From Chloroflexota bacterium (GTDB lineage: Bacteria; Chloroflexota; Anaerolineae; 4572-78; J111), in NCBI GenBank assembly GCA_016860845.1, contig BOKF01000013.1, positions 62,001-126,000 on the forward strand: a stretch of 64,000 nt of DNA, in the 5' to 3' direction. The translations under genes were made by a program, and so were the position numbers. The notes beneath the pieces were generated by a model that saw nothing but the letters and a program-made list of their open reading frames with translations, did not search any database and was not told where the DNA came from. Positions 1-64,000 of this stretch are shown here, piece by piece (within the stretch, counting starts at the first letter, position 1; every line of letters begins with the position of its first letter).

Positions 1-1
1 G

Positions 2-1615
2 CAGCCTGTTCCTCCCGGCGAGCGTGTCACCGAAGCCGATGCGATGCTCATTACCTACGGCGACCAGGTCCAGGAGCCGGGCAAACCCACCTTGCAGACC
101 CTGGCCGAGGTTCTGGAAACCTATCTAAAAGGTATTGTCAGCAGTGTTCACATTTTGCCGTTTTATCCGTACACCTCCGACGATGGTTTTTCGGTGATGG
201 ATTACAAAGCCGTTGACCCGGCCCTCGGCAGTTGGCCAGATGTGGCCTTACTGCACCAAAATTTCCGGCTGATGTTCGACGCCGTGATCAATCACATTTC
301 TGCCCAGAGCGCCTGGTTCCAGGGCTTTTTACGCGGCGACCCGGACTATACGGACTATTTCATCACCGAAAGTCCTACAACCGATCTCAGCGGTGTGACC
401 CGTCCCCGCACGCTGCCCCTGCTCACCTCTGTCAAGACGCCCGCTGGTATCCAGTATGTTTGGACGACCTTCAGCGCCGACCAGATTGACCTGAACTATA
501 AAAATCCGGCGGTTTTGCTGAAAATTATTGATGTTCTTCTATTTTATGTAACCCAGGGGGCAGAGTTCATTCGCCTGGATGCCATCGCTTACCTCTGGAA
601 AGAGGTTGGTACAACCTGCATCCATCTGCCCCAAACACACCGGGTGGTCCAGCTCTTCCGCGCCATTCTCGATGCCGTCGCGCCCAATGTCATGCTCATC
701 ACCGAAACCAATGTACCCCACGCCGAAAATGTTTCTTACTTTGGCAATGGCCGTAATGAAGCGCAGATGGTCTACCAATTTCCCCTGGCCCCGCTGATTT
801 TGCACACTTTTCACACCGGCAATGCCGAAGCGCTGCAAGCCTGGGCGGCGGGTCTGGAAAAATTGCCGGAGACGGCCACTTTCTTCAACTTCATCGCCTC
901 GCACGATGGGATCGGAGTCAGGCCGGCGGAAGGCATTCTCAGCCGGGATGAAATTCAGGCGCTGCTGGATAAAACGGTGGCCCACGGCGGGCAGGTCAGC
1001 TACAAAACCAATCCCGACGGCAGCCAGAGCGCCTATGAGTTGAATATTACCTTCTTTGACGCCCTGTCTGACCCAAACAGCGGTGAAGACGAAACTTTGA
1101 AAATTGACCGGTTTATGGCGTCCCAGGCGATCATGCTGGCCCTCGCCGGGGTGCCGGGCATCTATGTTCACAGCCTGGTCGGGTCATCCAACAACTCCGC
1201 CGGGTTGGCCCAGACGGGCCGGGCGCGCACGCTCAACCGCCAAAAATGGCAGCGGGCCGAATTAGAGGCTGCCCTGACCAACCCGGCCAGCCGGGCCAGC
1301 CGTATCTTTCGCCGTTACGCTCGTCTCCTCCAAGTGCGGGCCGGGCAGCGGGCTTTTCACCCAAAGAGTGAGCAGCATTTCATCGGCGGCAATCCCGCCT
1401 TGTTTTGTTTGCGGCGCACCGCGCCGGACGGGCAGTCACAGGTGTTGTGTTTGCACAACATCTCGGCTCAACCGCAATCCTTTGCGGCCAAAACGGCTGA
1501 GTTGTCAAGTGAGGGGGATTTGCGCGATCTGCTTTCGGGGGAAGTTGTGGCAACAGAGGGCCAAACCCTGCGGGTATCGCTAGGGCCTTATGAGGTCAAG
1601 TGGCTGGCGTCATAG
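2..1615 (+). CDS. Sucrose phosphorylase-like GH13_18 enzyme (5' partial)
   Basis: The frame is open to the window edge and reads through an internal ATG at 44, so the true start lies outside. The visible 538 residues are a GH13 (beta/alpha)8 barrel of the GH13_18 type, which phosphorolyses sucrose or glucosylglycerate-type glucosides to glucose 1-phosphate in the cytoplasm. Counting from the internal Met, the catalytic set is visible: nucleophile D179 in FIRLDAIAYLWKE, acid/base E221 in LITETNVPH, and transition-state Asp D288 in FIASHDGIGVRP. The C-terminal beta domain runs to the stop. The family is clear but the acceptor cannot be read from sequence. It is followed by a converging gene fragment that overlaps its last 28 bases. 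Confidence 0.88.
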   Translation, partial: QPVPPGERVTEADAMLITYGDQVQEPGKPTLQTLAEVLETYLKGIVSSVHILPFYPYTSDDGFSVMDYKAVDPALGSWPDVALLHQNFRLMFDAVINHISAQSAWFQGFLRGDPDYTDYFITESPTTDLSGVTRPRTLPLLTSVKTPAGIQYVWTTFSADQIDLNYKNPAVLLKIIDVLLFYVTQGAEFIRLDAIAYLWKEVGTTCIHLPQTHRVVQLFRAILDAVAPNVMLITETNVPHAENVSYFGNGRNEAQMVYQFPLAPLILHTFHTGNAEALQAWAAGLEKLPETATFFNFIASHDGIGVRPAEGILSRDEIQALLDKTVAHGGQVSYKTNPDGSQSAYELNITFFDALSDPNSGEDETLKIDRFMASQAIMLALAGVPGIYVHSLVGSSNNSAGLAQTGRARTLNRQKWQRAELEAALTNPASRASRIFRRYARLLQVRAGQRAFHPKSEQHFIGGNPALFCLRRTAPDGQSQVLCLHNISAQPQSFAAKTAELSSEGDLRDLLSGEVVATEGQTLRVSLGPYEVKWLAS

Positions 1616-1902
1616 CTTTTTGCCAGCAGGGAAAATAATAGCACATCCCTAAATCGGCCCTGCACAAATTCATAGTCGCAACGAAACCTCCCCCCTTTTT
1701 CAAAAAGGGAAACCAGGAAATTCAGCAGGTCCTGAGTCTGCTTGAGGCTGCGATGGGTTGGGGTAGCCAGATAGCGGGTCACTTCCGGGTCGGACAGATA
1801 GCGGTACACCGCTTCGGCATCGGTACTTTTGAGTTCGCGCAAGAGGAGGCGCTCGGTTTCGAGTTGGGGGAACTCTAAATCTAGCGATTTGGAAGTAGCC
1901 AC
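1588..1902 (-). pseudogene. Truncated GNAT (RimJ-type) acetyltransferase
   Basis: The first ~75 residues match the start of RimJ/RimL-type N-acetyltransferases (LETERLLLRELKSTDAEAV, then YRYLSDPEVTRYL). The frame ends after 104 codons, before the acetyl-CoA-binding half (the R/QxxGxG/A loop) that a normal ~170-residue enzyme needs. Its 3' end runs antisense into the preceding GH13 gene. That suggests the C-terminal half was deleted when the convergent gene was joined to it. It is most likely non-functional. The start overlaps the stop of a 44-codon upstream ORF. Confidence 0.6.
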
Positions 1903-2015
1903 AAATCCTTGACCAAAAACTGCTGAAAGTCACGTATTTGCTCGCGCAGATACGTTGCCGTAGGCTCTTTGATGGTATTTTCTGGCACGCTCGTTTCTTC
2001 GTTAAGCTCTGTCAT
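1881..2015 (-). CDS. Small hypothetical protein (44 aa)
   Basis: A 44-codon ORF starts MTELNEETSVPENTIKEP and ends LWLLPNR. It overlaps the start of the truncated acetyltransferase by 22 bases, an arrangement typical of translational coupling. It is acidic, has no membrane segment, and no family is recognised. The upstream ribosome-binding site is weak, so it may be non-coding residue of the same decayed locus. Confidence 0.3.
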   Translation of the reverse strand: MTELNEETSVPENTIKEPTATYLREQIRDFQQFLVKDLWLLPNR

Positions 2016-2045
2016 TTCTGTTGTTTAATTATCCTTCCCGCTTTA

Positions 2046-5000
2046 TTAACCGTTGACTTGTACCTCAAAAATATGGATTTGATGTGTCAGAACATCGGTC
2101 ACATATAGCCGGTTGAAGACGGCATCGAAATAAATGCCGACGGGCGCAGCCAGGTTAACCGGGCCGGCCGTCTGCCATTGATCCAGCAAGGAGCCATCGG
2201 GGGCGTAGCGATAGAGTGAGTGGCTCTGCGCTTCGGTCATAAAAATGGAGCCGTCGGGGCCAAAGGCCAAGTGAGGGCCGTTGAAGCCGTAGCTGTCGGA
2301 AATGGCCCATTGCAGCAGGGGATTGCCGGCGGCGTCAACCCGCTGGATGCGGTTGTTTTCAGCTTCGACCACGTAATAGGTGCCCTGGCTGTCGCGCAGC
2401 GCGTCGGTTGGCTCGTTGAACTGGCCGGGACCGCCGCCCAACCCGCCGATGCTTCCGGCAGGCACACCATCGGCGCTGAAAAGAGCCAGCCGGGAACTGC
2501 CCGTGTCGGCCACGGCCAGGCTATCGTCGTCAAAAACAGTCAGCCCGCGCGGGTGGAAAAGGAAGGCTGCCGGGCCGCCAAAACGGTTGAGCAAATTACC
2601 TTCGCCGTCGTAGCGGTAAACCCACTGCAGGGTCGAATCCAACACCAGGATTTCGTCCAGGCTGTTGACGGCAACGGCCAGCGGTTCTTCAAAAGGAAAC
2701 GGATCGCCCGTCAAGATTTTGAGCGGGACGCCCTGCGGATTGAGCAGTTGCACCCGCCGGTTGCCTGTATCGGCGATCACCAGCCCCCCATCGCGCTTAA
2801 GCGCCACGTCGCGCGGCTCCAGGAATTGGCCGGGCTGGTTGCCAGGACCGCCCAGCGATGACACCCAATTCAAGGTCAGCGGCGCTACTTTTGTTTCGGC
2901 GGCGGGCGAAGCCGTTCTGGGTGGATAACGTCCCAGGGGCGGCCACAGGTTTTGGCTGGGAATGGGTTCAAGCGCCCCGGTCGGTGTGGCCCAGTAGAGG
3001 TGAATCTGGGAGCGGTCGGTTGTGTCCTTGTAGCGAATTTTGAGATCGTGCAGGCCGGCCTCAAGGGTAACGGTCGCCTCAGTATTTTCATTGGGGGCAA
3101 AGGTGGTCACCAGCAAATTCCCATCCAAGTAGAGCTGGGCCTCCTGCACGGCGCGCAGCCCCAGCCGGTACAACCCGCTTTGAGGCACATCCAGAGAACC
3201 GGTCCACTCGACGGTATAGGGCCGCGGGAGCGGGGTGAAATGGAAATAAGTATCCAAAAACGGGTCAATCCGCTGCAGCGCCGGCCGACCCTCCCAGCGA
3301 TCGTTGGGGTAAAAAGTCCCCAATAAACCGTGATTGGTAACCGGCGGGACGTAGAGCGCCCACTGCGGGATCAGGGTTTCGCCCATACCGGGCGGCTGCC
3401 AGTACAGGGCAACCTGTCCCGCTGCACCCTCGGCTCGCACCCGGATCGAGTGATTGCCCTGGGCCAGCGGCAGACCGGTGAGCTGCTCCCCCTCACCTTC
3501 AAAGATAACATTGCCATCCAGTTCCAGCAGGCCGGGGCCGGGGGTGATGAAACGCAGGCTGTAGGGGCCATAACGCGGAACGTAAAGGACGCCGTTCCAC
3601 TCCGCCGTAAAATCAAGCAACTTTGTCGAGCTGGTAGAGGAAGGGGGGCTGTCCGCTGGCCAGGTAACATTGATATTCAAAGCGCGTTCCGTATGGACGG
3701 GGGGGGCTGCCGGGGTATCATCAGACTGATCAGAAGGATGGAAGTAATTTAGCTGTAAGCCTTGAACAGAGGCCAGCGTTCGGGGTTGCAGGTCAACTAA
3801 ATAGACAACCGGAGTGACGTCATCGGTTGGACTGGAGGCGACCTCAAAATCGGCGTTGGGATAAATTCGCTGGGCCTCCTCAAACACCCATTGATCGTCG
3901 GGGTGGATAAAGAGGGCTACGGGCCGGGCACTCGGCTCCCGGACAGGCAGGGCATCCGGTAAGGCCAGGGTTCGCGCGTCTTTAACCTCGGGGGCCAGAA
4001 AACGCAGCGTTGGATGATGGGCCAAAAAAGGAGATAGAAAATAGAGGGGCTTTGGCCCCAGTTCGGCCATTTTGCGGCCCACAATTGTTTCCGCAGCCGA
4101 AAAAGCACTCCACGACGCGAAATCTCTGGCCTGGCGGACAAAGTAGGTATAAGCATTAAAGGCAAAAATAAAGCCAAGCAGCACTGCCACCGGAACCATC
4201 AGCCAGGCCCGAGGCAGCGGCTTGAGCGCCTGTTCCGTTTCCTGCCCCAGGGCCGCCAGGGCCAACCCGACAAAATAAATCACCGCCGGAAGAACACCTA
4301 TTGAGCGCAGGGATTGGGGCGCTTCAAAATCCACTGTAAAGATGCCGCCGGCCAGGGCCAGAGGAAATAATATCAGGAAAAACAGGTTAGCCGGGTGGCG
4401 GGGTCGGGCCAGGGCCAGGCCCACGCCCAGCACGCCCAAAATCGCCATCGCCGGGTCCAGCATCGGTTCGCCGGGTAAGTTGTGACGGCCATTGCTGTCG
4501 CCCTTGTAATTAAACATGAGCAGATGTTGTTGTGTGCTGTCCCATATCGCCCGAACCAGATCAGGTTGATCGCGGCGGGTAAAAATAGAAATCTGATGGG
4601 TACGATACCAGAAAGCTTCAGGGTCTTCCAGAGCGAACTTGACGATGGGCATGATGACCAGCCAGATGACGGCGGCAATGAGAACCAGCCGCCCCAGGTG
4701 AGCCGGCCAATTTTGGCGGTTTAGGGTCGCTGCCCACCAGTCACGCCAGCGCGGGTTCACCAGCCCCAAGAGGGAGGCCATCACCACAAAGAGGAGTAAA
4801 GCCACCAAGTACAGCCGGAAGGCGGAATAAAACAACAGGCCGCCTCCCAGGCTGAGGCCCACCCACAATGCATCACGCAAATGTCCCCGCCGCAGCAGGC
4901 GTAATAAGAAAAAAAGGCTCAGGAATTCAAAGAAGGGGGCGTCAACGCCGGTCATGGCAATCCGGCTAAAGTTGACATGCCAGCGAGCGACAGCCATCAG

Positions 5001-5831
5001 AAAAGCCAGGATTAGCCCAAAGCGCGGCCCACGCAATTCGCGCCCAAAGAGATAGGCCGCCAGCACACCACCCAGCCCAAACAATACGCTCACCAGCCGC
5101 AGCGATTGAACCGTGCTGCCCAACCCGCCCAGGGCCAGGGCATAAAGCGCCAAGAGGTGGCCGGATACGTTGATTGGCGCGTAGAAAATCGGGCGATACG
5201 TTGGTTCTTGCAGAATTTGCCGGGCCTCTAGGCCAGCCTCGGCTTCGTCGTACCATATCCCAAAAGGCAGCCCGGTGAAGTTATAGATCCGCATAAATAA
5301 AGCCAGCCCCATGATCAAAACCAGGCCGAGAGCAATGGTGCGGTTGGGGAGCAAGATGTCCACTTTTTTGGCCCAGGAAAGGCCCCGCGTGAGCAGCAGC
5401 CCGCCCCCCAGCAGCAGCCCCAGGCTACCCCAGTAGAGCCACCATGCTTGGGGATAGGACTCATGATTGGCAAAGAAATTGAAAGCGACCCCCGAAAGGC
5501 CCAGCGCCAGCACCAGCAGCCAGACGCCCACATTACGCCGCCAGCCAGGGCGCAGGGCCAGAACACGGGGTATGGGGTCAGCAGTGATGGCCATGTCGCC
5601 GGTATGGCCGGCCAGAGCGCGGGCAAAGAGAATAACAGCCGCAATGTAAAACAACAGCCCATCCCACAGCGACTCGCGGCTGAAGAAGAACTGTCCCAGT
5701 GCGCCGACTCCCACCCCGGCCAGGGCCAGGGCCAGCCGGTTCAGGGTACGGCGGGGGCGGAGACGAACATTTTCGATGGGCTGGCGTGGTTCGGGAAAGG
5801 TCGAAGGGGTTTCAACTGTTGTGACAGACAT
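2046..5831 (-). CDS. Membrane glycosyltransferase-PA14-PA14-NHL mosaic protein
   Basis: A protein of about 1,261 residues. The N-terminal ~600 residues carry many hydrophobic helices and the LPFGIWYDEAEAGLEARQI segment typical of PMT/ArnT-like (GT-C) transferases, where an acidic residue in the first extracytoplasmic loop is catalytic. Two PA14-like beta domains follow, each with a GLYRLGLRA- or PYSLRFITPG-type strand and an ELDGN or YLDGN turn. Six or so NHL/beta-propeller repeats complete the C-terminus (VIADTGNRRVQLL, VADTGSSRLALF). The expected role is transfer of a lipid-linked sugar to an external acceptor, with the C-terminus binding carbohydrate outside the cell. The start is placed at MSVTT rather than 33 bases upstream because a TATAAT box sits 7 bases before it. 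Confidence 0.75.
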   Translation of the reverse strand: MSVTTVETPSTFPEPRQPIENVRLRPRRTLNRLALALAGVGVGALGQFFFSRESLWDGLLFYIAAVILFARALAGHTGDMAITADPIPRVLALRPGWRRNVGVWLLVLALGLSGVAFNFFANHESYPQAWWLYWGSLGLLLGGGLLLTRGLSWAKKVDILLPNRTIALGLVLIMGLALFMRIYNFTGLPFGIWYDEAEAGLEARQILQEPTYRPIFYAPINVSGHLLALYALALGGLGSTVQSLRLVSVLFGLGGVLAAYLFGRELRGPRFGLILAFLMAVARWHVNFSRIAMTGVDAPFFEFLSLFFLLRLLRRGHLRDALWVGLSLGGGLLFYSAFRLYLVALLLFVVMASLLGLVNPRWRDWWAATLNRQNWPAHLGRLVLIAAVIWLVIMPIVKFALEDPEAFWYRTHQISIFTRRDQPDLVRAIWDSTQQHLLMFNYKGDSNGRHNLPGEPMLDPAMAILGVLGVGLALARPRHPANLFFLILFPLALAGGIFTVDFEAPQSLRSIGVLPAVIYFVGLALAALGQETEQALKPLPRAWLMVPVAVLLGFIFAFNAYTYFVRQARDFASWSAFSAAETIVGRKMAELGPKPLYFLSPFLAHHPTLRFLAPEVKDARTLALPDALPVREPSARPVALFIHPDDQWVFEEAQRIYPNADFEVASSPTDDVTPVVYLVDLQPRTLASVQGLQLNYFHPSDQSDDTPAAPPVHTERALNINVTWPADSPPSSTSSTKLLDFTAEWNGVLYVPRYGPYSLRFITPGPGLLELDGNVIFEGEGEQLTGLPLAQGNHSIRVRAEGAAGQVALYWQPPGMGETLIPQWALYVPPVTNHGLLGTFYPNDRWEGRPALQRIDPFLDTYFHFTPLPRPYTVEWTGSLDVPQSGLYRLGLRAVQEAQLYLDGNLLVTTFAPNENTEATVTLEAGLHDLKIRYKDTTDRSQIHLYWATPTGALEPIPSQNLWPPLGRYPPRTASPAAETKVAPLTLNWVSSLGGPGNQPGQFLEPRDVALKRDGGLVIADTGNRRVQLLNPQGVPLKILTGDPFPFEEPLAVAVNSLDEILVLDSTLQWVYRYDGEGNLLNRFGGPAAFLFHPRGLTVFDDDSLAVADTGSSRLALFSADGVPAGSIGGLGGGPGQFNEPTDALRDSQGTYYVVEAENNRIQRVDAAGNPLLQWAISDSYGFNGPHLAFGPDGSIFMTEAQSHSLYRYAPDGSLLDQWQTAGPVNLAAPVGIYFDAVFNRLYVTDVLTHQIHIFEVQVNG

Positions 5832-5838
5832 AACCCCT

Positions 5839-5844
5839 ATTATA
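5839..5844 (-). promoter_or_regulatory. -10 box immediately upstream of the glycosyltransferase start
   Basis: On the minus strand a perfect TATAAT ends 7 bases before the chosen ATG, so transcription would begin at or next to the start codon and give a leaderless mRNA. No good -35 box is seen, and an AGGGG between the box and the ATG could alternatively be a short ribosome-binding site. Confidence 0.4.
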
Positions 5845-5881
5845 CTCAAGTTGCAGCACAACAAAAAGTGGGGATTGGGTG

Positions 5882-6742
5882 TCAGTGCTCTTTCTTGCGG
5901 AGCAAGTCGGTGCCCATGATGAGCAATAAGGAGAAAAGCCCCAGGACAATGGCCGCGCTATACGCGCCGACATATTGGCGCTCGTCGAGGGCGCGGAAGA
6001 TGTAAAGTGTGGAGGTTTCGGTACGGCCCTGCAAGCCGCCGCCGATAACCAGCACTGCCCCAAATTCGCCCAGGGCGCGGGCAAAGGTCAGGGTGATACC
6101 ATAAATAAAGCCCCAGCGCAGCGCCGGTAGCGTGACATACCAGAACGTCTGCCAGCCATTGGCTCCGAGCGTAGCTGCTGCCTGCTCCTGCTTTACCCCA
6201 AAAGCTTCCAGCACCGGGATCAATTCGCGGATCATGAAGGGCAGGCTGACAAACAGCGTCGCCAGGATGATGCCGGGCAGGGCAAAGGCAATTTTGATGT
6301 CGAGGGTGGTCAGCACCGGCGCAAACAAGCCGTTCCGGCCAAAGAGCAAGAGCAGCATGTAGCCGACAACCACGGGTGAAACGGCAAAAGGCATGTCAAT
6401 GAGGCCATTCAGCAGGTCACGGCCGGGGAACTTATGCCTGACCATGACCCAGGCTACAATTGTCCCAAAAACAGCATGGATTGTCACCACAATTAAGCTA
6501 ACCAGCAAGGTTCGCCAAAAGCTGGCCAGCACGTCCGTCTGGCTCAACGCCTCCACGACCGCGGCCACCCCTTCCCGGAAAGCGCCCAGCGTCAAGGAGA
6601 CCAGCGGCGTGATGACCAGAATTGCGGCATAAGCCATCACCACCCCGATGAGGAGCCGCTGCCGCCACACCCCGTACCCAATCACGCGCGGCATCACAAC
6701 CAGGGGGGATGAGACAGCTTTAGAAGTAGTGCTACTATTCAT
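5882..6742 (-). CDS. cysW: Sulfate ABC transporter permease CysW
   Basis: A 286-residue inner-membrane permease with about six hydrophobic helices. The ABC-coupling EAA loop (EQAAATLGANGWQTFWYVTL) is characteristic of the sulfate/molybdate permease family. It pairs with the CysT permease 81 bases upstream in the same operon, behind the substrate-binding lipoprotein. Length and motifs fit CysW. Thiosulfate is an equally possible substrate. Confidence 0.88.
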   Translation of the reverse strand: MNSSTTSKAVSSPLVVMPRVIGYGVWRQRLLIGVVMAYAAILVITPLVSLTLGAFREGVAAVVEALSQTDVLASFWRTLLVSLIVVTIHAVFGTIVAWVMVRHKFPGRDLLNGLIDMPFAVSPVVVGYMLLLLFGRNGLFAPVLTTLDIKIAFALPGIILATLFVSLPFMIRELIPVLEAFGVKQEQAAATLGANGWQTFWYVTLPALRWGFIYGITLTFARALGEFGAVLVIGGGLQGRTETSTLYIFRALDERQYVGAYSAAIVLGLFSLLLIMGTDLLRKKEH

Positions 6743-6823
6743 GCCTATGCCTCTTTTGAAGATGACTTTTGTAGGACAAACTTAAGTTTGTCCTACACGT
6801 TTCTTGAACCCTCGGGCTGAATT

Positions 6824-7729
6824 TCACTTTCTCTGCGATCGCTGCTGCAATCGGCTGACAATCAAAATCAAGGTAAAAGCGATAGCCAGCATCACCACGG
6901 ATACGGCGCTGGCGCCCATACGGTTTTCCGACTCGACCTCGCCAAAGACGTACACCGCCGCCGTTTGGGAGTAGAAGGGAATATTCCCGGCCACAATCAC
7001 AATTGAGCCAAACTCGCCGATGGCCCGGGCGAAGCTCAACAAAGCCCCACTGGTCAAGGGCAAAATCAACGGAGGCAGCGTCACCCGCCAAAAAATGGTC
7101 CACGGGCCGGCCCCCAAGGTGGCCGCAGCGTGTTCTTGCTGCTTGTCCAGGCCCAGCAACACCGGCTGCACCGCCCGGACCACAAAAGGGTAGGTAATAA
7201 AGAGTAGAGCCAGAATTATGCCCGGCGGGGCAAAGATAATATCTAACCCCCAGGTATTTTTAAGCCACGCTCCGACCGCTTGCTGCGGGCCATACAGCAC
7301 GACCAGCATCACCCCGGTGACCAGGGTTGGAATGGCCAGAGGCAGGTCAATGGTCGCGTTGAGCAGCCTTTTACCGGTAAATTCATAACGCACCAGCACG
7401 TAGGCAGTCAACGTCCCCATAATTGTGTTGATAATCACCATCACCGCTGCCGTCCAGAGGGTCAACTGGAGCGCGTGCCAGGCCACCGGCGACGAAATAG
7501 CCTGCCAAAAGCCGGCTAAACCCTTCTGGAAACCGTCACGCACGATGACGACCAGAGGAATGACCAGCATCACCGTCATATAGGTGAGCGCAACAGTGCG
7601 CACGCTCCAACGGCCCCAAGGGAAGGATGAAGGCGGAGGGATGAACCCCCTGGCGGGGGCAGGTGATGACGGTGGGAAATTATGCCTTCCGCCTTCAGGC
7701 GAAGCGGTCATCCTTTTTGCTGCGGTCAT
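6824..7729 (-). CDS. cysT: Sulfate ABC transporter permease CysT
   Basis: A 301-residue permease with six membrane helices starting near residue 45 and an EAA loop (EHAAATLGAGPWTIFWRVTL). It forms the channel with CysW. Its ATG overlaps the stop of the binding-protein gene (ATGA), so translation is probably coupled. The first ~40 residues are rich in Pro and Gly and unlike the family, so a start further inside is possible. No better ribosome-binding site was found. Confidence 0.88.
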   Translation of the reverse strand: MTAAKRMTASPEGGRHNFPPSSPAPARGFIPPPSSFPWGRWSVRTVALTYMTVMLVIPLVVIVRDGFQKGLAGFWQAISSPVAWHALQLTLWTAAVMVIINTIMGTLTAYVLVRYEFTGKRLLNATIDLPLAIPTLVTGVMLVVLYGPQQAVGAWLKNTWGLDIIFAPPGIILALLFITYPFVVRAVQPVLLGLDKQQEHAAATLGAGPWTIFWRVTLPPLILPLTSGALLSFARAIGEFGSIVIVAGNIPFYSQTAAVYVFGEVESENRMGASAVSVVMLAIAFTLILIVSRLQQRSQRK

Positions 7730-8811
7730 TGCGGTAATCCTTGCACCCCGGAAATGACTTGGTTGTAGATGCCCGTATCGCCAAAGAAGTCCGGGGTGGC
7801 CTTGGACCAGCCGCCAAAGTAGTCAATGGTGAACAAGTCCTCTACCGGCGGATAGCGGTCAGCCGTTGCCTTGGCTACATCCGGGTCAACCGAACGCAGC
7901 CCATACTCGGCGAAGATTTCCTGGGCCGGCCGGGTGAAGAGGAAATTCACAAAGGCTTCGGCGGCTTCGCGGGTACCATGTTTATCAACATAACTGTCTA
8001 CCACCGCCACCGGGTTCACAATCAAAAGGGTCGAGCGAGGGATGATCATTTCATAATCCTGGCCGCCCTTTTGGCCCACCAGAATTTCGTTCTCATAGGT
8101 GATGATAACCTCACCAACGCCCTGCTCGTAGTTGGTGATGCTCTCGCGAGCGCCCTTGTCCATCACCTTGACGTTCTTAAGGACAGCCAGCAGGAAAGCT
8201 TGGGCGGCGGTATCATCGTCCTTGGGCACACCCTCCACATAGCCGCGCTTGGCTGCGCCGTAGAGAGCCAGAATGTTCCACATCGCCCCGCCGCTGGTCT
8301 TGGGATTGGGGGTCAAGATTTCAATGCCGGGCTTGGCCAGGTCCGCCCAATCCTTGATCCCTAAAGGGTTGCCTTTGCGCACTCCAAAAACGACAATGGA
8401 AGTACTTACCATCCCTTTGGCCCCCACTTCGCGCCAATTGTGGGTGATAAGACTGGCTTTTTCCAGACGAATGATATCGGCTTCCAATGACAACGCGGCC
8501 ACGTCCGCCTCAAAACCCTCCGCAATCGCGCGGGACTGCGCCCCTGATCCCAGGTAAGACTCCTCAAAATTAACTTCCTGGTCGGTCTTTTTCTTCCACT
8601 CTTCTTTAAACAGGGGGATGATTTTGCCGTACGCTTCCCGAGGGGTCGTGTAAGCGCCCAAAATCAGGTTAGCCGCCTTGCCGCTCGCCTGGGCGCTGTC
8701 GCCGGGCTTGCTCTCAGCCGGGGCTGAGCCAGTGTTGGCCGCTCCCCCACAGGCCACCAAAGTTCCAGCAAGTACCAACAAAATCAGAAAAGCTGTGAAT
8801 CTATTGCGCAT
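7726..8811 (-). CDS. sbp: Sulfate-binding lipoprotein
   Basis: A 361-residue periplasmic-type binding protein. It begins with a signal peptide and a lipobox (LVACGG, Cys21), so it is anchored outside the cytoplasmic membrane. The body matches the Sbp/CysP family: NLILGAYTTPREAYGKIIP near the N-terminus, then NPKTSGGAMWNILALYG, the anion-binding region. A strong AAGGAG precedes the ATG. It is the first gene of the sbp-cysT-cysW set. The ATPase gene lies 294 bases upstream on the same strand. Confidence 0.9.
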   Translation of the reverse strand: MRNRFTAFLILLVLAGTLVACGGAANTGSAPAESKPGDSAQASGKAANLILGAYTTPREAYGKIIPLFKEEWKKKTDQEVNFEESYLGSGAQSRAIAEGFEADVAALSLEADIIRLEKASLITHNWREVGAKGMVSTSIVVFGVRKGNPLGIKDWADLAKPGIEILTPNPKTSGGAMWNILALYGAAKRGYVEGVPKDDDTAAQAFLLAVLKNVKVMDKGARESITNYEQGVGEVIITYENEILVGQKGGQDYEMIIPRSTLLIVNPVAVVDSYVDKHGTREAAEAFVNFLFTRPAQEIFAEYGLRSVDPDVAKATADRYPPVEDLFTIDYFGGWSKATPDFFGDTGIYNQVISGVQGLPQ

Positions 8812-8851
8812 GATATAGTCTCCTTGCGTCGTTCTTAGTAAGTATTATCCC

Positions 8852-8876
8852 AGACCCTAAAGGTCTTTGAGACCTT
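8852..8876. repeat. Partial copy of an AGACCCTAAAGGTCT palindrome
   Basis: This resembles the perfect palindrome at 25971-26003 but has only a degenerate right half. A shorter relative (GGTCTTAAAGGTCT) occurs near 16352. This is a dispersed host intergenic repeat family. Confidence 0.4.
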
Positions 8877-8923
8877 ATGAATTTTGAGAACCAAATTCGG
8901 TAATAGCTAGTCAATGAGCTGAA

Positions 8924-9053
8924 TCCCCTCCCCCTGTGAGGGGGATAGGGAGAGGGTCGAGTTTTGCCCGAAAAGTGAGCCAGGTTTTAGCCCTGACCTC
9001 AGCCATAGGCCTGATTTCGACCCTCCCCTAACCCCTCCCTGGCAGGGAGGGGA
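8924..9053. repeat. Large inverted repeat between cysA and sbp
   Basis: Two G/C-rich arms (about 8924-8960 and 9017-9053) are inverted copies of each other. Each itself contains a CCCTCC/GGAGGG palindrome and ends in GGGTCGA or its complement. The structure looks like a small palindromic intergenic element (REP/MITE-like). It could act as a transcript-stabilising or terminating structure separating cysA from sbp. A related element lies at 19977-20050. Confidence 0.55.
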
Positions 9054-9105
9054 ACTTTACCCATAATCTTACCGATTTTGAAAATCAAAACTCATTAGGG
9101 TCTTC

Positions 9106-10971
9106 CTAAACACCCGATCTGACAATCAAAACCGGGCGGTTGATCACATTCAAAATTTGGCTAACGATCCCATTCAACGGCACCCGCCCATCTCGTTGGG
9201 GGAGGGGCGCGCCCAGCACCAACAGGTCGTAGCCGCCGGTAGCAACTTCCGTGGTAATTTCATCACGGACCAGGCCGGTACGGATGATCGTTCGCGCCGG
9301 CACTCCCAACAGTTCCAGGGTGCGCGCTCCACCGGCCAGGAAACGTTCGGCCCGGCTGCGGGCCAAAGCTTGATTACTTTCTTCTTTGGGCAGCACCGAC
9401 AGGAGCGTGGCTTCCGCCCCGACGTGACGGACCAGCCGGCCGGCAAACAGCACGTCATCTTTACCCGGCTCCCCGCTGGTGACACAAATGAGGGCGCGGG
9501 TCGGCGCCGGCTGCGATTGAGATACCAACAGTAAATGATGCTCGCCGGCCTGCAGAATTTGTTCGGCCAACTCGACGCTATCCTGTCGCTGAAAACCCAA
9601 CACGACCAAGTCATAGGGGCGGCGTTCGACTTCCTTGGCTACTGCTTCGGCCAGCGGAGCGGCGGTGGCCTGGGTTTCCAGGGCGGCCAGGCCGCCGCCA
9701 AGCTGCTCTTTGGCCTCGCGCAAGCGGCGCTGCAAAACTTCGGGCTTTTGGCCATACCCCAATAAAGTAATCCGGGCGTGGGCCAGCCGGCCAATTTGAC
9801 CCCCCAGGGTTAGCGCCCCTTGTGACAGCGGCGAACCATCGCTGACAATTAAAAAACTGAGACCGGGGTGGGCCAGGGCATGAATCCGGCGCACCCCCAC
9901 CCAAACGCTATCCCCAGGGCGCAGAGGCAAGCGGCTGGCCTGGTCTTGAGAACGAGTCGCCTCAACCAGCACAGAACCGCTCCCAAATGAAACCGGCGGG
10001 GCAATGGGACGGACACCCGGCAGCGGCGGCAAGCGCAGTCGCAGCCGCTCAAACGAGCCGGCAAAAGCGCTCTCTTCCACCTCCCCACGGCCCAGTTGGG
10101 GGCAGTCCAGCGCTTCGGGCGAGGAGGCCAAAGCGATATCCTCAGGCCGGAACAACACCTGCACCCGCTGTGCTTCACCCAGCGGTTTGGTTTGATAACT
10201 CACCGGAAAATGAACCGGGCCTACCTTGACCCCATCCGGGGTCCCATGGCCCACCAGCAGGTTAGCCGTACCCAAAAAGGCGGCCACAAATTCTGTCTCC
10301 GGGCGCTGGTACAGCTCCTCCGGCGGGCCGACTTCCAGCAAACGGCCAAAGCTCATCACCCCCAGCCGGTCCGCCAGTTCAAAGGCTTCGTCCTGGTCGT
10401 GCGTAACCAGGATGGTGGTAATGCCCAGTTCCTTTTGGATTAAGCGCAGGTTGCGGCGCAATTCCGAGCGAATCTTGGCGTCGAGTGCGCCCAGCGGTTC
10501 GTCGAGCAGCAGCACTTCCGGCTGGTGGGCCAGCGCCCGGGCCAGGGCAACCCGCTGCTGCTGCCCGCCGGAAATCTGGTGGGGCATGCGGCTGCCCAAA
10601 CCGGCCAGCCCGACCAGTTCCAGCAACTCGTCGCGCCGCCGCCGCCGCTCGGCGGGTGGGGTTTTGCGGATGCGCATGCCGAATTCAATATTATCGGCGA
10701 CGGACATGTGCTGAAACAGGGCGTAGTTCTGAAAGACAAAACCGACCCGCCGCTCCTGGGGCGGTAGATAAGTTACGTCACGTCCATGCAGCACGATGCG
10801 CCCCTGGTCAACTTCGACCAGGCCGGCGATCATATTCAAAATGGTACTCTTGCCGCTGCCGCTGGAGCCAAGCAGGACAAAAAACTCGCCATCGGCGATC
10901 TCCAAAGAAACATTGTAGACCACCGGATGGCCGTCATAGCGCTTGGTCAATTGTTCGAGGATAATGGACAT
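9106..10971 (-). CDS. cysA: Sulfate ABC transporter ATPase CysA fused to two universal-stress (Usp) domains
   Basis: A 621-residue protein from the MSIILEQL start. Residues 1-235 are a complete ABC ATPase: Walker A GSSGSGKST at 35-43, signature ISGGQQQR, Walker B VLLLDEPLGALD and an ILVTHDQDEAFELADR switch. A TOBE-like region follows to about 350. The C-terminal ~270 residues are two tandem Usp-like domains (LVVLGFQRQ; then YDLLVLGAPLPQRDG and NRPVLIVRSG). CysA proteins usually stop near 350 residues, so this is an unusual fusion. The Usp part probably binds a nucleotide and could tune transporter activity to cell state; that is inference. It lies upstream of sbp-cysT-cysW. Confidence 0.85.
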   Translation of the reverse strand: MSIILEQLTKRYDGHPVVYNVSLEIADGEFFVLLGSSGSGKSTILNMIAGLVEVDQGRIVLHGRDVTYLPPQERRVGFVFQNYALFQHMSVADNIEFGMRIRKTPPAERRRRRDELLELVGLAGLGSRMPHQISGGQQQRVALARALAHQPEVLLLDEPLGALDAKIRSELRRNLRLIQKELGITTILVTHDQDEAFELADRLGVMSFGRLLEVGPPEELYQRPETEFVAAFLGTANLLVGHGTPDGVKVGPVHFPVSYQTKPLGEAQRVQVLFRPEDIALASSPEALDCPQLGRGEVEESAFAGSFERLRLRLPPLPGVRPIAPPVSFGSGSVLVEATRSQDQASRLPLRPGDSVWVGVRRIHALAHPGLSFLIVSDGSPLSQGALTLGGQIGRLAHARITLLGYGQKPEVLQRRLREAKEQLGGGLAALETQATAAPLAEAVAKEVERRPYDLVVLGFQRQDSVELAEQILQAGEHHLLLVSQSQPAPTRALICVTSGEPGKDDVLFAGRLVRHVGAEATLLSVLPKEESNQALARSRAERFLAGGARTLELLGVPARTIIRTGLVRDEITTEVATGGYDLLVLGAPLPQRDGRVPLNGIVSQILNVINRPVLIVRSGV

Positions 10972-11081
10972 AATTTGCCTTTCGAGAACGAACAATGTTT
11001 AGATCAAATAGATTCCCTTTATTAAAAGTATAGCCAATGAACATGACAAACTTTGTGATAAGGTTGTGATAAAGCTGTGAC

Positions 11082-11120
11082 AAAAAAGGACCTGCCAGAT
11101 TTCTAAAACCTGGCAGGTCC
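11082..11120 (-). terminator. Intrinsic terminator downstream of the response-regulator gene
   Basis: An 11-bp perfect stem (GGACCTGCCAG with its complement, 11-base loop) is followed on the minus strand by six T residues. It lies between the two-component operon and cysA and would end transcripts from the former. Confidence 0.75.
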
Positions 11121-11286
11121 TGGAAATAATTCGTTATCCTACGTCTACCTGATAGTGGCAAAATTTGGACAGAACCTTCGGCAAGATTAACAGGATAATT
11201 TTCAATAAAAATCTTGTAAATCCTGTAAATCCTGTCTAATCTTTTGGGCTAATTTGCCTTGTGCGGGTAACGAAGGAAATCGATAA

Positions 11287-11317
11287 CAGTAGATCATGCT
11301 TGAAGCGTGATCTACTG
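11287..11317. repeat. Palindrome overlapping the response-regulator stop codon
   Basis: CAGTAGATCA and its exact complement flank an 11-base spacer, and the regulator's TAG lies in one arm. It forms a strong hairpin but has no T tract. Between it and the terminator at 11082-11120, AAATCCTGT-type repeats and no gene are seen. Confidence 0.5.
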
Positions 11318-12019
11318 CGTGGGTGACACAATAAGCCCGTAGCCCAGACCGGACACCGTCTCGATAAAAACAGCGCCAGGAGTGTTAGGGTCAGCCAGGT
11401 CCGGCGAAGCCTGGGCCATTTTGCCGCGCAAACGGCGAACCAATTGGCGCAGCATATCGCGGTCACCACCGTCCGCTCCCCAAATGTGGCTGATAAGACT
11501 CTCAATGGTCAGAATTTGCCCGGCATTGAGCATCAGATAATCCAACAGCCGGTTTTCCAACGGGGTCAAGGTAATCGCCTCTCCCTGGCCCAGGCGAATT
11601 TCCCGCCGGCTGGGGTCAAGCATTAGCTCACCTACCTGGCGAACCGCCGGAACCGGCGTCTTGCCGGCCCGCCGCAGGACAGCTTGAACGCGAGCGACCA
11701 ATTGCCGGGGGCTGAACGGTTTGACTACATAATCGTCGGCGCCTAACTCCAGGCCGCGCACAATATCATCTTCTTCTCCCCGCACGGTCAGCAGAATGAT
11801 GGGCGTGTCGGCCTGTTCGCGGACCCGCCGGCAGACGGCAAACCCATCGAATTTTGGCATGTTCAAATCCAGAATCATCAAGTCAGGCTGCTCCTCGGCC
11901 CAGCGTCCCAGCGCCGCTTCGCCGTCGTGGGCCAGAATCACCGCAAAGCCTTCTCGCCGCAACGAAAAAGCAACCAAATCGGCCAGCACCCGGTCGTCAT
12001 CGGCGACTAAAGCTTTCAT
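11312..12019 (-). CDS. OmpR/PhoB-family response regulator
   Basis: A 235-residue regulator: an N-terminal receiver domain (VADDDRVL acidic cluster, phosphoacceptor D51 in LMILDLNMP, Lys in YVVKPFS) and a C-terminal winged helix (NRLLDYLMLNAGQILT, then RQLVRRLRGK). The start MKALVADDD is chosen because its ATG overlaps the histidine kinase stop (ATGA), so the kinase is translated first and the regulator is coupled. Targets are unknown. Confidence 0.9.
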   Translation of the reverse strand: MKALVADDDRVLADLVAFSLRREGFAVILAHDGEAALGRWAEEQPDLMILDLNMPKFDGFAVCRRVREQADTPIILLTVRGEEDDIVRGLELGADDYVVKPFSPRQLVARVQAVLRRAGKTPVPAVRQVGELMLDPSRREIRLGQGEAITLTPLENRLLDYLMLNAGQILTIESLISHIWGADGGDRDMLRQLVRRLRGKMAQASPDLADPNTPGAVFIETVSGLGYGLIVSPTQ

Positions 12020-14142
12020 GGCTCTTTCACCACGGCTAAGGTAAACCAAAAAATAGCCCCACCGCCCGGCCGTTCGTCAACGCCCACCTGGCCCCCCTGG
12101 GCCTCAACCACCGCTTTGACCACCGACAAACCCAGACCGGTGCCGGCCTGCGCGTGGTTCTGGCTGTGGGTGGTTCGATCAGAGATAAAACGACGAAACA
12201 GGTCTCGCCGAAACCCTTCCGGGATACCCGGCCCGCGATCCGCCACCGTCACCCGCACCCAGCCATCATCCAGCACAGCCGTCAGGGTAATTTCGGTCTC
12301 GTCGGGGCTGTATTTGCTGGCGTTGGATAACAAATTAACCAAAACCTGGCCTGTCCGCCGCGGGTCGGCCTGCACCTGGGGCAGCGAGACCGGCAGTTCC
12401 ACTTTCAAGACCTGGCAGCGCCGGGCCAGCAGCGGCTGCAAGGTGCGGCTTACATCGCCAATGATGTCGGCCAGGTTGGCCGGGCGGGGCGAGACCCGAA
12501 AACGGCCGGCCTCGATGCTCGCGCTTTCCAGCAGGTTATCTATCAGGGTTTGCAGCCCTAACACGCCCAGGTGCAGCGAGCTGAGCAGTTCGTGCAGTTC
12601 AGCCGGGTTGAGGTCTGGAGCCTGATCCAGCAGCAATTCCACCGAAGCGGCCAGCGCCGAAAGCGGGGTACGAAATTCGTGGGCAATGTTAGACAAAAAT
12701 TGACCTACCAGCCGGTGCATCAGCTCCTCGTCGCTGACATCGCGGAAAACCAGGGCGACCTGGGCCGGGGACCCCTCGGGTAATAATTTAGCCCCGGTGA
12801 CGGCCAGCGTGGCCTGGCGCTCGCCGGCCAGGAGCAGGGTAATTTTGGTGCGCCGGCCGCGAGCGGGGATAAGCTGGCTGAAAAGCTCGCCGGTTGCGGC
12901 AGGCCGGAACACCTCATCACAGCTCTGCCCGATCACCTCGTCACGGGACCAGCCGGTAATCCGCTCGGCGCCCTGGCTAAAGAAGGTGATGCGTCCGTGC
13001 TGGTCAAGCGTAACAATCCCCTCGACAATAGACTCCAGCAGGTTGCTGCTCCAGGCTTTTTCCCGGCGCAGATCGTTCAACGTCGTCTGCAAATCGAGAC
13101 GGGCGGCCTCCAAGGCCCAGGCGACCAGGGCAACTTCACGCACCCGCGGGTCGGTCGGAACCGGGCTGGTCAGGTCGCCCCGGCTCAAACGCGTGGCAGC
13201 TTTGGTCAAGCGGGCCAGCGGCCGGCTGATACGGCGGGCCAGCACTGCTCCCAGAATGGAGCCGATAGCGGCCACCGCCGCTATTCCGGCCAGCAGGGTC
13301 CGTACCAGCCGCTGCTGCGTGGCAACGACATTGCTCACGGGCAAGGCAATTTCCGCTTCCAGCCCCGCCTCGCCTGAGGTGAGCGGCTCGCGCCAGGGCA
13401 GGAGGTCACCCACAGCCAGGCGAGCGGCGTAATAGGGCTGGCCATCCACCGTAAAAGTGGCGAGAGTTAATCTTTCATTCGGGTTGGATGTCACTTGAGA
13501 GGATGTTGCTGCCTGGCGCAAATCCAACTCAAAGCTGGTGGCAACCGGCCGCCCGCCGGCCAGCAGCGTGTGCTCCAGGCCGGTCTGAGCGTGAAGTTCC
13601 TGGGCGAATTCGTTACCCAGGGTGCTGCCCACAATTACCCGGCCCAATTGGGTTTGATCGCTCTCCAGCGCCTGGCCCGCCAGCAGCCAGACGCGGGGCA
13701 GCGGCCGGCCCGGCACCACATAAAAACCGTCCGGTTCGCTGGCCGCGCAGATGTTGGGCGGAAATTCCTGGCCCACCTGGGCAATAGGCCGGCCGTCAGG
13801 AGCGCAGACCAGGATCAAATCGAGGTTGGCCCCGCTTTGCAGAGTCCGCAGGTAGGGCAGCAGTTCGCTTTGATCCGCTTGCAGCAGCAATTCACGCAAA
13901 CTGGGCCGCTGGGCGGTCAAAACGGCCAGGCCGGCCACCTCGTTTTGTCTGGCCGCATAAAGGGCCTGGGCGGCGCGGGCGCCCTGGTCCACTTGCGCCC
14001 AGGCCTGGCGGTCTAATTGGTCGCGTAGGAGCCAGATCGCCGGCAGGCCGATAGCTGCGGCAGAAAGCAGCACCAGGATAATGAAACTTAAAAGCAGTTG
14101 CACCCAAAGACTATTGAGCGCCAGAGGGAATTTCTTCATCAT
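12016..14142 (-). CDS. Membrane sensor histidine kinase (HAMP-PAS-HisKA-HATPase)
   Basis: A 708-residue kinase from MMKKFPL, preceded by GGTGGGG. A first membrane helix near the N-terminus and a second about 270 residues later bracket an extracytoplasmic sensor region. HAMP (RISRPLARLTKAATRLS), PAS (IVEGIVTLDQHGRITFF), HisKA (FLSNIAHEFRTPLSAL, phosphoacceptor His) and HATPase follow, the last with NLLSNASKYSP, ADRGPGIP and GTGLGLSVVK boxes. It forms a two-component pair with the overlapping regulator. The ligand is unknown. Confidence 0.9.
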   Translation of the reverse strand: MMKKFPLALNSLWVQLLLSFIILVLLSAAAIGLPAIWLLRDQLDRQAWAQVDQGARAAQALYAARQNEVAGLAVLTAQRPSLRELLLQADQSELLPYLRTLQSGANLDLILVCAPDGRPIAQVGQEFPPNICAASEPDGFYVVPGRPLPRVWLLAGQALESDQTQLGRVIVGSTLGNEFAQELHAQTGLEHTLLAGGRPVATSFELDLRQAATSSQVTSNPNERLTLATFTVDGQPYYAARLAVGDLLPWREPLTSGEAGLEAEIALPVSNVVATQQRLVRTLLAGIAAVAAIGSILGAVLARRISRPLARLTKAATRLSRGDLTSPVPTDPRVREVALVAWALEAARLDLQTTLNDLRREKAWSSNLLESIVEGIVTLDQHGRITFFSQGAERITGWSRDEVIGQSCDEVFRPAATGELFSQLIPARGRRTKITLLLAGERQATLAVTGAKLLPEGSPAQVALVFRDVSDEELMHRLVGQFLSNIAHEFRTPLSALAASVELLLDQAPDLNPAELHELLSSLHLGVLGLQTLIDNLLESASIEAGRFRVSPRPANLADIIGDVSRTLQPLLARRCQVLKVELPVSLPQVQADPRRTGQVLVNLLSNASKYSPDETEITLTAVLDDGWVRVTVADRGPGIPEGFRRDLFRRFISDRTTHSQNHAQAGTGLGLSVVKAVVEAQGGQVGVDERPGGGAIFWFTLAVVKEP

Positions 14143-14218
14143 GACCCCACCGTTCCTACTCAACCGAATACGCCCCCTCTTTAATATAGTCCAAATTCTT
14201 CAAAATGGGCAATCGTGG

Positions 14219-14224
14219 TATAAT
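14219..14224 (+). promoter_or_regulatory. -10 box for the SDR epimerase gene
   Basis: A perfect TATAAT lies 62 bases before the ATG in the divergent spacer between the kinase and the epimerase. The -35 position 17 bases upstream (TTCTTC) is weak. Confidence 0.4.
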
Positions 14225-14285
14225 CGAGGGCGCTTGCTCAAGAGATAATCAAAACCTGAAAAACCTTCAATGAGGAGAGGGACTT

Positions 14286-15197
14286 ATGCAAATTGTCATC
14301 ACCGGCGGCACGGGAGTGATTGGGCGCAGGCTGGTCCATCATTTGCTGCAATACGGCCATGTCATCAAGGTTGTTAGCCGGCAGCCTTATAAACCGGCGA
14401 ATCTGCCCGCTAAAATTGTTTTTGCTTCATGGGACGGAAAAACTGCCGAAGGCTGGGGCAGCCTGGTAGATGGCGCGGAGGCGGTGGTCAACCTGGCCGG
14501 GGCCGGCATCGCCGATCAGACCTGGACCGACGCCCGTAAAAAAGAGATTGAGGCGAGCCGGGTCAACGCCGGCCTGGCCGTGGTCGAGGCAATCCGCGCG
14601 GCCAGCGCCCGGCCCAAGGTCTTGATTCAAGCCTCGGCGGTGGGCTACTACGGCCCGCAGAACAACGACCAGGTTATTACCGAGGACCATCCCCCCGCCA
14701 ACGATTTTTTGGGGCAGACCTGCCAGGCCTGGGAAGTCTCAACCGAGGCGGTCGAGGCGCTGGGCGTGCGGCGGGTGGTTATCCGCAGCGGGGTGGTGTT
14801 CGATATGCAGGGCGGCGCGCTGCCCCGGATCGTTTTTCCTTTCCGCTTATTTGCCGGCGGGCCGATTGGCAGCGGCCAGCAGTGGTTCCCCTGGATTCAC
14901 TACTGCGATGAAGTGGAGGCGATCCGCTTCCTGATCCACAACGAAGCCGCCCGCGGCCCGTTCAACCTGGCCGCGCCCACCCCGGTACGCAGCCACGAGC
15001 TGGCCAAAGCTATCGGCAAGGTACTGAAGCGGCCCGCCTTTCTCCCGGCCCCGACCTTTGCTTTCAAAACGATGTTTGGCGAGATGTCCACCGTGCTGCT
15101 CGACGGCCAGCAGGCCGTACCCAAGCGCTTGCAGGAGGCGGGCTATGAGTTCAAATTCCCCCAGATCGAAGCGGCGCTGCGGGATTTATTGAAGTAG
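14286..15197 (+). CDS. TIGR01777-type SDR epimerase (YfcH-like)
   Basis: A 303-residue NAD(P)-binding protein. It opens with the Rossmann glycine motif ITGGTGVIGRRL, has VVNLAGAGIAD and a YYG segment corresponding to the SDR tyrosine, and ends in the DUF1731-like tail typical of YfcH proteins. GAGGAG precedes the ATG. Family members are annotated as sugar-nucleotide epimerases but the substrate is not established. Its last codons (TTG AAG TAG) are duplicated 1.2 kb downstream; see the 15189 and 16386 repeats. Confidence 0.88.
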   Translation: MQIVITGGTGVIGRRLVHHLLQYGHVIKVVSRQPYKPANLPAKIVFASWDGKTAEGWGSLVDGAEAVVNLAGAGIADQTWTDARKKEIEASRVNAGLAVVEAIRAASARPKVLIQASAVGYYGPQNNDQVITEDHPPANDFLGQTCQAWEVSTEAVEALGVRRVVIRSGVVFDMQGGALPRIVFPFRLFAGGPIGSGQQWFPWIHYCDEVEAIRFLIHNEAARGPFNLAAPTPVRSHELAKAIGKVLKRPAFLPAPTFAFKTMFGEMSTVLLDGQQAVPKRLQEAGYEFKFPQIEAALRDLLK

Positions 15198-15233
15198 GGC
15201 GAGGAAAAGGGAACGCCGGTGGAGATCACCGGC
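15189..15233 (+). repeat. Left copy of a 45-bp direct repeat flanking the AbiEii-like module
   Basis: It starts in the last two codons of the epimerase gene and contains the stop codon, a GAGGAAAAGGG stretch and the CGCCGGTG-GAGAT-CACCGGC hairpin, but lacks the terminator T tract. The right copy at 16386-16431 differs by one substitution and one base insertion. Confidence 0.8.
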
Positions 15234-15260
15234 AGATGCAGTTCGTTCATAAATTCCTCA

Positions 15261-15300
15261 ATTGATAATTGACAATTGATAATTGACAATTGATAATTGA
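15261..15300. repeat. 14-bp tandem repeat (ATTGATAATTGACA), about three units
   Basis: Nearly three perfect copies lie upstream of the AbiEii-like gene. Units contain the AATTGATAATT palindromic core. This is a common kind of A/T-rich intergenic repeat and could influence the promoter of the following module. Confidence 0.6.
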
Positions 15301-15348
15301 CTGACGATAACATTTTGCCTTATTCCCTTATCAATTGGCATTTATTCA

Positions 15349-16038
15349 ATGATCTTCCCTTCAGAAAATATTTCTGAATATGCCAAACTTACCCTGGAGC
15401 AACTGGCGGCTCACCGATTGGGCGATAAGCTATCCCTGGGCGGGGCATTTGGTCTGCTTCATTATCTCGATTATCGCCCCACCCACGATGTGGATGCCTG
15501 GTGGCTTACCGAAACCACACCTGCTGAACAAGAAGCCGTCTTGACCGTAATTGAAAATGCGCTGGCCCAGTTCGGTCAAGTGAAGCGGCGCGCATGGGGC
15601 GAGGTGGTCAGTATCGAACTGCTTCAGGCAGAACAGGTGGTCTTTAGTTTTCAGATTGCCCATCGTTCGGCCCAATTACAACCTTCCACTCCGGCCGGCT
15701 GGACCAATGTTTTATTGGACAGCCTGCCTGATCTGGTTGCCAGCAAAATGGTTGCCCTGGTTGAACGCGGCGCGCCACGAGACTTTCGAGACATTTACCA
15801 GGTTTGCCAGCAGAAATTGGCTACGCCGGCCCAATGCTGGCAGTGGTGGGAGCAGAGACAAATTCTGGCCGGCAGCGATGCCGACCATTATCGCGCCCGC
15901 CTGGCCCTGGAAACCCACCTTTCCCGCATTATGCAGCATCGCCCTTTAGACAGTATTGATGATCCCGGCCGGCGGGCAGCCGCGCAGCAGGTACGCGCCT
16001 GGTTTCAAACGGAGTTTTTAGATGTCCTTTCAGATTGA
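15349..16038 (+). CDS. AbiEii-like nucleotidyltransferase (toxin-type)
   Basis: A 229-residue protein of the AbiEii/DUF1814-like nucleotidyltransferase family. It has an N-terminal LGGAFGLLHYL segment, an acidic pair in PTHDVDAWW that fits the metal-binding DxD site, and KMVALVERGAPRDFRDIYQV, the family's basic C-terminal helix. In AbiE-type systems such an enzyme blocks growth by nucleotidylating RNA and is paired with a small partner. Here the next ORF overlaps by 17 bases. No good ribosome-binding site is seen. The pair sits between duplicated copies of the epimerase 3' end, which suggests insertion. Confidence 0.75.
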   Translation: MIFPSENISEYAKLTLEQLAAHRLGDKLSLGGAFGLLHYLDYRPTHDVDAWWLTETTPAEQEAVLTVIENALAQFGQVKRRAWGEVVSIELLQAEQVVFSFQIAHRSAQLQPSTPAGWTNVLLDSLPDLVASKMVALVERGAPRDFRDIYQVCQQKLATPAQCWQWWEQRQILAGSDADHYRARLALETHLSRIMQHRPLDSIDDPGRRAAAQQVRAWFQTEFLDVLSD

Positions 16039-16327
16039 CGGTTCATTATATCCCGATACCGAAACCCCGGCCCGCCTGGAAACTCTGGGCGACCGGGTTG
16101 ATTTTCTGGCGCGATTGTGCGCCGCCTGGGATTTTGGGCTGCTGCCGGATCGGGAGACGATTCAGGCCATTCGTTCTGCCGAATGGCGTGAGGCAGTAGA
16201 AGCCTGCCAACTGCTGACCTCGCCGGCCTATCATTTACTGCGACACTGGCACAAGCTCACCCCACGTCCTTACCTGGGCCAACAACTGGCCTATATCCGC
16301 AACGACCCCAACTTAGCCTACATTTGA
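16022..16327 (+). CDS. Hypothetical partner of the AbiEii-like protein (101 aa)
   Basis: A 101-residue, mostly helical soluble protein, overlapping the 3' end of the nucleotidyltransferase gene so that the two are co-translated. It contains YHLLRHWHKLTPRPYLGQQ and no recognised domain. By position it could be an antitoxin or accessory factor. It does not look like the wHTH antitoxin AbiEi. Confidence 0.5.
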   Translation: MSFQIDGSLYPDTETPARLETLGDRVDFLARLCAAWDFGLLPDRETIQAIRSAEWREAVEACQLLTSPAYHLLRHWHKLTPRPYLGQQLAYIRNDPNLAYI

Positions 16328-16385
16328 AGATTGCCGTTCACGAGACTCGAAAGGTCTTAAAGGTCTGTTATAACCACGGAACATG

Positions 16386-16431
16386 TTGAAGTAGGTCGAG
16401 GAAAAAGGGAACGCCGGTGGAGATCACCGGC
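16386..16431 (+). repeat. Right copy of the 45-bp direct repeat
   Basis: It matches 15189-15233, including the TTGAAGTAG that encodes the end and stop of the epimerase. Unlike the left copy it continues into a T-rich tail, so it probably preserves the original epimerase terminator. The 1.15 kb between the copies holds only the AbiEii-like pair and the 14-bp repeats. Confidence 0.8.
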
Positions 16432-16440
16432 GTTTTTGTT
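16411..16440 (+). terminator. Intrinsic terminator
   Basis: An 8-bp stem (CGCCGGTG / CACCGGCG) with a 5-base loop is followed by TTTTTGTT. It would terminate the AbiEii-like module and, on the opposite strand, lies just past the end of the ECF S-component gene, so it may work in both directions. Confidence 0.75.
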
Positions 16441-16462
16441 TAGTTTTTTGATTATACGTATA

Positions 16463-17098
16463 TTAGGCTGCGGGTGATGTTTTGGAACTTTCTTGTCCCG
16501 GCACTGAGATAGCGGTTTCGGCGTGGGGGAAACGAACTACAAAACGCTGGGGCAGAGCTTTGACAATAGCCCACGATACCAACGCTGTGACCACTTTATC
16601 GGGCACATTAGAGCTCAGCACGGTAATAATGACCGAGCCGAACAAATCGCGGCCCGTGGTCAGCAGGTAAGCGGTAATAAAGTCGGCGCCACTGCCGGTG
16701 ATGCCGCCAAACATGTAAACGCGGATGGGTACCGCGGTGATGGAGGCCGCAATACCGATCAACACACCACTGATGATGGTTTTCCACCAACTGCTGAACA
16801 AGCTGTAACGGGCGCACAATCCAGCGACCAAACCAATCACACCGGCCACCGGGGCAAAAGCCGCCGCTACCGGGCTGCTAATCAGTCCCCAGATGATGTT
16901 GGTCAACAAACCGGTGGCCAACCCGGCCCACGGTCCGGCCAGAATGCCGACCAGAATGGTGCCGATAGAGTCTAAAAATATGGGCAGTTTCAGAACCGAC
17001 GTAATCTGGCCCACCACAATATTGAGCACAATCGCCACAGGGACCAGGGTCAGGGGGATGGTGCTGAAATCTTTTTTCAATCGTTCACCAGAGTTCAT
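16463..17098 (-). CDS. ECF transporter S component-like membrane protein
   Basis: A 211-residue hydrophobic protein with about six membrane segments. It has the LPIFLDSIGTILVGILAGPW and GLATGLLTNIIWG pattern of substrate-capture S components of energy-coupling-factor transporters. No T or A subunits are in the window, so it would share a general ECF module. Its ATG overlaps the stop of the PPC gene by one base (TAATG), with AAGGAG inside the upstream gene. The substrate cannot be read; the DsrE-type gene in the operon hints at sulfur or selenium chemistry. Confidence 0.72.
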   Translation of the reverse strand: MNSGERLKKDFSTIPLTLVPVAIVLNIVVGQITSVLKLPIFLDSIGTILVGILAGPWAGLATGLLTNIIWGLISSPVAAAFAPVAGVIGLVAGLCARYSLFSSWWKTIISGVLIGIAASITAVPIRVYMFGGITGSGADFITAYLLTTGRDLFGSVIITVLSSNVPDKVVTALVSWAIVKALPQRFVVRFPHAETAISVPGQESSKTSPAA

Positions 17099-17514
17099 TA
17101 TTTTTCTCCTTGAATAATCTTATGGGTGCGGATATACAATTCATCATAGCCGGTGGCGCTATCCATTTCGCGCAGAAAGCTGACGCCCGGCAATTCGCCG
17201 ACTACAATCTCAGCAGTAGTATAAATCCGGCAGCCTTCCAACAGATGCGCGCCCAGGGTGCAGCCTTCACCATCAGCGATGCTAATATGATAGTGCGAGC
17301 CATGTTTTGAGAGTGTGCCGGTCAATGAGACAATCTCGAACTTGCCGTCCAACTCGGTAGCTTGTTCCTGGTTGGCAAAACGTAACACGGCCCGGCGCAA
17401 GCTGCCGACACACGCCAGCACGCAGGCCGCTTCCAGATCGTGGGTGCGCGCAAAAGTGTCCAGTTCAACCTTTAAATCTTGGTGGGGATGCAGACGTAAC
17501 GCGTAAGTCTCCAT
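17098..17514 (-). CDS. PPC/DUF296 domain protein
   Basis: A 138-residue stand-alone PPC (DUF296) protein. It carries ACVGSLRRAVLRFAN and GSHYHISIADGEGCTLGAHL, the histidine-containing motif that binds a metal in the trimeric bacterial members. Plant homologues with AT-hooks bind DNA; the bacterial single-domain form has no settled function. It lies between the DsrE-like and ECF S genes with almost no spacing, so it belongs to the same transcript. Confidence 0.75.
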   Translation of the reverse strand: METYALRLHPHQDLKVELDTFARTHDLEAACVLACVGSLRRAVLRFANQEQATELDGKFEIVSLTGTLSKHGSHYHISIADGEGCTLGAHLLEGCRIYTTAEIVVGELPGVSFLREMDSATGYDELYIRTHKIIQGEK

Positions 17515-17523
17515 AGGATTTTC

Positions 17524-17880
17524 CTACAAGGTGATCACTTTATCGGCCCGCCACTGGGCTTCGATAATATCGGTCATACCGCCGACCACCCCCACTTCCA
17601 CCTGATCTTCCAGTCCGAAGTGGTTGAGGCACGTGCTGCAAATGATCAGGTGCACGCCTTTGGCTTCCAACGCTCGTAGCACCTCCAGTACCGGCGAGCC
17701 GGTCGTCATCAGTTTGACGCCATCGGTGTAAAAGCAGATAGCGGCAGGTAAGGTATTGCTATCGTCCAGCAGTTTGAAATAGGTGGTGATGAGTTTGTGT
17801 TGCAGCGTTTCATCGGCGCGGCCCATGCCGTCGCTGTTCACCAGAATAACGGTCGCGGGTTTATTGTTAGTTTGGGTCAT
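17524..17880 (-). CDS. DsrE/YedF-like sulfurtransferase-family protein
   Basis: A 118-residue DsrE-fold protein. It contains VILVNSDGMGRADETLQ at the start and LIICSTCLNHFGLED, with the conserved CxxC near residue 81. This matches the C-terminal domain of YedF-like proteins that go with selenium metabolism, but the N-terminal TusA-like domain is missing. It is the first structural gene after a long structured leader and heads the DsrE-PPC-ECF operon. Confidence 0.72.
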   Translation of the reverse strand: MTQTNNKPATVILVNSDGMGRADETLQHKLITTYFKLLDDSNTLPAAICFYTDGVKLMTTGSPVLEVLRALEAKGVHLIICSTCLNHFGLEDQVEVGVVGGMTDIIEAQWRADKVITL

Positions 17881-17955
17881 AGTGAGTATCCTTAACAGTT
17901 TATATTGATATTTAGAGTGGGGAAGAAAACCACAAACAGTGATATTACATGACCT

Positions 17956-18009
17956 TTAGGGGGGAATGGCGCAGATAGGCCAGGTTTGTCTGAGGGAAAG
18001 GACAACCAT
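17956..18009 (-). CDS. 17-codon leader ORF with a strong ribosome-binding site
   Basis: The minus strand carries AAAGGAGGT, 6 bases before ATG, the best Shine-Dalgarno sequence in the neighbourhood. The peptide reads MVVLSLRQTWPICAIPP and ends 75 bases before the DsrE-like gene. Its position after a terminator and before the operon suggests a regulatory uORF. A Trp, a Cys and a Pro-Pro end could make its translation rate sensitive. This is inference. Confidence 0.45.
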   Translation of the reverse strand: MVVLSLRQTWPICAIPP

Positions 18010-18081
18010 GGTGCAAACCTCCTTTGGATGAAATAAACTTGACCCGGCTTGATAAGACACGTTACCGGGGCAAGATTTCAA

Positions 18082-18118
18082 CAAAAAACCGCCGCTAGCT
18101 TATGCGCAGGCGGCGGCA
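18082..18118 (-). terminator. Intrinsic terminator within the leader of the DsrE operon
   Basis: CCGCCGC pairs with GCGGCGG around a 13-base loop and is followed by six T residues on the minus strand. It lies about 200 bases upstream of the DsrE-like gene and downstream of a strong promoter, so it can act as an attenuator or as the end of a small RNA. Confidence 0.8.
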
Positions 18119-18293
18119 AGAAAGGTCGCACCTTAGAGGAAAGGTGGGAGCTATATCACGGCAGCGAAACCTCACCGCCGCGCCAACAGGCATAAGTACC
18201 GGCATTGAGACGCAATCCAGCGTCTAATCCGACATTTCAAATACGGCGGTGCAGCAATGCTACCAAGAATATGCTCCTGATGATTTTAGAATT
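18082..18293 (-). ncRNA. Structured leader RNA (candidate riboswitch or small RNA)
   Basis: About 210 bases from the predicted start to the terminator. Visible helices are an AGACGC/GCGTCT hairpin (18208-18225) and a long-range stem pairing CTTATGC near 18196 with GCATAAG near 18099. That stem is extended inward by GGCGG against CCGCC, and it encloses a CACCTT/AAGGTG hairpin. The long-range stem uses the 5' arm of the terminator, so the two are mutually exclusive, as in a riboswitch. No known class signature was recognised (not cobalamin, TPP, FMN, SAM, lysine, fluoride, ZTP or Moco). A 6S-like RNA was considered but not established. Confidence 0.55.
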
Positions 18294-18299
18294 TGGTTA

Positions 18300-18328
18300 A
18301 GTATAACACAATCACCTTGGGCTGTAAA
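18300..18328 (-). promoter_or_regulatory. Promoter for the structured leader RNA
   Basis: On the minus strand TTTACA and TATACT are separated by exactly 17 bases, close to the sigma-70 consensus. Transcription would start near 18293. Confidence 0.65.
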
Positions 18329-18384
18329 TTTCGATACTAACCCGCAATTTTCAGCGATGGTTGGACGTGCGACCCATCCTCAAC

Positions 18385-19059
18385 CTAACGCCCGTACGCC
18401 CCCGGCCGCAGCAAGCGGGCCAACCTCCGCTCAAACCGGCCGCGCCGGTCGAGGGTGTGGGCCTGGTTTAACAGCCACTCGATCATGGTTTCCCGCAGGG
18501 TGTCCCACCGGCCCGGCTGCGATTCTTTGACCAGGGCCTGGATGTCCAACCACAGGGCGGTGGCTTCCAGCGGAAATTGGATTTCATCTAAAATGGCCGG
18601 ATGGACAGGGATGACCGAGGCGTCGGGCAAAACTTCGTTGAGGTAACGCTGGGCGCGGGCGGCGTGGTAGAGATGGGTCAGGGCAAAAATGTGGGCCAGG
18701 CCGTACGTCCGGCGCAGCACCCGGACCATGCGCACCTCCAGCAGGGTGCAGTTGGTCAACTGGCGGGTGATGGCATAGTCGCCGGGGATGTGGAAGCGTT
18801 CTACCAGCATCTTTTTCACCGCCTGGGCGTCGGGGGTCAGCCTGGGCCCATGGATATCGGAGGCGACAAAAATGAGGTAAGGCTTGGGATGGGGGGCGCT
18901 GTACCACAACGCAGCAGCCAGGGCAACCCGGCCCCACAACTGCTTATTTTCCAGCTTGGTGCCCTGGCGCTTGCCCATAATTAAAAGGGCGGAGGGGGTC
19001 TCCGGCCACTGCGGTTCGGCCGCGTCCGTTGAAGATGGATTAGGAGATGATACGTTCAT
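18385..19059 (-). CDS. YdcF/ElyC-like (DUF218) protein
   Basis: A 224-residue protein when started at MNVSSPNP; the 24 upstream codons fall in low-complexity CTTCCAA repeats and are unlikely to be coding. It shows DUF218 features: LLIMGKRQG near the start, a DAQAVKKMLVERFHIPGDYAI helix, a TNCTLLEV site and the LTHLYHAARAQRYLNE motif. Relatives act on envelope precursors or bind SAM, but the substrate is unknown. No membrane anchor is visible. Confidence 0.55.
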   Translation of the reverse strand: MNVSSPNPSSTDAAEPQWPETPSALLIMGKRQGTKLENKQLWGRVALAAALWYSAPHPKPYLIFVASDIHGPRLTPDAQAVKKMLVERFHIPGDYAITRQLTNCTLLEVRMVRVLRRTYGLAHIFALTHLYHAARAQRYLNEVLPDASVIPVHPAILDEIQFPLEATALWLDIQALVKESQPGRWDTLRETMIEWLLNQAHTLDRRGRFERRLARLLRPGAYGR

Positions 19060-19069
19060 ACGAGAAAAA

Positions 19070-19146
19070 TTCTTGGAGGACTGGAAGGTTGGAAGTTTGG
19101 TTTCCATCCTTCCAACCCTCCAGCCTTCCAATCTTCCACCCTTCCG
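19070..19146. repeat. Low-complexity CTTCCAA/TTGGAAGG repeats
   Basis: Degenerate short repeats built on CCTTCCAA and its complement fill the spacer between the YdcF-like and kynA genes. They extend past the likely start of the former. Confidence 0.5.
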
Positions 19147-19929
19147 CTACAGCTCCGTCCGAATAGCCCACAAATCAGGAAAGGCCGACTTTAGCAGGGT
19201 GGTTTGCAGGTAGCCCACTCCCGCCGAGCCGCCCGTGCCCTGCTTGGTTCCAATGGTCCGCTCAACCATTTTGATGTGGCGGTAGCGCCACTCCTGCACC
19301 CCCTCATCAAAATCAACCAGCCGCTCGCAGACCGGGGCGCGGACGGGGTCGTTGCGGTAGATGTCAATCAGAATTTTTTGGACCTCCGGCGAGGGCTGCA
19401 CCGGCTGGGTTACATCTCGCACCAGCAGTTCCGCCGGCACGGGATAGCCATTGGCCGCCAGGTAATGCAAAAAGGCGTCCCACAGGGTTGGCTGCCGGTA
19501 ACGCAGTTCCAATTGGCGGCGGGCGCTGGTATCTTCAGAATAGTGGACCATGACGGCGCGGCGCTTGTGGCCCAGCACAAACTCCAGCTCACGGAATTGG
19601 TGGGATTGAAACCCGCTGGCCGACTCCAGCCGGTAGCGGAACGATAAAAATTCCAGCGGCGTCATCGTCTCCAGGATGTCAATCTGGGCGACCATCGTTT
19701 TAAGGATGGTCAAAATCCGGCGCAGGGTGTGCTGCACGCGCGGGGTGTCGTTGCTGACCAACAACTGCCGGACGTAATCCAGCTCGTGCAGCACCTGTTT
19801 GAACCACAGCTCGTAGACCTGGTGGATGACGATGAACAGCATCTCGTCATGTTCCGGGCCTTCCGAGAGCGGCTGCTGGGCCGACAAAATTTGGTCCAGT
19901 TTTAAGTAATTGGCGTAGGTCACTGCCAT
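19147..19929 (-). CDS. kynA: Tryptophan 2,3-dioxygenase
   Basis: A 260-residue haem enzyme that opens the indole ring of tryptophan to N-formylkynurenine, the first step of the kynurenine pathway. Family motifs are clear: YANYLKLDQILSAQQPLSE, the haem-pocket HDEMLFIVIHQVYELWFKQ (with the substrate-base His), RLESASGFQSHQFRELE and GTGGSAGVGYLQ at the C-terminus. Length is normal for the bacterial enzyme. No other kynurenine gene is adjacent. Confidence 0.93.
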   Translation of the reverse strand: MAVTYANYLKLDQILSAQQPLSEGPEHDEMLFIVIHQVYELWFKQVLHELDYVRQLLVSNDTPRVQHTLRRILTILKTMVAQIDILETMTPLEFLSFRYRLESASGFQSHQFRELEFVLGHKRRAVMVHYSEDTSARRQLELRYRQPTLWDAFLHYLAANGYPVPAELLVRDVTQPVQPSPEVQKILIDIYRNDPVRAPVCERLVDFDEGVQEWRYRHIKMVERTIGTKQGTGGSAGVGYLQTTLLKSAFPDLWAIRTEL

Positions 19930-19976
19930 GACGGCCTCCTTTATTGAATAACACGGAATTATGCAATTGCAGGATT

Positions 19977-20050
19977 GCCCCCCTCTAACTCCCCCCAGAG
20001 GGGGGAGAATTAGCTTAAATCCCTCCCTTTGGGAGGGATTTAGGGAGGGC
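19977..20050. repeat. G/C-rich double palindrome
   Basis: A CCCCCTCTAACTCCCCC / GAGGGGGGAG hairpin is followed by AAATCCCTCCC-TTT-GGGAGGGATTT. It overlaps the 3' end of the next gene and resembles the element at 8924-9053. It may help terminate transcription. Confidence 0.5.
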
Positions 20051-22568
20051 TTTTCCCCCCGCTTCCGTCAACTCCCTGTCCCTCTTCCAACAGCGCCCGG
20101 CGCGAGACTTTACCGACAAAGGATTTGGGCAGCGTCTCGCGAAACTCAATCTCCGCCGGCACCGCATAGGCGTCGAGGTGGCGGCGGCACAGGGCCAGCA
20201 GTTCTTCGACTGAGAGGCTTGCCCCGGGACGGGGCACGACAAACGCTTTAACTCGCTGCGGCCCGTTTTCACCCACCGGCACACCGACCACCGCGGCTTC
20301 CAGCACTTTGTTGTGTTCGTACAGCACCTCTTCGACATCGCGGGGATAGACATTGTGACTGCCGACAATGATCGTATCTTTTTTGCGGCCAATTAATTGA
20401 AAATAACCGTCGCTCTCCATGACCGCCACATCGCCGGTGTAGAGCCAGCCGTCCTTGAGCACGGCCTGGGTGGCTGCTTCGTCGGCCCAGTACCCGGCCA
20501 TGATCTGTGGCCCCTTCACCACCAACTCGCCCACCTGGCCGGGCGGCAAATCGGCCCCGCTGGCCAGGTCAACGATCTTGGCTTCGGTATTGGAGATTGG
20601 CACGCCGATGGAGCCAACCTTGCGCACCCCGTAAAGCGGATTGGCGTGGGTCACCGGCGAAGCCTCGGTCAGGCCGTAACCTTCGACCAGCCGGCCGCGG
20701 GTCAGTTTTTCAAAGGCTTCCTGGACCTCCACCGGCAGCGGGGCAGCCCCGCTCACACAGGCCTTAATCGAATCCAGGCCGTAGGCGCGGACATTGGGGG
20801 CCTGGTTGATGGCCATATACATCGAGGGGACCGCCGGAAAGAGCGTGGGTCGATACTGCTTGATCTGGGCGAGCACGTCCGCCAGGTCAAACGCGGGCAG
20901 GAGCACCAGGGTGGCCGCCAGGGCAATCGGAATGTTCAGGGCATTGGTCAAGCCGTAGCTGTGGCTCAGCGGGACCACCGACAGGCAGACCTCCTCGCCA
21001 TAGCGCAGCTCATGAATCCAGTGGCGGGTTTGCAGGGCATTCGCCACCAGGTTGGCGTGGGTCAGGCAGACGGCCTTGGCTTCGTCAGTTGCGCCGCTGG
21101 TATAGAGGATGGCGGCCAAATCCTCGCTGTCCACTTTGATTGAAGGGGGCGTTAGGATGGCGTCCTGCATGAACTCGGCCATGGGCAAACCAGCCGTACC
21201 TTTTGCCTCGCTGCTGATGAGGGTGGTCGAAGTCCAGCGGGCCAGCAGTTTTCGATAGGGTTCGGCCGGGAGCATAGCCCGCATGTCGGCCAGGATGATG
21301 TGGCGCATGTCGGTTTGCTCCTGGACCGCCTTGATCAGGCCGTTAAACTCGGCCAGCGTGACCAGCACCCTGGCCCCGGTCTGCTTGATTTGCCGGACAA
21401 TCTGGGCCGCATCGGCTTCAGGGTGTGAGAGAACCACCACCCCGCCCGCTTTTAGCGTACCGTAATAGGCCACAATCATCTGGGGCATGTTGGGCAAGAC
21501 AACCATCACCCGCTCCCCCGGTCCAACGCCCAGACCCAGCAAGGCGTGAGCAAACTGGTTGACCTGCCGGTTGAGTTGCTGGTAGGTCAGCCGGACGCCA
21601 TAAAAAATCGTCGCCGTCCGTTTGGGCGCCCAATCCGCCGCACCCTCCAGGAATTTGGTCAAGGGCTGGCGGGGAATGGGGACAGTGAGGGGTGTCTCCG
21701 GGCCATAGCTGGACAGCCAGGGACGCTGTTGAAAGAGTGTATTCACCCCTGGCTGACCGCGCCAGGAACTGCGCCGCTCGCCGGCAATGAAGCGTTCGAT
21801 GGCCCGGTTGACCGCCTGGTGGCGCTCCAACTGGACCTTGTGCTTGGCCGACCCGACATCGTAAACCTCCGCGCCGGGGACCATTTTGCTCAAATCATCA
21901 AACACATAGCGGGGAAAGTAGCTGTCTCGCTCGCCGGTGATGATCAGGGTCGGGGTGGTGATGTTGCGCAGCAGCGGCCAGCCCTGCCACTGGCGCATAT
22001 TGTTCAGCATCATCCGCTTCATCACGTGGATTTCGGCGTTCCAGCGAGGGCGGTAGTTCCACCAGGGCCGGAAAAAGGCGTTTGGCAGGCGAAAGGCCCA
22101 GGTGGCCCGGCGCGGCAGGGGATACTCCCCGGCAGTGGCAATCAGCACCAATTTTTCCAGCCGTTCCGGGTGGGCGTTGGCGTACTCCACACAAATCGAG
22201 CCGCCAAAGGAGTGCCCGACCAGCACAAATTTCTCCGGCAGGTTGAGCGTGTCGGCGATGGTTTGCAAGTCGTCCACCAGTTCGGGCATGGTGTATTGGG
22301 TTAGGGGGGCATCGCTCTGCCCGTGACCGCGCAAATCTGGGGCAATCACGCGATAGGCGCGGGCAAAATAGTTGATCTGAAATTCCCAGGTTTCGGCGCA
22401 GCCGGCGTAGCCGTGGACAAACAGGATCGTCTTTTCCACCCCTTCGGGCCAAATATCAATGACGCTCAACTCGGCCCCGGTCAAACCATGGATAGGTACA
22501 TCCACGCGGTAGAGGTTGAAATCCAGGAGAAGATCACGCCGTTTCAATCCCCGCAATTTTCGTTTCAT
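20040..22568 (-). CDS. Alpha/beta hydrolase fused to an AMP-forming acyl-CoA ligase
   Basis: An 842-residue two-domain protein. Residues ~1-270 are an alpha/beta hydrolase: FVHGYAGCAETW oxyanion loop, nucleophile elbow LVGHSFGGS, and GERDSYFP with the acid. Residues ~290-842 are an ANL adenylating enzyme: EGYGLTEASPVTH (A5), GWLYTGDVAV (A7), GRKKDTIIVGSHNVYPRD (A8) and the catalytic Lys in KSFVGKVSRR (A10). The A3 loop reads YTSGATDEAKAVCL instead of YTSGTTGxPKGV, so ATP binding may be altered. A hydrolase feeding a freed acid to its own ligase is plausible but unproven. Confidence 0.82.
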   Translation of the reverse strand: MKRKLRGLKRRDLLLDFNLYRVDVPIHGLTGAELSVIDIWPEGVEKTILFVHGYAGCAETWEFQINYFARAYRVIAPDLRGHGQSDAPLTQYTMPELVDDLQTIADTLNLPEKFVLVGHSFGGSICVEYANAHPERLEKLVLIATAGEYPLPRRATWAFRLPNAFFRPWWNYRPRWNAEIHVMKRMMLNNMRQWQGWPLLRNITTPTLIITGERDSYFPRYVFDDLSKMVPGAEVYDVGSAKHKVQLERHQAVNRAIERFIAGERRSSWRGQPGVNTLFQQRPWLSSYGPETPLTVPIPRQPLTKFLEGAADWAPKRTATIFYGVRLTYQQLNRQVNQFAHALLGLGVGPGERVMVVLPNMPQMIVAYYGTLKAGGVVVLSHPEADAAQIVRQIKQTGARVLVTLAEFNGLIKAVQEQTDMRHIILADMRAMLPAEPYRKLLARWTSTTLISSEAKGTAGLPMAEFMQDAILTPPSIKVDSEDLAAILYTSGATDEAKAVCLTHANLVANALQTRHWIHELRYGEEVCLSVVPLSHSYGLTNALNIPIALAATLVLLPAFDLADVLAQIKQYRPTLFPAVPSMYMAINQAPNVRAYGLDSIKACVSGAAPLPVEVQEAFEKLTRGRLVEGYGLTEASPVTHANPLYGVRKVGSIGVPISNTEAKIVDLASGADLPPGQVGELVVKGPQIMAGYWADEAATQAVLKDGWLYTGDVAVMESDGYFQLIGRKKDTIIVGSHNVYPRDVEEVLYEHNKVLEAAVVGVPVGENGPQRVKAFVVPRPGASLSVEELLALCRRHLDAYAVPAEIEFRETLPKSFVGKVSRRALLEEGQGVDGSGGKSPP

Positions 22569-22709
22569 AGACTCTCCTCGCCCCGGACAGTATCACGTGC
22601 AGGCATGGCAGACAAAATTCCTTCGTCTCATAGGGAAATACCTTTTTTCCGGGCTACAAACACCCGCCAGTCGGGGTGTAAGTAATGCTAGCAAAAAACA
22701 GGAATTTGT

Positions 22710-22818
22710 CTAGTAGACCATCTCACCGCGCACAAAAGCAGCGGTGCGGGGGTCGGTGGGGGTATTAAAGAGAGCAGGGGTAGGGGCAGTTTCGATTAAC
22801 CAGCGTGTGACAAAAAGA
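22710..22818 (-). pseudogene. C-terminal remnant of a tungstate/phosphate-type ABC ATPase
   Basis: Immediately after the ModE gene, a reading frame without a start reads WLIETAPTPALFNTP, then DPRTAAFVRGEMVY before a stop. This matches the extreme C-terminus of ABC ATPases of the tungstate (TupC-like) and related families. The rest of the ATPase and both other transporter subunits are absent. A ModE-type regulator next to it supports a lost molybdate or tungstate uptake operon. Confidence 0.55.
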
Positions 22819-23178
22819 TCAGCCAAGCTGATCTTTGGGAAAATGCTCTTGAAAGCGATTGGCGATGGTTTCATTTAAACCGGCGGCAAATTGGTGGAAG
22901 CGCTCGATGTAATCCACAGCCACCGGGGTGAGCTGCGAGCCGCCGCCGCCGCTGCCACCGGTTTGGGTATCAATCAATTTGACGCCCAACCGTTCCTCGC
23001 ATTCGTGAATTTTGTCCCAGGCTCGCCGGTAGGACACCCCCATTTTGGACGCGGCGGCTGAAATAGAGCCGGTTTCGCCAACAGCCTCAAGCAGCCTGAC
23101 CCGCCAGGAACTCAGGGCAACTTTACCGTCTTTTTCGATCCAAAAGTTTGCTTTGGCCTGCATCATGGGCTGAGTCAA
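22819..23178 (-). CDS. ModE-type winged-helix regulator (DNA-binding domain only)
   Basis: A 119-residue protein matching the N-terminal domain of ModE. It has SSWRVRLLEAVGETGSISAA, then the recognition helix KMGVSYRRAWDKIHECEERL and GGSGGGGSQLTPVA. The molybdate-binding TOBE/MOP domains are missing, as in many single-domain ModE-like proteins. It probably controls molybdate or tungstate related genes, but the neighbouring transporter is only a remnant. An internal Met a few codons in (MMQAKANF) is an alternative start. Confidence 0.82.
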   Translation of the reverse strand: MTQPMMQAKANFWIEKDGKVALSSWRVRLLEAVGETGSISAAASKMGVSYRRAWDKIHECEERLGVKLIDTQTGGSGGGGSQLTPVAVDYIERFHQFAAGLNETIANRFQEHFPKDQLG

Positions 23179-23226
23179 TCGGGGAAGATTTGCCGGGCTA
23201 CAAAAATGCCGCGCACAGGGGTCAGT

Positions 23227-23631
23227 TCACTGGGAATTCTTCGCCGTTTGAGACCGGTTGATTAAATCCTTGATTTTACCCAACAAATCGCGAACCACAA
23301 ACGGTTTGACTACGTAACCGTCAAACATACCGGCATAGTTAGAGGTTTCAGATTCGTCTTCGAGGTAGTGGCGGGCAGTCAGCATAATCACCGGAATGTG
23401 AGCCAGTTTCTCACTTTTTTTGATAATTTGCAGCACTTGCCAGCCATCCATGCCCAGCATCATGATATCAAGGAGAATCAAGTCAACTGGCTGTTCCCCT
23501 TTATTGAGGATCTCCAGGCCTTCGATCCCACCCAGCGCCGAAATAACCTCGAAACCCTCGCGCTCCAAAATTAACCGTCCCAGGGTGATCATTTCACGGT
23601 CGTCGTCAATCATTAGCACTCGGTAGGCCAC
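23227..23631 (-). CDS. Single-domain response regulator
   Basis: A 134-residue stand-alone receiver domain with an acidic triad DDD at 9-11, phosphoacceptor D55 in LILLDIMMLGMDGW, a Thr switch in IMLTARH and a Lys in GYVVKPFVV. There is no output domain, so it signals by protein contact or relays phosphate. No kinase is adjacent. AGGAG lies upstream of the ATG. Confidence 0.88.
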   Translation of the reverse strand: MAYRVLMIDDDREMITLGRLILEREGFEVISALGGIEGLEILNKGEQPVDLILLDIMMLGMDGWQVLQIIKKSEKLAHIPVIMLTARHYLEDESETSNYAGMFDGYVVKPFVVRDLLGKIKDLINRSQTAKNSQ

Positions 23632-23794
23632 AGGTTACTCCTTTGACTGGGTTTGTAGTTTATTTCGAAAGCGAAGTTGAAGGTTAAAGGCAGCGGTCAA
23701 AACTGGCTGATGGGACGCGTTCCCTTCAAAAACGAAGCGCTCATAATCAGGATTAGTATAACACGATTAGATAGTATTGGCAACGTAAAATCAA

Positions 23795-24202
23795 TTAGTG
23801 AAGTTTCTTTTTAGGCACCACCGTTTGAAACTTATAGCGGATGGCAGGTCGGGTTAGCGCCAGCACAATACCAATGGAAATAAGCACCTGCGAGACCATC
23901 CGCCAATCCGAAGGCGCTTGGAGGAAGACAACTGTATAGAACACGTAAGGAATAGCGATCAAATGGAGAACCACATTGGCAAATCTGGCCCATTCCTGGA
24001 TTGCCAGCAAACCCGCGCCCATTGCCCCATATATCCCTAGCAGTACCAGCGAGGCCAGAGTAGTTGCGTCGAAATAACCTACCAGCGTCACAAGAATGAC
24101 ACCCAGCAGCGCAATTGCCAGTTCAAAACACCCAATGAGAATCACGGCAATGGGGATGTTTTTATCAGGCGGCGGCAAATTCTGGGGAAAACTGTTCTTC
24201 AA
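23795..24202 (-). CDS. Small membrane protein (about four helices)
   Basis: A 135-residue hydrophobic protein with four predicted membrane segments (IPIAVILIGCFELAIALLGV, TTLASLVLLGIYGAMGAGLL, VVLHLIAIPYVFYTVVFL, VLISIGIVLALTR) and a basic C-terminus. No family is recognised. Confidence 0.55.
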   Translation of the reverse strand: MKNSFPQNLPPPDKNIPIAVILIGCFELAIALLGVILVTLVGYFDATTLASLVLLGIYGAMGAGLLAIQEWARFANVVLHLIAIPYVFYTVVFLQAPSDWRMVSQVLISIGIVLALTRPAIRYKFQTVVPKKKLH

Positions 24203-24476
24203 ATGAATAATCCTTTATTCCTCTATGTCAATAAAGTATAACATAGGCAGACCTGCTGTCAAAGGCATTGCCGGGTCATTACTCTTTCCCCAAAGCCACC
24301 CCCCCAACAATATAACCATTTTTTACCCCAGCTTTACGGACTACCATCCTTTACCGTGATATATTAGAAAAAGGGGAGCTTAGCCTGAAACAGGGGGTAA
24401 CTAATCTATCAATTCCTTTTATCAGGGTAAACAAGGTGGTGCTGCTGAACTAACCGATAAGCCGGATATAACAGAC
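24203..24476. other. Intergenic region without an evident gene
   Basis: A divergent spacer. Only an A/T-rich stretch with a GATATATTAG that could be a -10 box for the rightward gene is seen. Confidence 0.3.
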
Positions 24477-25028
24477 GTGAACCAGATCAAACCAGACTTC
24501 TTCATCCACACCATTGACCGCAACGACATCATCATTGATCTTAACGACGCCTGGCTGCGTTTTGCCTTGGAAAATGATGCGCCCCACCTTACCTATCAGG
24601 CGGTTGTTGGCCGCTCCCTGTGGGCCTTCATCGCCGGTGCTGAAACCCATCACATCTATCGCCTTTTGCTAAAACAGATTCGCCAATCTCAGCAGCGGGT
24701 TGTCTTCACGCACCGCTGTGACAGTCCCACTCTCATCCGCTACGTCCAGATGGAAATCATTCCCGCCGCCAACGGCATTGTAGAATTCAGAAATCAACTG
24801 CTCCTGCAAAAACAGCGTGATCCGGTCCCGCTTTTGGACCCTGCAGTTCAACGGACGAGCGAAATGCTCAAGATGTGCAGTTGGTGTAACCGCCTCCTGT
24901 GTGATCAAATGTGGCTGCTCCTCGAAGAGGCTATCAACTACCTGGGCCTGTTCGGCGCTTCTCAACTGCCCCAGATAACGCACGGCATCTGCCCGACCTG
25001 TACTCTCTTGTTTGAAGATCTGCGTTAA
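24477..25028 (+). CDS. PAS-like protein with a CxxC...HxxCPxC zinc-type tail
   Basis: A 183-residue protein with a GTG start and no strong ribosome-binding site. Residues 1-115 look like a PAS fold (FIHTIDRNDIIIDLNDAWL, then GRSLWAFIAG). The C-terminus carries MCSWCNRLL and THGICPTCTLLFE, a four-ligand pattern often found after PAS domains in sensory proteins. Here there is no kinase or output domain, so it probably senses and passes on a signal by contact. Confidence 0.6.
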   Translation: MNQIKPDFFIHTIDRNDIIIDLNDAWLRFALENDAPHLTYQAVVGRSLWAFIAGAETHHIYRLLLKQIRQSQQRVVFTHRCDSPTLIRYVQMEIIPAANGIVEFRNQLLLQKQRDPVPLLDPAVQRTSEMLKMCSWCNRLLCDQMWLLLEEAINYLGLFGASQLPQITHGICPTCTLLFEDLR

Positions 25029-25045
25029 ACCCATCTATTCCCTGA

Positions 25046-25843
25046 TTAGCTTCTGATTACCCGGACTGTCCGCATCAGTTGTCTGACCTTATCCTCTACC
25101 ACCCGGTCATGCGGTTCAGAACCGCTCTTTAAAGCAGTGCCGATAATCGCGCCGTCGGCATATTGGAATACCTCGACCACGTTGGCTGGGGTCGTCCCAC
25201 TGCCGACCAGCACCGGGAAATCCCCGACGGCCTCCCTGGCCTCCTGCAAATCGGTTAGCGCCGGCATATCACCGGTGGCTCTGCCGGTAACAATGATAGC
25301 ATCGGCCCCACCAGCCACGGCCTGCTGAGCCGAGGTAGTCAACGACTTCTCTTCCAACAGTTCGCTGTATTTAACCTGGATGTCGGCCAGCACCGCCACG
25401 TGTTCAGCTTTGAGTTGCCGGCGATAGGCGATAATCTCAGCCGGATCAGGCTCGATGACTCTGTCCTTGACCCTGACCCTATCCACAAAAAAATCAAGCC
25501 GGACAAAAGCTGCCCCGCAAGCCTTGGCAATGGCCAGAGAGGCTTGCCAGTCATTGAGCAGGACCTCCAATCCGACCGGAACCTGGGCTTGTTCCATCAC
25601 TTTGTGCATCATCCAGGTAAACGAGGCCACGATTTCCGGGCCGACCGTAAATTGATGGGGATGGTCATACTCGTTCTCAACGATCACCCCATCCACACCA
25701 CCCCGCTGTAAACTGTGCAGGTCTTTGAGCACCAACACCAGGGTCGCCTCCATACTGGTAAATTCTGAATAACCCAGCAAGGGGGGAAGATGAATCACGC
25801 CGATCACTGGCCGGGTTACAGGAAAGAAAATCTGTCGAAACAT
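25046..25843 (-). CDS. BtpA/SgcQ-family TIM-barrel protein
   Basis: A 265-residue protein from MFRQIFF, with GAGGAG at a good distance. Family signatures are PVIGVIHLPPLLGYSE at the N-terminus, GGVDGVIVENEYDHP and ADAIIVTGRATGDMP. BtpA stabilises photosystem I in cyanobacteria, whereas SgcQ-like members sit in sugar operons. Next to a PfkB kinase on the same strand, a carbohydrate or nucleoside role is more likely here. Confidence 0.82.
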   Translation of the reverse strand: MFRQIFFPVTRPVIGVIHLPPLLGYSEFTSMEATLVLVLKDLHSLQRGGVDGVIVENEYDHPHQFTVGPEIVASFTWMMHKVMEQAQVPVGLEVLLNDWQASLAIAKACGAAFVRLDFFVDRVRVKDRVIEPDPAEIIAYRRQLKAEHVAVLADIQVKYSELLEEKSLTTSAQQAVAGGADAIIVTGRATGDMPALTDLQEAREAVGDFPVLVGSGTTPANVVEVFQYADGAIIGTALKSGSEPHDRVVEDKVRQLMRTVRVIRS

Positions 25844-25868
25844 TATTTTTCTCCTCGTAAATAAACCT

Positions 25869-25917
25869 GGAGTGCAAACCTTGGTTTGCCAATAAACCAA
25901 AGCAAGCTTTGGACTCC
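25869..25917. repeat. Imperfect palindrome (GGAGTGCAAA ... TTTGGACTCC)
   Basis: A long imperfect hairpin lies just upstream of the BtpA-family gene. It has the GGAGTCCAAAGCTTGCTTTGG type of sequence of a dispersed host intergenic repeat. Confidence 0.5.
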
Positions 25918-25932
25918 ATTTTCATCCTTGAT

Positions 25933-25959
25933 GGCGTACCACAGGTTCGTGAACACTCC
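25933..25959 (-). repeat. AGTGTTCACGARCCTGTGG repeat, left inverted copy
   Basis: A roughly 27-bp sequence that recurs in opposite orientation at 29226-29253, with only a few differences. The two copies bracket the PfkB and two DDAH-like genes. Confidence 0.5.
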
Positions 25960-25970
25960 TCAATAACTTC

Positions 25971-26003
25971 AGACCCTAAAGGTCTTAAAGACCTTTAGGG
26001 TCT
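25971..26003. repeat. Perfect 16-bp-arm palindrome at the pfkB stop codon
   Basis: AGACCCTAAAGGTCTT and its complement surround one base. The stop of the kinase gene lies inside. It can fold into a very stable hairpin and probably ends or stabilises the kinase transcript; no T tract follows. Confidence 0.65.
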
Positions 26004-26812
26004 ACACTAGCTCCGTAATGCTGAAGGACCTCAGCCGCCTGCCTGGCCCCCTGTTGGAGAGCCAGCGGCACATTGCCATGACTAAAATAGGCTACGGTAA
26101 AGGCAGCTTGAAACGCATCGCCGCATCCGGTTGTATCTACCGCAGCAGCGACCTGAACGGCGGGTTGGTCAAACTGCTGCGCGCCCACCAGGGCCGTACT
26201 TCCTGCCGCGCCACGGGTAACGACAATGATCCCCGCCATCTGGCGAGATAAGGGTCGCAGCATATCTACCGCCTGCTGGTTGCCGCTGATAAAGGCCAAA
26301 TCGAGCTGTTGAATCAGCGCGGCCATGCCTCCATAATCCTGCCCATAATCGGACAGATCCAGGAAGTCTACCACCCGCTTACCCCGGAACGATAACTGTC
26401 GCATAACCCGGTTAAAAATCGGCTCAATCTGCCAGAAGAGCGGAGTCACGACAATATCAAATTGTTGAATAAATTCCAGGTCGGCGTCACTCACATGGAA
26501 ACCGGCCAGCACGCCAGGGCTGTAACCATTGGACGGGAAGATTCGCTCTCCGGTTGGCGTGACAATAATATTCTGCCTGGCCGTCTCGCCTTCCTGAACA
26601 TACAAGTGGGAAGTGTCAATTCCCTCCTTTAATAGTTTTTGCCGGACAAGCTGCCCGGCGGGATCGCTGCCAACACAACTGAGCAGCGCTACTTTTTCTG
26701 CGCCGCAGCGTTTACTGTGAACGGCAAAGTTGAGCGAAATACCGCCGACAAAGCCCCTATTTAAATCCAGATAATAATCGAGAGTTGACTCCCCCACACA
26801 AACTATTTTCAC
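25985..26812 (-). CDS. PfkB-family carbohydrate/nucleoside kinase
   Basis: A 275-residue ribokinase-fold enzyme. It has an N-terminal GGISLNFAVHSKRCGAEKV substrate site and the C-terminal ATP/anion-hole motif DTTGCGDAFQAAF with its catalytic Asp. VVTRGAAGSTAL precedes it. The phosphorylated sugar or nucleoside cannot be identified. It lies upstream of the BtpA-family gene on the same strand and diverges from the DDAH-like genes. Confidence 0.82.
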   Translation of the reverse strand: MKIVCVGESTLDYYLDLNRGFVGGISLNFAVHSKRCGAEKVALLSCVGSDPAGQLVRQKLLKEGIDTSHLYVQEGETARQNIIVTPTGERIFPSNGYSPGVLAGFHVSDADLEFIQQFDIVVTPLFWQIEPIFNRVMRQLSFRGKRVVDFLDLSDYGQDYGGMAALIQQLDLAFISGNQQAVDMLRPLSRQMAGIIVVTRGAAGSTALVGAQQFDQPAVQVAAAVDTTGCGDAFQAAFTVAYFSHGNVPLALQQGARQAAEVLQHYGASVDPKGL

Positions 26813-26975
26813 TGCTCCGGCTCCTGTCCTGCTTTTGGACCCTTAAAAGATGGCCCATTATAACACTGTGTGCTAAAAAATTCACAATATCCCTTACAAC
26901 TGGCAACATTCGCCAGGTTGAACTACAATGCAGGCAGCCTGGCGAAATCTTTTACACGCTGACGGAAGAGGATAT

Positions 26976-27953
26976 ATGAACAATTCAACTAAGCTTACGG
27001 TACGCTACCATTTTAGTGCATCTGCCTACGGCGGGCAGGGCTGGTCGCCCCGCACCGACTCCCTGGGCCAGGAACTTGGCCGCATTTGGGGGGTGTGCGG
27101 CGTGGCGACGGAGTGGTCCCCCCTGAAAGTGGTTTTACTGCACCGGCCCGGGCCTGAGCTGGAAAACATCGCCGACCCTGATACTGTCCAGATGCTGGCC
27201 CGGCCCGATTTTGGCCGCGCACGACAGCAGCATAAGGCGCTGGCGCAAGCCTATCGGGAAGCTGGCGTTGCCGTTCATTACGTCGAGCCGGCGGAGACGC
27301 CGCCCCCTAACCAGATGTTTGTAGCGGATTTGATGTTTATGACGCCGGAGGGCGCTATCGTGGGCCGGCCGGCCTCGACGGTGCGAGCCGGGGAGGAGCG
27401 ATTTGTGGCCCGGCGGCTGGCCGACCTGGGCATACCGATCTTGCGCACCATCCGTGGATGTGGCACCTTCGAGGGCGCCGATGCGGCCTGGATAGATCCC
27501 CAAACTGTCCTGCTGGCGACGGGACTGCGGACCAATACCGACGGAGCAGCGCAGGTGAGCAGCTTGCTGCGCGAGATGGGGATTGAAGTCGTCCAGGTTG
27601 GCCTGCCCTATGGGGCCATGCACCTGATGGGCACCTTACGCTTTGCCGCCCCCGACCTGGCGCTGGCCTGGCCGGGTCGCGTCCCCTATGCCGCCGTAGA
27701 GGCGCTGCGCCGGCGGGGTTACACGGTGCTTTTCCTGCCGGATGATCGGGCCGCCATGCAGTCAGCCGCCTTTAACTTTGTCACCCTGGGGCCGCGCCAC
27801 ATCCTGATGCCGGCCGGCAATCCGGCTACTGAAGCATTTTATCGTGAAGCTGGCCTTGATTGTACCACAGTTGAAGTGGACGAGTTAATTAAAGCCGCCG
27901 GTGCTATCGGCTGCATGACCGGCATTGTCGCCCGAGAGCTTCCACCCTCATGA
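26976..27953 (+). CDS. DDAH/arginine deiminase-family guanidine-modifying hydrolase, copy 1
   Basis: A 325-residue protein from MNNSTKLT (GAAGAGG upstream). It belongs to the amidinotransferase/DDAH superfamily. It shows PLKVVLLHRPGPELENI, the substrate-loop PPNQMFVADLMFM, GTFEGADAAW, a His in YGAMHLMGT and the nucleophilic Cys313 in GAIGCMTG. Family members hydrolyse arginine, methylarginines or related guanidines, or transfer the amidino group. A paralogue follows directly, then an amino acid ABC transporter, suggesting import and breakdown of an arginine-like compound. The substrate is uncertain. Confidence 0.78.
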   Translation: MNNSTKLTVRYHFSASAYGGQGWSPRTDSLGQELGRIWGVCGVATEWSPLKVVLLHRPGPELENIADPDTVQMLARPDFGRARQQHKALAQAYREAGVAVHYVEPAETPPPNQMFVADLMFMTPEGAIVGRPASTVRAGEERFVARRLADLGIPILRTIRGCGTFEGADAAWIDPQTVLLATGLRTNTDGAAQVSSLLREMGIEVVQVGLPYGAMHLMGTLRFAAPDLALAWPGRVPYAAVEALRRRGYTVLFLPDDRAAMQSAAFNFVTLGPRHILMPAGNPATEAFYREAGLDCTTVEVDELIKAAGAIGCMTGIVARELPPS

Positions 27954-28183
27954 TTGGATGACAATAGTCACTGGGAAATGGCGAGGTTTATCACTGTTTT
28001 CCGGGGATGATATGTATTAGACTGCCTATAGTATCATCCCAACCCGCGTCGGTTTTTTAGTGCGCTTTAGCCTCTTTTCGCTCCAGTCCTGAGCTTGAAT
28101 AATGCCCCCTGCGGGTCAGCTTGGGGCTAACTGGATTCAGGTCACACCTATCTTATAGAATTCGAGGAGAAACAAAACTCAAT

Positions 28184-29119
28184 ATGCCTATTGCTGCGAA
28201 TGAATGGTCGTTAACCGCTGATACGCCTTTTGAAGCTGAGATGCCCCAGCTCTGGGGAGATTGGGGCTGCAGCTCTGAGATTGGCCGCCTGCGGGCTGTT
28301 TTACTCCACCGGCCGGGGCCGGAGATTGAGCAGATCGAAGACCCCGCCGCCGTTTTGTTTGCCGAGCGGATGAACCCGGAACGGGCGCGGCGGCAGCACG
28401 ATGCCATGGCCGATGTCTACCGGGCGCACGGCGTAGATGTTCATTACATCGAGCACATGCCGCTGAATAAGCCCAATGGCATGTTCGTGAGAGACCTGGT
28501 GGCGATGACGCCGGAAGGGGCCATTGTCGCCCGGCCCGGCACCATCATCCGGCGTGGAGAGGAGCGCTACGCGGCTGAAGCCCTGGCCCGCCTCGGCGTG
28601 CCGATCCTGCGCACCATCGCCGGGACGGGCACATTTGAGGGCGCCGACCTGTTGTGGGCCAATCGTGACCTGGCCTTTGTCAGTTTAAGCCGCCGGACCA
28701 ATGCCGAGGGCGCTCGCCAGGTTAAGGCCGAGTTGGAACGCATGGGCGTGGGCGAGATTGTGACGGTGCAGGTTCCCTGGTCAGAAGCGCACCTGGATGG
28801 AATGATGGCGGTGTTGGACCGGAAACTGGCTATTGTCTACACCGTCCAGGTGCCTTATGTCGTCGTCGAAGCCTTCCGGCGGCACGGCTTCCATATTCTG
28901 GAGGTCACATCCGAAGCTGAGGTCCGTTATGGTGTCGCGCTGAATTTTGTGGCCCTGGAGCCGGGCAAGATTGTCATCCCACATGGCAACAATGCCGGCA
29001 CCGTGCGCATGATGCAGGAGGCTGGGGTTGAGGTCATCCAGGTGGAAATTGACGAACTGATGAAGGGGGCCGGAGCTATCCACTGCATGACTGCGTTCTT
29101 AAAGCGTGATGAACTATGA
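28184..29119 (+). CDS. DDAH/arginine deiminase-family hydrolase, copy 2
   Basis: A 311-residue paralogue of the preceding gene, started at MPIAANEW after GAGGAG. It keeps the superfamily landmarks (LRAVLLHRPGPEIEQIE, KPNGMFVRDLVAM, GTFEGADLLW, a His in WSEAHLDGM and Cys301 in GAIHCMTA). The substrate loop differs from copy 1 (PNGMFVRD against PNQMFVAD), so the two may have different substrates or form a heteromer. Frames upstream of this start run through the intergenic region and are not credible. Confidence 0.78.
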   Translation: MPIAANEWSLTADTPFEAEMPQLWGDWGCSSEIGRLRAVLLHRPGPEIEQIEDPAAVLFAERMNPERARRQHDAMADVYRAHGVDVHYIEHMPLNKPNGMFVRDLVAMTPEGAIVARPGTIIRRGEERYAAEALARLGVPILRTIAGTGTFEGADLLWANRDLAFVSLSRRTNAEGARQVKAELERMGVGEIVTVQVPWSEAHLDGMMAVLDRKLAIVYTVQVPYVVVEAFRRHGFHILEVTSEAEVRYGVALNFVALEPGKIVIPHGNNAGTVRMMQEAGVEVIQVEIDELMKGAGAIHCMTAFLKRDEL

Positions 29120-29150
29120 GGCATCCATAGCACACCAGCGATGATGAAAA

Positions 29151-29215
29151 TTGTTCGTAGTGATGACTTCAGTCGTCTAAGCCTATCAGCGACTGAAGTC
29201 GCTACTACAAACAAG
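29151..29215. repeat. GACTTCAGTCG / CGACTGAAGTC palindromic repeat
   Basis: Arms of about 19 bp (GTAGTGATGACTTCAGTCG and near-complement) around a 14-base loop. This sequence type is a dispersed intergenic repeat in this phylum. Confidence 0.55.
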
Positions 29216-29225
29216 TTATTTTCAA

Positions 29226-29253
29226 GAGAGTGTTCACGAGCCTGTGGCACACC
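29226..29253 (+). repeat. AGTGTTCACGARCCTGTGG repeat, right copy
   Basis: The inverted partner of 25933-25959. A tandem run of TGTCTAC units follows at about 29334-29360 in front of the binding-protein gene. Confidence 0.5.
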
Positions 29254-29378
29254 ACCAACAATGGAAAGGTAGCAGGGTTGCATGCCCTTCGGCGCACCCG
29301 AAGTGGTGAGGTAGCAGGAATATACTACCCCTGTCTACTGTCTACTGTCTACCGTCTACTATTTTCTTTGGAGGAGCT

Positions 29379-30242
29379 ATGTTCACCAAACAATTAAATA
29401 AAACTATCCTTTGGTTCGCTTTGATCGCGCTGCTGGGCCTGACCGCCTTCTTATCGGCCTGTTCCAGCCAGGCCCCAGAGGTAAAAAACGCTCAAACCGA
29501 CGCCTTCCCCACCATTCGCCGCATTCAGGAAGCCAAAAAGCTGCGTGTCGGGACGGGTGCGGGCTATTTTCCCTTTGAAATGATTGACAAACAGGGGAAA
29601 ATGGTCGGCTTTGATATGGATATGGCCCAGGCCATGGCCGACGCGATGAAGGTCGAACTGGAAGTAGTTGACTTCAAAGATTTTGATGCGATTATTCCGG
29701 CGCTGGGTGCAGGCCAGATTGACCTGATCATTGCCGGGATGACCATTACCCCGGAGCGGGCGCTGGCGGTCAATTTTAGCCGGCCCTACTTTACCTCAGG
29801 CCAGGCGGTGCTGGTCAACATGAAGCACAAAGATGCGGTTAAAAGCTATGCCGATCTGGACAAGGCCGACATCGTCATCGTGACCGAGCAGGGCACCACC
29901 GGCGACATCGCCGCCCAGCGGACCTTCAAAACGGCCACAATCCGCCAGATGAAAGGCGGCAATGAGGCGACCCTGGATGTCTGCAACGGCAGTTCTGACG
30001 CCTTTGTTTATGATCAGTCGCTGATTGCGGTCCAGGCCCAACTACATAAAGATTGCGTTTATGCACTGCTGGAGCCTTTCACCTCGGAAAAGTACGGGAT
30101 TCCGGTACGGGCCGGGGAGGCCGACCTGCTGCAATGGACCAACACCTTCCTGGACAGTTACGTCGACTCGGACGCCTACAACGAGTCTTACCGCCGCTGG
30201 TTTGAAGAGGGCGAGTGGCTGAAAGATGTAGTCGTCGAGTAA
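29379..30242 (+). CDS. Polar amino acid ABC transporter binding lipoprotein
   Basis: A 287-residue SBP_bac_3-type protein with a signal peptide and lipobox LSACSS. It has KLRVGTGAGYFPFEMIDKQG and GFDMDMAQAMADAMK, typical of glutamate, arginine, cystine or histidine binders. GGAGGAG precedes the ATG. It heads an SBP-permease-ATPase operon next to two DDAH-like genes, so arginine or a related guanidino compound is a reasonable ligand. Confidence 0.88.
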   Translation: MFTKQLNKTILWFALIALLGLTAFLSACSSQAPEVKNAQTDAFPTIRRIQEAKKLRVGTGAGYFPFEMIDKQGKMVGFDMDMAQAMADAMKVELEVVDFKDFDAIIPALGAGQIDLIIAGMTITPERALAVNFSRPYFTSGQAVLVNMKHKDAVKSYADLDKADIVIVTEQGTTGDIAAQRTFKTATIRQMKGGNEATLDVCNGSSDAFVYDQSLIAVQAQLHKDCVYALLEPFTSEKYGIPVRAGEADLLQWTNTFLDSYVDSDAYNESYRRWFEEGEWLKDVVVE

Positions 30243-30265
30243 AAATTTAGAAGAAAATATTTAGA

Positions 30266-30311
30266 GACGCCCGGTTTCTACGATTTTATGAACCGAGAAA
30301 CCGGGTGTCTG
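30266..30311. repeat. Palindromic repeat between binding protein and permease
   Basis: AGACGCCCGGTTTCT and AGAAACCGGGTGTCT pair with one wobble around a 16-base loop. Such a hairpin after the binding-protein gene could raise its level over the permease by stabilising the upstream transcript. Confidence 0.6.
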
Positions 30312-30327
30312 AAAAGGTCCCCTGGTT

Positions 30328-31017
30328 ATGGAATATATCCTCAGAGAACTGTTCGACCCCCTCGTCTGGGAGACCAGCGTCTTCCCTTATCTGGCCATCT
30401 TTCTCACCGGCATGCAAAACACCCTGATTATTTCTATCCAATCCCTGGTGTTGGCGTTTGTGATTGGCATTATTACCGGCGCGATGCGCGTTTCGCGGCT
30501 GCGCCTGGTCTCCGGTCTGGCCGCGGCCTATGTGGAAGTCATCCGCAATACCCCTCTCCTGATCCAGTTGATCATCTTTTATTTTGGGCTGGGGCCGCTC
30601 TTTGGACGCTCTCAAACCCTCCCGCTGGTCCTGGGGCTGGGAGTCTTTACCGGGGCTTACGTGGCGGAGATTGTACGGGCCGGCATCCAATCGGTGGCCC
30701 GCGGTCAGCGCGAGGCGGCGCTGTCGGTGGGGATGACCGGTTTTCAGGCTATGACGTTGATTATCCTGCCCCAGGCGATTCGCCGTATCTCCCCAGCTCT
30801 GGCCGGACAGTTCATTTCCCTGATCAAAGATTCCTCGCTGGTCTCGGTCTTTGGCTATGCCGAACTCACCCACGCCGCCAATCGAGTCAGCGCCGCCACC
30901 TTTAGAACCCTGGCTCCTAATGTGTTTGTGGCCGTCATTTATTTTTTGATTGCCTACGGGCTGTCACGAGGGGTGGCTGTTATTGAAAAGAGGACGGCGC
31001 GCAGTGGTCAAGTGTGA
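30328..31017 (+). CDS. Polar amino acid ABC transporter permease
   Basis: A 229-residue inner-membrane permease of the HisMQ family. It has [19 protein letters not shown] at the start, [17 protein letters not shown], and the EAA loop [20 protein letters not shown]. Single permease genes of this kind act as homodimers. The ATPase gene overlaps its 3' end by 14 bases. Confidence 0.9.
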
Positions 31018-31729
31018 GTCTGTTTCCAAGTGGTTTGGTCATTTTCAAGTGCTGCGCGACGTTAACCTGGAAGTGGCCCCGGGCGAGGTCTTGGTCATCA
31101 TCGGCCCCAGCGGTTCCGGCAAGAGCACGATTTTGCGCTGTATCAATGCTCTGGAACCAATCCAAAAAGGCAAGATTTGGGTGAACGGGGTCTCGATCCA
31201 CGACACGCCCTCGCGCAAGCAGCACCTGCCCCGGCGCGAAATCGGCATGGTCTTTCAGCAGTTCAACCTGTTCCAGCATAAGACGGCGCTGCAAAATATC
31301 ACCATCGCTCCGATGCATGTGCTGCGTCAGTCCAAAGAAGCGGCCGAGGCCAAAGCCCGCCAGTTGCTGGAGCGAGTCGGCTTGCCGGAAAAGGCCGACG
31401 CCTACCCGGCTGAACTTTCCGGCGGGCAGCAGCAGCGAGTGGCCATTGCCCGTTCCCTGGCCATGGACCCCAAGCTGATGCTTTTTGATGAGCCAACCTC
31501 GGCTTTGGACCCGGAAATGATCAAGGAAGTCCTGGAGGTGATGAAAGATTTGGCCACCAGCGGGATGACCATGATCGTGGTGACCCATGAAATGGGCTTT
31601 GCCCGCGAAGTGGCCGACCGGATCATCTTTATGGACTCCGGCACGATCCTGGAAGACCTGCCGGCCGCCAAGTTCTTTGACAGTCCCCACCACGACCGCA
31701 CCCGCGCTTTTTTGAGTAAGATTTTATAA
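31004..31729 (+). CDS. Polar amino acid ABC transporter ATPase
   Basis: A 241-residue ABC ATPase from a GTG that follows AAGAGGA at a good spacing; the earlier ATG would add 18 non-homologous residues. Walker [13 protein letters not shown]-loop [13 protein letters not shown], signature ELSGGQQQR, Walker [13 protein letters not shown] and the switch His in IVVTHEMGF are complete. It is of the GlnQ/HisP type and energises the permease encoded just upstream. Confidence 0.92.
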
Positions 31730-31749
31730 ACCGATCAGTTTTGGTGGGT

Positions 31750-32235
31750 TTAATGGTGCGAGCCACCAGGCCTCTTCTGACTGGTGAGCAGAAAATGGTT
31801 CAACTCCGCTTCCCACTCCTGCATAAAAGCAGTGTAATGTGCTTCGGTAAACCCCTTCACCAGGCGCTCCCCCGCTTCGCTGAGGGCGGTGTAAGCGTAC
31901 GAGACCTCGGCCAGGGTCTGGTTAGCCTCGCCGGGCCGCAGGCGGATCTCGATCCGACCTACCGCCACCTCCGGCATCACCTTCACAAATTCGATGTGGT
32001 AGGCTTCTGGCTTCCACTGCGTCACCACCCAGACGGCGTCGTGGGGCTGGTCCGGCATGACGAAGACACAGTCCAGCTCGGCCACGCCGCTCTCCGAAAT
32101 GACCAGCTTGGGGTCCCAGCCGTTGACCCACTCCGCTTCGCGCACCGGGCACAGCAGCGGAAAGACCGCTTCCGGCGAGCCGGCCAGAGTTTGGGTGTAG
32201 GTATGTTTGATTCGGATGGGAGGGGAGATTTTCAT
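31750..32235 (-). CDS. SRPBCC-superfamily protein
   Basis: A 161-residue protein with the START/SRPBCC pattern: SPEAVFPLLCPVREAEWV at the N-terminus, an antiparallel sheet in the middle and a long C-terminal helix (AHYTAFMQEWEAELNHFL). Such proteins bind hydrophobic ligands. No specific function can be given. It converges with the ABC transporter operon. Confidence 0.6.
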   Translation of the reverse strand: MKISPPIRIKHTYTQTLAGSPEAVFPLLCPVREAEWVNGWDPKLVISESGVAELDCVFVMPDQPHDAVWVVTQWKPEAYHIEFVKVMPEVAVGRIEIRLRPGEANQTLAEVSYAYTALSEAGERLVKGFTEAHYTAFMQEWEAELNHFLLTSQKRPGGSHH

Positions 32236-32250
32236 TTATACTTCAATTCA

Positions 32251-32631
32251 TTATTTCTTCTGTTTGGCAACATACTGGACACCAGATATGTTCCTAAAAT
32301 GTTCGTCTTGCGTCCATAAGGTAGCTTGGTATGCTTGTGCCGTGGCCAAAATCAAACTATCTGCCAAAGGTAGTGATAGATCATGCGAAAGCTTGGCCGC
32401 ACTTAGCACCAGTGCTGCATCTAAATCCACCACACGCCCTTGCATCATCAAAGCTACTGCCTTGAGCGCATCATCTTCCCCACGTTGTTGATAGACTCGC
32501 TTAAAAAGTTCATAGAGACTGATAACCGGCACGACTAAATTTTCTATATCTTCAATCGCCAGGGTAAAAAAATCAGCGTTTGGCTCTTCTGCCAGATACT
32601 CAAGCCAGCCAGATGAGTCGATCACATTCAT
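32251..32631 (-). CDS. VapC-type PIN-domain toxin
   Basis: A 126-residue PIN ribonuclease with the acidic residues of the family: D5 in VIDSSGWLEYL, an E in PVISLYELFKR, and LPLADSLILATA. The final segment LWTQDEHF carries the fourth acid. It overlaps the antitoxin gene by 4 bases (ATGA). VapC toxins cleave tRNA or rRNA when released from VapB. Confidence 0.85.
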   Translation of the reverse strand: MNVIDSSGWLEYLAEEPNADFFTLAIEDIENLVVPVISLYELFKRVYQQRGEDDALKAVALMMQGRVVDLDAALVLSAAKLSHDLSLPLADSLILATAQAYQATLWTQDEHFRNISGVQYVAKQKK

Positions 32632-32834
32632 ACACGGTCAGATTCCCGTTCAATCGTCGTATCAATTCCCTTGAGAAATCCTCGCATTTTCTTGATAGGT
32701 TCGAGCGGAATTAACTCTATTCGGTTTTCATACAGGATAACTTGCACTTTATTACCGGGCTTAATCCCCAGTGACCGTCGAACGCTTAAGGGAATAACTA
32801 CCTGATATTTGGGTGAAACAGTGACAACTTCCAT
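32628..32834 (-). CDS. VapB-type AbrB/SpoVT antitoxin
   Basis: A 68-residue swapped-hairpin AbrB-type protein (VSPKYQVVIPLSVRRSLGI, then PGNKVQVILYENRIELIPL) whose C-terminal tail would wrap the PIN toxin encoded next. It is expected to repress its own promoter, which lies in the A/T-rich stretch 32835-32926. Confidence 0.85.
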   Translation of the reverse strand: MEVVTVSPKYQVVIPLSVRRSLGIKPGNKVQVILYENRIELIPLEPIKKMRGFLKGIDTTIERESDRV

Positions 32835-32926
32835 CCAAACTCCTATCGTTCACCATATCGTAATACGGTTTATTCTACTTGCCGTTTGTCCAACTAACAA
32901 ATCTAGGCCACGCTCTTATCAATGAC

Positions 32927-33337
32927 TCAGTCAGGCCCACCTTCGGTCCCTGCCCGGTAGGTCTGCTCGTACCGCTCCGCCAGGGCCTGTAAATAATCCT
33001 GGTAGGCCGACCACTGCCGGCGGAGGGCGTTTTGCTGCTGAGGCGCGACGATGGGGGTCTGGCTGTTAAAGGCCCGGCGCAAAAGACGCATCACTTGAAG
33101 AGGCGAGAGCAGCACCATCCGGGCCAGCCTAATCATGGGCGAAGGGCTGGATTTCAGCACTTCTTCCATAATCTGCTGGGCCTGGCGGGCCGACTCGACT
33201 GTGGCCAGGTGGCCGGCGGCAAGTGCGTAATCCAGCAAAAAGGCCCGCTGCCAATAAGCGCTGAGCTTGTCGGTGGCTTCTTTCACAAATTGTATCATCC
33301 CCACTTGCCCCTGGCAATCCATATCAACCCGGTTCAT
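32927..33337 (-). CDS. Hypothetical helical protein (136 aa)
   Basis: A 136-residue, largely helical, soluble protein with no recognised family (TDKLSAYWQRAFLLDYALAA, ALAERYEQTYRAG). It diverges from the TRAP transporter genes with only 67 bases between. An internal Met at codon 14 is an alternative start. Confidence 0.45.
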   Translation of the reverse strand: MNRVDMDCQGQVGMIQFVKEATDKLSAYWQRAFLLDYALAAGHLATVESARQAQQIMEEVLKSSPSPMIRLARMVLLSPLQVMRLLRRAFNSQTPIVAPQQQNALRRQWSAYQDYLQALAERYEQTYRAGTEGGPD

Positions 33338-33404
33338 TTGTCATATTCGCAAAATTTGATATGATTGTGCCGAAACTCGGCTGGCCCAAAGGAGGGACGA
33401 AGCC

Positions 33405-33992
33405 ATGCAGGCCCTGCTCAAGTTCGCCCATTTCATTGATCGCCTGACCGAAGCCGTCGGCGGATTGGCCAATTGGATTGTCATTATCACCGTTGTGGTT
33501 GGCTTCTACAACGTGGTCGCCCGCTACGTGGGCCGCTTTGTTGGGGCCAGGTTATCCTCCAACGTCTTTATAGAACTGCAATGGTACCTCTTCTCGCTGA
33601 TTTTTTTCCTCGGCTTTGCTTACATCCTTAAACACGGGGTCAACGTGCGGGTTGACTTTCTGTACGCCAACTGGAGCGACAAACAGAAAGCATGGATTGA
33701 TTTCCTGGGTACGCTCCTCTTCCTCATTCCCTTGTGCCTCATTGGCATCTATGTGACCTACAACCCGGTGATGACCTCATGGGGGCGGCGGCCCAACGGC
33801 ACCTGGGGGATGTGGGAAGTCTCACCCGACCCGGAGGGGCTGCCCCGTGCCCCGATTAAAACGATGATTATCGTGGCCTTTGCTCTGTTACTGCTCCAAA
33901 GTCTGGCTCAAAGTATCAAACATTGGGCGGTCATTCGGGGCTACACCGAGATTGCGACCCAAATCCAGGCAGAAGTTGAAAGCATAGAATAG
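33405..33992 (+). CDS. TRAP transporter small permease (DctQ family)
   Basis: A 195-residue protein with four membrane helices. It carries the DctQ signature around [20 protein letters not shown] and [17 protein letters not shown] precedes the ATG. With the DctM subunit 12 bases downstream it forms a sodium-driven importer for organic anions. No DctP binding-protein gene is found on either side. Confidence 0.88.
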
Positions 33993-34004
33993 AAGGGGAA
34001 AACA

Positions 34005-35339
34005 ATGGGCTACGAGTGGTTAGCGTTGGCCATGTTCGCCGGTTTTGTCCTGATCCTGATGAGCGGTTATCCGGTTGCTTTCTCCTTTGCCGGCACCGCC
34101 ATTGTCTTTGGTTTGATCGGTTTAGCGCTTGGCGTGTTTGACCTGAGGCGGCTGCTGTTGCTATCCAATATCTGGTTCGGCACCATGTCTAACTTTACCC
34201 TGCTGGCCATTCCTTACTTCATTTTTCTAGGCTCCATCTTGGAGAAGTCGGGCATAGCCGAAGATCTGCTTGAAACGGTGGGCATCTTGCTGGGGCCGCT
34301 GCGGGGGGGACTGGCGTTAACTGTCGTCGTGGTGGGCACACTCCTGGCGGCCACCACCGGGGTGGTGGCTGCGACCATCATCGTCATGGGGATGTTAACC
34401 TTGCCGGTCATGCTCCGTTACGGCTACGATAAACAACTGGCCTCCGGGGTGATTGTAGCTTCCGGCACCATGGCCCAGATGATCCCGCCGAGTTTGGTCC
34501 TGGTTCTGTTAAGCGATCAAATTGGGGTTTCGGTCGGCGATCTCTTCCTGGGCGCGGTTATCCCCGGCCTGATGCTGGCGGGTGGTTATGCGTTGTATGT
34601 GCTGGTGATCGCCTATTTCAGACCCCATACGGCCCCAGCCCTCCCCCCCGAAGCCCGGACCTTGCGCGGTCTGCCCCTGTTTTTGAAGACCCTTCACGCT
34701 GTTGTGCCGCCCATTCTCCTTATTCTGGCTGTGCTGGGCAGCATTTTCTTTGGCGTTGCCACGCCCACCGAAGCGGGTACGGTAGGGGCCGTGGGCGCGT
34801 GTCTGTTAGCCGCCGTAAACCGGCGTTTAAGCTGGTCGCTCATTAAAGAGGCCGCCCATGCAACGGCGCGGGTGACAGCCCTGGTGGTCATGATTTTGTT
34901 CTGCGCTTCCTTATTTAGCCTGGTTTTTGACGTACTCGGCGGTAAGCGCTTCATTACCGATCTGTTGGTCAATATGCCCGGTGGGTTTGTCACCTTTATG
35001 ATCGTCAGCAATATTGTCGTCTTTTTGCTGGGCATTCCGCTGGAGTTTACTGAAATTTGTTTTATTGTGATGCCCCTGTTTGTACCGGCGGCATTACAGT
35101 TGAATGTTGATATGGTTTGGTTTGCCATTGTAATGGCCATCAACCTGCAAACCGCTTTTATCTCCCCACCCGTTGGCTTCTCGCTGTTTTACTTGCAAAG
35201 CGCGGCCCCCAAAGAAGTTAGCACAGCGGATATTCACAAAAGCGCTCTCCCCTTTGTCGTCATACAAGTTATTGTTTTGCTCATTGTCATAATGTATCCC
35301 CAGACGGTGCGCTGGTTGGTTGATCTATCGTTTAAGTAA
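34005..35339 (+). CDS. TRAP transporter large permease (DctM family)
   Basis: A 444-residue multi-spanning protein with the DctM pattern: [57 protein letters not shown] and [19 protein letters not shown]. It resembles the branch annotated for mannitol or chloroaromatic acids, but the substrate depends on the missing binding protein. Its last 106 bases lie antisense to the end of the serine recombinase frame, so the mobile element joins exactly at the 3' end of this gene. Confidence 0.88.
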
Positions 35340-37003
35340 AACAAAAACCCCGGCTTCATAGTGGGAGACAATTCCATTTTAGCTTCATAATCGTGCAAAA
35401 TGCAGGTTACATAAGCTATAGCCTTCCCATCTTCCCTTACTAGCCTTACTTGTACGTCCAGTAGGTCAACAATGGCCCGCCGTAGATTAAAGTCACGGCG
35501 GGCTTCCTCTATACCGGCGCTTACCTTTGCCGCAAAATTCCTGAGACGGTCTTTATCTTCGGGCGACAACATAACCTGATTGAGTTGCCCCTTGATTTTG
35601 GCCTGCTGCACTTCTATCTTGGCTATAGTTTCCTCTACCCGTTCAATATCGGTCAGAACTGCGGCATAAGCCTTACCACCCTTTTTAAGGGCTTTCAATA
35701 CGTCTACGAGTTCGGTTAGTTCCTGGTTAAGTTCGGCTATCTTTGAATTGGCGGCCTCTAACTGGCTTTGAAGCATTGCCCCATTCTTGTCCTGTTTCGC
35801 CTCGACATTGGCTATTTCTTCCTCTAGTCGGTTTTGGTCCGTCAAAATCTCCTCTAACCATTGCCAAATCTTGGTATCTGCCATATCGGTCTTAAAAGAT
35901 TTTTGAGAGCAAGTCTTGAAGCAGTCTTTGTTAGTTTTTGTCCCGCAAGTGTAATAATGGCCTTTTCCCATCGTCCCCATCTTATAACCACATTCGCCAC
36001 AAGTACAACGCTTCCGTAACAATATCTCACTCGTGCCAGGTTGCCCCTGGCGATTTTTGTTTTCGGCCAGCTTTTCTTGTGCAAAGTCAAAGACATCTTG
36101 CGGAACGATAGCCGGGACTTTTACCTCAATCCAGTTAGAAGCAAGATGCTTTGTTTCCCTGTAACCCTTCCCCCCATCACTTTTTTGATATTCCAATTTC
36201 TTATCCTTGCCGTAATGCCATAGCCCCGTATATGTCTGGTTGGCTAAAATTCTGGCAACAACCGACCTTGCCCATTTGCCGTACTCGCTTCGCTTGACTA
36301 CTCCGTTAAATTTTCGCAGGTCAGAAGGGGACGGTATCCCTGCTTTCATCAATTTATCTCGTATCGCCCCTATGGAGTGTCCATTCAAGTATTGCTCGAA
36401 GATGAAGCGGACAATTTCAGCCTCTACTGGCTCAATCTCAAAACAAGTCCGGTCATTATTAAACCGATAGCCAAAAGGTGGTTGATTACCAGTATTTACG
36501 CTGCCAGCTTTTACCTTGTTCCGCTTGCCTCGCGTCATTCGCTCCCGTATTTTTTCACGTTCATACTCAGCAATGGTCCCTCTAATATGCTTCTGTAATC
36601 TCCCTTCTGGGGTATCGTCGTACTCAGCCAAAACATACTCAACCCGGACGCCACACTTCTTTAACTCCTCCTCTACTATCAACTGCTTTGCCAGGTTACG
36701 GGATAGCCGGTCAAGTTCCCGGACAATTAATACGTCAAACTGACCGGCATAAGCCATTTCACGAACTCGATTCAACTGTGGTAAGTCTATCTCGGCCCCG
36801 CTCGCGCCCCGGTCATCCTCTGACAATTCGGCAATGATGGTATAGCCCTTCTCTTTAGCGTACTCCCGGCCCATGTCCAACTGGCCTTGCAGATTGCGCC
36901 CTTCCTTGCCGCGGTCATCACCGGAAACACGAGCGTAAAGCACGGCTCGGTCCAGCACGGTGAACTTGTCGAGAATTGATTTAGATTCTACTTTGTGTGT
37001 CAT
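35234..37003 (-). CDS. Large serine recombinase (element integrase)
   Basis: A 589-residue serine integrase. The catalytic domain has Ser27 in [24 protein letters not shown] and the conserved [15 protein letters not shown] helix. A Recombinase domain ([32 protein letters not shown]), a zinc ribbon ([11 protein letters not shown], then YYTCG) and a coiled coil follow. The frame runs on past the natural domain end for about 35 codons antisense to dctM. Its stop codon is therefore supplied by host DNA. In the excised circle the C-terminus would be different. Confidence 0.88.
35336..35352. other. Probable left junction of the integrated element
   Basis: Host dctM ends at 35339 and recombinase-specific sequence begins at once. 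The exact crossover cannot be fixed, because serine integrases use a core of only about 2 bp and leave no long direct repeat. The partner junction was not located. Confidence 0.35.
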
Positions 37004-37060
37004 CTTAATTGCTCCATCTTTGTTACGTTATGAAAACACCTGTTACGGTCATCTGTTACG

Positions 37061-38266
37061 TTATGCGGCTGTAACACGTTGCCTGTAGGCAGATTGCTTA
37101 CAGGCATTGCTACAATAGGTTGCCTTGCCCGTTACTGGATTGCCACAAACAGGGCAAGTCCCGGCCTGGTTGGTTATCTCTACTTCGGGAAACAACAGCG
37201 GCATTGGCTGGCCCAAATCAGCCGGCGGCGTGGTAAACAGCCGGGCTGGTCGGTCTACCGTCTCACCTGCAAAACGGATATAACCACGAGTCTGTGAACG
37301 CACCACCATCCCGGTCTGGTCGTAGGTTGGGACTATGAACAGCTTGACGAAGTTATCTTTCAGGGCTGCGCCTTTTTTGTCCGTACCCCAGGCAGCGGCA
37401 GTGTCAGCATGTAGGACGAAGTAGAGCAGAATATTAACGCTGCTGTAGAGGGTGGTCGCCTCCAAAATCAAAGCACGGGCATTGTCTACCTGGTCCACAA
37501 TCGGAGTCCAATCATCAAAAAAGACCGGCTGAATCGAGTGCGCTTTGTGGCTTTTAGTGGTATCAGCATGGCGGGTTTCGGCGAGCCGCCGGATTATAGC
37601 AATACCCCGTCCAACCGCTTCAAAATCACCATTGCCCCCCAGCAAATAACAGCCGCCCCACTCGCCATGGTCCCACTTGGGACCGACGACCACGGGCTTA
37701 TATCCCTGGCGGATCCAAAAATTAGCGATGTGTCGAGCCTGCCAGGTCTTGCCGGTCTGCTGACCACCAATAATGGCGTAAGCCTGCCCAGGCTGGGTAC
37801 ACACCTCCAAAAGATCAAGCGGGTTCGCTTCTATGGGGTCTGGCAAAGCGGCGAAGGTCGGATCGTGGCGGCCTCTGCCGGCCGCCAGAGCCAGCAACCG
37901 TAAGCGGTATAGCTCCAGTTCCCATGCTTCAGGCTGGGCTTGCTTGCCGTTCACATATAGCGCGGGTGAGCCTGTGAGGTTGCGCCATGTGGCGTGGCTA
38001 TCAGTATCACGTATCCAGGTTTGACCGTTGTCAGTAACTACAGTAACGTGGCTTTCCCTGTCGGCCTGTCGGCGCTGGGCGCGTAAGATTCCGATTCGCT
38101 CTTTGAAATACCAGCCGCCGAAGAACAGCCCTCCCAGGCCAGCCAGGGTCAGCAGAGCAGCGGCAGTGTAACCGACTATCAACAGGGCCTGGACAATCGT
38201 TTGATAAAAGACGATAACAACGATCAGGGTTACCGTTGCGGTTATGGTGATAAGATACTTGGTCAT
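37061..38266 (-). CDS. Membrane-anchored P-loop ATPase with a zinc-ribbon tail
   Basis: A 401-residue protein. Two N-terminal membrane helices (about residues 5-55) are followed by a P-loop domain with Walker A IIGGQQTGKTW and Walker B PVFFDDWTPI. A C-terminal CPVCGNPVTGKATYCSNAC zinc ribbon ends the protein. The layout fits HerA/FtsK-like or Zot-like DNA-transfer ATPases of plasmids and integrative elements. It could pump double-stranded element DNA between cells. It overlaps the next upstream gene by 4 bases. Confidence 0.6.
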   Translation of the reverse strand: MTKYLITITATVTLIVVIVFYQTIVQALLIVGYTAAALLTLAGLGGLFFGGWYFKERIGILRAQRRQADRESHVTVVTDNGQTWIRDTDSHATWRNLTGSPALYVNGKQAQPEAWELELYRLRLLALAAGRGRHDPTFAALPDPIEANPLDLLEVCTQPGQAYAIIGGQQTGKTWQARHIANFWIRQGYKPVVVGPKWDHGEWGGCYLLGGNGDFEAVGRGIAIIRRLAETRHADTTKSHKAHSIQPVFFDDWTPIVDQVDNARALILEATTLYSSVNILLYFVLHADTAAAWGTDKKGAALKDNFVKLFIVPTYDQTGMVVRSQTRGYIRFAGETVDRPARLFTTPPADLGQPMPLLFPEVEITNQAGTCPVCGNPVTGKATYCSNACKQSAYRQRVTAA

Positions 38267-38502
38267 AGTCTCATCCCCACCCCATAAGCCACTGACTTAA
38301 AGCCGATAATGAAGACCGTAGACGTAAAGTGAGTGGCTTCAACAAAATCATTGACCAGCAACACGACCTCGGACACAAACTGAGCAAGCTTGATCAGCAT
38401 TGTGATGAGGGTCGTCAGAGCCAACAGGAAAGCGACAAACTGACCGGTGTCATCGTCAATAATAACTCTAACAGCGATGCGGGTACTGTGAGAGAGGATC
38501 AT
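38263..38502 (-). CDS. Small membrane protein (79 aa)
   Basis: A 79-residue protein with one or two hydrophobic segments (FVAFLLALTTLITMLIKLA). It overlaps its neighbours by 4 bases on both sides, so it belongs to the ATPase/DUF2637 operon and may be part of a transfer complex. No family is recognised. Confidence 0.55.
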   Translation of the reverse strand: MILSHSTRIAVRVIIDDDTGQFVAFLLALTTLITMLIKLAQFVSEVVLLVNDFVEATHFTSTVFIIGFKSVAYGVGMRL

Positions 38503-39284
38503 CTTGACACCTCCCAGCCGCTCCCATTTTGGCTTAGCTTGCCAGAAGTGGTCAGTTCCTGAATATAGTTACCAACAGTTGTCTTGGATCGTCCAATAGC
38601 TTGGCCGGCTTCGGACATGGTAGCGAGGGGATTGCTGGACAGATAGGTTAGCAACGTGTCCATGGCTTCCAGCTTTTTGACCCGGCGAGCAGCGTTCATT
38701 TCGTCCACTGACGGAGAAATAAGCCCGATTTTTGACGATTTCAATTCCAATTTAAGCTGTTCAACTTCCGCCTTTAATGCATCTCGTTGAACAGTTAGAG
38801 AATCAACCTGATCACTTAGTTTACCAACCTCGATTACTTTGCTGTCTACCTGAGCGGTCAGCTCGGCCAGGCTGGCCACCACTGCTTGGCGCTCGATGAT
38901 AATTTTGGCTAGGTGGCGTAGCGCCTCGGTGGTCAGCAGCAAACCCAGTGGGGCTACGATGGCGACGGTCCAACCAAGTGGTGTTGATTGGGCATGGGAA
39001 AGGTTGAACCCGATAGTTGCCAGAGTATAGAGGATAACCAGGCCGGCCCACAGCCGAATCGACTGGCGCATGATCTGCGCAATCAACAGGGCCAGGGTAA
39101 ATACGACCAAAGGGCCATCAACAAGCAGGGGCCAAATCCAGGCTTTCGGCGTTGGGATGCCGTTACTCTGGCCCGTGGCGTATAAGGCGTCATAGCTCAG
39201 GACAAAGGCTCCTGCACCAATGAGAAAAACCATTCCGGCAACAGTTGTGGTCAGACTATTTACGATTCGGGTCCGTGTGTTCAT
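38499..39284 (-). CDS. DUF2637-like membrane protein with coiled coil and winged helix
   Basis: A 261-residue protein. Four membrane helices in the first ~120 residues (MVFLIGAGAFVLSYDALY, AWIWPLLVDGPLVVFTLALL) match the DUF2637 pattern known from actinobacterial conjugative plasmids and AICEs. A coiled coil (residues ~135-180) and a C-terminal helix-turn-helix (TMSEAGQAIGRSKTTVGNYI) follow. It may tether element DNA to the membrane-bound ATPase. Confidence 0.62.
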   Translation of the reverse strand: MNTRTRIVNSLTTTVAGMVFLIGAGAFVLSYDALYATGQSNGIPTPKAWIWPLLVDGPLVVFTLALLIAQIMRQSIRLWAGLVILYTLATIGFNLSHAQSTPLGWTVAIVAPLGLLLTTEALRHLAKIIIERQAVVASLAELTAQVDSKVIEVGKLSDQVDSLTVQRDALKAEVEQLKLELKSSKIGLISPSVDEMNAARRVKKLEAMDTLLTYLSSNPLATMSEAGQAIGRSKTTVGNYIQELTTSGKLSQNGSGWEVSR

Positions 39285-39293
39285 CTTGGCACC

Positions 39294-39566
39294 TCACTCT
39301 GATTGCTGGTGAAAGACAGGGCTAGTTGCTATTTGAGTGAGGATCTCCAGTGTTTGGCTCAGATCATCCCGGTCAAAGCTGGCCGGGTGTGGTTCGCCAA
39401 ACAGAACCGAGTGGCAAGCACGGGCAGCGATGACCAGGCCCCGTTCTGTACTCAATTGAGTTGTTCGATTGTCTGTCTGGGAGATAAAGGCTTCGGTGAA
39501 AGCCTCTGTGGGGCCATGTCCATTGCGGACTGGGAATTTTTGTGCTAGATTCAGATGAGCTTGCAT
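39294..39566 (-). CDS. Hypothetical protein (90 aa)
   Basis: A 90-residue soluble protein with no recognised domain (SFDRDDLSQTLEILTQIATS). It lies in the leftward operon between the ribbon-helix-helix gene and the DUF2637-like gene. An AAGGGTAA precedes the start. Confidence 0.45.
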   Translation of the reverse strand: MQAHLNLAQKFPVRNGHGPTEAFTEAFISQTDNRTTQLSTERGLVIAARACHSVLFGEPHPASFDRDDLSQTLEILTQIATSPVFHQQSE

Positions 39567-39633
39567 AAGAAAGTTACCCTTTCTTGTATGAGTTAGAGGC
39601 GCGTTGCCGGTGCTGCGGCGGCGCGTCTCGTTT

Positions 39634-39816
39634 TTAGTGAACTTTTTGACTGACTGGCTTCTGTCTTTCAGATTGAACCATTCGGCGCTGGACTTCGTTT
39701 TTGAGAATCTGACGCAACACGTAACTCATGCTACGTTCATCCTCTTTGGCCCACTTTTCTAGCATAGCCTTTAGTTCGTCAGTGCCGACAAAGCATATTG
39801 TGGTTGGTTCGGCCAT
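39634..39816 (-). CDS. Ribbon-helix-helix-type small protein
   Basis: A 60-residue protein (TTICFVGTDELKAMLEKWAK, SMSYVLRQILKNEVQRR) with the strand-helix-helix layout of CopG/Arc regulators. It is the first gene of the leftward operon, 37 bases from the start site predicted for a consensus promoter. It is likely to regulate that promoter or act in partition. Confidence 0.65.
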   Translation of the reverse strand: MAEPTTICFVGTDELKAMLEKWAKEDERSMSYVLRQILKNEVQRRMVQSERQKPVSQKVH

Positions 39817-39830
39817 AATTTGCGCTCCTT

Positions 39831-39870
39831 TATGAGTATAACAATCATATAATGATGATTATTATACTCA
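39831..39870. promoter_or_regulatory. Operator-like palindrome in the divergent control region
   Basis: ATGAGTATAA and TTATACTCAT are perfect arms. The match extends inward (AATCAT/ATGATT) with one mismatch. It covers the -10 box of the leftward promoter, so the XRE protein or the RHH protein bound here would block leftward transcription. Confidence 0.6.
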
Positions 39871-39888
39871 TTTGTCTATTAATTGTCA
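39860..39888 (-). promoter_or_regulatory. Consensus sigma-70 promoter of the leftward operon
   Basis: TTGACA and TATAAT, both perfect, are exactly 17 bases apart on the minus strand. The predicted start is about 37 bases before the RHH gene, leaving room for its AGGAG site. Confidence 0.8.
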
Positions 39889-39905
39889 ATATCAGTTAAT
39901 AGCCT

Positions 39906-39934
39906 TTGGTTATTCTAGTGGCTTTTAGTAAAAT
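39906..39934 (+). promoter_or_regulatory. Promoter for the XRE repressor, probably leaderless
   Basis: TTGGTT and TAAAAT with a 17-base spacer place the start of transcription at the ATG of the repressor (39941). No Shine-Dalgarno sequence precedes that ATG. Leaderless repressor mRNA from a maintenance promoter is known for lambda cI. Confidence 0.5.
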
Positions 39935-39940
39935 AGGGCT

Positions 39941-40288
39941 ATGAGTGATAAACTTGCTGCTTGGGTCGCTAGAGAAGTAAAACAGCGCGGTTGGTCTTAT
40001 CGAGAGCTAGCCAGACAAGCGGGCATTTCGCAATCTCTCGTTTCAAAAACTCTCTCTGGTAACATGCCTCCCAGTGCAGACTTTTGTATTAAAATTGCTC
40101 AAGCCCTGGGTGAAGCTCCGGAAGTACCCCTTAGACTAGCCGAAATATTACCCTTGCCCTCAACCTCGGAAGATGATCCCACTTTGGTAGAGCTACATGA
40201 TGTGGTGCAACATCTACTCCCTGATCAACGTAAAGAGGCACTGCGTTACCTGCGATTCTTGTACCAAAGCCAGCAGGGTGAAACGTAA
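39941..40288 (+). CDS. XRE-family repressor-like protein
   Basis: A 115-residue protein with an N-terminal helix-turn-helix (SYRELARQAGISQSLVSKTL). A short C-terminal helical region, LVELHDVVQHLLPDQRKEAL, may be for dimerisation. It is the only rightward gene in this part of the element and is divergent from the leftward operon across a palindromic operator, the arrangement of a lysogeny-type switch. It lacks a peptidase or metal-binding domain. Confidence 0.78.
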   Translation: MSDKLAAWVAREVKQRGWSYRELARQAGISQSLVSKTLSGNMPPSADFCIKIAQALGEAPEVPLRLAEILPLPSTSEDDPTLVELHDVVQHLLPDQRKEALRYLRFLYQSQQGET

Positions 40289-40347
40289 TCAAGATATGCT
40301 TGAAAGAAACCATCTAGTCATCCCTCGATCCTGATCCGTTGTTTCGG

Positions 40348-41346
40348 TTATTTCTTGAACTCGCCCGGAAAGATTTCCGAGACATCCAGCTTGGTAAACG
40401 TCATCTGACGGCCAATATTCAAACCCCAAGTGTACCATGCGCTGGCAAAGAACGCCCCGCCGCCGTCCCAACCCGTGTTGGGCATCTTGTAATTGATACG
40501 GGGGCGAACCAGGATGACCTCGACCCCATACTGCTCAAACAATACCTGAGCTGCTTCAGTCCCCAGGACATCAACCTTCAGCAGGAGAGCGAAGGGCTTA
40601 CCCAGCGTGTAACAGCGTTCCAACCAATAAAATTGGATGCTCCAGGGCGGGTTAGTCACCTGACAATCCCACCGGTCCGGCTCGTAGTCGAGGAAGTTCC
40701 GGCCAGTGATGATGTCACCAGAGACAGTATTGAAATTGTGATACTGCATGGTCCGTTCAAGGTTGCCCTCGCCTCGGGCCGGCTCCCACAGCGTCCAATC
40801 TTTTGACAGGTACGGCAGGAGCGGCCTGAAGGCGCAGGCCGGAGTTTGGCAGGCATCATGCCCAACTGGGGCATAGCGGTTATCGGTTCGAGTAATGCGG
40901 GGTTTATCACGGGCATAGATGAAGTTTTGTTTGACTACCTGCTCGACGTGGCTGGCCGTGACGTGGCCGTTGGGGGCGGTTTCTACTGCCTGCTGCCAGG
41001 CGGCGGTTTGCTGCTTCGGGGGTAGCAGGGTGAGCGGGCGGGCTTGGCGTTCCGAGGTAGGTAAAATGTCTCCAATTGGAGACATGGGGGCAGGCGAAAT
41101 GTCTGCCGTGGCAGACAAATTCTGGACCACTTCGGCAGCATTTATTAACTCGTAAGCTCGTGGTCTGCTTATCCCCCACCGCTCCCGGCAGTAATTCTCA
41201 AAGGTATCATACTGGGAGCGGTAGAGTTTGCTGTCCCTGATCTCGGCCAGAGCCTCGCCAACCTCGACGAAGGTTTGCAAACCCTGTTCGATGACTGTTT
41301 CAAGAATTTCCAGCTTGTTGGTTTCCGTGGTGGTTAGTTCTTCCAT
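40348..41346 (-). CDS. ParB-like/DUF3102-type N-terminus fused to a DNA adenine methylase-like domain
   Basis: A 332-residue protein. The N-terminal ~145 residues resemble phage and plasmid proteins with a KilA/ParB-like helical region (TFVEVGEALAEIRDSKLY, YCRERWGISRPRAYELI). The C-terminal half has WEPARGEGNLERTM as a SAM-binding motif I and TNPPWSIQFYW as the NPPW motif IV of N6-adenine methylases. It may protect or mark element DNA. Two palindromes lie inside its coding sequence. Confidence 0.65.
   Translation of the reverse strand: MEELTTTETNKLEILETVIEQGLQTFVEVGEALAEIRDSKLYRSQYDTFENYCRERWGISRPRAYELINAAEVVQNLSATADISPAPMSPIGDILPTSERQARPLTLLPPKQQTAAWQQAVETAPNGHVTASHVEQVVKQNFIYARDKPRITRTDNRYAPVGHDACQTPACAFRPLLPYLSKDWTLWEPARGEGNLERTMQYHNFNTVSGDIITGRNFLDYEPDRWDCQVTNPPWSIQFYWLERCYTLGKPFALLLKVDVLGTEAAQVLFEQYGVEVILVRPRINYKMPNTGWDGGGAFFASAWYTWGLNIGRQMTFTKLDVSEIFPGEFKK
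41066..41117. repeat. Two in-frame palindromes inside the ParB-like/methylase gene
   Basis: A perfect 20-bp palindrome (ATGTCTCCAATTGGAGACAT, 41066-41085) and TGTCTGCC-GT-GGCAGACA (41100-41117) have centres 33 bases apart. They encode related MSPIGDI-like and SATADI-like peptides. They may be binding sites read by the protein itself, as in parS-type control. Confidence 0.6.
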
Positions 41347-41455
41347 TGACTTCTCTAAACCTCCCAGTGTTACAAGAAATTGTCGAGCTAGCCCGCCTCT
41401 TACCGCCTGAGCAGCAACTTCTACGCTTCGCTCGCTTCCTCAAAGCGAAGTAGGG

Positions 41456-41623
41456 TTACTTGCCGCCTATTTCGGGTTGGGCATCGGAATCCGTACCCGA
41501 ATTGGTGGTCTTTCTTGCGCCCTCTTCTGCAGCTAACCGCTTCTGTCTACGGTCGGCAGCCGCTAAAAGAACGCAATAGGCTTCGGCCAGCCTGTTTTTT
41601 GCTATCTGCTCTTTCAAAGTCAT
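41456..41623 (-). CDS. Small hypothetical protein (55 aa)
   Basis: A 55-residue charged helical peptide from MTLKEQIAKNRLAEAYCVL, with GGAGG seven bases upstream. No family is recognised. A nearby hairpin (CTACGCTTCGCT / AGCGAAGTAG, about 41418-41453) may separate it from the next gene. Confidence 0.4.
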   Translation of the reverse strand: MTLKEQIAKNRLAEAYCVLLAAADRRQKRLAAEEGARKTTNSGTDSDAQPEIGGK

Positions 41624-41782
41624 CCTCATAACCTCCAATCTTGTTTTTGATGGCAATAGACCCCGCGCTTTTCCGCTTCACGCAGCGCCATCCGAAGCGC
41701 CTCGGACGATTTTATGCTTTAAGTTGATCCGGTTTAATAATGAGTAAAATTCAACATCTGAATTTTATCCTTGAGGAGATAC

Positions 41783-41995
41783 TCACCCAGATTTACTATG
41801 CCCCAAGTTTAGGATTTCTTTTAACATCACCCGCACCCAAAAATCATTGTATATTTCATCCGGCGTGTAAAAGGTATTACGACTCCCATCCAACCACTCC
41901 AATGTGAATGGGTATCTGACTTGTTGACAGGCCAAATAGAGTGGGTCGGGTTGTTCAGGTTCGAGACAGGATTCGGTGACAGTGTTGACGTTCAT
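41783..41995 (-). CDS. Hypothetical protein (70 aa)
   Basis: A 70-residue acidic protein (YPFTLEWLDGSRNTFYTPDE). It lies 12 bases downstream of the dnaB-like gene on the same strand. No family is recognised. Confidence 0.4.
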   Translation of the reverse strand: MNVNTVTESCLEPEQPDPLYLACQQVRYPFTLEWLDGSRNTFYTPDEIYNDFWVRVMLKEILNLGHSKSG

Positions 41996-42007
41996 GCCTC
42001 TTCGCTT

Positions 42008-43402
42008 TCAGTATGCAAGAGATTGGGTCCTTACTTCCAAGTCGGTGAATTTAGTCAACTCTGGATTGAAGTAAACTGTAATCGTGCCTGTGGGGCCAGA
42101 CCGATGTTTGGCAATGATTATCTCGGCCACATTGGGAAATTCAGTCTCTGGGTTGTAGTAACCATCCCGATAGAGCATCAAAACCACATCGGCGTTTTCT
42201 TCGATTGACCCCGACTCCCGCAAGTCGGACAACACTGGGCGTTTATCGCCCCGCCTCTCAACTTCCCGGTTAAGTTGACTCAAAACTATAACGGGAATAT
42301 TCAACTTTTTGGCAAGAGCCTTAAACTGACGGCTTGCCTCAGCCATGTCCTGGTGCATGTTAGAATTGCGGCGGGTATCATCATCTCGGCCGGTAATTTG
42401 CAAATAGTCAATCACGATAAGGTCCAGACCATTCTTTGCCCACTCCTTGATGGCGCGGGAGCGAATTGCACGGGGAGTAATATCGCCGGTGTCATCAACG
42501 CTAAAGGGCAATTTAGCAATCTCATCGGCGGCACTCATAATGCTTTTCCATCCTAGGTCCGCAAATTGGCCGGTTCTTAAGTGATGAACCTGTACCCCGC
42601 TCTTTATGCTTACCATACGCTCGCCCAACTGCAATTTGGACATTTCCAAGCTAAAGATAAGACAGCGCTTCCTCAGGGAAGAAGCATTTAGAACAATTTG
42701 AGTGATAAGGGCTGTCTTACCCATCCCTGGCCGGCCAGCAACGATAATTAGGTCAGATCGTTGTAATCCCCCAAGTTTGGCGTCCAACGTTTTGAGACCG
42801 GTGGGAATACCGGATAATCCTTTATGCTGGTAGATTGTCTCGAGGTGGTCTAACGTCACGTTCATTATCTCGCCGGCTGGGACGATGGAGTCTACCCCCC
42901 GGCCTGTTATTGCTTCCTGTAGAATCTTCTCAGCCTCCGCGGCTGGCTCAGCAACCGTTTCATCAAAGGCAAGTCGGGCCATCTTTCCAGCGGCGTCAAT
43001 CAGGCGGCGGCGGTCAGCTTTCTGAAGGACGATATTCGCATAATATTCAGCATGAACGCTGGTAGGTGTAGCGTTAATCAAACTGGTTAAAAAGGCCGAA
43101 CCACCAACTTCATCCAGGCGCTTACATTTAGCCAGGTCGTCATTAAGAATGAGAAGGTCAATCTTGTTTCCAGCCCGATGTAGTCTAAGTAGCGACTCGA
43201 AGATCCACTGGTGGCGCTGGATGTAAAAATCTTCGGGCTTGAGCCTGTCGGACAGAAGAGCCATCCAATCGGGTTCAATTAAGATTGAACCTAACAGGGC
43301 CTCCTCAGCCTCTTCGTTGAAGGGCTGCAGGCGATCAGGGGCGGTGCCGCTTTCGTGTATGATTTCCTCGGGAGGGGCAAGGTAATTGCCGCTTGGTTTC
43401 AT
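42008..43402 (-). CDS. Replicative DNA helicase (DnaB family)
   Basis: A 464-residue DnaB-type helicase. The N-terminal domain has EEAEEALLGSILIEPDWM. The RecA-like domain has Walker A VAGRPGMGKTAL, Walker B LDLIVIDYLQI and VLSQLNREVERRGDKRP, plus the arginine-finger region. It belongs to the mobile element, not the host, because it overlaps the initiator gene by 4 bases. It unwinds the element's origin when loaded by the initiator. Confidence 0.92.
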   Translation of the reverse strand: MKPSGNYLAPPEEIIHESGTAPDRLQPFNEEAEEALLGSILIEPDWMALLSDRLKPEDFYIQRHQWIFESLLRLHRAGNKIDLLILNDDLAKCKRLDEVGGSAFLTSLINATPTSVHAEYYANIVLQKADRRRLIDAAGKMARLAFDETVAEPAAEAEKILQEAITGRGVDSIVPAGEIMNVTLDHLETIYQHKGLSGIPTGLKTLDAKLGGLQRSDLIIVAGRPGMGKTALITQIVLNASSLRKRCLIFSLEMSKLQLGERMVSIKSGVQVHHLRTGQFADLGWKSIMSAADEIAKLPFSVDDTGDITPRAIRSRAIKEWAKNGLDLIVIDYLQITGRDDDTRRNSNMHQDMAEASRQFKALAKKLNIPVIVLSQLNREVERRGDKRPVLSDLRESGSIEENADVVLMLYRDGYYNPETEFPNVAEIIIAKHRSGPTGTITVYFNPELTKFTDLEVRTQSLAY

Positions 43403-44280
43403 GACAAAATCCTTTCCAATTCCTGTGTTCGTTGAGCGGTAACTTCGCCATTGGTCGACTGCGTTAATTGCTGGCGCTTCGCCTCCTCAATAGCCTGGTA
43501 CGCTGCCTGCTGTTCGGGTGTCAGGTTGCTTTTAGGTCGGCTACTATTTTTGTGGTTGCCACTGGCCTGGAGTCCGCGCATGGTCTTCAGTAAACTGGTT
43601 GGTGAAGAAATGATCCGGTCTCCGGCGTATAGCTTCTCAATAGCGGCTTGTATCAGGCCAGGGGTGGCAGGGCCAAATTCGGCCTCAATTTCTCGAAGGG
43701 TGGTGTCCCAAATATCGCGTTCTTTCTTCTTGGAAGGAGCAGCGAGTCCGGTTAGAGTGAGAAAAAGATTCATTAAGCTCTCACTCGCGGCGTCAGCCGC
43801 ATGTGTGTTTTCTGTTCTTTTATTGTTATTTTGATAGTCACGATTCGTGACTGGGTGCTGGTCACGATTCGTGACTAGCTGCTGATCACGATTCGTGACT
43901 AGAGGGCGGTTTGTCTGGTCACGATTCGTGACTAGAAGAAATTCATCAAAGGGTTCATTCACATTCATTTCAAAGTCGGTGTTCAACTCATAAAGTGTTG
44001 CTGTCCACTTATGGCTTGACCGTTGCGCTTTGATATAGCCTTTCGATATCAGTTCCTCAAGGGCCGCTTTGATTGCCTCAGGTCTCTTGAGTCCTGTACC
44101 TTCTTTAATTTGACTGTAGGGGATGCGGTCAGCCTCTTTGTGCCAGCCCTTTGTTTTGCGGACGATGAGGCACAATACTTTCCAGGCGTTTGGGGATAAA
44201 TCTGGCATAACATAATCAAAGAAGCTGTTATTCAGGACAATGAACTCCTGCTGTTGCGCAATAAATGGTTTGACGATCAT
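43399..44280 (-). CDS. Lambda-O-like replication initiator with internal iterons
   Basis: A 293-residue protein. The N-terminal ~110 residues are a winged helix of the phage replication-initiator type (PDLSPNAWKVLCLIVRKTKG, GTGLKRPEAIKAALEEL). A linker with four VTNRDQ/Y peptides, each encoded by a DNA palindrome, joins it to a C-terminal helical region (EQQAAYQAIEEAKRQQLT). The order initiator then dnaB and iterons within the initiator gene parallel lambda gene O. It is expected to bind the iterons and load the helicase. Confidence 0.72.
   Translation of the reverse strand: MIVKPFIAQQQEFIVLNNSFFDYVMPDLSPNAWKVLCLIVRKTKGWHKEADRIPYSQIKEGTGLKRPEAIKAALEELISKGYIKAQRSSHKWTATLYELNTDFEMNVNEPFDEFLLVTNRDQTNRPLVTNRDQQLVTNRDQHPVTNRDYQNNNKRTENTHAADAASESLMNLFLTLTGLAAPSKKKERDIWDTTLREIEAEFGPATPGLIQAAIEKLYAGDRIISSPTSLLKTMRGLQASGNHKNSSRPKSNLTPEQQAAYQAIEEAKRQQLTQSTNGEVTAQRTQELERILS
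43836..43933. repeat. Four palindromic iterons in the initiator gene (probable origin)
   Basis: Copies of GTCACGATTCGTGAC, one with an A for the first G, begin at 43837, 43861, 43885 and 43918. The spacings are 24, 24 and 33 bases. All are multiples of three, so they encode repeated VTNRDQ peptides. Regular palindromic iterons beside a helicase gene are typical of a replication origin. Confidence 0.7.
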
Positions 44281-44495
44281 CGTCTCGCCTCCAGATCCTG
44301 TACAATAGTGCCGATTAGCTGATGAGCTACTGACTTTGACAGTCTCGGAATAGGCCTCGTACCGGCCCCGGCTATACGACGGTACTCGGCAAACTTACGT
44401 CGCCCCAGCCGGATAACCAAGTTAATCAGGGTGCGCTCTTGGGCCAGGCTTAAGGAACCTCGCTGTGAAGTAGCAAGACTATTTATGTAACCCAC
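44277..44495 (-). CDS. Hypothetical protein (72 aa)
   Basis: A 72-residue basic helical protein (SLAQERTLINLVIRLGRRKF, LSKSVAHQLIGTIVQDLEA). Its stop overlaps the initiator start by 4 bases, so the two are co-translated. It could assist initiation, but no family is recognised. Confidence 0.5.
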   Translation of the reverse strand: MGYINSLATSQRGSLSLAQERTLINLVIRLGRRKFAEYRRIAGAGTRPIPRLSKSVAHQLIGTIVQDLEARR

Positions 44496-44681
44496 TTACT
44501 GTTTTGCCTTTTCTGTGTTTGACACTTGAGTTCGCGACACATCCTTAGCCATCCTCGTGGATTCCGGCTCCTGCACGGCGGCGACCTTTTCTTCCCACAC
44601 CTTCCCGACCTCAAAGAGTAATTCGTAAATTTCGGTCGGGATTAGGCAAGCTGAGGGCGACCGGTCAATTTGTGTGGACAT
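44496..44681 (-). CDS. Hypothetical protein (61 aa)
   Basis: A 61-residue protein (CLIPTEIYELLFEVGKVWEE) with adjoining or overlapping neighbours on both sides in the replication operon. No family is recognised. Confidence 0.45.
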   Translation of the reverse strand: MSTQIDRSPSACLIPTEIYELLFEVGKVWEEKVAAVQEPESTRMAKDVSRTQVSNTEKAKQ

Positions 44682-44862
44682 GCTGGGCCTCCCGATTTAT
44701 GTTTGGGGAAGTGGATGTGGCTGGGAGGTAGCCAAGCCGCTTAAGTTCACGGCGAAGTATGTAATGCATCTGGTCCTGTGGATTACGTAATTCGTTAAGA
44801 GCAATCTGGAGAAGGCTATTGTATTCCCCTTGATCCAAAGTAACAGTGACCCGATTTATCAT
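44665..44862 (-). CDS. Ribbon-helix-helix-like small protein
   Basis: A 65-residue protein (RVTVTLDQGEYNSLLQIALN, DQMHYILRRELKRLGYL) with the strand-helix-helix layout of CopG/Arc DNA-binding proteins. It is the first gene of the replication operon and could be its autoregulator. Confidence 0.55.
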   Translation of the reverse strand: MINRVTVTLDQGEYNSLLQIALNELRNPQDQMHYILRRELKRLGYLPATSTSPNINREAQHVHTN

Positions 44863-44883
44863 CGTCTTTGCCTCCGTTCATCA

Positions 44884-44927
44884 AAATAAAAAGTGGTGAG
44901 TGTCTTTCTCATTACACTCACCACTTT
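44884..44927 (-). terminator. Strong intrinsic terminator
   Basis: A perfect 14-bp stem (AAAGTGGTGAGTGT and complement, 10-base loop) is followed on the minus strand by TTTTTATTTTG. It ends the transcript of the 229-residue gene upstream and insulates the replication operon. Confidence 0.85.
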
Positions 44928-44948
44928 AACAGGAGAAATATCCGGGAT

Positions 44949-45638
44949 TCAATATCCCGATGTCCTGAGTTTTATCCCGAATTTCCGCAATTGTTTATCG
45001 GTTGGTACAACCTCTTCACCGTATTGCTTTCGTAACAGACTCACACGATTCATGACCGTTTTTGCCGTAATTGTTTTGTCAACTTTTGATGCTATTTCCG
45101 CGTAAGTATGCCCAGTCCACCAAAGCTCTACTGCTGACCTATCCCATCTATAATCTGATATTTTATTCCAAGGCTTCGTGCCACTTTCCCCTATTAATTC
45201 GGTGGTTTCTTTTTGTATGTCAACCTGGGTTTTGTCCTCAACTATCCTAACTTCGCGGATGATAAGCTCTGTCAAAGCCTTGACAAAATCATCCCCCATA
45301 AGTTGAGTATCTTCGTGAGTTAATGAGTTCCAACCGTCCACCAACTCAACTCGTACTCGGTCTTTCGAGACTTCATAAGTATACATGGTGAGAGTATTTC
45401 TCACCGAAGTCTCGGGTGAAAAAATTAAAAATGTTGAATGAGAAGATGATGACTGCTCAGCGAGTAGACCAATAGTGATTTTCTCTATCATCGGTAAAGC
45501 AGTCCAACTTGCTTGATCCTGATTCTTGTAGATCATCTCATGCCAAGTATGGGATAATAGGTCATTAACTCGACGCATTATGGCGTTGAAGTGTTCGAGA
45601 TTTATTTCGATAAGCAAGGATGGGTGCCGTTTTGTCAT
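44949..45638 (-). CDS. Hypothetical protein with a C-terminal helix-turn-helix
   Basis: A 229-residue protein. The last ~75 residues carry a helix-turn-helix (AVELWWTGHTYAEIASKVDK, TAKTVMNRVSLLRKQYG) of the kind used by element regulators. The N-terminal part is of mixed alpha/beta character (EINLEHFNAIMRRVNDLLSH) and not recognised. It has its own terminator. Confidence 0.55.
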   Translation of the reverse strand: MTKRHPSLLIEINLEHFNAIMRRVNDLLSHTWHEMIYKNQDQASWTALPMIEKITIGLLAEQSSSSHSTFLIFSPETSVRNTLTMYTYEVSKDRVRVELVDGWNSLTHEDTQLMGDDFVKALTELIIREVRIVEDKTQVDIQKETTELIGESGTKPWNKISDYRWDRSAVELWWTGHTYAEIASKVDKTITAKTVMNRVSLLRKQYGEEVVPTDKQLRKFGIKLRTSGY

Positions 45639-45693
45639 TGAATAATATTCCCTTCTTTCCCTGAGGACGAAAGTTTGATAATCTTACGGACCT

Positions 45694-46626
45694 CTAGATA
45701 CTCGTAGTACGGCGTATATAGGGGACGTGCAGCAGTTGGGCAGCTTTCCGCTTGGTTTCCTCACCTCGCCGATCATAACGGGCTGTGGTGGAAACATCAG
45801 CATGGCCGGCCATTCGTTGAACAGTAGCAATGTCGGCTCCGGCGTCTAACAGATCGCCAACAAAAGTGCGACGAAAGTCGTGGGGGGAGACATCATCAAC
45901 CCCCGCCTGCTGCGCTCGATTCTGCAAGATGGTATAGACTGCCTGGGTGGTCAGCCGATAAGGTTTTACGTGTCCCCCCTTTCGAATCTGAAGAAACAAT
46001 GGACCGGGAAAGGCACCTCGGATTGCCAGCCAATCCTCCAGAGCAGCTTTGGCTCCACTGGTGACATGGGCCGTGCGCTGTTTGTTGCCTTTGGCTCGAA
46101 GGATTTTGAGTTCACTTGTTGCTGGATCGAAGTCCGTCATATCCAGGCTCACTAATTCTGCCCGGCGCAGACCGCATCCATATAGAAGTCCAATCATTGC
46201 CGCATCTCTAGCACCGGCCGGCGTCTGGTCGTCAATGCAAGCGTTGAGAAGAGCGGATAACTCGCCAGGGCTAATGGATCGGCCTGCGGGTAGAGTTTCA
46301 AACTTCACCCCCTTCACATTGGCAATACCTGTAGCATGGACAGGATCAATTGCACCATTGTCGGCAGCCTCCCTGACCAGCTTTCGAATCGCGCTCAAAA
46401 TCTGATTTATTGCTGCCGGCCCTTTGCCGGTTTGCTCTAGGTGGTTCTTATAGCTATTCACAATCGCTTTGGTAAGTGGCGGCCGGCCCTGACCAGTGTG
46501 CCAGTCGAGAAAATTGTTCAAGGCTCGTTGGTAAGCGCGGCGACTATGTTGGCTTGACATGGAATTAAGGACAGCCTGGATCGCTTCTTGACGGTTGTCA
46601 GTTGGGGTAATAATGGCAGTTGTCAT
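45694..46626 (-). CDS. Tyrosine recombinase (XerC/D-like)
   Basis: A 310-residue recombinase from MTTAIITPTD. An N-terminal SAM-like core-binding domain (SRRAYQRALNNFLDWH) precedes the catalytic domain. The catalytic set is Arg in YGCGLRRAELVSLD, Lys in LRAKGNKQRTAHV, HDFRR, a second His in MAGHADVSTTARYD and Tyr in ARYDRR. It could resolve element dimers or be the integrase of a second element nested with the serine-recombinase one. Confidence 0.88.
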   Translation of the reverse strand: MTTAIITPTDNRQEAIQAVLNSMSSQHSRRAYQRALNNFLDWHTGQGRPPLTKAIVNSYKNHLEQTGKGPAAINQILSAIRKLVREAADNGAIDPVHATGIANVKGVKFETLPAGRSISPGELSALLNACIDDQTPAGARDAAMIGLLYGCGLRRAELVSLDMTDFDPATSELKILRAKGNKQRTAHVTSGAKAALEDWLAIRGAFPGPLFLQIRKGGHVKPYRLTTQAVYTILQNRAQQAGVDDVSPHDFRRTFVGDLLDAGADIATVQRMAGHADVSTTARYDRRGEETKRKAAQLLHVPYIRRTTSI

Positions 46627-46813
46627 CAATCGCACTCCGAAAAAATAACTTGCTATAAGTGGCATTATCATACGTTATAAATCAAAAAGGTAGGCAAAGT
46701 CAAGCCTCTTTTTTGCTGATTTTTAGGTTCAATCAGGATACAATTCCCAGGATGCCTCCCTGTTAATCACACTCGGAGGGCCTTTTTGGAGGTTGTATGG
46801 CTCACTCGATGAG

Positions 46814-46987
46814 TCACACCCCCTCACACCCCACCTCTTCCCCAACCTCCGGCACTGCGGCCAGGACAACCTTCGCCGCCCAGCACAGGCGCTGCCTTTT
46901 GCAATGTCTCAGACGTTTGCGACGATCAAACCGGTGCATCCGTTTCTTACCCGGTATAGCTTCGACGTCAACAAATAGGACCGTCAT
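46814..46987 (-). CDS. Small basic hypothetical protein (57 aa)
   Basis: The minus-strand AAGGAG six bases before ATG is a strong start. The 57-residue product (MTVLFVDVEAIPGKKRMHRF, RRKRLRHCKRQRLCW) is very basic, with an acidic Val-rich end. It follows the direction of the small-gene train. Opposite-strand frames here have TTG or low-complexity starts and are less likely. Confidence 0.45.
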   Translation of the reverse strand: MTVLFVDVEAIPGKKRMHRFDRRKRLRHCKRQRLCWAAKVVLAAVPEVGEEVGCEGV

Positions 46988-47003
46988 GGTGATCTCCTTA
47001 GCT

Positions 47004-47318
47004 CTAAGATTTATTAGTCAGGGAACTGGCTCCATTCTTGGCGACCTCTGAGGCAGAGATCGCCACTGCGCTTCGGGCCCCCTCCTCCTCCACGTACATC
47101 TGGACGAACGGATTATCCGGCCAGGCGAAAACCGCGTGTTCCATCAGGTCAGTGAGAAAATAAAGCAACTGCTCCGGCGACTCGAACTTGAGGCCGAGGG
47201 TTGAAGGGCCAGCGTGGATGACAGCGGTCACAAAGCCAGGACCGGCCTCGAAGGTGACCGGCAGGGGAGCAGTCGTGGGGATTTTGGCCATGCGGTTTCT
47301 GCCGCTTGTGTAGGACAT
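47004..47318 (-). CDS. Hypothetical protein (104 aa)
   Basis: A 104-residue protein (LPVTFEAGPGFVTAVIHAG, GLKFESPEQLLYFLTDLMEH). It starts after GAAGGGATAATCA, in which the TAA is the stop of the preceding tiny gene. No family is recognised. It is the most downstream of the linked small genes apart from the 57-codon ORF. Confidence 0.5.
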   Translation of the reverse strand: MSYTSGRNRMAKIPTTAPLPVTFEAGPGFVTAVIHAGPSTLGLKFESPEQLLYFLTDLMEHAVFAWPDNPFVQMYVEEEGARSAVAISASEVAKNGASSLTNKS

Positions 47319-47321
47319 TGA

Positions 47322-47420
47322 TTATCCCTTCTTTCTTTTCTTGGGTTTAGCTGCTTTACGTTTGCGTCGTTTTTGGACGATCTTGACAACCTTCTGCAAA
47401 GAGACTTGGCCTACTCTCAT
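47322..47420 (-). CDS. Tiny highly basic peptide (32 aa)
   Basis: A 32-codon gene (MRVGQVSLQKVVKIVQKRRK and a Lys/Arg tail) begins after GGAAGGATAAACCAA, the initiation motif shared by this gene train. More than half the C-terminal residues are basic, so it probably binds nucleic acid. Its GGGATAA end overlaps the next gene's leader. Confidence 0.5.
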   Translation of the reverse strand: MRVGQVSLQKVVKIVQKRRKRKAAKPKKRKKG

Positions 47421-47448
47421 TTGGTTTATCCTTCCTTAAGGAGGGGGA

Positions 47449-47868
47449 TTACTCCCCCTCCTTTTCCTCTTCTTCGCCCCCAAAGATCAACTCAGTATCA
47501 TAGTCCCGAATCTCGACCTCAATCCAGTCGGGACATTTGACGACACTGGCCACACCCCCCCAGACTTCAATCTCGACCCTGGGCTTGGCGGCTACCGTCT
47601 TGAGTTGTGAGGCTTCATCCACAACGATGTGGTTAGCCTCTCGACCACCAACCTTTTCCTCAAGGAAGGGGTAGAACTCCTGCTCGGTCATCAGGCCGAG
47701 CCGGTCCACCAGATGCTGCTTGATGGCGTCTCGCACCTGAGCAATCGCCTCGATGTTCCACTCTATAAGCCCGAACTTCGGGGCGAGGAGTTCAAACAGT
47801 TCCTGGATGGCATTGTCTACAAAGCTCTGCCGGTCAAGTTGTTGTTGGGTTAGTTCTTGTTGGCTCAT
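47449..47868 (-). CDS. Hypothetical protein (139 aa)
   Basis: A 139-residue acidic protein (VDNAIQELFELLAPKFGLIE) that ends in an acidic run after LIFGGEEEE. It overlaps the stop of the upstream gene (ATGA). No family is recognised. Confidence 0.5.
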   Translation of the reverse strand: MSQQELTQQQLDRQSFVDNAIQELFELLAPKFGLIEWNIEAIAQVRDAIKQHLVDRLGLMTEQEFYPFLEEKVGGREANHIVVDEASQLKTVAAKPRVEIEVWGGVASVVKCPDWIEVEIRDYDTELIFGGEEEEKEGE

Positions 47869-48218
47869 TGGGGTTCTCCTCTTGCTTTGGCTAAGGCGAC
47901 GGACATCTTGGTATTCGCTGGATGGTAAGGGTCGAGATCAGACCGGCGTTGTTTGGTAAACCTTATCTCCCCCTTGATAAAAGCCTCATGGATCATCTCT
48001 AGCGCCTCGTACATATCCGGCGCGGCGGCGATGAGGTTGGCATTAGCTTTAGCCGGCATAACACGAAACAAGGGTGCGCTGTCAATGTCAGGACAGCTTT
48101 GCGTGTTGACATTTGCAATAATCTTTCCTTTAGGGCCACCCGCCATGATGAGCACCCAATCTCTATTGGGTTCTTCAAAATGATATGTCCAGGGGCCGGG
48201 GGTATGTTGTTGGGTCAT
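47865..48218 (-). CDS. Phage-type hypothetical protein (HTPGPW...NANLIAAAPDMYEAL)
   Basis: A 117-residue protein from MTQQHTPGPW, following AAAGGATAAACCA. The combination HTPGPW at the start and NANLIAAAPDMYEALEMI near the middle is common to small proteins of many phages, but no function is known. It shows that this train came from phage-like elements. Confidence 0.65.
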   Translation of the reverse strand: MTQQHTPGPWTYHFEEPNRDWVLIMAGGPKGKIIANVNTQSCPDIDSAPLFRVMPAKANANLIAAAPDMYEALEMIHEAFIKGEIRFTKQRRSDLDPYHPANTKMSVALAKARGEPQ

Positions 48219-48222
48219 TGGT

Positions 48223-48504
48223 TTATCCTTTCCCCCAAGACCAAGGCCATCTATTCTCCTCATCACTGGCTGCCCTGAGAATTTCCTCGGCAGTCAGGAA
48301 GGTGTTGGGGTTGTCAGGCTCGGAGCCGTCAGACAGGTCCACCTGCAAATTGCTATGCCCCAGGTCCGAGATGGCCCAATGCTCGTCAATGTATTCCAGG
48401 GCGGTCTGGGCCAATTCCCGGCCGTCCTGGGTTTCGTCGTCATATTGAATTGTTACTTCGAGCGTGTGTACCTCAGTCGCGACAAAGGTTTTGGTAACTA
48501 GCAT
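48223..48504 (-). CDS. Hypothetical protein (93 aa)
   Basis: A 93-residue acidic protein (EVTIQYDDETQDGRELAQTA) that starts after CAACGAAAGGATAAACCAAACA. Its own end (GGAAAGGATAA) provides the ribosome-binding site and leader for the next gene. No family is recognised. Confidence 0.5.
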   Translation of the reverse strand: MLVTKTFVATEVHTLEVTIQYDDETQDGRELAQTALEYIDEHWAISDLGHSNLQVDLSDGSEPDNPNTFLTAEEILRAASDEENRWPWSWGKG

Positions 48505-48512
48505 TGTTTGGT

Positions 48513-48722
48513 TTATCCTTTCGTTGGAATTTTGACATAGACGGTGAAATCCCACTCTCCATCCCTCTGATCCCAAATGAGAGATATCACCTCTGTCTTG
48601 TATTTTGATGGTTGGCCTTTCAATATGCCGGCAGCGATCTCCAGAACTTCAGGCAGGTCAGGCCCCCGAACGATGATTTGTCTAATGGGAACGTCTTCAC
48701 CTCTGAGTATTTTGACGCTCAT
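48513..48722 (-). CDS. Hypothetical protein (69 aa)
   Basis: A 69-residue mixed alpha/beta protein (RQIIVRGPDLPEVLEIAAGI). It starts after CAACGAAAGGATAAGAG and ends PTKG, because the last codons are the next gene's leader motif. No family is recognised. Confidence 0.5.
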   Translation of the reverse strand: MSVKILRGEDVPIRQIIVRGPDLPEVLEIAAGILKGQPSKYKTEVISLIWDQRDGEWDFTVYVKIPTKG

Positions 48723-48725
48723 CTC

Positions 48726-48890
48726 TTATCCTTTCGTTGGGTTTTCTTCCTCTGTATACCCGCATTTGGGACAGGCTTTGGTGTTACGTGGCAGCGTTGC
48801 CTTATCGTAAAACTCCTCACATTCCCGGCATGTGATGTAGTGGCTGCCGTTGATCTTTATTCTAGTTACCCACCAAGTCAGCTTTTTCAA
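48726..48890 (-). CDS. Small zinc-ribbon protein (54 aa, TTG start)
   Basis: A 54-codon gene with a TTG start after CAACGAAAGGATAACCGCTC. The product has CRECEEF and CPKCGY, a four-cysteine zinc ribbon, and again ends PTKG from the shared motif. Zinc ribbons of this size often bind DNA or partner proteins; no specific role is known. Confidence 0.55.
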   Translation of the reverse strand: MKKLTWWVTRIKINGSHYITCRECEEFYDKATLPRNTKACPKCGYTEEENPTKG

Positions 48891-48939
48891 GAGCGGTTAT
48901 CCTTTCGTTGGCACTATGGCGTAGCGAGTCTGGTTGGTC

Positions 48940-48967
48940 AACTTCTGTCAAAAATTTGACAGAAGTT
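48940..48967. repeat. 13-bp-arm palindrome after the 166-codon gene
   Basis: AACTTCTGTCAAA and its exact complement flank 2 bases directly after a stop codon. There is no T tract on either strand, so it may be an operator or an RNA-stabilising hairpin. Confidence 0.5.
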
Positions 48968-49467
48968 CAACCCTTCGCCCTGGCAATGGCGGCGTGAGCT
49001 TTGGCGATTCTCTGGCAATTGGCACACTCTTCTTGTGGCACCAGTCCGTAGTGACACGGTGCATCCTTGGGCGGCATCGCCGGAGTCAACTCTTCCAGCG
49101 CAGCCAGCAACTCCTGGTTGATCTTGGCCGGATTCTTGGTAAGGTAGTTGGCGTGGACATCCATAATACGGGCGAGTAACAAACTTGGGTCATCGGTCAT
49201 GAACCGTTCCAGGGCTTCTTTTTCCTGCTCTGTTTCAGGAGGAGCGACGGTTAGGGTAATGGGTCTTTTCATCGTTGGTTTATCCTTTCTCGTCAATGTA
49301 GGTGACTTGCAGTTTGGGCAACGGTTATCTGCTATGACTTTGCCGACTTGCCAACCTTCTTTCTCAAAGAAGGCTTTGGCTTGTTCTTCATTGGTGACAT
49401 TGTGAGTGTCCGGCCATGCTGTTGCCTGACCCTGGCACAAGCCACAGGTGATAAAAAAGTAATTCAT
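48967..49467 (-). CDS. Zinc-ribbon/unknown read-through protein (166 aa)
   Basis: The frame encodes two parts: residues 1-55 with CGLCQG and CPNCKS (a zinc ribbon), and residues 66-166 beginning MKRPITLTVAPPE with a second Cys-rich end (CHYGL, CANCQ). Between them lies the gene-train leader GAGAAAGGATAAACCAACG, here in a frame where its TAA is not a stop, so it is translated as RKDKPT. It may be a fusion, or two genes with the second starting at 49272. Confidence 0.5.
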   Translation of the reverse strand: MNYFFITCGLCQGQATAWPDTHNVTNEEQAKAFFEKEGWQVGKVIADNRCPNCKSPTLTRKDKPTMKRPITLTVAPPETEQEKEALERFMTDDPSLLLARIMDVHANYLTKNPAKINQELLAALEELTPAMPPKDAPCHYGLVPQEECANCQRIAKAHAAIARAKG

Positions 49468-49503
49468 CGTGCTATCCTTCCGTTGTAGCTGGCTCCACCA
49501 GCA

Positions 49504-49755
49504 CTACCACTCAGTGGTTACTTGTACCGCTCTTTCCTTCTCATCCTCGAAATCAAAGGCTTTGCCGGTCCCGATTACCTCCCAATCTTTTTCCGCATGG
49601 TGAGGCAGGTCGTACATAGGGCAGGCGTCAACTATGAACTTGTCCCCCTGGATACGGATTGACCGATAAGCGCCACACTTACATTTTGTAGCCATCGGCC
49701 CAACCTTCTCGTCGTCAACGATCTGGACTTCACGCAATGAATTTAGCTGTCTCAT
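49504..49755 (-). CDS. Hypothetical protein with a CxC motif (83 aa)
   Basis: An 83-residue protein with ATKCKCGAYRSI and VDACPMYDL. Its ATG overlaps the stop of the upstream gene (ATGA). An internal Met (MATKCKCG, after AGAAGG) is a second possible start. It may bind a metal. No family is recognised. Confidence 0.45.
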   Translation of the reverse strand: MRQLNSLREVQIVDDEKVGPMATKCKCGAYRSIRIQGDKFIVDACPMYDLPHHAEKDWEVIGTGKAFDFEDEKERAVQVTTEW

Positions 49756-50555
49756 ATATTTATCGGCTCCACCAGCACATACACCCCCCGGCTCACCTCT
49801 TTAACCATCCGGTGCGCGGCCAGGAGTTTGAGGTCTTTGCGGAAGCGAACCGCGTTGACCCCCACCAACTCAGCCGCCTTGATGTCGAACTGCTGGTCAG
49901 TCTCGATAAGTTCTCGCAGCCGGAGATAGCGGCCCCAGGTTGCCAGATGCTTGATTGGGGGAGGTTCTTCACCCATAACTAAAGCAGCCTCGATCTCAGC
50001 AAAGCTGCGCTCGTCCCAGGGCTTGGCCGCGCCATTGGAGGGTTGTCTATACTCAACTTGATGGGAAACTTGATGGGAAACTTGATGGACTTGATGGGAA
50101 ACTTGATGGGAAGTTTGATGCTCCGTAGCTAATCGTTCTTCCCTGGCAATCCTGGCCTCGGCCTGTTTCTGTTTGGCAACCGCTTCCTCAAGGAGACGCT
50201 TTTCGCGCAGTAGGTCGGCCTCAGCTTCCAGCTTGCCCCGCTCAGCAAAATCGCGGGTGGTCCGGGCGAGGTGCTCGTCCTCGGCGGCTTTCTCTCTGGC
50301 TCGTATCCGTTCCTTGAGAGCAAGGTTGGTGGTAAAGACTTCGTAGCTGAACCAGCTAATCAGGACCATCGGCAGCAGGGAGAGGATAGCGATTTCCCTG
50401 GGGAAACCGAATAGCTCCGGCAGGACATGGCCGAACAGGACGATGAGGCAGACCAGGATGAGATAGTTGATCTTGGCTACCCTGGCGTTGTAGCGAATGG
50501 GGGCCTCGTCCTTATGGGCAGCGTTGTACTTCTGCACCTGCTGGTCGAGTACCAT
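49752..50555 (-). CDS. Membrane protein with coiled coil, SHQV repeats and winged helix
   Basis: A 267-residue protein from MVLDQQVQ. Two membrane helices (LILVCLIVLFGHVL, IAILSLLPMVLISW) are followed by a long charged coiled coil, a block of five SHQV/HQV repeats and a C-terminal winged helix (IKAAELVGVNAVRFRKDLKL). The layout echoes the DUF2637-like protein at 38499, so it may be a second membrane tether for DNA. The repeat block is made of 12-bp DNA repeats. Confidence 0.55.
   Translation of the reverse strand: MVLDQQVQKYNAAHKDEAPIRYNARVAKINYLILVCLIVLFGHVLPELFGFPREIAILSLLPMVLISWFSYEVFTTNLALKERIRAREKAAEDEHLARTTRDFAERGKLEAEADLLREKRLLEEAVAKQKQAEARIAREERLATEHQTSHQVSHQVHQVSHQVSHQVEYRQPSNGAAKPWDERSFAEIEAALVMGEEPPPIKHLATWGRYLRLRELIETDQQFDIKAAELVGVNAVRFRKDLKLLAAHRMVKEVSRGVYVLVEPINI
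50054..50118. repeat. 12-bp in-frame tandem repeats (AACTTGATGGGA)
   Basis: Five full or near-full copies in a row, with one shortened, encode the SHQV repeats. Regular repeats in the linker of a DNA-binding protein may be iterons for that protein. Confidence 0.6.
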
Positions 50556-50592
50556 CACGGCGATGGTCGGCGCTGCTCGACCACAGAATTGA

Positions 50593-50634
50593 TTCAAGAG
50601 ACTCTTGAAATTGATTCCGGTTTTCTGCTATGAT
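50593..50634 (+). promoter_or_regulatory. Promoter with overlapping palindromic operator
   Basis: TTGAAA (50605-50610) and TATGAT (50629-50634), 18 bases apart, form a rightward promoter. TTCAAGAG-A-CTCTTGAA, a perfect palindrome at 50593-50609, covers the -35 box. The helix-turn-helix protein encoded downstream, or the winged-helix protein on the other side, are candidate ligands. Confidence 0.6.
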
Positions 50635-50665
50635 TGTGAACTAAATATGGGGAAATGAGGCGTTT

Positions 50666-50914
50666 ATGGAAGAGGTAATTAAACAACTGGCAGGGACTGG
50701 ACTTTCAGAAAAACAATTAAAGGCTGTGGCTTGCCTGGTCATCGAGGACAGCAAGGTGGCGGCGGCTCGGCGTATTGGCGTTGATGTATCAACGATTCAC
50801 CGCTGGTTGGCCAAGCCGGCCTTCCGGCAAGCAGTAACTGATGCTCGACAGGCGCTGCTGGCTGATCTGTTCGCGGAGGTACGAGGGCAGGCCGAAGCTC
50901 TCGTGAGAAAGTAA
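50666..50914 (+). CDS. Helix-turn-helix protein (phBC6A51/small-terminase-like)
   Basis: An 82-residue protein with LSEKQLKAVACLVIEDSKV and the helix-turn-helix AAARRIGVDVSTIHRWLAKP. The same domain starts small terminase subunits and some insertion-element proteins. Here there is no large terminase, so it is more likely a regulator or a remnant. It is transcribed away from the small-gene train. Confidence 0.6.
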   Translation: MEEVIKQLAGTGLSEKQLKAVACLVIEDSKVAAARRIGVDVSTIHRWLAKPAFRQAVTDARQALLADLFAEVRGQAEALVRK

Positions 50915-51364
50915 TCCACCACCACCACTGAGTATGTTTGTTTTGCTGAACATACCCCGGATGGTTCACTTTTGGGGGTGTCCACTTCTAACACCCTGAT
51001 GCCCATTTTTTGGGGTAGCTTACCTGGAAATGTGATTAAATTTCCCTTTTGCATTGCTACTCAGGCGGCAATTTCCTCAAGGAAGCAACAAAAAAGCCGC
51101 CCTACTGAGGCAGACTCTTTTACTTCATTACCACAAAAATGCCACGCTCCAACGTTCGCCAAAGCTACCAGAGGGGGCGCGTGGCTTTTGTATATGCGCC
51201 CTGTACCGACGCGCAGTACCGGCCAGGCGTCCCGTTGGAGCTTCCTCCGGGGGAACTGTCTCCCGCGAGAGACAGACAGGCCGCGCCATTTTTTAGTGCC
51301 TCGATCACGTCTCCGCCGGTTGTGGCCTACCCGTGATGTTGCCGACAGGGCCGTTCAATCACAC
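50915..51364. other. 450-bp spacer rich in inverted repeats
   Basis: No convincing gene is present. Structures include GTATGTT/AACATAC (about 50930-50955), GGGTGT/ACACCC (about 50976-50996), a CTCAGGCGGC/GCCGCC-CTGAG stem (about 51060-51113), GCCACGC/GCGTGGC followed by TTTT (about 51141-51188) and CTGTCTC/GAGACAG (51256-51275). A 65-codon rightward frame at 51139 lacks a ribosome-binding site and is not called. The region separates the element from the defence operon and may encode small RNAs or hold the element's right end. Confidence 0.4.
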
Positions 51365-52885
51365 TCACGACCTGTAAAAAATGGAGGACACAGCAACTCG
51401 AAAACCGGAGAGCCCGTTACAACGGTTGTAGTGGTCCTTGCGGCGGCAGGCACAGCGGGCGGATCTCTGACGGTAGTCCCACGACCCACCCCGCAGCACG
51501 CGATGACCCTTAGCACCGGGACTTTCCCGCCCATCTTTTGGATCATAAGGATAGGAGTAAGGGAGACTATTCGTCCATTCCCAAACGTTGCCGGCCATAT
51601 CTAGCACCCCATACGGGCTGACACTAGCCGAGTAGATCTCTACTGGCGTAGTTCCACCCAGCTTGCTTTCTTGAGTATTACACCGCTTGGCGTCCCACTT
51701 GTTCCCCCACGGATAAATCCGACCATCCGTCCCCCGCGCCGCTTTCTCCCACTCCGCCTCGCTCGGCAACCGATACGCTTTACCCGTCACCTGGGCCAGC
51801 CAACTACAGTAGGCTACCGCGTCATCCCATGAAACATGAACCACTGGGTGGTTTTCTTTACCCTCCGGAATCTTACCTTTTTCCCAGTGGTACGGCGCTT
51901 TGCGCTTCGTCGCCTGCACAAAGGCCGAGTATTGGACATTGGTCACCGGTGTTTTGGCAATGTAGTAGTCGGGGAGACAAAGCTTATGTTGAGGCTGTTC
52001 TTCGCTATCTGCCTGTTTATCTTTTTCGGGATTGCTGCCCATTTGGAACTCACCAGCCGGGATTAGGATTAGCTCCGGCTCGAAAGTTTCTTTCTTTTTC
52101 GTTTGTCTTGGTGACTCAAGTTTGGCAGGGGTGGCCGGTTCCTCTGGTAGTTTGGGCTTAGGCTGTTTAGCAGGGGCAATCTCAGCCGGTGGCTGTCGCT
52201 TCCCAATCTCATAATCCAGCGCCCGTGTAAGGTCCTTAAAGCCATCCGGTTCGAACAGATTAACCCAATGCAATTCCGAGAGCCGTTCAGGTACTTGACA
52301 CTCTTCTAAACGTACCGGGATGAGATAAATTGTTCCCACGGGCGTCTGCTCTAGGATATCCAGCGCCCACTTGATCTCTTGCTGTACCACGCCCCGTTTG
52401 GTGATTGAGTTATTCGAGAGGCAAACCAGGACGAGGTTATAGGGATCGCGAATAATCTTTTCAATTTCTCGTCGCCAGGTCTGTCCTGGCAGCAAATCAA
52501 ACTTATCCAGCCAGGGGTGATAACCAGCGTCTTTGAGGTGATAATAAAGTTCCTTCACCCGAGGTTTATCTTCACTGGCGTGGCAGAGGAAAATCCGGGG
52601 TTGAGATCGAAAGCTAACCAGTTTGGGGTCAGCGGCAACGGTCGGAGTAACCGGTACTGATACTGCCGGCGAGACAGCTAGCTTTGGTTGAGGTGCCTCA
52701 TTCTGTCCTTGGTTTAACTCTGCCAATTCTGCCTGCAATTTTTCAATGCTTGCCTCTATATCTTCGATCTCGAGGAGAATGTGAGGTTCAGTATCAATGC
52801 CTTTCCGAGCTTGCTGTTCCTTGAGTTTTTGCAAGCGCCTTTGCCACAATATTAGTTCGTTTTGAAGGTCATCTTTGCGTGACAC
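51365..52885 (-). CDS. TIR-FGE conflict protein with adaptor-like N-terminus
   Basis: A 506-residue protein. Residues 1-60 are a helical adaptor-like domain (LQKLKEQQARKGIDTEPHIL). Residues ~96-229 are a TIR domain (PRIFLCHASEDKPRVKELYY, GYHPWLDKFDLLPG), with Glu170 in VVQQEIKWALD at the place of the NADase catalytic Glu. After a Pro-rich linker, residues ~270-503 are a formylglycine-generating-enzyme/C-lectin-type domain (LILIPAGEFQMGS, YRLPSEAEWEKAARG, DMAGNVWEW, RVLRGGSW). A TIR effector on an FGE sensor suggests NAD-depleting immunity. It is the last gene of the defence operon. Confidence 0.8.
   Translation of the reverse strand: MSRKDDLQNELILWQRRLQKLKEQQARKGIDTEPHILLEIEDIEASIEKLQAELAELNQGQNEAPQPKLAVSPAVSVPVTPTVAADPKLVSFRSQPRIFLCHASEDKPRVKELYYHLKDAGYHPWLDKFDLLPGQTWRREIEKIIRDPYNLVLVCLSNNSITKRGVVQQEIKWALDILEQTPVGTIYLIPVRLEECQVPERLSELHWVNLFEPDGFKDLTRALDYEIGKRQPPAEIAPAKQPKPKLPEEPATPAKLESPRQTKKKETFEPELILIPAGEFQMGSNPEKDKQADSEEQPQHKLCLPDYYIAKTPVTNVQYSAFVQATKRKAPYHWEKGKIPEGKENHPVVHVSWDDAVAYCSWLAQVTGKAYRLPSEAEWEKAARGTDGRIYPWGNKWDAKRCNTQESKLGGTTPVEIYSASVSPYGVLDMAGNVWEWTNSLPYSYPYDPKDGRESPGAKGHRVLRGGSWDYRQRSARCACRRKDHYNRCNGLSGFRVAVSSIFYRS
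51395..51505 (-). other. DGR-like variable region in the FGE domain
   Basis: Residues 461-497, from RVLRGGSW to GFRV, have the layout of diversity-generating retroelement targets. A fixed frame (GGSW, AR.A.R, GFRV) is interrupted by D, Y, R, S, C, H, N and L at sites where relatives have Asn. Many of these codons are one or two A-site changes from AAC. The paired NACHT-FGE protein lacks this pattern. No reverse transcriptase or template repeat is in the window. Confidence 0.5.
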
Positions 52886-52940
52886 GAGAACCTTACCTTA
52901 CTCTTTCTCTGTCCCGGATTTCAGTATCCCAGGAGTCCAA

Positions 52941-55532
52941 CTACAAAATGGGAGAGATTACAATCCGAAACCCGACGTCGTAGCCCCCTTGCCTCGGAAG
53001 GCTCCTATTACGAAGCGTACAACGGATGTAATCCTCATCGCTGAGGAAAGAGCCACCCCGCAGCACCCGGACTGAATTTCCCTCAATATAACTGGCCGAC
53101 CATTCTTCCTCCCCAACATCGTAGGGATAAGTTTTGCCATATTTAGTGACACACCACTCCCAAACATTGCCGGCACAGTCAAATGTTCCATAAGGACTAA
53201 CGCCTGCCAGATAAATCCCTACCGGTGTCGTCCTCTGTACTTGCTGCTTACCCTCACCCGCATTTAACCGGTCAGCTTCAAACTCATTGCCCCAAGGATA
53301 CTTTCGTCCGCCAACACCTCGAGCGGCTTTTTCCCACTCCGCTTCGCTTGGCAGGCGATAGGGTTGCCCCGTTTCTACCCTCAGCCAATGACAATAAGCG
53401 ACAGCCTCATACCAACCGACCCCAATGACAGGTTGATTGGGCTGATTATAACGCGCATCAGTCCATTTACCAGGTTCAAACCACTCCCCACGTTCTTTTT
53501 CCTGCCACCCTGCCTTCGTCCACCACTGTTTATTTTGATAACCCTTGGCCTCAGTAAATTGCCTGTATTCAGCATTGGTCACCAGATACTTACCAATTTG
53601 ATAGGAAGGCAAAAAGAGTTTGTGGCGCGGTTTTTCATCATCATACCTACTGTTGTCATCTCCCATCCAAAACTCCCCGGCCGGAATCGTGATCATTTCT
53701 CCCAAACGGGGATCGCCCAGATAGCCCAATACCTCCCCGGCCGCTATTCGCACCCGCAAAGCCACTTCGGGTTGGGCAATTGTGGTCAATAGGGACTCGA
53801 TCACCGCCTGCCGGATGGCTTTATTTACCCTGGCCTGCCCTTCATACAGGCAACGCCCGGCCAGAACCGGGTTAATCTGTAGCAGGGTCCGCACTAACTT
53901 GTCATCGTTTTCAGAGACCAGCCCTGCCGCCAGGATAGTCGTCTCTTCCCAACCGGTTGGCGGCGGCGGCGGCAAGGGATCGTAGTTATCTTCAGGCCGG
54001 ACCCGTAACGGCATCTCCTCTTCCAGCCAAGGCCAGCGCCAGTAGTCGCTCAGACTGGCCGGATCGCGTTTGAGCATCTGCCAGGCGGCAAAGTATTCTT
54101 GTAAAAGTTGGTGATAAAACCGGACTGAGGAACGATCCACCGGCATCTCGATGATGTGGGCGCTGGCCGCCAGGGTTAGCACTTGGTCAGGCGGCGAGGG
54201 ACGCGACGGCCACTTAGGATCAGGCTGCACTTCGTCAGGCAGCACCGCCTTGATCTTGCCCATTTCCACCAGCGTGCCGGAGCCGGCCCGAGCTTGCATC
54301 TCAAAGGACATGATAGACAGAGCTTCTCGTTGCACCTCGGCAGCGAGCCAGTCAGCAGGCGAACATTTAGCCTTGGCCCAACTCATCAGAATCTGAGTAA
54401 AACGCTGCATCAACTCGGCCCGATTCCGGCCCAACTGCCCATCCTCGGCAAAAATATCCACCATCATCGTCAGAAGGTAGGGGTTGCGGGCCATTTCGAG
54501 CAAGCGGTGTTTGTCATCCCCACTTCCGACTAACTCCTGCCATAAGGCTTGCCACTTCTCTGGTAATTCATTCCGCAAAAACGCCTGAATCTGCTCATCG
54601 TTGAGTGGCTGCACTTCCACTCGCTGCAAACCAGAGAGTTCCTCGCCGTAGTCCAGCACCCGGCAGGTGACCAGAAAGCGATTGTCTTTAGCCGCCCACT
54701 GGTCAATGAAGCGGCGTAAACTCTGCGCCCGTTCGTGATAACCTTCGTGGGGCATCTCGTTCAGGGCGTCGAAGAGAAAGAAGAGTTGACCAGCTTCCAA
54801 GTAGCCTTCGAGGTTAGCGACCAGTTCCGGCGCTCCCCAATGGCCGGCCTGGGTGGAACCACCCCAACCCTGGACAATGAACTCTTCCAGGGTCATCCCC
54901 GGCCTGAACTCACTCAGACGCAGAGGAATAGGCAAGTGCTTCGGCTCATCGGCGAATTCATAGGCCAAGTTTTCCAGGGCCGTCGTTTTGCCGCAGCCGG
55001 GGTCGCCGAGGAGGATGAGGCAGGGATACTTGTCTACTCCTTCGCCCAGGGTGTTGAGTTTGACCCGTTTGAGTTCCTGCCCCGCCTGAATCCACTCGTG
55101 ATATTCGGCCATTGCGCGCTGTTTGCGGCGCAGGACTGAACGCGGCGCGGTTTCTTCCTCAGGGAAGGAAACAACGTCAGTGGTTTCGCCGGCCAGAGGG
55201 ATGTAGTAGGGAGCATCGGCGGCATAACGGGCTTTGAGGCGTTCACGGTAAGCTTTCTCGGCAGCGGCAAGGGTTTGGGAGTCAACGGGCGAAGGAGTAA
55301 ATACATCTCCAAAGACATTCAGCGAGACCAGGAGAGGCTTGAGTGCCTCGCGCCACTCGAACTGATTAAGTTCACCCGCCATCGCTTGCTTGGTCAGGAC
55401 GATGGCCTGCTCGTGGTCGGCGATCTGGTTAAGCAACTCAACGGGCGTATTGCCGCCATACTTGGCCTCGCGCTCCCGAAGAGTGTTCAGGTTTTGGGTG
55501 AGTTTGATTAGAACCACTTTGAAGTCAGCCAT
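52941..55532 (-). CDS. NACHT-type STAND ATPase with C-terminal FGE domain
   Basis: An 863-residue protein. Residues 1-60 form an adaptor-like helical domain (LREREAKYGGNTPVELLNQI) similar in layout to that of the TIR-FGE protein. Residues ~165-450 are a NACHT ATPase: Walker A LLGDPGCGKTTAL at 176-183, Walker B FFLFDALNEMP near 252-262 and FLVTCRVLDYGEELSGL. A helical region with YHQLLQEYFAAWQML follows. Residues ~640-863 are an FGE domain (EMITIPAGEFWMGD, YRLPSEAEWEKAARG, DCAGNVWEWC). It starts 1 base after the upstream stop. The likely role is a nucleotide-gated sensor that activates a partner through the shared N-terminal domain. Confidence 0.85.
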   Translation of the reverse strand: MADFKVVLIKLTQNLNTLREREAKYGGNTPVELLNQIADHEQAIVLTKQAMAGELNQFEWREALKPLLVSLNVFGDVFTPSPVDSQTLAAAEKAYRERLKARYAADAPYYIPLAGETTDVVSFPEEETAPRSVLRRKQRAMAEYHEWIQAGQELKRVKLNTLGEGVDKYPCLILLGDPGCGKTTALENLAYEFADEPKHLPIPLRLSEFRPGMTLEEFIVQGWGGSTQAGHWGAPELVANLEGYLEAGQLFFLFDALNEMPHEGYHERAQSLRRFIDQWAAKDNRFLVTCRVLDYGEELSGLQRVEVQPLNDEQIQAFLRNELPEKWQALWQELVGSGDDKHRLLEMARNPYLLTMMVDIFAEDGQLGRNRAELMQRFTQILMSWAKAKCSPADWLAAEVQREALSIMSFEMQARAGSGTLVEMGKIKAVLPDEVQPDPKWPSRPSPPDQVLTLAASAHIIEMPVDRSSVRFYHQLLQEYFAAWQMLKRDPASLSDYWRWPWLEEEMPLRVRPEDNYDPLPPPPPTGWEETTILAAGLVSENDDKLVRTLLQINPVLAGRCLYEGQARVNKAIRQAVIESLLTTIAQPEVALRVRIAAGEVLGYLGDPRLGEMITIPAGEFWMGDDNSRYDDEKPRHKLFLPSYQIGKYLVTNAEYRQFTEAKGYQNKQWWTKAGWQEKERGEWFEPGKWTDARYNQPNQPVIGVGWYEAVAYCHWLRVETGQPYRLPSEAEWEKAARGVGGRKYPWGNEFEADRLNAGEGKQQVQRTTPVGIYLAGVSPYGTFDCAGNVWEWCVTKYGKTYPYDVGEEEWSASYIEGNSVRVLRGGSFLSDEDYIRCTLRNRSLPRQGGYDVGFRIVISPIL

Positions 55533-55533
55533 G

Positions 55534-55935
55534 TCATAGTTCTCGCTTCAACTGTTCATAAGCCTCTGGTGGCGACGGCTGATGAGGAATGCGGACCCGG
55601 TAGCTGCTCATTCCACCGTCCAGCCGCAGAAACACAAACACGACCTCCCTGGCCGGGTCGTACTCCTTGACCATCCGTTTTACATCGGGGTCGCCGGTGG
55701 CCCGAACACCCTGGTAAGGCACGTAAGCCGCCTGGCTCTCACCAAACAGGTACGACTCGCCCCGTGGAGGGTCTTTCGATTCGGTCACGTCAACGACCAG
55801 GCAGCCCCGGCCCTGCTTTTGGTATTGCTGCCAGGCGAAAGCCGCAGCGATGGGCCAATTGGTGCGGATGAATTCGGCGTGGCTCTCGCGGCTCTCCCGG
55901 CCTGTAGGCAAGTCTTCGGGTTTAAACTTTGTCAT
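55534..55935 (-). CDS. Hypothetical protein of the defence operon (133 aa)
   Basis: A 133-residue soluble alpha/beta protein (TNWPIAAAFAWQQYQKQGRG, YDPAREVVFVFLRLDGGMSS). No catalytic motif or family is recognised. It is translated with the NACHT-FGE gene (1-base gap) and preceded by a small membrane protein, so it is likely a dedicated component of the system. Confidence 0.6.
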   Translation of the reverse strand: MTKFKPEDLPTGRESRESHAEFIRTNWPIAAAFAWQQYQKQGRGCLVVDVTESKDPPRGESYLFGESQAAYVPYQGVRATGDPDVKRMVKEYDPAREVVFVFLRLDGGMSSYRVRIPHQPSPPEAYEQLKREL

Positions 55936-55956
55936 TTGGACTATCGCTATCTCTGT

Positions 55957-56157
55957 TCACGCCTCCTGCAAAATTCCAATTGTCGGTGTAGGTAAAGGAC
56001 GACGCCTATATTGCAGGAGGGGCCAAATTAAGGTGGACAGAATCGCCAGGATCAGCAGCAGCGTAATCAGCACTGTTACCAAGCCGAGCTTGCGGCTTCG
56101 TGGCTCATCATTATCCTCTTCTATCGGTATCTGTTCCCGCCACATGGCCAGCCTCAA
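55957..56157 (-). CDS. Small single-pass membrane protein (66 aa)
   Basis: A 66-residue protein with a charged N-terminus, one membrane helix (GLVTVLITLLLILAILSTLI) and a basic Pro-rich tail. It lies 17 bases after the NERD-helicase stop. It could anchor the complex at the membrane or act as a pore-type effector; this is inference. Confidence 0.5.
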   Translation of the reverse strand: MRLAMWREQIPIEEDNDEPRSRKLGLVTVLITLLLILAILSTLIWPLLQYRRRPLPTPTIGILQEA

Positions 56158-56174
56158 CTGCCTTGCTTCGGCTC

Positions 56175-58301
56175 TTATTGCGGTTGCATTTCTTCCAACT
56201 TCTTTTGGAGACGGTCAATAATCCACTCAGGAGCAACACCACTGTAGGTAATGTAAAGCAAGCGTCTGGCTCTGGTCATCCCCACATAAAGTAGTTTCCG
56301 CTCCTGATCCAAAAGCTGCTGAAACTCCTGGCTTTCAATATCTATCGGTTCATTGATCTTGAATTCCTCAAGCCCACAGATAAAAACAACTTCAAATTCC
56401 AAACCTTTGGCGCTATGAAACGTACAGATTTTGACCGCTGGCGCGGTAAAATCCAAATCACCGCTCACTACCGTACAAGCCACACCTCGACTACGCAGCT
56501 CCTGGGCCATCCGTTCGTTGCCGCTGCGATGGCGCTGAAGTATGACCATATCTTTCGGCAAATACCCCTGCTGCAATAAAGACAGAATCTGGGCGGCGAT
56601 GCCGCTGTACTCTTTGTCCGGCGACTCAAAGGATAACAACACCGGCAGCGGTCCATGCCGAAATTCGTTGTAGCCTCCATCCGGCTCCACCAGAGTATCC
56701 CCGGCACTTTGTAGTTCTTCAATTAGGGTCTGGCTATTACGAATCGCTTCTAAAGCGACTTCAACGATTTCGCGGGTACTCCGATAAGAGCGTCTGAGGA
56801 TGTAGCTGTTTTGACTGGTAATGCCCAAACCAAGCTCCTTCCAGGTAAAATCACGGGCATAGATTTTTTGAGCTCCATCACCTGCCATAAACACCATACT
56901 TGTTTCAGGCTTAATCATTCTGAAAGCAACCCGAAACCAGGCCGGGGCAAAATCCTGGGCTTCGTCTATCAAAATGGCATGGTACTGGGCCAATTTAATG
57001 AGGCCATCGTCCATAGCCCGTAACACCATCACCGGCAGGTCGGCCCAATCGCAGCTTTTATTTTGAGCCAGTCGGGCCTGGTACCGGCAAAATAGATCAT
57101 AAATCAACTGCCGTTTTGGGATTTCACTTCGACCTAACCCACGCTCTCGATTGGTTCGTTTGACCTTTTGCGGGTCAAGGTAATCCTGCCAACTCCGATA
57201 ATCCACCCGCTCTTTGATCCAATTGAACTCTTCGGCGAGAAATTCAGGATCAAACTCTGTAACTTTTGCTTCTTGCAACAGGTTGGCAATTAACCCTTTT
57301 TGGCTGCTGCTATTTTGGGGATTTTTGAAAAGGCCCTGCGCGAGCAGCAACTCGCGGCACCATTTGTGAAAATTTACAATTTCAACCCGATTAGAGTCAC
57401 CCTCAATTTGGGAGAACACCTGCCGCAAATATTCCCGCAACGATTTGTTGTAAGTCAGAACCAGCACCCGCCAATTTGGATTCTGCTCGCTCAGAAACTT
57501 GGCCCGAAAGAGCAAAATCAGAGTTTTGCCGCTGCCGACCACGCCCCTAATCAACTTGGCTTGCTGCTTTCGATACAGCAGTTGGGCGTGTTCAGGCAGA
57601 TAGGTATCAAGCTTGGCTAACCCCAACTGATCCGGGTCCAGGGTAAAGAGTTGTCCCTGAGTGCCGGGAACTCGGGTCTCAGGATACAGCATCCATTTGA
57701 GGGTATCTATTTGTTTCTTCGATAGCGTCGTAGAAAATGTCGGCGCAGTTCTGAGGCGGGTAAGTAACGCTTCTCCCAAATCCTCCTTCAGCAGAACACG
57801 CTTCTCGTTGATCATGTTGGGTAAATGTAGCTCTGAGGTGCGCCATTCGTGGCGGCTGATATTGGGAAAAGCAACCAGGTAGGCGATCGAAACCGCCAGC
57901 TTGCCCTCGTGTTTACCACTGGTCCTTAACAACAGGCTGTATTTCTCCTGATCAGTGGTGCGATAACGTTCTATTTCCTCCTTGAGCACTCGAAAATGGC
58001 CCTCTACTTGTTTTTCAGGATTGGTTCGCTTGGCGAGCTGGCTGCCGGTAAAAATCTCAAAGGTGTCCCGATTGGCTCCACGAATTTTGTCTATACTCCA
58101 GTCCTTGACCTCCACAATAATAAGCCCAATATCACGCCCCAGCACCAAAAAATCAGGTCGAGCGCTCCGTTTGTCCCCAAACAGAGTTGGCTCATGCCAG
58201 CCAAAATAATCATCCGGCAGATAACGTTTGAGTGCATTAAAGACAACCCGTTCGCCAGGTTGGCAGCCATCTGGGGCGGTGGGGTAGTTCATCTTAGCCA
58301 T
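56175..58301 (-). CDS. NERD-domain nuclease fused to a UvrD/Rep-type helicase
   Basis: A 708-residue protein. The N-terminal NERD nuclease domain has GERVVFNALKRYLPDDYFGW and RPDFLVLGRDIGLIIVEVKD with the D...ExK catalytic pattern. A superfamily 1 helicase follows: Walker A LIRGVVGSGKTLILLFRA, motif II AILIDEAQDFAPAW, motif III region, and motif VI LYVGMTRARRLLYIT. NERD-helicases are common in defence islands, where they process invading DNA. It sits between the DUF499 ATPase and the small membrane protein in the operon. Confidence 0.88.
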   Translation of the reverse strand: MAKMNYPTAPDGCQPGERVVFNALKRYLPDDYFGWHEPTLFGDKRSARPDFLVLGRDIGLIIVEVKDWSIDKIRGANRDTFEIFTGSQLAKRTNPEKQVEGHFRVLKEEIERYRTTDQEKYSLLLRTSGKHEGKLAVSIAYLVAFPNISRHEWRTSELHLPNMINEKRVLLKEDLGEALLTRLRTAPTFSTTLSKKQIDTLKWMLYPETRVPGTQGQLFTLDPDQLGLAKLDTYLPEHAQLLYRKQQAKLIRGVVGSGKTLILLFRAKFLSEQNPNWRVLVLTYNKSLREYLRQVFSQIEGDSNRVEIVNFHKWCRELLLAQGLFKNPQNSSSQKGLIANLLQEAKVTEFDPEFLAEEFNWIKERVDYRSWQDYLDPQKVKRTNRERGLGRSEIPKRQLIYDLFCRYQARLAQNKSCDWADLPVMVLRAMDDGLIKLAQYHAILIDEAQDFAPAWFRVAFRMIKPETSMVFMAGDGAQKIYARDFTWKELGLGITSQNSYILRRSYRSTREIVEVALEAIRNSQTLIEELQSAGDTLVEPDGGYNEFRHGPLPVLLSFESPDKEYSGIAAQILSLLQQGYLPKDMVILQRHRSGNERMAQELRSRGVACTVVSGDLDFTAPAVKICTFHSAKGLEFEVVFICGLEEFKINEPIDIESQEFQQLLDQERKLLYVGMTRARRLLYITYSGVAPEWIIDRLQKKLEEMQPQ

Positions 58302-58336
58302 GGTGATGCTGATCTCCTTACAAGCCTATTTGTTTC

Positions 58337-61300
58337 TCACCCCTCTTCAAACCCGTAATGCTCGAACTTCAAGGTGCGACTGTTCTCATTGATGGTGCGA
58401 ACCGTGCTCTCGTCAAAGCCTTCCGGTCGCCTGGCGCTAATCTCGACGGTGATTTCAACCTCACAGCCGATTTGGCTGGTCAATCGCTCGATGATTTCTT
58501 CGACAATTAAACCGACATCTTTATTGACTCGCCGGGCGTCAATGCCGACCCGGCCGTAATAGCGTGATAGCACCTTTTTGACCGGCTCAGTCTTATCCAG
58601 GGGTTTCTTACCTCCAACCACATAATCCTCGCCCCCATTGCGGATGACAGTTTCTGGCGGCTTTACCGCTGGGGGTTCAGCCACGTGGTCGGGGTGAATT
58701 AAAAGACTTTTGTCGTCAAAGTAGACCTGCCCCAATTGACGTAGAACCAGCCCGGTATGGTAGCCTTGCTCATTTTTGCCGGTGGCGTAGGCAAAGGGAG
58801 CGTCCAGGCGACTCACGCCATCTTTGACGGCTTTGACCAATACCTCCTGGTCGAATAGGCGGGGCAGGTAGCAGTATTGGGCCAGATATTCCCAAAGCTG
58901 CTTCAGCCGCACTTCCCAGCCGCGCTCGGCGCTCCAGATGTAGCGGTCTAACTCCATCCGTAATATGTCGGGTGACCAGTCGTAGATAAGTAAACCATCA
59001 TTACGCAGCTTCCGGGCAGCCCGGTCGTAAAAATTATCGTCACCACTGATTTTGCTGGCCTGAAACTCAATTTTGCCCAAGGGGTCAGGCTGCACCGGAA
59101 CCAATAGCCAGTTGTAGGCTGAGCGCAGCCGCAAGTCAACCGTCTCATCCGCTTTTTGCAGGCTGGTGGCGACCTGGCGGCGCTGCTGAGCATCGAGGTT
59201 CAGTTCTTCTCGCTCCTCGTGAATGGAGCGCCAGGCCAGAAAGTCGCGCACGGCCAGACGGAGCGCCTCGGCGTCATTTTCGTCGGCGGCGATGAAGAGC
59301 AGCATGTTTTTATAAAGGCGCTGGCCATTGCCCCGGCTCTCCAGGAAGCGTTGGGCCTCCTTGCCGGCGCTGGACTCGCCGTTGCTGCGCTTGTGGACGG
59401 CGCGGGGATGGAGCACGACCACCCTGGCCCGGGCTTCGTCCAGCACGTCTGAGGTTTCGGGTGGGGCGACGTGGAAGGCGGCGAAATCGCGGTTCTTCGG
59501 CACCTTCCGTAACCGTTCGATGAGCTGGGCGTCAAGCTCGTCCTCGGCAAAGCTCTGAGCGCGATCGCGGGCCAGCTTGTTGACCGTGGGGCGCGAGTCA
59601 TACCAGTAGCGGCTGCCGTCGGTGTAGAGGTAGGTAAGCTGCCCGCTCAACCGGCGCAGGGCGTCGCCGAAGACGGCCGCCGGTTCGCCGGGCTGGGCGC
59701 AGCCAAGCCGAATCCGCACTTCTTCCAATCCCCGCACCCGCTGCTCGGCCACCGAGGGGGCGCTGCCGACAAAGATGGTGCGAGCCACCCGCCGGGCGGC
59801 GCTGTACCGGCCCAGCGCCGGAACCTGGCCGTCAATCGCCAGAGGACGCGACTCGTGGCCGTCTATGTCCGTTTCATACACCGCGGCCCAGGTATCGGGC
59901 AGGTAGCGCAGCAGTTCGTTGCGCACCGGCGTCGTATCGAGGGGCAATGTACCGGGCAGGATCAGCAGCGATTGGTCGCCGCGGGTCCAGAGCTGGTGGA
60001 TGACGGCGGCCATCAGCCGCAGCACACCGCGGGTGCGCTGGAAGCGTTCCAGGGTGGACCAATCCTGGTAGAGCCGATCAAATAGCTCAGGGTGGATGGG
60101 GTAAGCTGACCGCATCCGCTCCAGGTAATCCCGCTCGGCCACCCCAGCCGGGAACTCGCCGGAGGTGTTGCGATACATATCGCCAAAGGCGTTGACCACG
60201 GCATCACGGCTGGCGTAATTAATATCGCTGGCAAAGAGCCGCCGCCGCACGATTTCAAAACTCTCGGTGGCGGTGACCGGCTTCCAGATGGACTCGATCC
60301 GCCCGACAATGTGCGACAGCGTTTCCAGGGCCGCCCGGCCTGCCTGACCGCCGACCTCAATATCCGACTCCGGCAGCGAGATGAGCAGCATTGCCTCCGG
60401 CGAACCTTTGACGGCTTCGGTCAGCGACTGCATAAAGGTCATAATCGCCTCAAACGTGCCCGCCGGCAGCCGGTCCACGCCGTACAGGTTGCGGGCATAG
60501 GCCACCAATTCGTCAATGATGATCAAACACGGTCCAAACTGGAAGAGTAGCTCTTTGAGGGTGTTGGAGCCGGGGCTGACCCCGCTCTGGTCGGCTTGCT
60601 CGACCAGTTTGTAGCCGGGCAGCCCGCCCAGTTGGTAGGCCAGCTCGCCCCACAGAGTCCGGATAGTCACCTCCGAATATTGGCGCGGCCGGGCGGGGTC
60701 GAGGGCGGTGCCGACGAGGACGGCGATGTTGGCTTCGGGCAGGTCGGTGTGGTTGATCTGCGCGGCAATGCGCTCGCCGCCGGGGAAGTCGGCCAGCTTG
60801 ATTTTGCCCCCGGCCAGGTGGTACAAGGCCAGCATGCTGTGGGTTTTGCCACCGCCAAAAGTGGTTTGGAGCTGCACGACCGGGTCGCCGCCCTGGGCAG
60901 CCAGGCGATTGATGCCCGTGACCAACAGGCTCAGCAGCCCTTCGGTTAGATAGGTGCGGCAGAAAAATTCGACGGGGTCCTGGTATTCCACTTCGGCGGT
61001 CCCGGCCACGACCTGAGACAGGTCGGCGGCGAACTCGGCTTGGATATAGCGGCCGCTGGCCACATCGGGATGAGGCTGGACCACGGCCCGCCAGGGCTTG
61101 AGGCCGGCCAGGGTGGTGACTTCGGTCGAGGCCAGCGGCCCGGTATCTTTCTTGGCCTTCTTGGCCTCAGCCTCGAAACGCAGACGCAGCAGCTCCTTAC
61201 CAGTTTCCTCGACAACCGCCGCTTCCTTGGCCGCGCTGACCATTTTCAGCAGGCGGGCGGCGGTGTCGGCGATGCGGTAGGCTTCGTCGTTGCCGAAGGC

Positions 61301-61630
61301 GCTCTGGTGCGCCCAGGCGTTGCGGGCTTCGAGCATCTCGCTGGTGTAGGAGCGGCCGGTATGGCCCAATTTGTCCTGAAAGACGTCATTCCAGCGCCGG
61401 ATCATCAGGTTTAGGCAGCCATGGGTGTCCAGTGCCTTTAAGAGCGCGGCGTCACCGGCGCGAGCTTCAGGCGGCAAGCCCCCATAGCTGCCGGTGGCCA
61501 GAGTGCTGTCAATGATGTCCACATAGCGGTTTTTGTAGACCTGGCGATATTCGCGCAGGATGAAGGGCCCCAGGCCCTCCTTCAAGGCGGCCATAACCCG
61601 TCCGACTCGTTCGGTGTTGCTCAGTGCCAT
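58337..61630 (-). CDS. DUF499 ATPase with an N-terminal Swt1-like HEPN domain
   Basis: A 1,097-residue protein from MALSNTER, preceded by GGAGG. The first ~130 residues resemble Swt1-family HEPN domains (LNLMIRRWNDVFQDKLG), with EARNAWAHQ giving an RX4H ribonuclease motif. The DUF499 ATPase has Walker A QTTFGGGKTHSMLALYH and Walker B CLIIIDELVAYARNLYG. DUF499 proteins are found with DUF1156 methyltransferases and helicases in defence islands. Here the DUF1156 gene is only 14 bases upstream. The protein probably senses or translocates foreign DNA and may cut RNA. Confidence 0.85.
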   Translation of the reverse strand: MALSNTERVGRVMAALKEGLGPFILREYRQVYKNRYVDIIDSTLATGSYGGLPPEARAGDAALLKALDTHGCLNLMIRRWNDVFQDKLGHTGRSYTSEMLEARNAWAHQSAFGNDEAYRIADTAARLLKMVSAAKEAAVVEETGKELLRLRFEAEAKKAKKDTGPLASTEVTTLAGLKPWRAVVQPHPDVASGRYIQAEFAADLSQVVAGTAEVEYQDPVEFFCRTYLTEGLLSLLVTGINRLAAQGGDPVVQLQTTFGGGKTHSMLALYHLAGGKIKLADFPGGERIAAQINHTDLPEANIAVLVGTALDPARPRQYSEVTIRTLWGELAYQLGGLPGYKLVEQADQSGVSPGSNTLKELLFQFGPCLIIIDELVAYARNLYGVDRLPAGTFEAIMTFMQSLTEAVKGSPEAMLLISLPESDIEVGGQAGRAALETLSHIVGRIESIWKPVTATESFEIVRRRLFASDINYASRDAVVNAFGDMYRNTSGEFPAGVAERDYLERMRSAYPIHPELFDRLYQDWSTLERFQRTRGVLRLMAAVIHQLWTRGDQSLLILPGTLPLDTTPVRNELLRYLPDTWAAVYETDIDGHESRPLAIDGQVPALGRYSAARRVARTIFVGSAPSVAEQRVRGLEEVRIRLGCAQPGEPAAVFGDALRRLSGQLTYLYTDGSRYWYDSRPTVNKLARDRAQSFAEDELDAQLIERLRKVPKNRDFAAFHVAPPETSDVLDEARARVVVLHPRAVHKRSNGESSAGKEAQRFLESRGNGQRLYKNMLLFIAADENDAEALRLAVRDFLAWRSIHEEREELNLDAQQRRQVATSLQKADETVDLRLRSAYNWLLVPVQPDPLGKIEFQASKISGDDNFYDRAARKLRNDGLLIYDWSPDILRMELDRYIWSAERGWEVRLKQLWEYLAQYCYLPRLFDQEVLVKAVKDGVSRLDAPFAYATGKNEQGYHTGLVLRQLGQVYFDDKSLLIHPDHVAEPPAVKPPETVIRNGGEDYVVGGKKPLDKTEPVKKVLSRYYGRVGIDARRVNKDVGLIVEEIIERLTSQIGCEVEITVEISARRPEGFDESTVRTINENSRTLKFEHYGFEEG

Positions 61631-61644
61631 GCGTGCCTCCTGTT

Positions 61645-64000
61645 TTAGCCAAATAGTCGTCCTTGCTGGTACTGCTCGCGGAACTGGACGGCCTGCTCCT
61701 GGCTGGCTCCCCAACTGATGACCAGGGCGTTGTAATCGCGAGCGTGATCGGTCCAGCCTTTGCGCTCGCAGATGCTGTAGAGACGGTAGGCCAACTGGCG
61801 AGCCTCGGCGGCCATGTCCGGCGACAACTTAGCCAGCAGCCGGGCCGCGCCTTCTTCGCCGTAGGTATTGAGCCGCTCGATCAGGTGGTGGGTGGCCTCC
61901 CAGGTGGTCAGGCGGCGATCCGTGGCCGGATCCCAGCCCGGCTCCAGCTCCGACCAGTGATAGAGCCGGACCTTACCCGCACCCGATTCCAGCAGCCCGG
62001 CGTTGGCCAGGCCGTCCACGCTGGTGTTTTTGGCCCGGGCCAGCACATCCGCCTGACCGAAGGGGCCGGCCTTGAAGCCGAACTGCTCGAACCAGGCGAT
62101 GGCAAAGCGGGAGTCCTGGTCCATATCCCCTTCCTGCTCGGCCAGGTAAGTATCTAATTCGTAGTTGATAAGCTGCAAGGCGGTGCGCACGCTCAAACGC
62201 TGGCCGTCCGGCTCCAGCACTTTGCTGTACCTGCTGTAGACGGCCATCCCCGGCCCGATGCTGGCCTGAGCCAGGTCCACCGGGGCAATGTTGCCTGATT
62301 GCAACTTCCGCAGAGCCTCGGGCAGTTCCCGTCTCAAGGTTTTGACAAACTCTTGGCGAGAGGTGATAGGTGCGCTGTTCGGGCGGGGACGGCAGACCAA
62401 GATAATGGAGGATGCCAGGGCACTTATATCCTTTTTAAGATTAGTAACAAGTTCAGTTCTGATAGGCCATGTACCTGTTATCACAAAACCAGTGCGTACA
62501 AGTCCTTCTAACATGGTTTCCCAACCAGTAGAAGCAACATACTCGCCAGGTTGCCCTACATCATCAACTTCTGACTCAGCTTGTTTAAAAGCATAGAATA
62601 CAGTGAGCGGGTAATCAACGTCTGCACAATTACGGATATGGCGGAAAGTTTTTTCTAATCCTTCTTCAAAAAATTGGCGTGCCTTTTCCCTTACTCCGTT
62701 GAAACGGTGAGATACAGCTACTAATTCTTGCGATTTTGGGACTAAGATTGTATTGAATAAATCTGGATATGATCTCCGCAATGAGCGACGAAGCCAAATA
62801 TAGAAAAAATCTGAGAGTTCTGCGTAGCTGATGTTGTCGTAATAAGGCGGATCTGTGCAAATCATTGGAGTCAAATCTAACTTGAAAGATGCTGCATCAC
62901 TGAGAACAGCCTCACCACGCGATGAAGGATTAACGAATAAATTCTCAAGATTGTTAGTAATCCCTGAAATTTGTAGCAAGAAATTTCCGCTTGAATCACT
63001 GAATGGATTACCTTCAGCGAAGTCCCAAGTCATCGGTAATGCCTGTCGTCCAAATGTACTAGTAATGGTCTCATACTTAATACCTGAATGCCACGTACAG
63101 ATTTTTGTTAGGTAGTTTGCCAAGCGATCAAGTGCAAATGCTAAATATGTGATTATTGCATTAGAATATTCAGAGGAACTAATATTACCAGTAGCAGGTA
63201 ATCCAGAATTTTTAGCTGCTTGATACACTTGTCCCCAGACCTCACTTATCAAATCATTAAAAGTAGTTAATGTCACGAGTTGTCGAGAAGTGAAAATTTC
63301 ACTCCAGTACTTAATTCCGTAACCTCGACCACTAACCAAAGTGGGGGTATCTTGATTCATTTCTTCTTCTGGCATCCAATCAGGAGATATGGTTTTGGCG
63401 AACTTTTGCTGCTCATCATTAGGTGGTAGATAAATGCGACCTCTTTCGCCTTCAGCCACAATTGCCATTAGCTGACTATCGTTATGCTTTGCGAGGAACT
63501 GGGCACGAATACTTTCTTCAGAAGCAACCTGCCCACAGGCTAGACAATAAAATTTTGCGCCACGGCCAATTTTTGGCGATTTTGGAGGCGTGCCATTACC
63601 TGAATTTACAACAAAATTGATTTGAGGGGGTTTAACACTGTAATCAACTTCAGGCTTAATCCATGCCTCTTTACCTTTTTTAGTTGCGAGTTGAAAGGAT
63701 CGAGCCAACGGCATTTGTGCTCCGCAGGCAGGATTCGGGCATCTAACCGTTTGCACCCAAAGCCATGCAATTATCGTAGCTTCTCCACCACCATATTCGG
63801 AAGTGAGCTTCACTCTCGGGTACAAATGGCCGATCCGCTCCCAGGCCCGGTCGCGCATCCACTCGCCGTAGTAACGCACGTCGGCGGCCAATCCTGCCGC
63901 CCCTTTCCAGCCGCCTGTGCCGGCGGTACCCTGGCGGTCGCGGGGGTTCACCGGCGGTTGATTGGCAAATTTGGGCGGGATTTCGATCAGGGCTTTGTTG
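61645..64000 (-). CDS. DUF1156-type DNA adenine methyltransferase (5' partial)
   Basis: The frame stays open to the window end; the GTG at 63951 is internal, since NKALIEIPPKFANQPPVNP reads through it. About 785 residues are visible. The catalytic motif IV is TDPPYYDNISYAELSDFF; the SAM-binding FxGxG part lies beyond the window. Other family marks are GLAADVRYYGEWM, a CPNPACGAQMPL zinc site and PKIGRGAKFYCLACG. It modifies adenine in DNA, which could mark self DNA for the rest of the operon. Confidence 0.85.
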   Translation of the reverse strand, partial: NKALIEIPPKFANQPPVNPRDRQGTAGTGGWKGAAGLAADVRYYGEWMRDRAWERIGHLYPRVKLTSEYGGGEATIIAWLWVQTVRCPNPACGAQMPLARSFQLATKKGKEAWIKPEVDYSVKPPQINFVVNSGNGTPPKSPKIGRGAKFYCLACGQVASEESIRAQFLAKHNDSQLMAIVAEGERGRIYLPPNDEQQKFAKTISPDWMPEEEMNQDTPTLVSGRGYGIKYWSEIFTSRQLVTLTTFNDLISEVWGQVYQAAKNSGLPATGNISSSEYSNAIITYLAFALDRLANYLTKICTWHSGIKYETITSTFGRQALPMTWDFAEGNPFSDSSGNFLLQISGITNNLENLFVNPSSRGEAVLSDAASFKLDLTPMICTDPPYYDNISYAELSDFFYIWLRRSLRRSYPDLFNTILVPKSQELVAVSHRFNGVREKARQFFEEGLEKTFRHIRNCADVDYPLTVFYAFKQAESEVDDVGQPGEYVASTGWETMLEGLVRTGFVITGTWPIRTELVTNLKKDISALASSIILVCRPRPNSAPITSRQEFVKTLRRELPEALRKLQSGNIAPVDLAQASIGPGMAVYSRYSKVLEPDGQRLSVRTALQLINYELDTYLAEQEGDMDQDSRFAIAWFEQFGFKAGPFGQADVLARAKNTSVDGLANAGLLESGAGKVRLYHWSELEPGWDPATDRRLTTWEATHHLIERLNTYGEEGAARLLAKLSPDMAAEARQLAYRLYSICERKGWTDHARDYNALVISWGASQEQAVQFREQYQQGRLFG

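Follow-up and report, generated by a model that had tools for sequence, protein, structure and literature searches.

An Hma defence core with putative separate defence cargo, including a NACHT/TIR pair, in a Chloroflexota bacterium

Introduction

Among described defence systems, the one closest to the locus analysed here is Hma, known from PADLOC (PMC8565338) and also as the Type-1 DUF499-centred BR system, whose DUF499 protein is described with a C-terminal RRM-fold domain (PMC12839542). A second relevant design is that of the EAD-STAND-FGS counter-invader systems, for which TIR partners are described (PMC8195603); FGS domains have been grouped with effectors and not with sensors (PMC7159879). 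Here we consider a stretch of 64,000 nt, hereafter the window (positions 62,001-126,000 of contig BOKF01000013.1; assembly GCA_016860845.1, Chloroflexota bacterium). In our preferred reading, to which we assign a probability of roughly 0.75, it carries an Hma (Type-1 BR) defence system with separate defence cargo immediately after hmaC; the whole is probably borne by a mobile element and probably transcribed as one unit. Judged by their sequences, the parts all appear to be of known kinds, and their arrangement was not found elsewhere in the loci surveyed.

Results

Seven minus-strand open reading frames with their translations occupy positions 51365..64000, and their start and end coordinates give gaps of 14, 35, 17, 21, 1 and 55 bases. 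Behind these values lie the starts ATG 61630 (HmaC), ATG 58301 (NERD), TTG 56157 (sm66), ATG 55935 (sm133), ATG 55532 (NACHT) and GTG 52885 (TIR); with the alternative sm66 start, an ATG 12 bases downstream, the gap between NERD and sm66 becomes 29. The original prediction of seven same-strand genes at this spacing is thus borne out by frames and coordinates, as is the close packing that made the run look like one unit. A separate strong promoter and terminator dividing the cluster had been named as what would speak against a single system. A consensus scan of 50.5-64 kb, which covers sigma-70-type sites only and is a weak test that carries little weight either way, found no minus-strand promoter-like site, and the 15 terminator-like sites compare with a mean of 15.1 in shuffles, so that no divide is visible within the cluster. 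The seven genes are probably read through as a single transcript. GC3 ranges from 0.51 to 0.76 between genes, and Pfam confirmed the domain pairs HEPN_Swt1+DUF499, NERD+UvrD, NACHT+FGE and TIR+FGE.

Model matches identify the first two genes as hmaB and hmaC, two components of the published Hma (Type-1 BR) system, which bears out the earlier claim of a core of known defence kind. HmaB (61645..64000, minus strand) is present as its C-terminal 784 aa, with the 5' end outside the window: it matches PADLOC HmaB at E 7.8e-267 over model positions 176-965 of 967, which places about 175 N-terminal residues outside the window, and a DPPY motif is visible in its translation. Pfam gave no match to this protein at E<=0.01, and its score to NCBIfam DUF1156_antiphage, 72.2 bits, lies below the cutoff of 1000; we label it a DNA methyltransferase because of the PADLOC match together with this sub-cutoff match. 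HmaC (58337..61630, minus strand) joins a Swt1-type HEPN domain to a DUF499 AAA+ ATPase and reaches 1075.5 bits with PADLOC HmaC; in an alignment of 17 sequences, the HEPN R-x4-H and most of the P-loop FGGGKTHS are invariant. HmaC matches occur in 101 plasmid records, all below 60% identity and 51 with 80% cover. HmaA, a SNF2-type protein that serves as the helicase-nuclease of Hma, lies upstream of HmaB and HmaC in 41 of the 45 genome loci with at least 6.5 kb of room; here it should therefore be found beyond position 64000, where it would complete the Hma system.

Directly behind hmaC lies a gene (56175..58301, minus strand) for a NERD nuclease-like protein with a UvrD-family helicase, which we read as cargo and not as HmaA. 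Its best PADLOC model is C3a187 (NERD+UvrD), and HmaA is absent among the matches listed (the best 25 of 44). The possibility that it replaces HmaA was rejected in view of the upstream position of HmaA in those 41 of 45 loci; likewise, the "DUF1156/DUF499/NERD-helicase module" of the original prediction is not supported, since the Hma helicase is HmaA. In four loci of NERD-UvrD relatives that we read, the gene is preceded by a conserved one whose product measures 581-620 aa, with 48-62% identity between the four copies, and which has no match in the window, so that NERD-UvrD, too, appears without its usual neighbour. At E<=1e-20, 63 of 400 phylum genomes hold relatives, with 30% identity for the top hit, and 220 plasmid records match the NERD-helicase, all at below 60% identity.

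Two small proteins come next. sm66 (55957..56157, minus strand; seen as an open reading frame) has one hydrophobic stretch, measures 66 aa from TTG 56157 or 62 aa from ATG 56145, and matches no family above the curated cutoff. sm133 (55534..55935, minus strand; 133 aa) is predicted, with modest model confidence, to adopt a CcmS-like fold; a profile built from 26 sequences found no counterpart among PDB chains up to E 10. As a single sequence it was found in 1 of 400 genomes, and by profile at seven places, spread over 6 of the 23 genomes that had been picked because they have NACHT relatives, one place lying directly behind an FGE gene (L221, 17-bp gap). Scans of the viral collection returned relatives of neither sm133 nor NACHT. 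If the fold prediction holds, a carboxysome-chaperone fold sits beside STAND/TIR immune genes; a narrow literature search, from which absence does not follow, found no report of this.

The last two genes encode a NACHT STAND ATPase (52941..55532, minus strand) and a TIR_2 protein (51365..52885, minus strand), each with an EAD-like N-terminus and a C-terminal FGE domain, which in the NACHT protein has a C-type-lectin fold (Pfam NACHT 1.3e-11, FGE-sulfatase 5.5e-57 for the NACHT protein; Pfam TIR_2, FGE-sulfatase for the TIR protein). The two look matched and appear to follow the published EAD-STAND-FGE design. The FGE domains of the two share 43% identity across 256 columns, and against an EAD model of the NACHT protein the TIR N-terminus ranks third of 2039 N-termini, outscoring 2,036 of 2,037 others (12.1 bits, E 0.018; next 6.6), with only the NACHT protein and a single clear relative ahead. 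Shuffles beat it in 0 of 5000 cases with a 7-sequence model and in 5 of 5000 with a 10-sequence model that includes three more divergent sequences. Direct BLASTP between the two N-termini gave nothing; the TIR N-terminus reaches Pfam EAD11 at E 0.0022, below cutoff, and for the NACHT N-terminus Pfam gives nothing up to E 10. The predicted NACHT-FGE/TIR-FGE abortive module is thereby supported as a pair that looks like one. When the TIR domain is matched to solved TIR structures, most alignments end short of the region in which the catalytic glutamate would be expected, so that a residue test does not support NADase activity.

Relatives of the pair occur in other company. At E<=1e-20, 8 of 400 phylum genomes contain NACHT relatives, and at E<=1e-40 so do 23 of 396 genomes of the class, the closest homologues being mostly on metagenome contigs outside the loci read. 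The N-terminal slot can itself carry an effector: by a hand count of labels, among 120 listed NACHT homologues it holds an adenylate-cyclase domain in 66 and a TIR or SEFIR domain in 6. In the nearest NACHT loci that could be opened (L200-L203, where the matching segments share 45 to 74% identity), the stretches read contain no Hma, NERD, sm66, sm133 or TIR-domain match. One of them, L202, encodes a free-standing 107-aa protein with a 61% match to residues 1-71 of the window's NACHT protein, and in L201 there is a further FGE gene that gives no TIR match. No NACHT neighbour accompanies the TIR-FGE relatives in any of five loci read (L253-L257, two of them contigs below 6 kb), so that, as far as this sample goes, NACHT and TIR do not form a conserved unit. 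The TIR-FGE query matches 116 plasmid records, none with 80% cover.

What occupies the space behind hmaC in other genomes? Our neighbourhood survey covers genome loci, metagenome contigs lying outside it. Among 80 HmaC genome loci, none matched the window's NERD, sm66, sm133, NACHT or TIR regions at E<=1e-3, where the room after HmaC is at least 3 kb in 50, at least 5 kb in 41 and at least 7 kb in 39, and where tblastn is a weak test for a query as short as 66 aa. In the 36 loci of the viral collection, two short matches were all that appeared, one of 67 aa to NERD (E 5e-4) and one of 41 aa to TIR (E 4e-5). A same-strand reading frame follows HmaC within 150 bp in 29 of 56 usable loci (at least one) and is absent in 27; of ten frames taken from such runs, seven match assorted families and three match none. 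The families behind HmaC comprise ResIII/DEAD, DUF4365, GmrSD_N, SMEK_N, AAA_21/AAA_15, HD_assoc_2 and, weakly, PLDc_2. Against this varied slot content, the five genes that follow hmaC have the look of cargo. A large serine recombinase (35234..37003, minus strand; Pfam Resolvase, Recombinase, Zn_ribbon_recom), which overlaps the 3' end of dctM, marks a possible left end of a mobile element carrying the cluster; replication genes also lie near the cluster, which probably sits on such an element.

Reading 18 NACHT-FGE loci (L160-L166, L200-L208, L172 and L174, the last two below 3.5 kb and hardly informative on this point) revealed a reverse transcriptase with a template repeat, the signature of a diversity-generating retroelement (DGR), in five: L163, L204, L206, L207 and L208. 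The stretches read of the four closest loci, L200-L203, hold none, and neither a reverse transcriptase nor a template-like repeat was found in the 64-kb window. Searched with the reverse transcriptases of L204, L206 and L163, the window gave a best E of 0.67, with that of L207 0.64, and with that of L208 a 36-residue match at E 0.007, antisense to an ABC-transporter gene. Adenine bias against the five foreign templates, which is partly built into the comparison, gave one-sided Fisher p values that ran from 5e-5 to 0.011 in the TIR tail and from 0.012 to 0.17 in the NACHT tail. Silent bases in the TIR tail match the first L204 gene at 14/18 positions (upstream 28/69), with a weaker excess against the second (12/20; upstream 39/79), against L208 (9/16; upstream 25/59) and against L163 (9/15; upstream 24/59); the NACHT tail shows no extra silent-base match. 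We regard this weak trace of a DGR as a lead only.

Discussion

How might such a locus work? We envision that HmaB would mark host DNA and that HmaC, together with HmaA, would scan and destroy unmarked DNA, the HEPN RNase of HmaC serving as a last resort. The cargo would constitute a second layer that evolved separately: the FGE domain of the NACHT protein may sense an invader product, whereupon the NACHT ATPase would oligomerise and its N-terminal adaptor domain would recruit the TIR protein via the matching domain of the latter. The TIR domain might then consume NAD+ or make a nucleotide signal, and the cell would stop. The published grouping of FGS domains with effectors (PMC7159879) speaks against the sensing step. 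The CcmS-fold protein would most likely act as a peptide-binding chaperone for the NACHT/TIR module and the NERD-UvrD protein as an extra nuclease-helicase; that the cargo is functionally tied to Hma at all is likewise putative.

Two other readings of the whole cluster have to be weighed. The original prediction saw a single integrated system, a two-stage machine of HmaBC, NERD-helicase and NACHT/TIR in which failed restriction would lead to cell death. In its favour, all seven genes run in one direction, 1 to 55 bases apart, and no promoter is seen to divide them. Yet none of the 80 HmaC genome loci matches the five downstream genes (41 of them with at least 5 kb after HmaC), the viral-collection loci add only the two short matches, and Hma's own helicase is a different protein from NERD-UvrD. 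The original prediction had itself proposed a neighbourhood comparison as the test, and in the sample surveyed the single system fails it. We consider this reading improbable, and a conserved seven-gene composite was rejected as the main one, within the room limits of the sample. At the other extreme, the cluster may be a plain defence island in which unrelated systems, transcribed separately and with no NACHT-TIR link, are stacked on a mobile element. The recombinase and replication genes, the uneven GC3 and the solitary TIR-FGE relatives (5 of 5 loci) would suit such an island, which we nevertheless find unlikely: tight gaps throughout, the 43% identity of the FGE domains and the likeness of the two N-termini point, if to nothing more, to a link between NACHT and TIR.

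More doubtful than either is a scenario whereby Hma and the STAND/TIR death module form one regulon, the FGE tails are or once were rewritten by a DGR elsewhere in the genome, the CcmS-fold chaperone loads or holds the FGE or adaptor tails, and NACHT and TIR judge the outcome of Hma action on unmarked DNA. An Hma system followed by separate cargo, by comparison, suggests that defence genes of various kinds may collect in the space behind hmaC; searches for new ones could then usefully be anchored on hmaC. The NACHT/TIR pair, for its part, offers a small system in which to test whether a bacterial STAND protein recruits a TIR effector through adaptor domains.

Compared with Hma (Type-1 BR), the window shares HmaB, HmaC, the HEPN-DUF499 fusion and the order of hmaB before hmaC; it differs in that no HmaA is seen and in the five genes directly behind hmaC, unmatched in the 80 genome loci. 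sm133 resembles the carboxysome assembly chaperone CcmS (PMC11635287; 8zlh, 9iur) in its predicted fold, at modest model confidence, whereas identity is 17-19% and there is no sequence-profile match. The likeness to DGR-diversified STAND/FGE proteins (PMC10907252) consists in FGE domains with an RGGS...GFR tail and in the DGRs of five relatives' loci; the window differs in having no reverse transcriptase or template repeat in its 64 kb and an adenine bias that is weak to moderate against foreign templates. Finally, with respect to the EAD-STAND-FGS systems (PMC8195603), the NACHT N-terminal domain here lacks a Pfam EAD match, the pair sits behind an Hma operon and no DGR genes were seen in 64 kb, but the common ground is a STAND ATPase with a C-terminal FGE/FGS domain and, at the same locus, a TIR-FGE partner bearing a similar small N-terminal domain.

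A Gene Run Headed by an Hma Core

Seven minus-strand genes fill window positions 51365-64000, with the spacings given in the original prediction of one composite defence operon. In transcription order, they begin with a methyltransferase truncated at the window edge; the Pfam scan then finds a HEPN-DUF499 ATPase and a NERD-UvrD protein and, at the far end, a NACHT-FGE and a TIR-FGE protein (FGE, C-terminal formylglycine-enzyme-like domain). Fourth and fifth are a 66-aa protein with a single hydrophobic stretch, whose gene may instead start 12 bases downstream, and a 133-aa protein (55534-55935) of family PF26617, predicted at modest model confidence to have a fold like that of the carboxysome chaperone CcmS. 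GC3 is uneven across the run, from 0.51 (HmaB) up to 0.76 (HmaC).

By sequence, the first two genes belong to Hma: PADLOC assigns them to HmaB (E 7.8e-267) and HmaC (1075.5 bits). The visible part of HmaB carries a DPPY motif, consistent with an amino-methyltransferase. In HmaC, the HEPN R-x4-H motif and most of the FGGGKTHS P-loop are invariant across 17 aligned sequences, and the family is very large, with at least 7,999 proteins at E<=1e-20, all of the candidates scored in a protein search. The accessible text of PMC8565338 originally defines Hma as helicase, methylase and ATPase and predicts HmaB to be an m5C enzyme; that of PMC12839542 places Hma, there credited with an N6-methyltransferase, among the BREX-related systems centred on DUF499, as Type-1, and counts 1,370 taxa in which DUF499 is fused to HEPN.

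Where might the helicase, HmaA, lie? Among the 80 genome loci used, the best 80 of 572 confirmed by an HmaC profile search, 45 carry 6.5 kb or more of sequence upstream of HmaC, and in 41 of these tblastn places HmaA there; in no locus of the 80 does it lie downstream. PADLOC named five of seven upstream ORFs as HmaA (L003, L010, L012, L014, L015) and two as other proteins (L001, L018). Of 36 viral-collection loci, 18 have this much room, and HmaA precedes HmaC in 12 of them; in three loci it follows. Given the genome counts, the window's own HmaA is expected past 64000, and the reading of the NERD-UvrD protein as HmaA was rejected.

Probable Cargo Behind hmaC

The genes behind hmaC look like cargo. 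Queries from the NERD helicase, 66-aa, 133-aa, NACHT and TIR regions found no match at E<=1e-3 in any of the 80 genome loci, which leave 3 kb after HmaC in 50, 5 kb in 41 and 7 kb in 39; generic FGE matches occurred in two (L001, L072). The 36 viral-collection loci gave one NERD match of 67 aa and one TIR match of 41 aa. A same-strand ORF follows HmaC within 150 bp in 29 of 56 usable loci and is absent in 27 (24 further loci had too little room or an unclear HmaC ORF), and of ten ORFs from such runs seven match assorted Pfam families and three none. At four loci (L167, L168, L169, L219), the gene directly ahead of the NERD-UvrD relative is conserved; it encodes 581-620 aa with 48-62% identity across the four, and has no match within the window.

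Across the left 35 kb of the window, the scanned genes are of ordinary kinds, namely transporters, metabolic enzymes and a two-component system; at 26928-29119, two adjacent arginine-deiminase/DDAH-family genes precede solute-binding protein and ABC transporter genes. A large serine recombinase gene (35234-37003, minus strand) overlaps the 3' end of the TRAP transporter gene dctM (34005-35339), and between it and the defence genes lie a DnaB-type helicase, a phage replication protein O-like gene and a tyrosine recombinase (42008-46671). Because recombinases and phage-type replication genes lie near it, the cluster probably rides on an integrative element, of which the serine recombinase site is a possible left end.

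The NACHT and TIR Proteins

The NACHT and TIR proteins resemble one another in sequence, their FGE domains sharing 43% identity across 256 aligned columns. Among 120 listed NACHT homologues (of at least 292 at E<=1e-10, the window protein included; precomputed domain labels counted by hand), the N-terminal slot varies, holding an adenylate-cyclase domain in 66, TIR or SEFIR in six, and a kinase, trypsin-like or CHAT domain in one each; the window protein and some relatives instead have a short helical domain. Against a model built from seven such domains, the TIR N-terminus scores 12.1 bits (E 0.018), with 6.6 bits for the one below it, and so ranks third of 2,039 distinct N-termini from the loci collected and the window; only the NACHT protein and a free-standing L202 relative score higher. 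Shuffles beat it in 0 of 5000 trials with this model and in 5 of 5000 with a ten-sequence model. Direct BLASTP between the two N-termini alone gave no match; when the whole proteins are compared, a longer segment links them at E 0.007. The L202 relative, a 107-aa protein (L202:12812-13135) with a 61% match to residues 1-71 of the NACHT protein, is encoded roughly 2 kb away from a homologous NACHT-FGE gene bearing an in-frame stop. The pairing is not fixed, since TIR-FGE relatives lacked a NACHT neighbour in all five loci read (L253-L257, of which L254 and L257 are shorter than 6 kb as contigs).

How might the FGE domains act? Both formylglycine-generating enzymes and the Treponema variable protein 2y3c are among their matches. 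At two positions of 6muj that we take to be the catalytic cysteine sites, the TIR protein aligns Q and C (at the second, 6muj itself carries V), so that on this alignment the pair appears not to be kept. We envision that the domains would serve as sensors, following the proposal, in the accessible text of PMC10907252, that retroelement-diversified C-type-lectin/FGE domains are antigen sensors, over the classing of FGS (the same domain) among effector domains in that of PMC7159879.

Diversification of these tails by a diversity-generating retroelement is a lead from sequence comparison. A reverse transcriptase and template repeat accompany 5 of 18 NACHT-FGE relatives (L163, L204, L206, L207, L208), with variable repeats differing from templates mainly at adenines: at 19/31 A and 1/100 other bases in L204, 18/28 and 0/83 in L208, and 11/19 and 3/61 in L207, the least clean. 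L208 has three variable repeats matched to one template. Neither component accompanies the four closest relatives (L200-L203), and the 64-kb window holds no template-like repeat and no convincing reverse transcriptase: four of five queries had best E values of 0.64-0.67 or, for two of these, no match up to E 1, and the L208 query gave a 36-residue match (E 0.007) antisense to an ABC-transporter gene. Against the L204 template, the TIR tail differs at 18/27 A and 21/90 other bases (one-sided Fisher p 5.4e-5; other four foreign templates 3.5e-4, 1.1e-3, 4.3e-3, 0.011) and the NACHT tail at 12/25 and 33/94 (p 0.17; others 0.029, 0.012, 0.047, 0.045), a bias partly built in because template adenines occupy variable codons.

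Overall Reading and Relation to Known Systems

The best explanation, to which we give a probability of about 0.75, is an Hma system, with HmaB and HmaC visible, carrying further defence genes as cargo behind hmaC; our confidence is tempered by the published view of FGS as an effector and by matches to solved TIR structures that mostly end before the expected place of the catalytic glutamate. That all seven genes form one integrated system, as their close spacing might suggest, seems unlikely beside the lack of matches in the 80 genome loci, 41 of which have 5 kb after HmaC. A plain defence island, in which unrelated systems are stacked without functional link, is hardly less improbable, as the NACHT and TIR proteins resemble each other at both ends. 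Both halves are of known kinds. The arrangement of Hma with NACHT/TIR-FGE genes, which we did not find elsewhere, is probably one local assembly; searches of the open-access literature gave papers on each half, and among those seen no paper joining them.

The similar N-termini of the NACHT and TIR proteins fit the rule, stated in the accessible text of PMC8195603, that STAND-FGS proteins share one effector-associated domain with their effectors. The main text of PMC12839542 lacks TIR, NACHT, EAD and UvrD as whole words; in line with the varied genes behind HmaC, it records auxiliary effectors for more than half of the BREX and BR systems.
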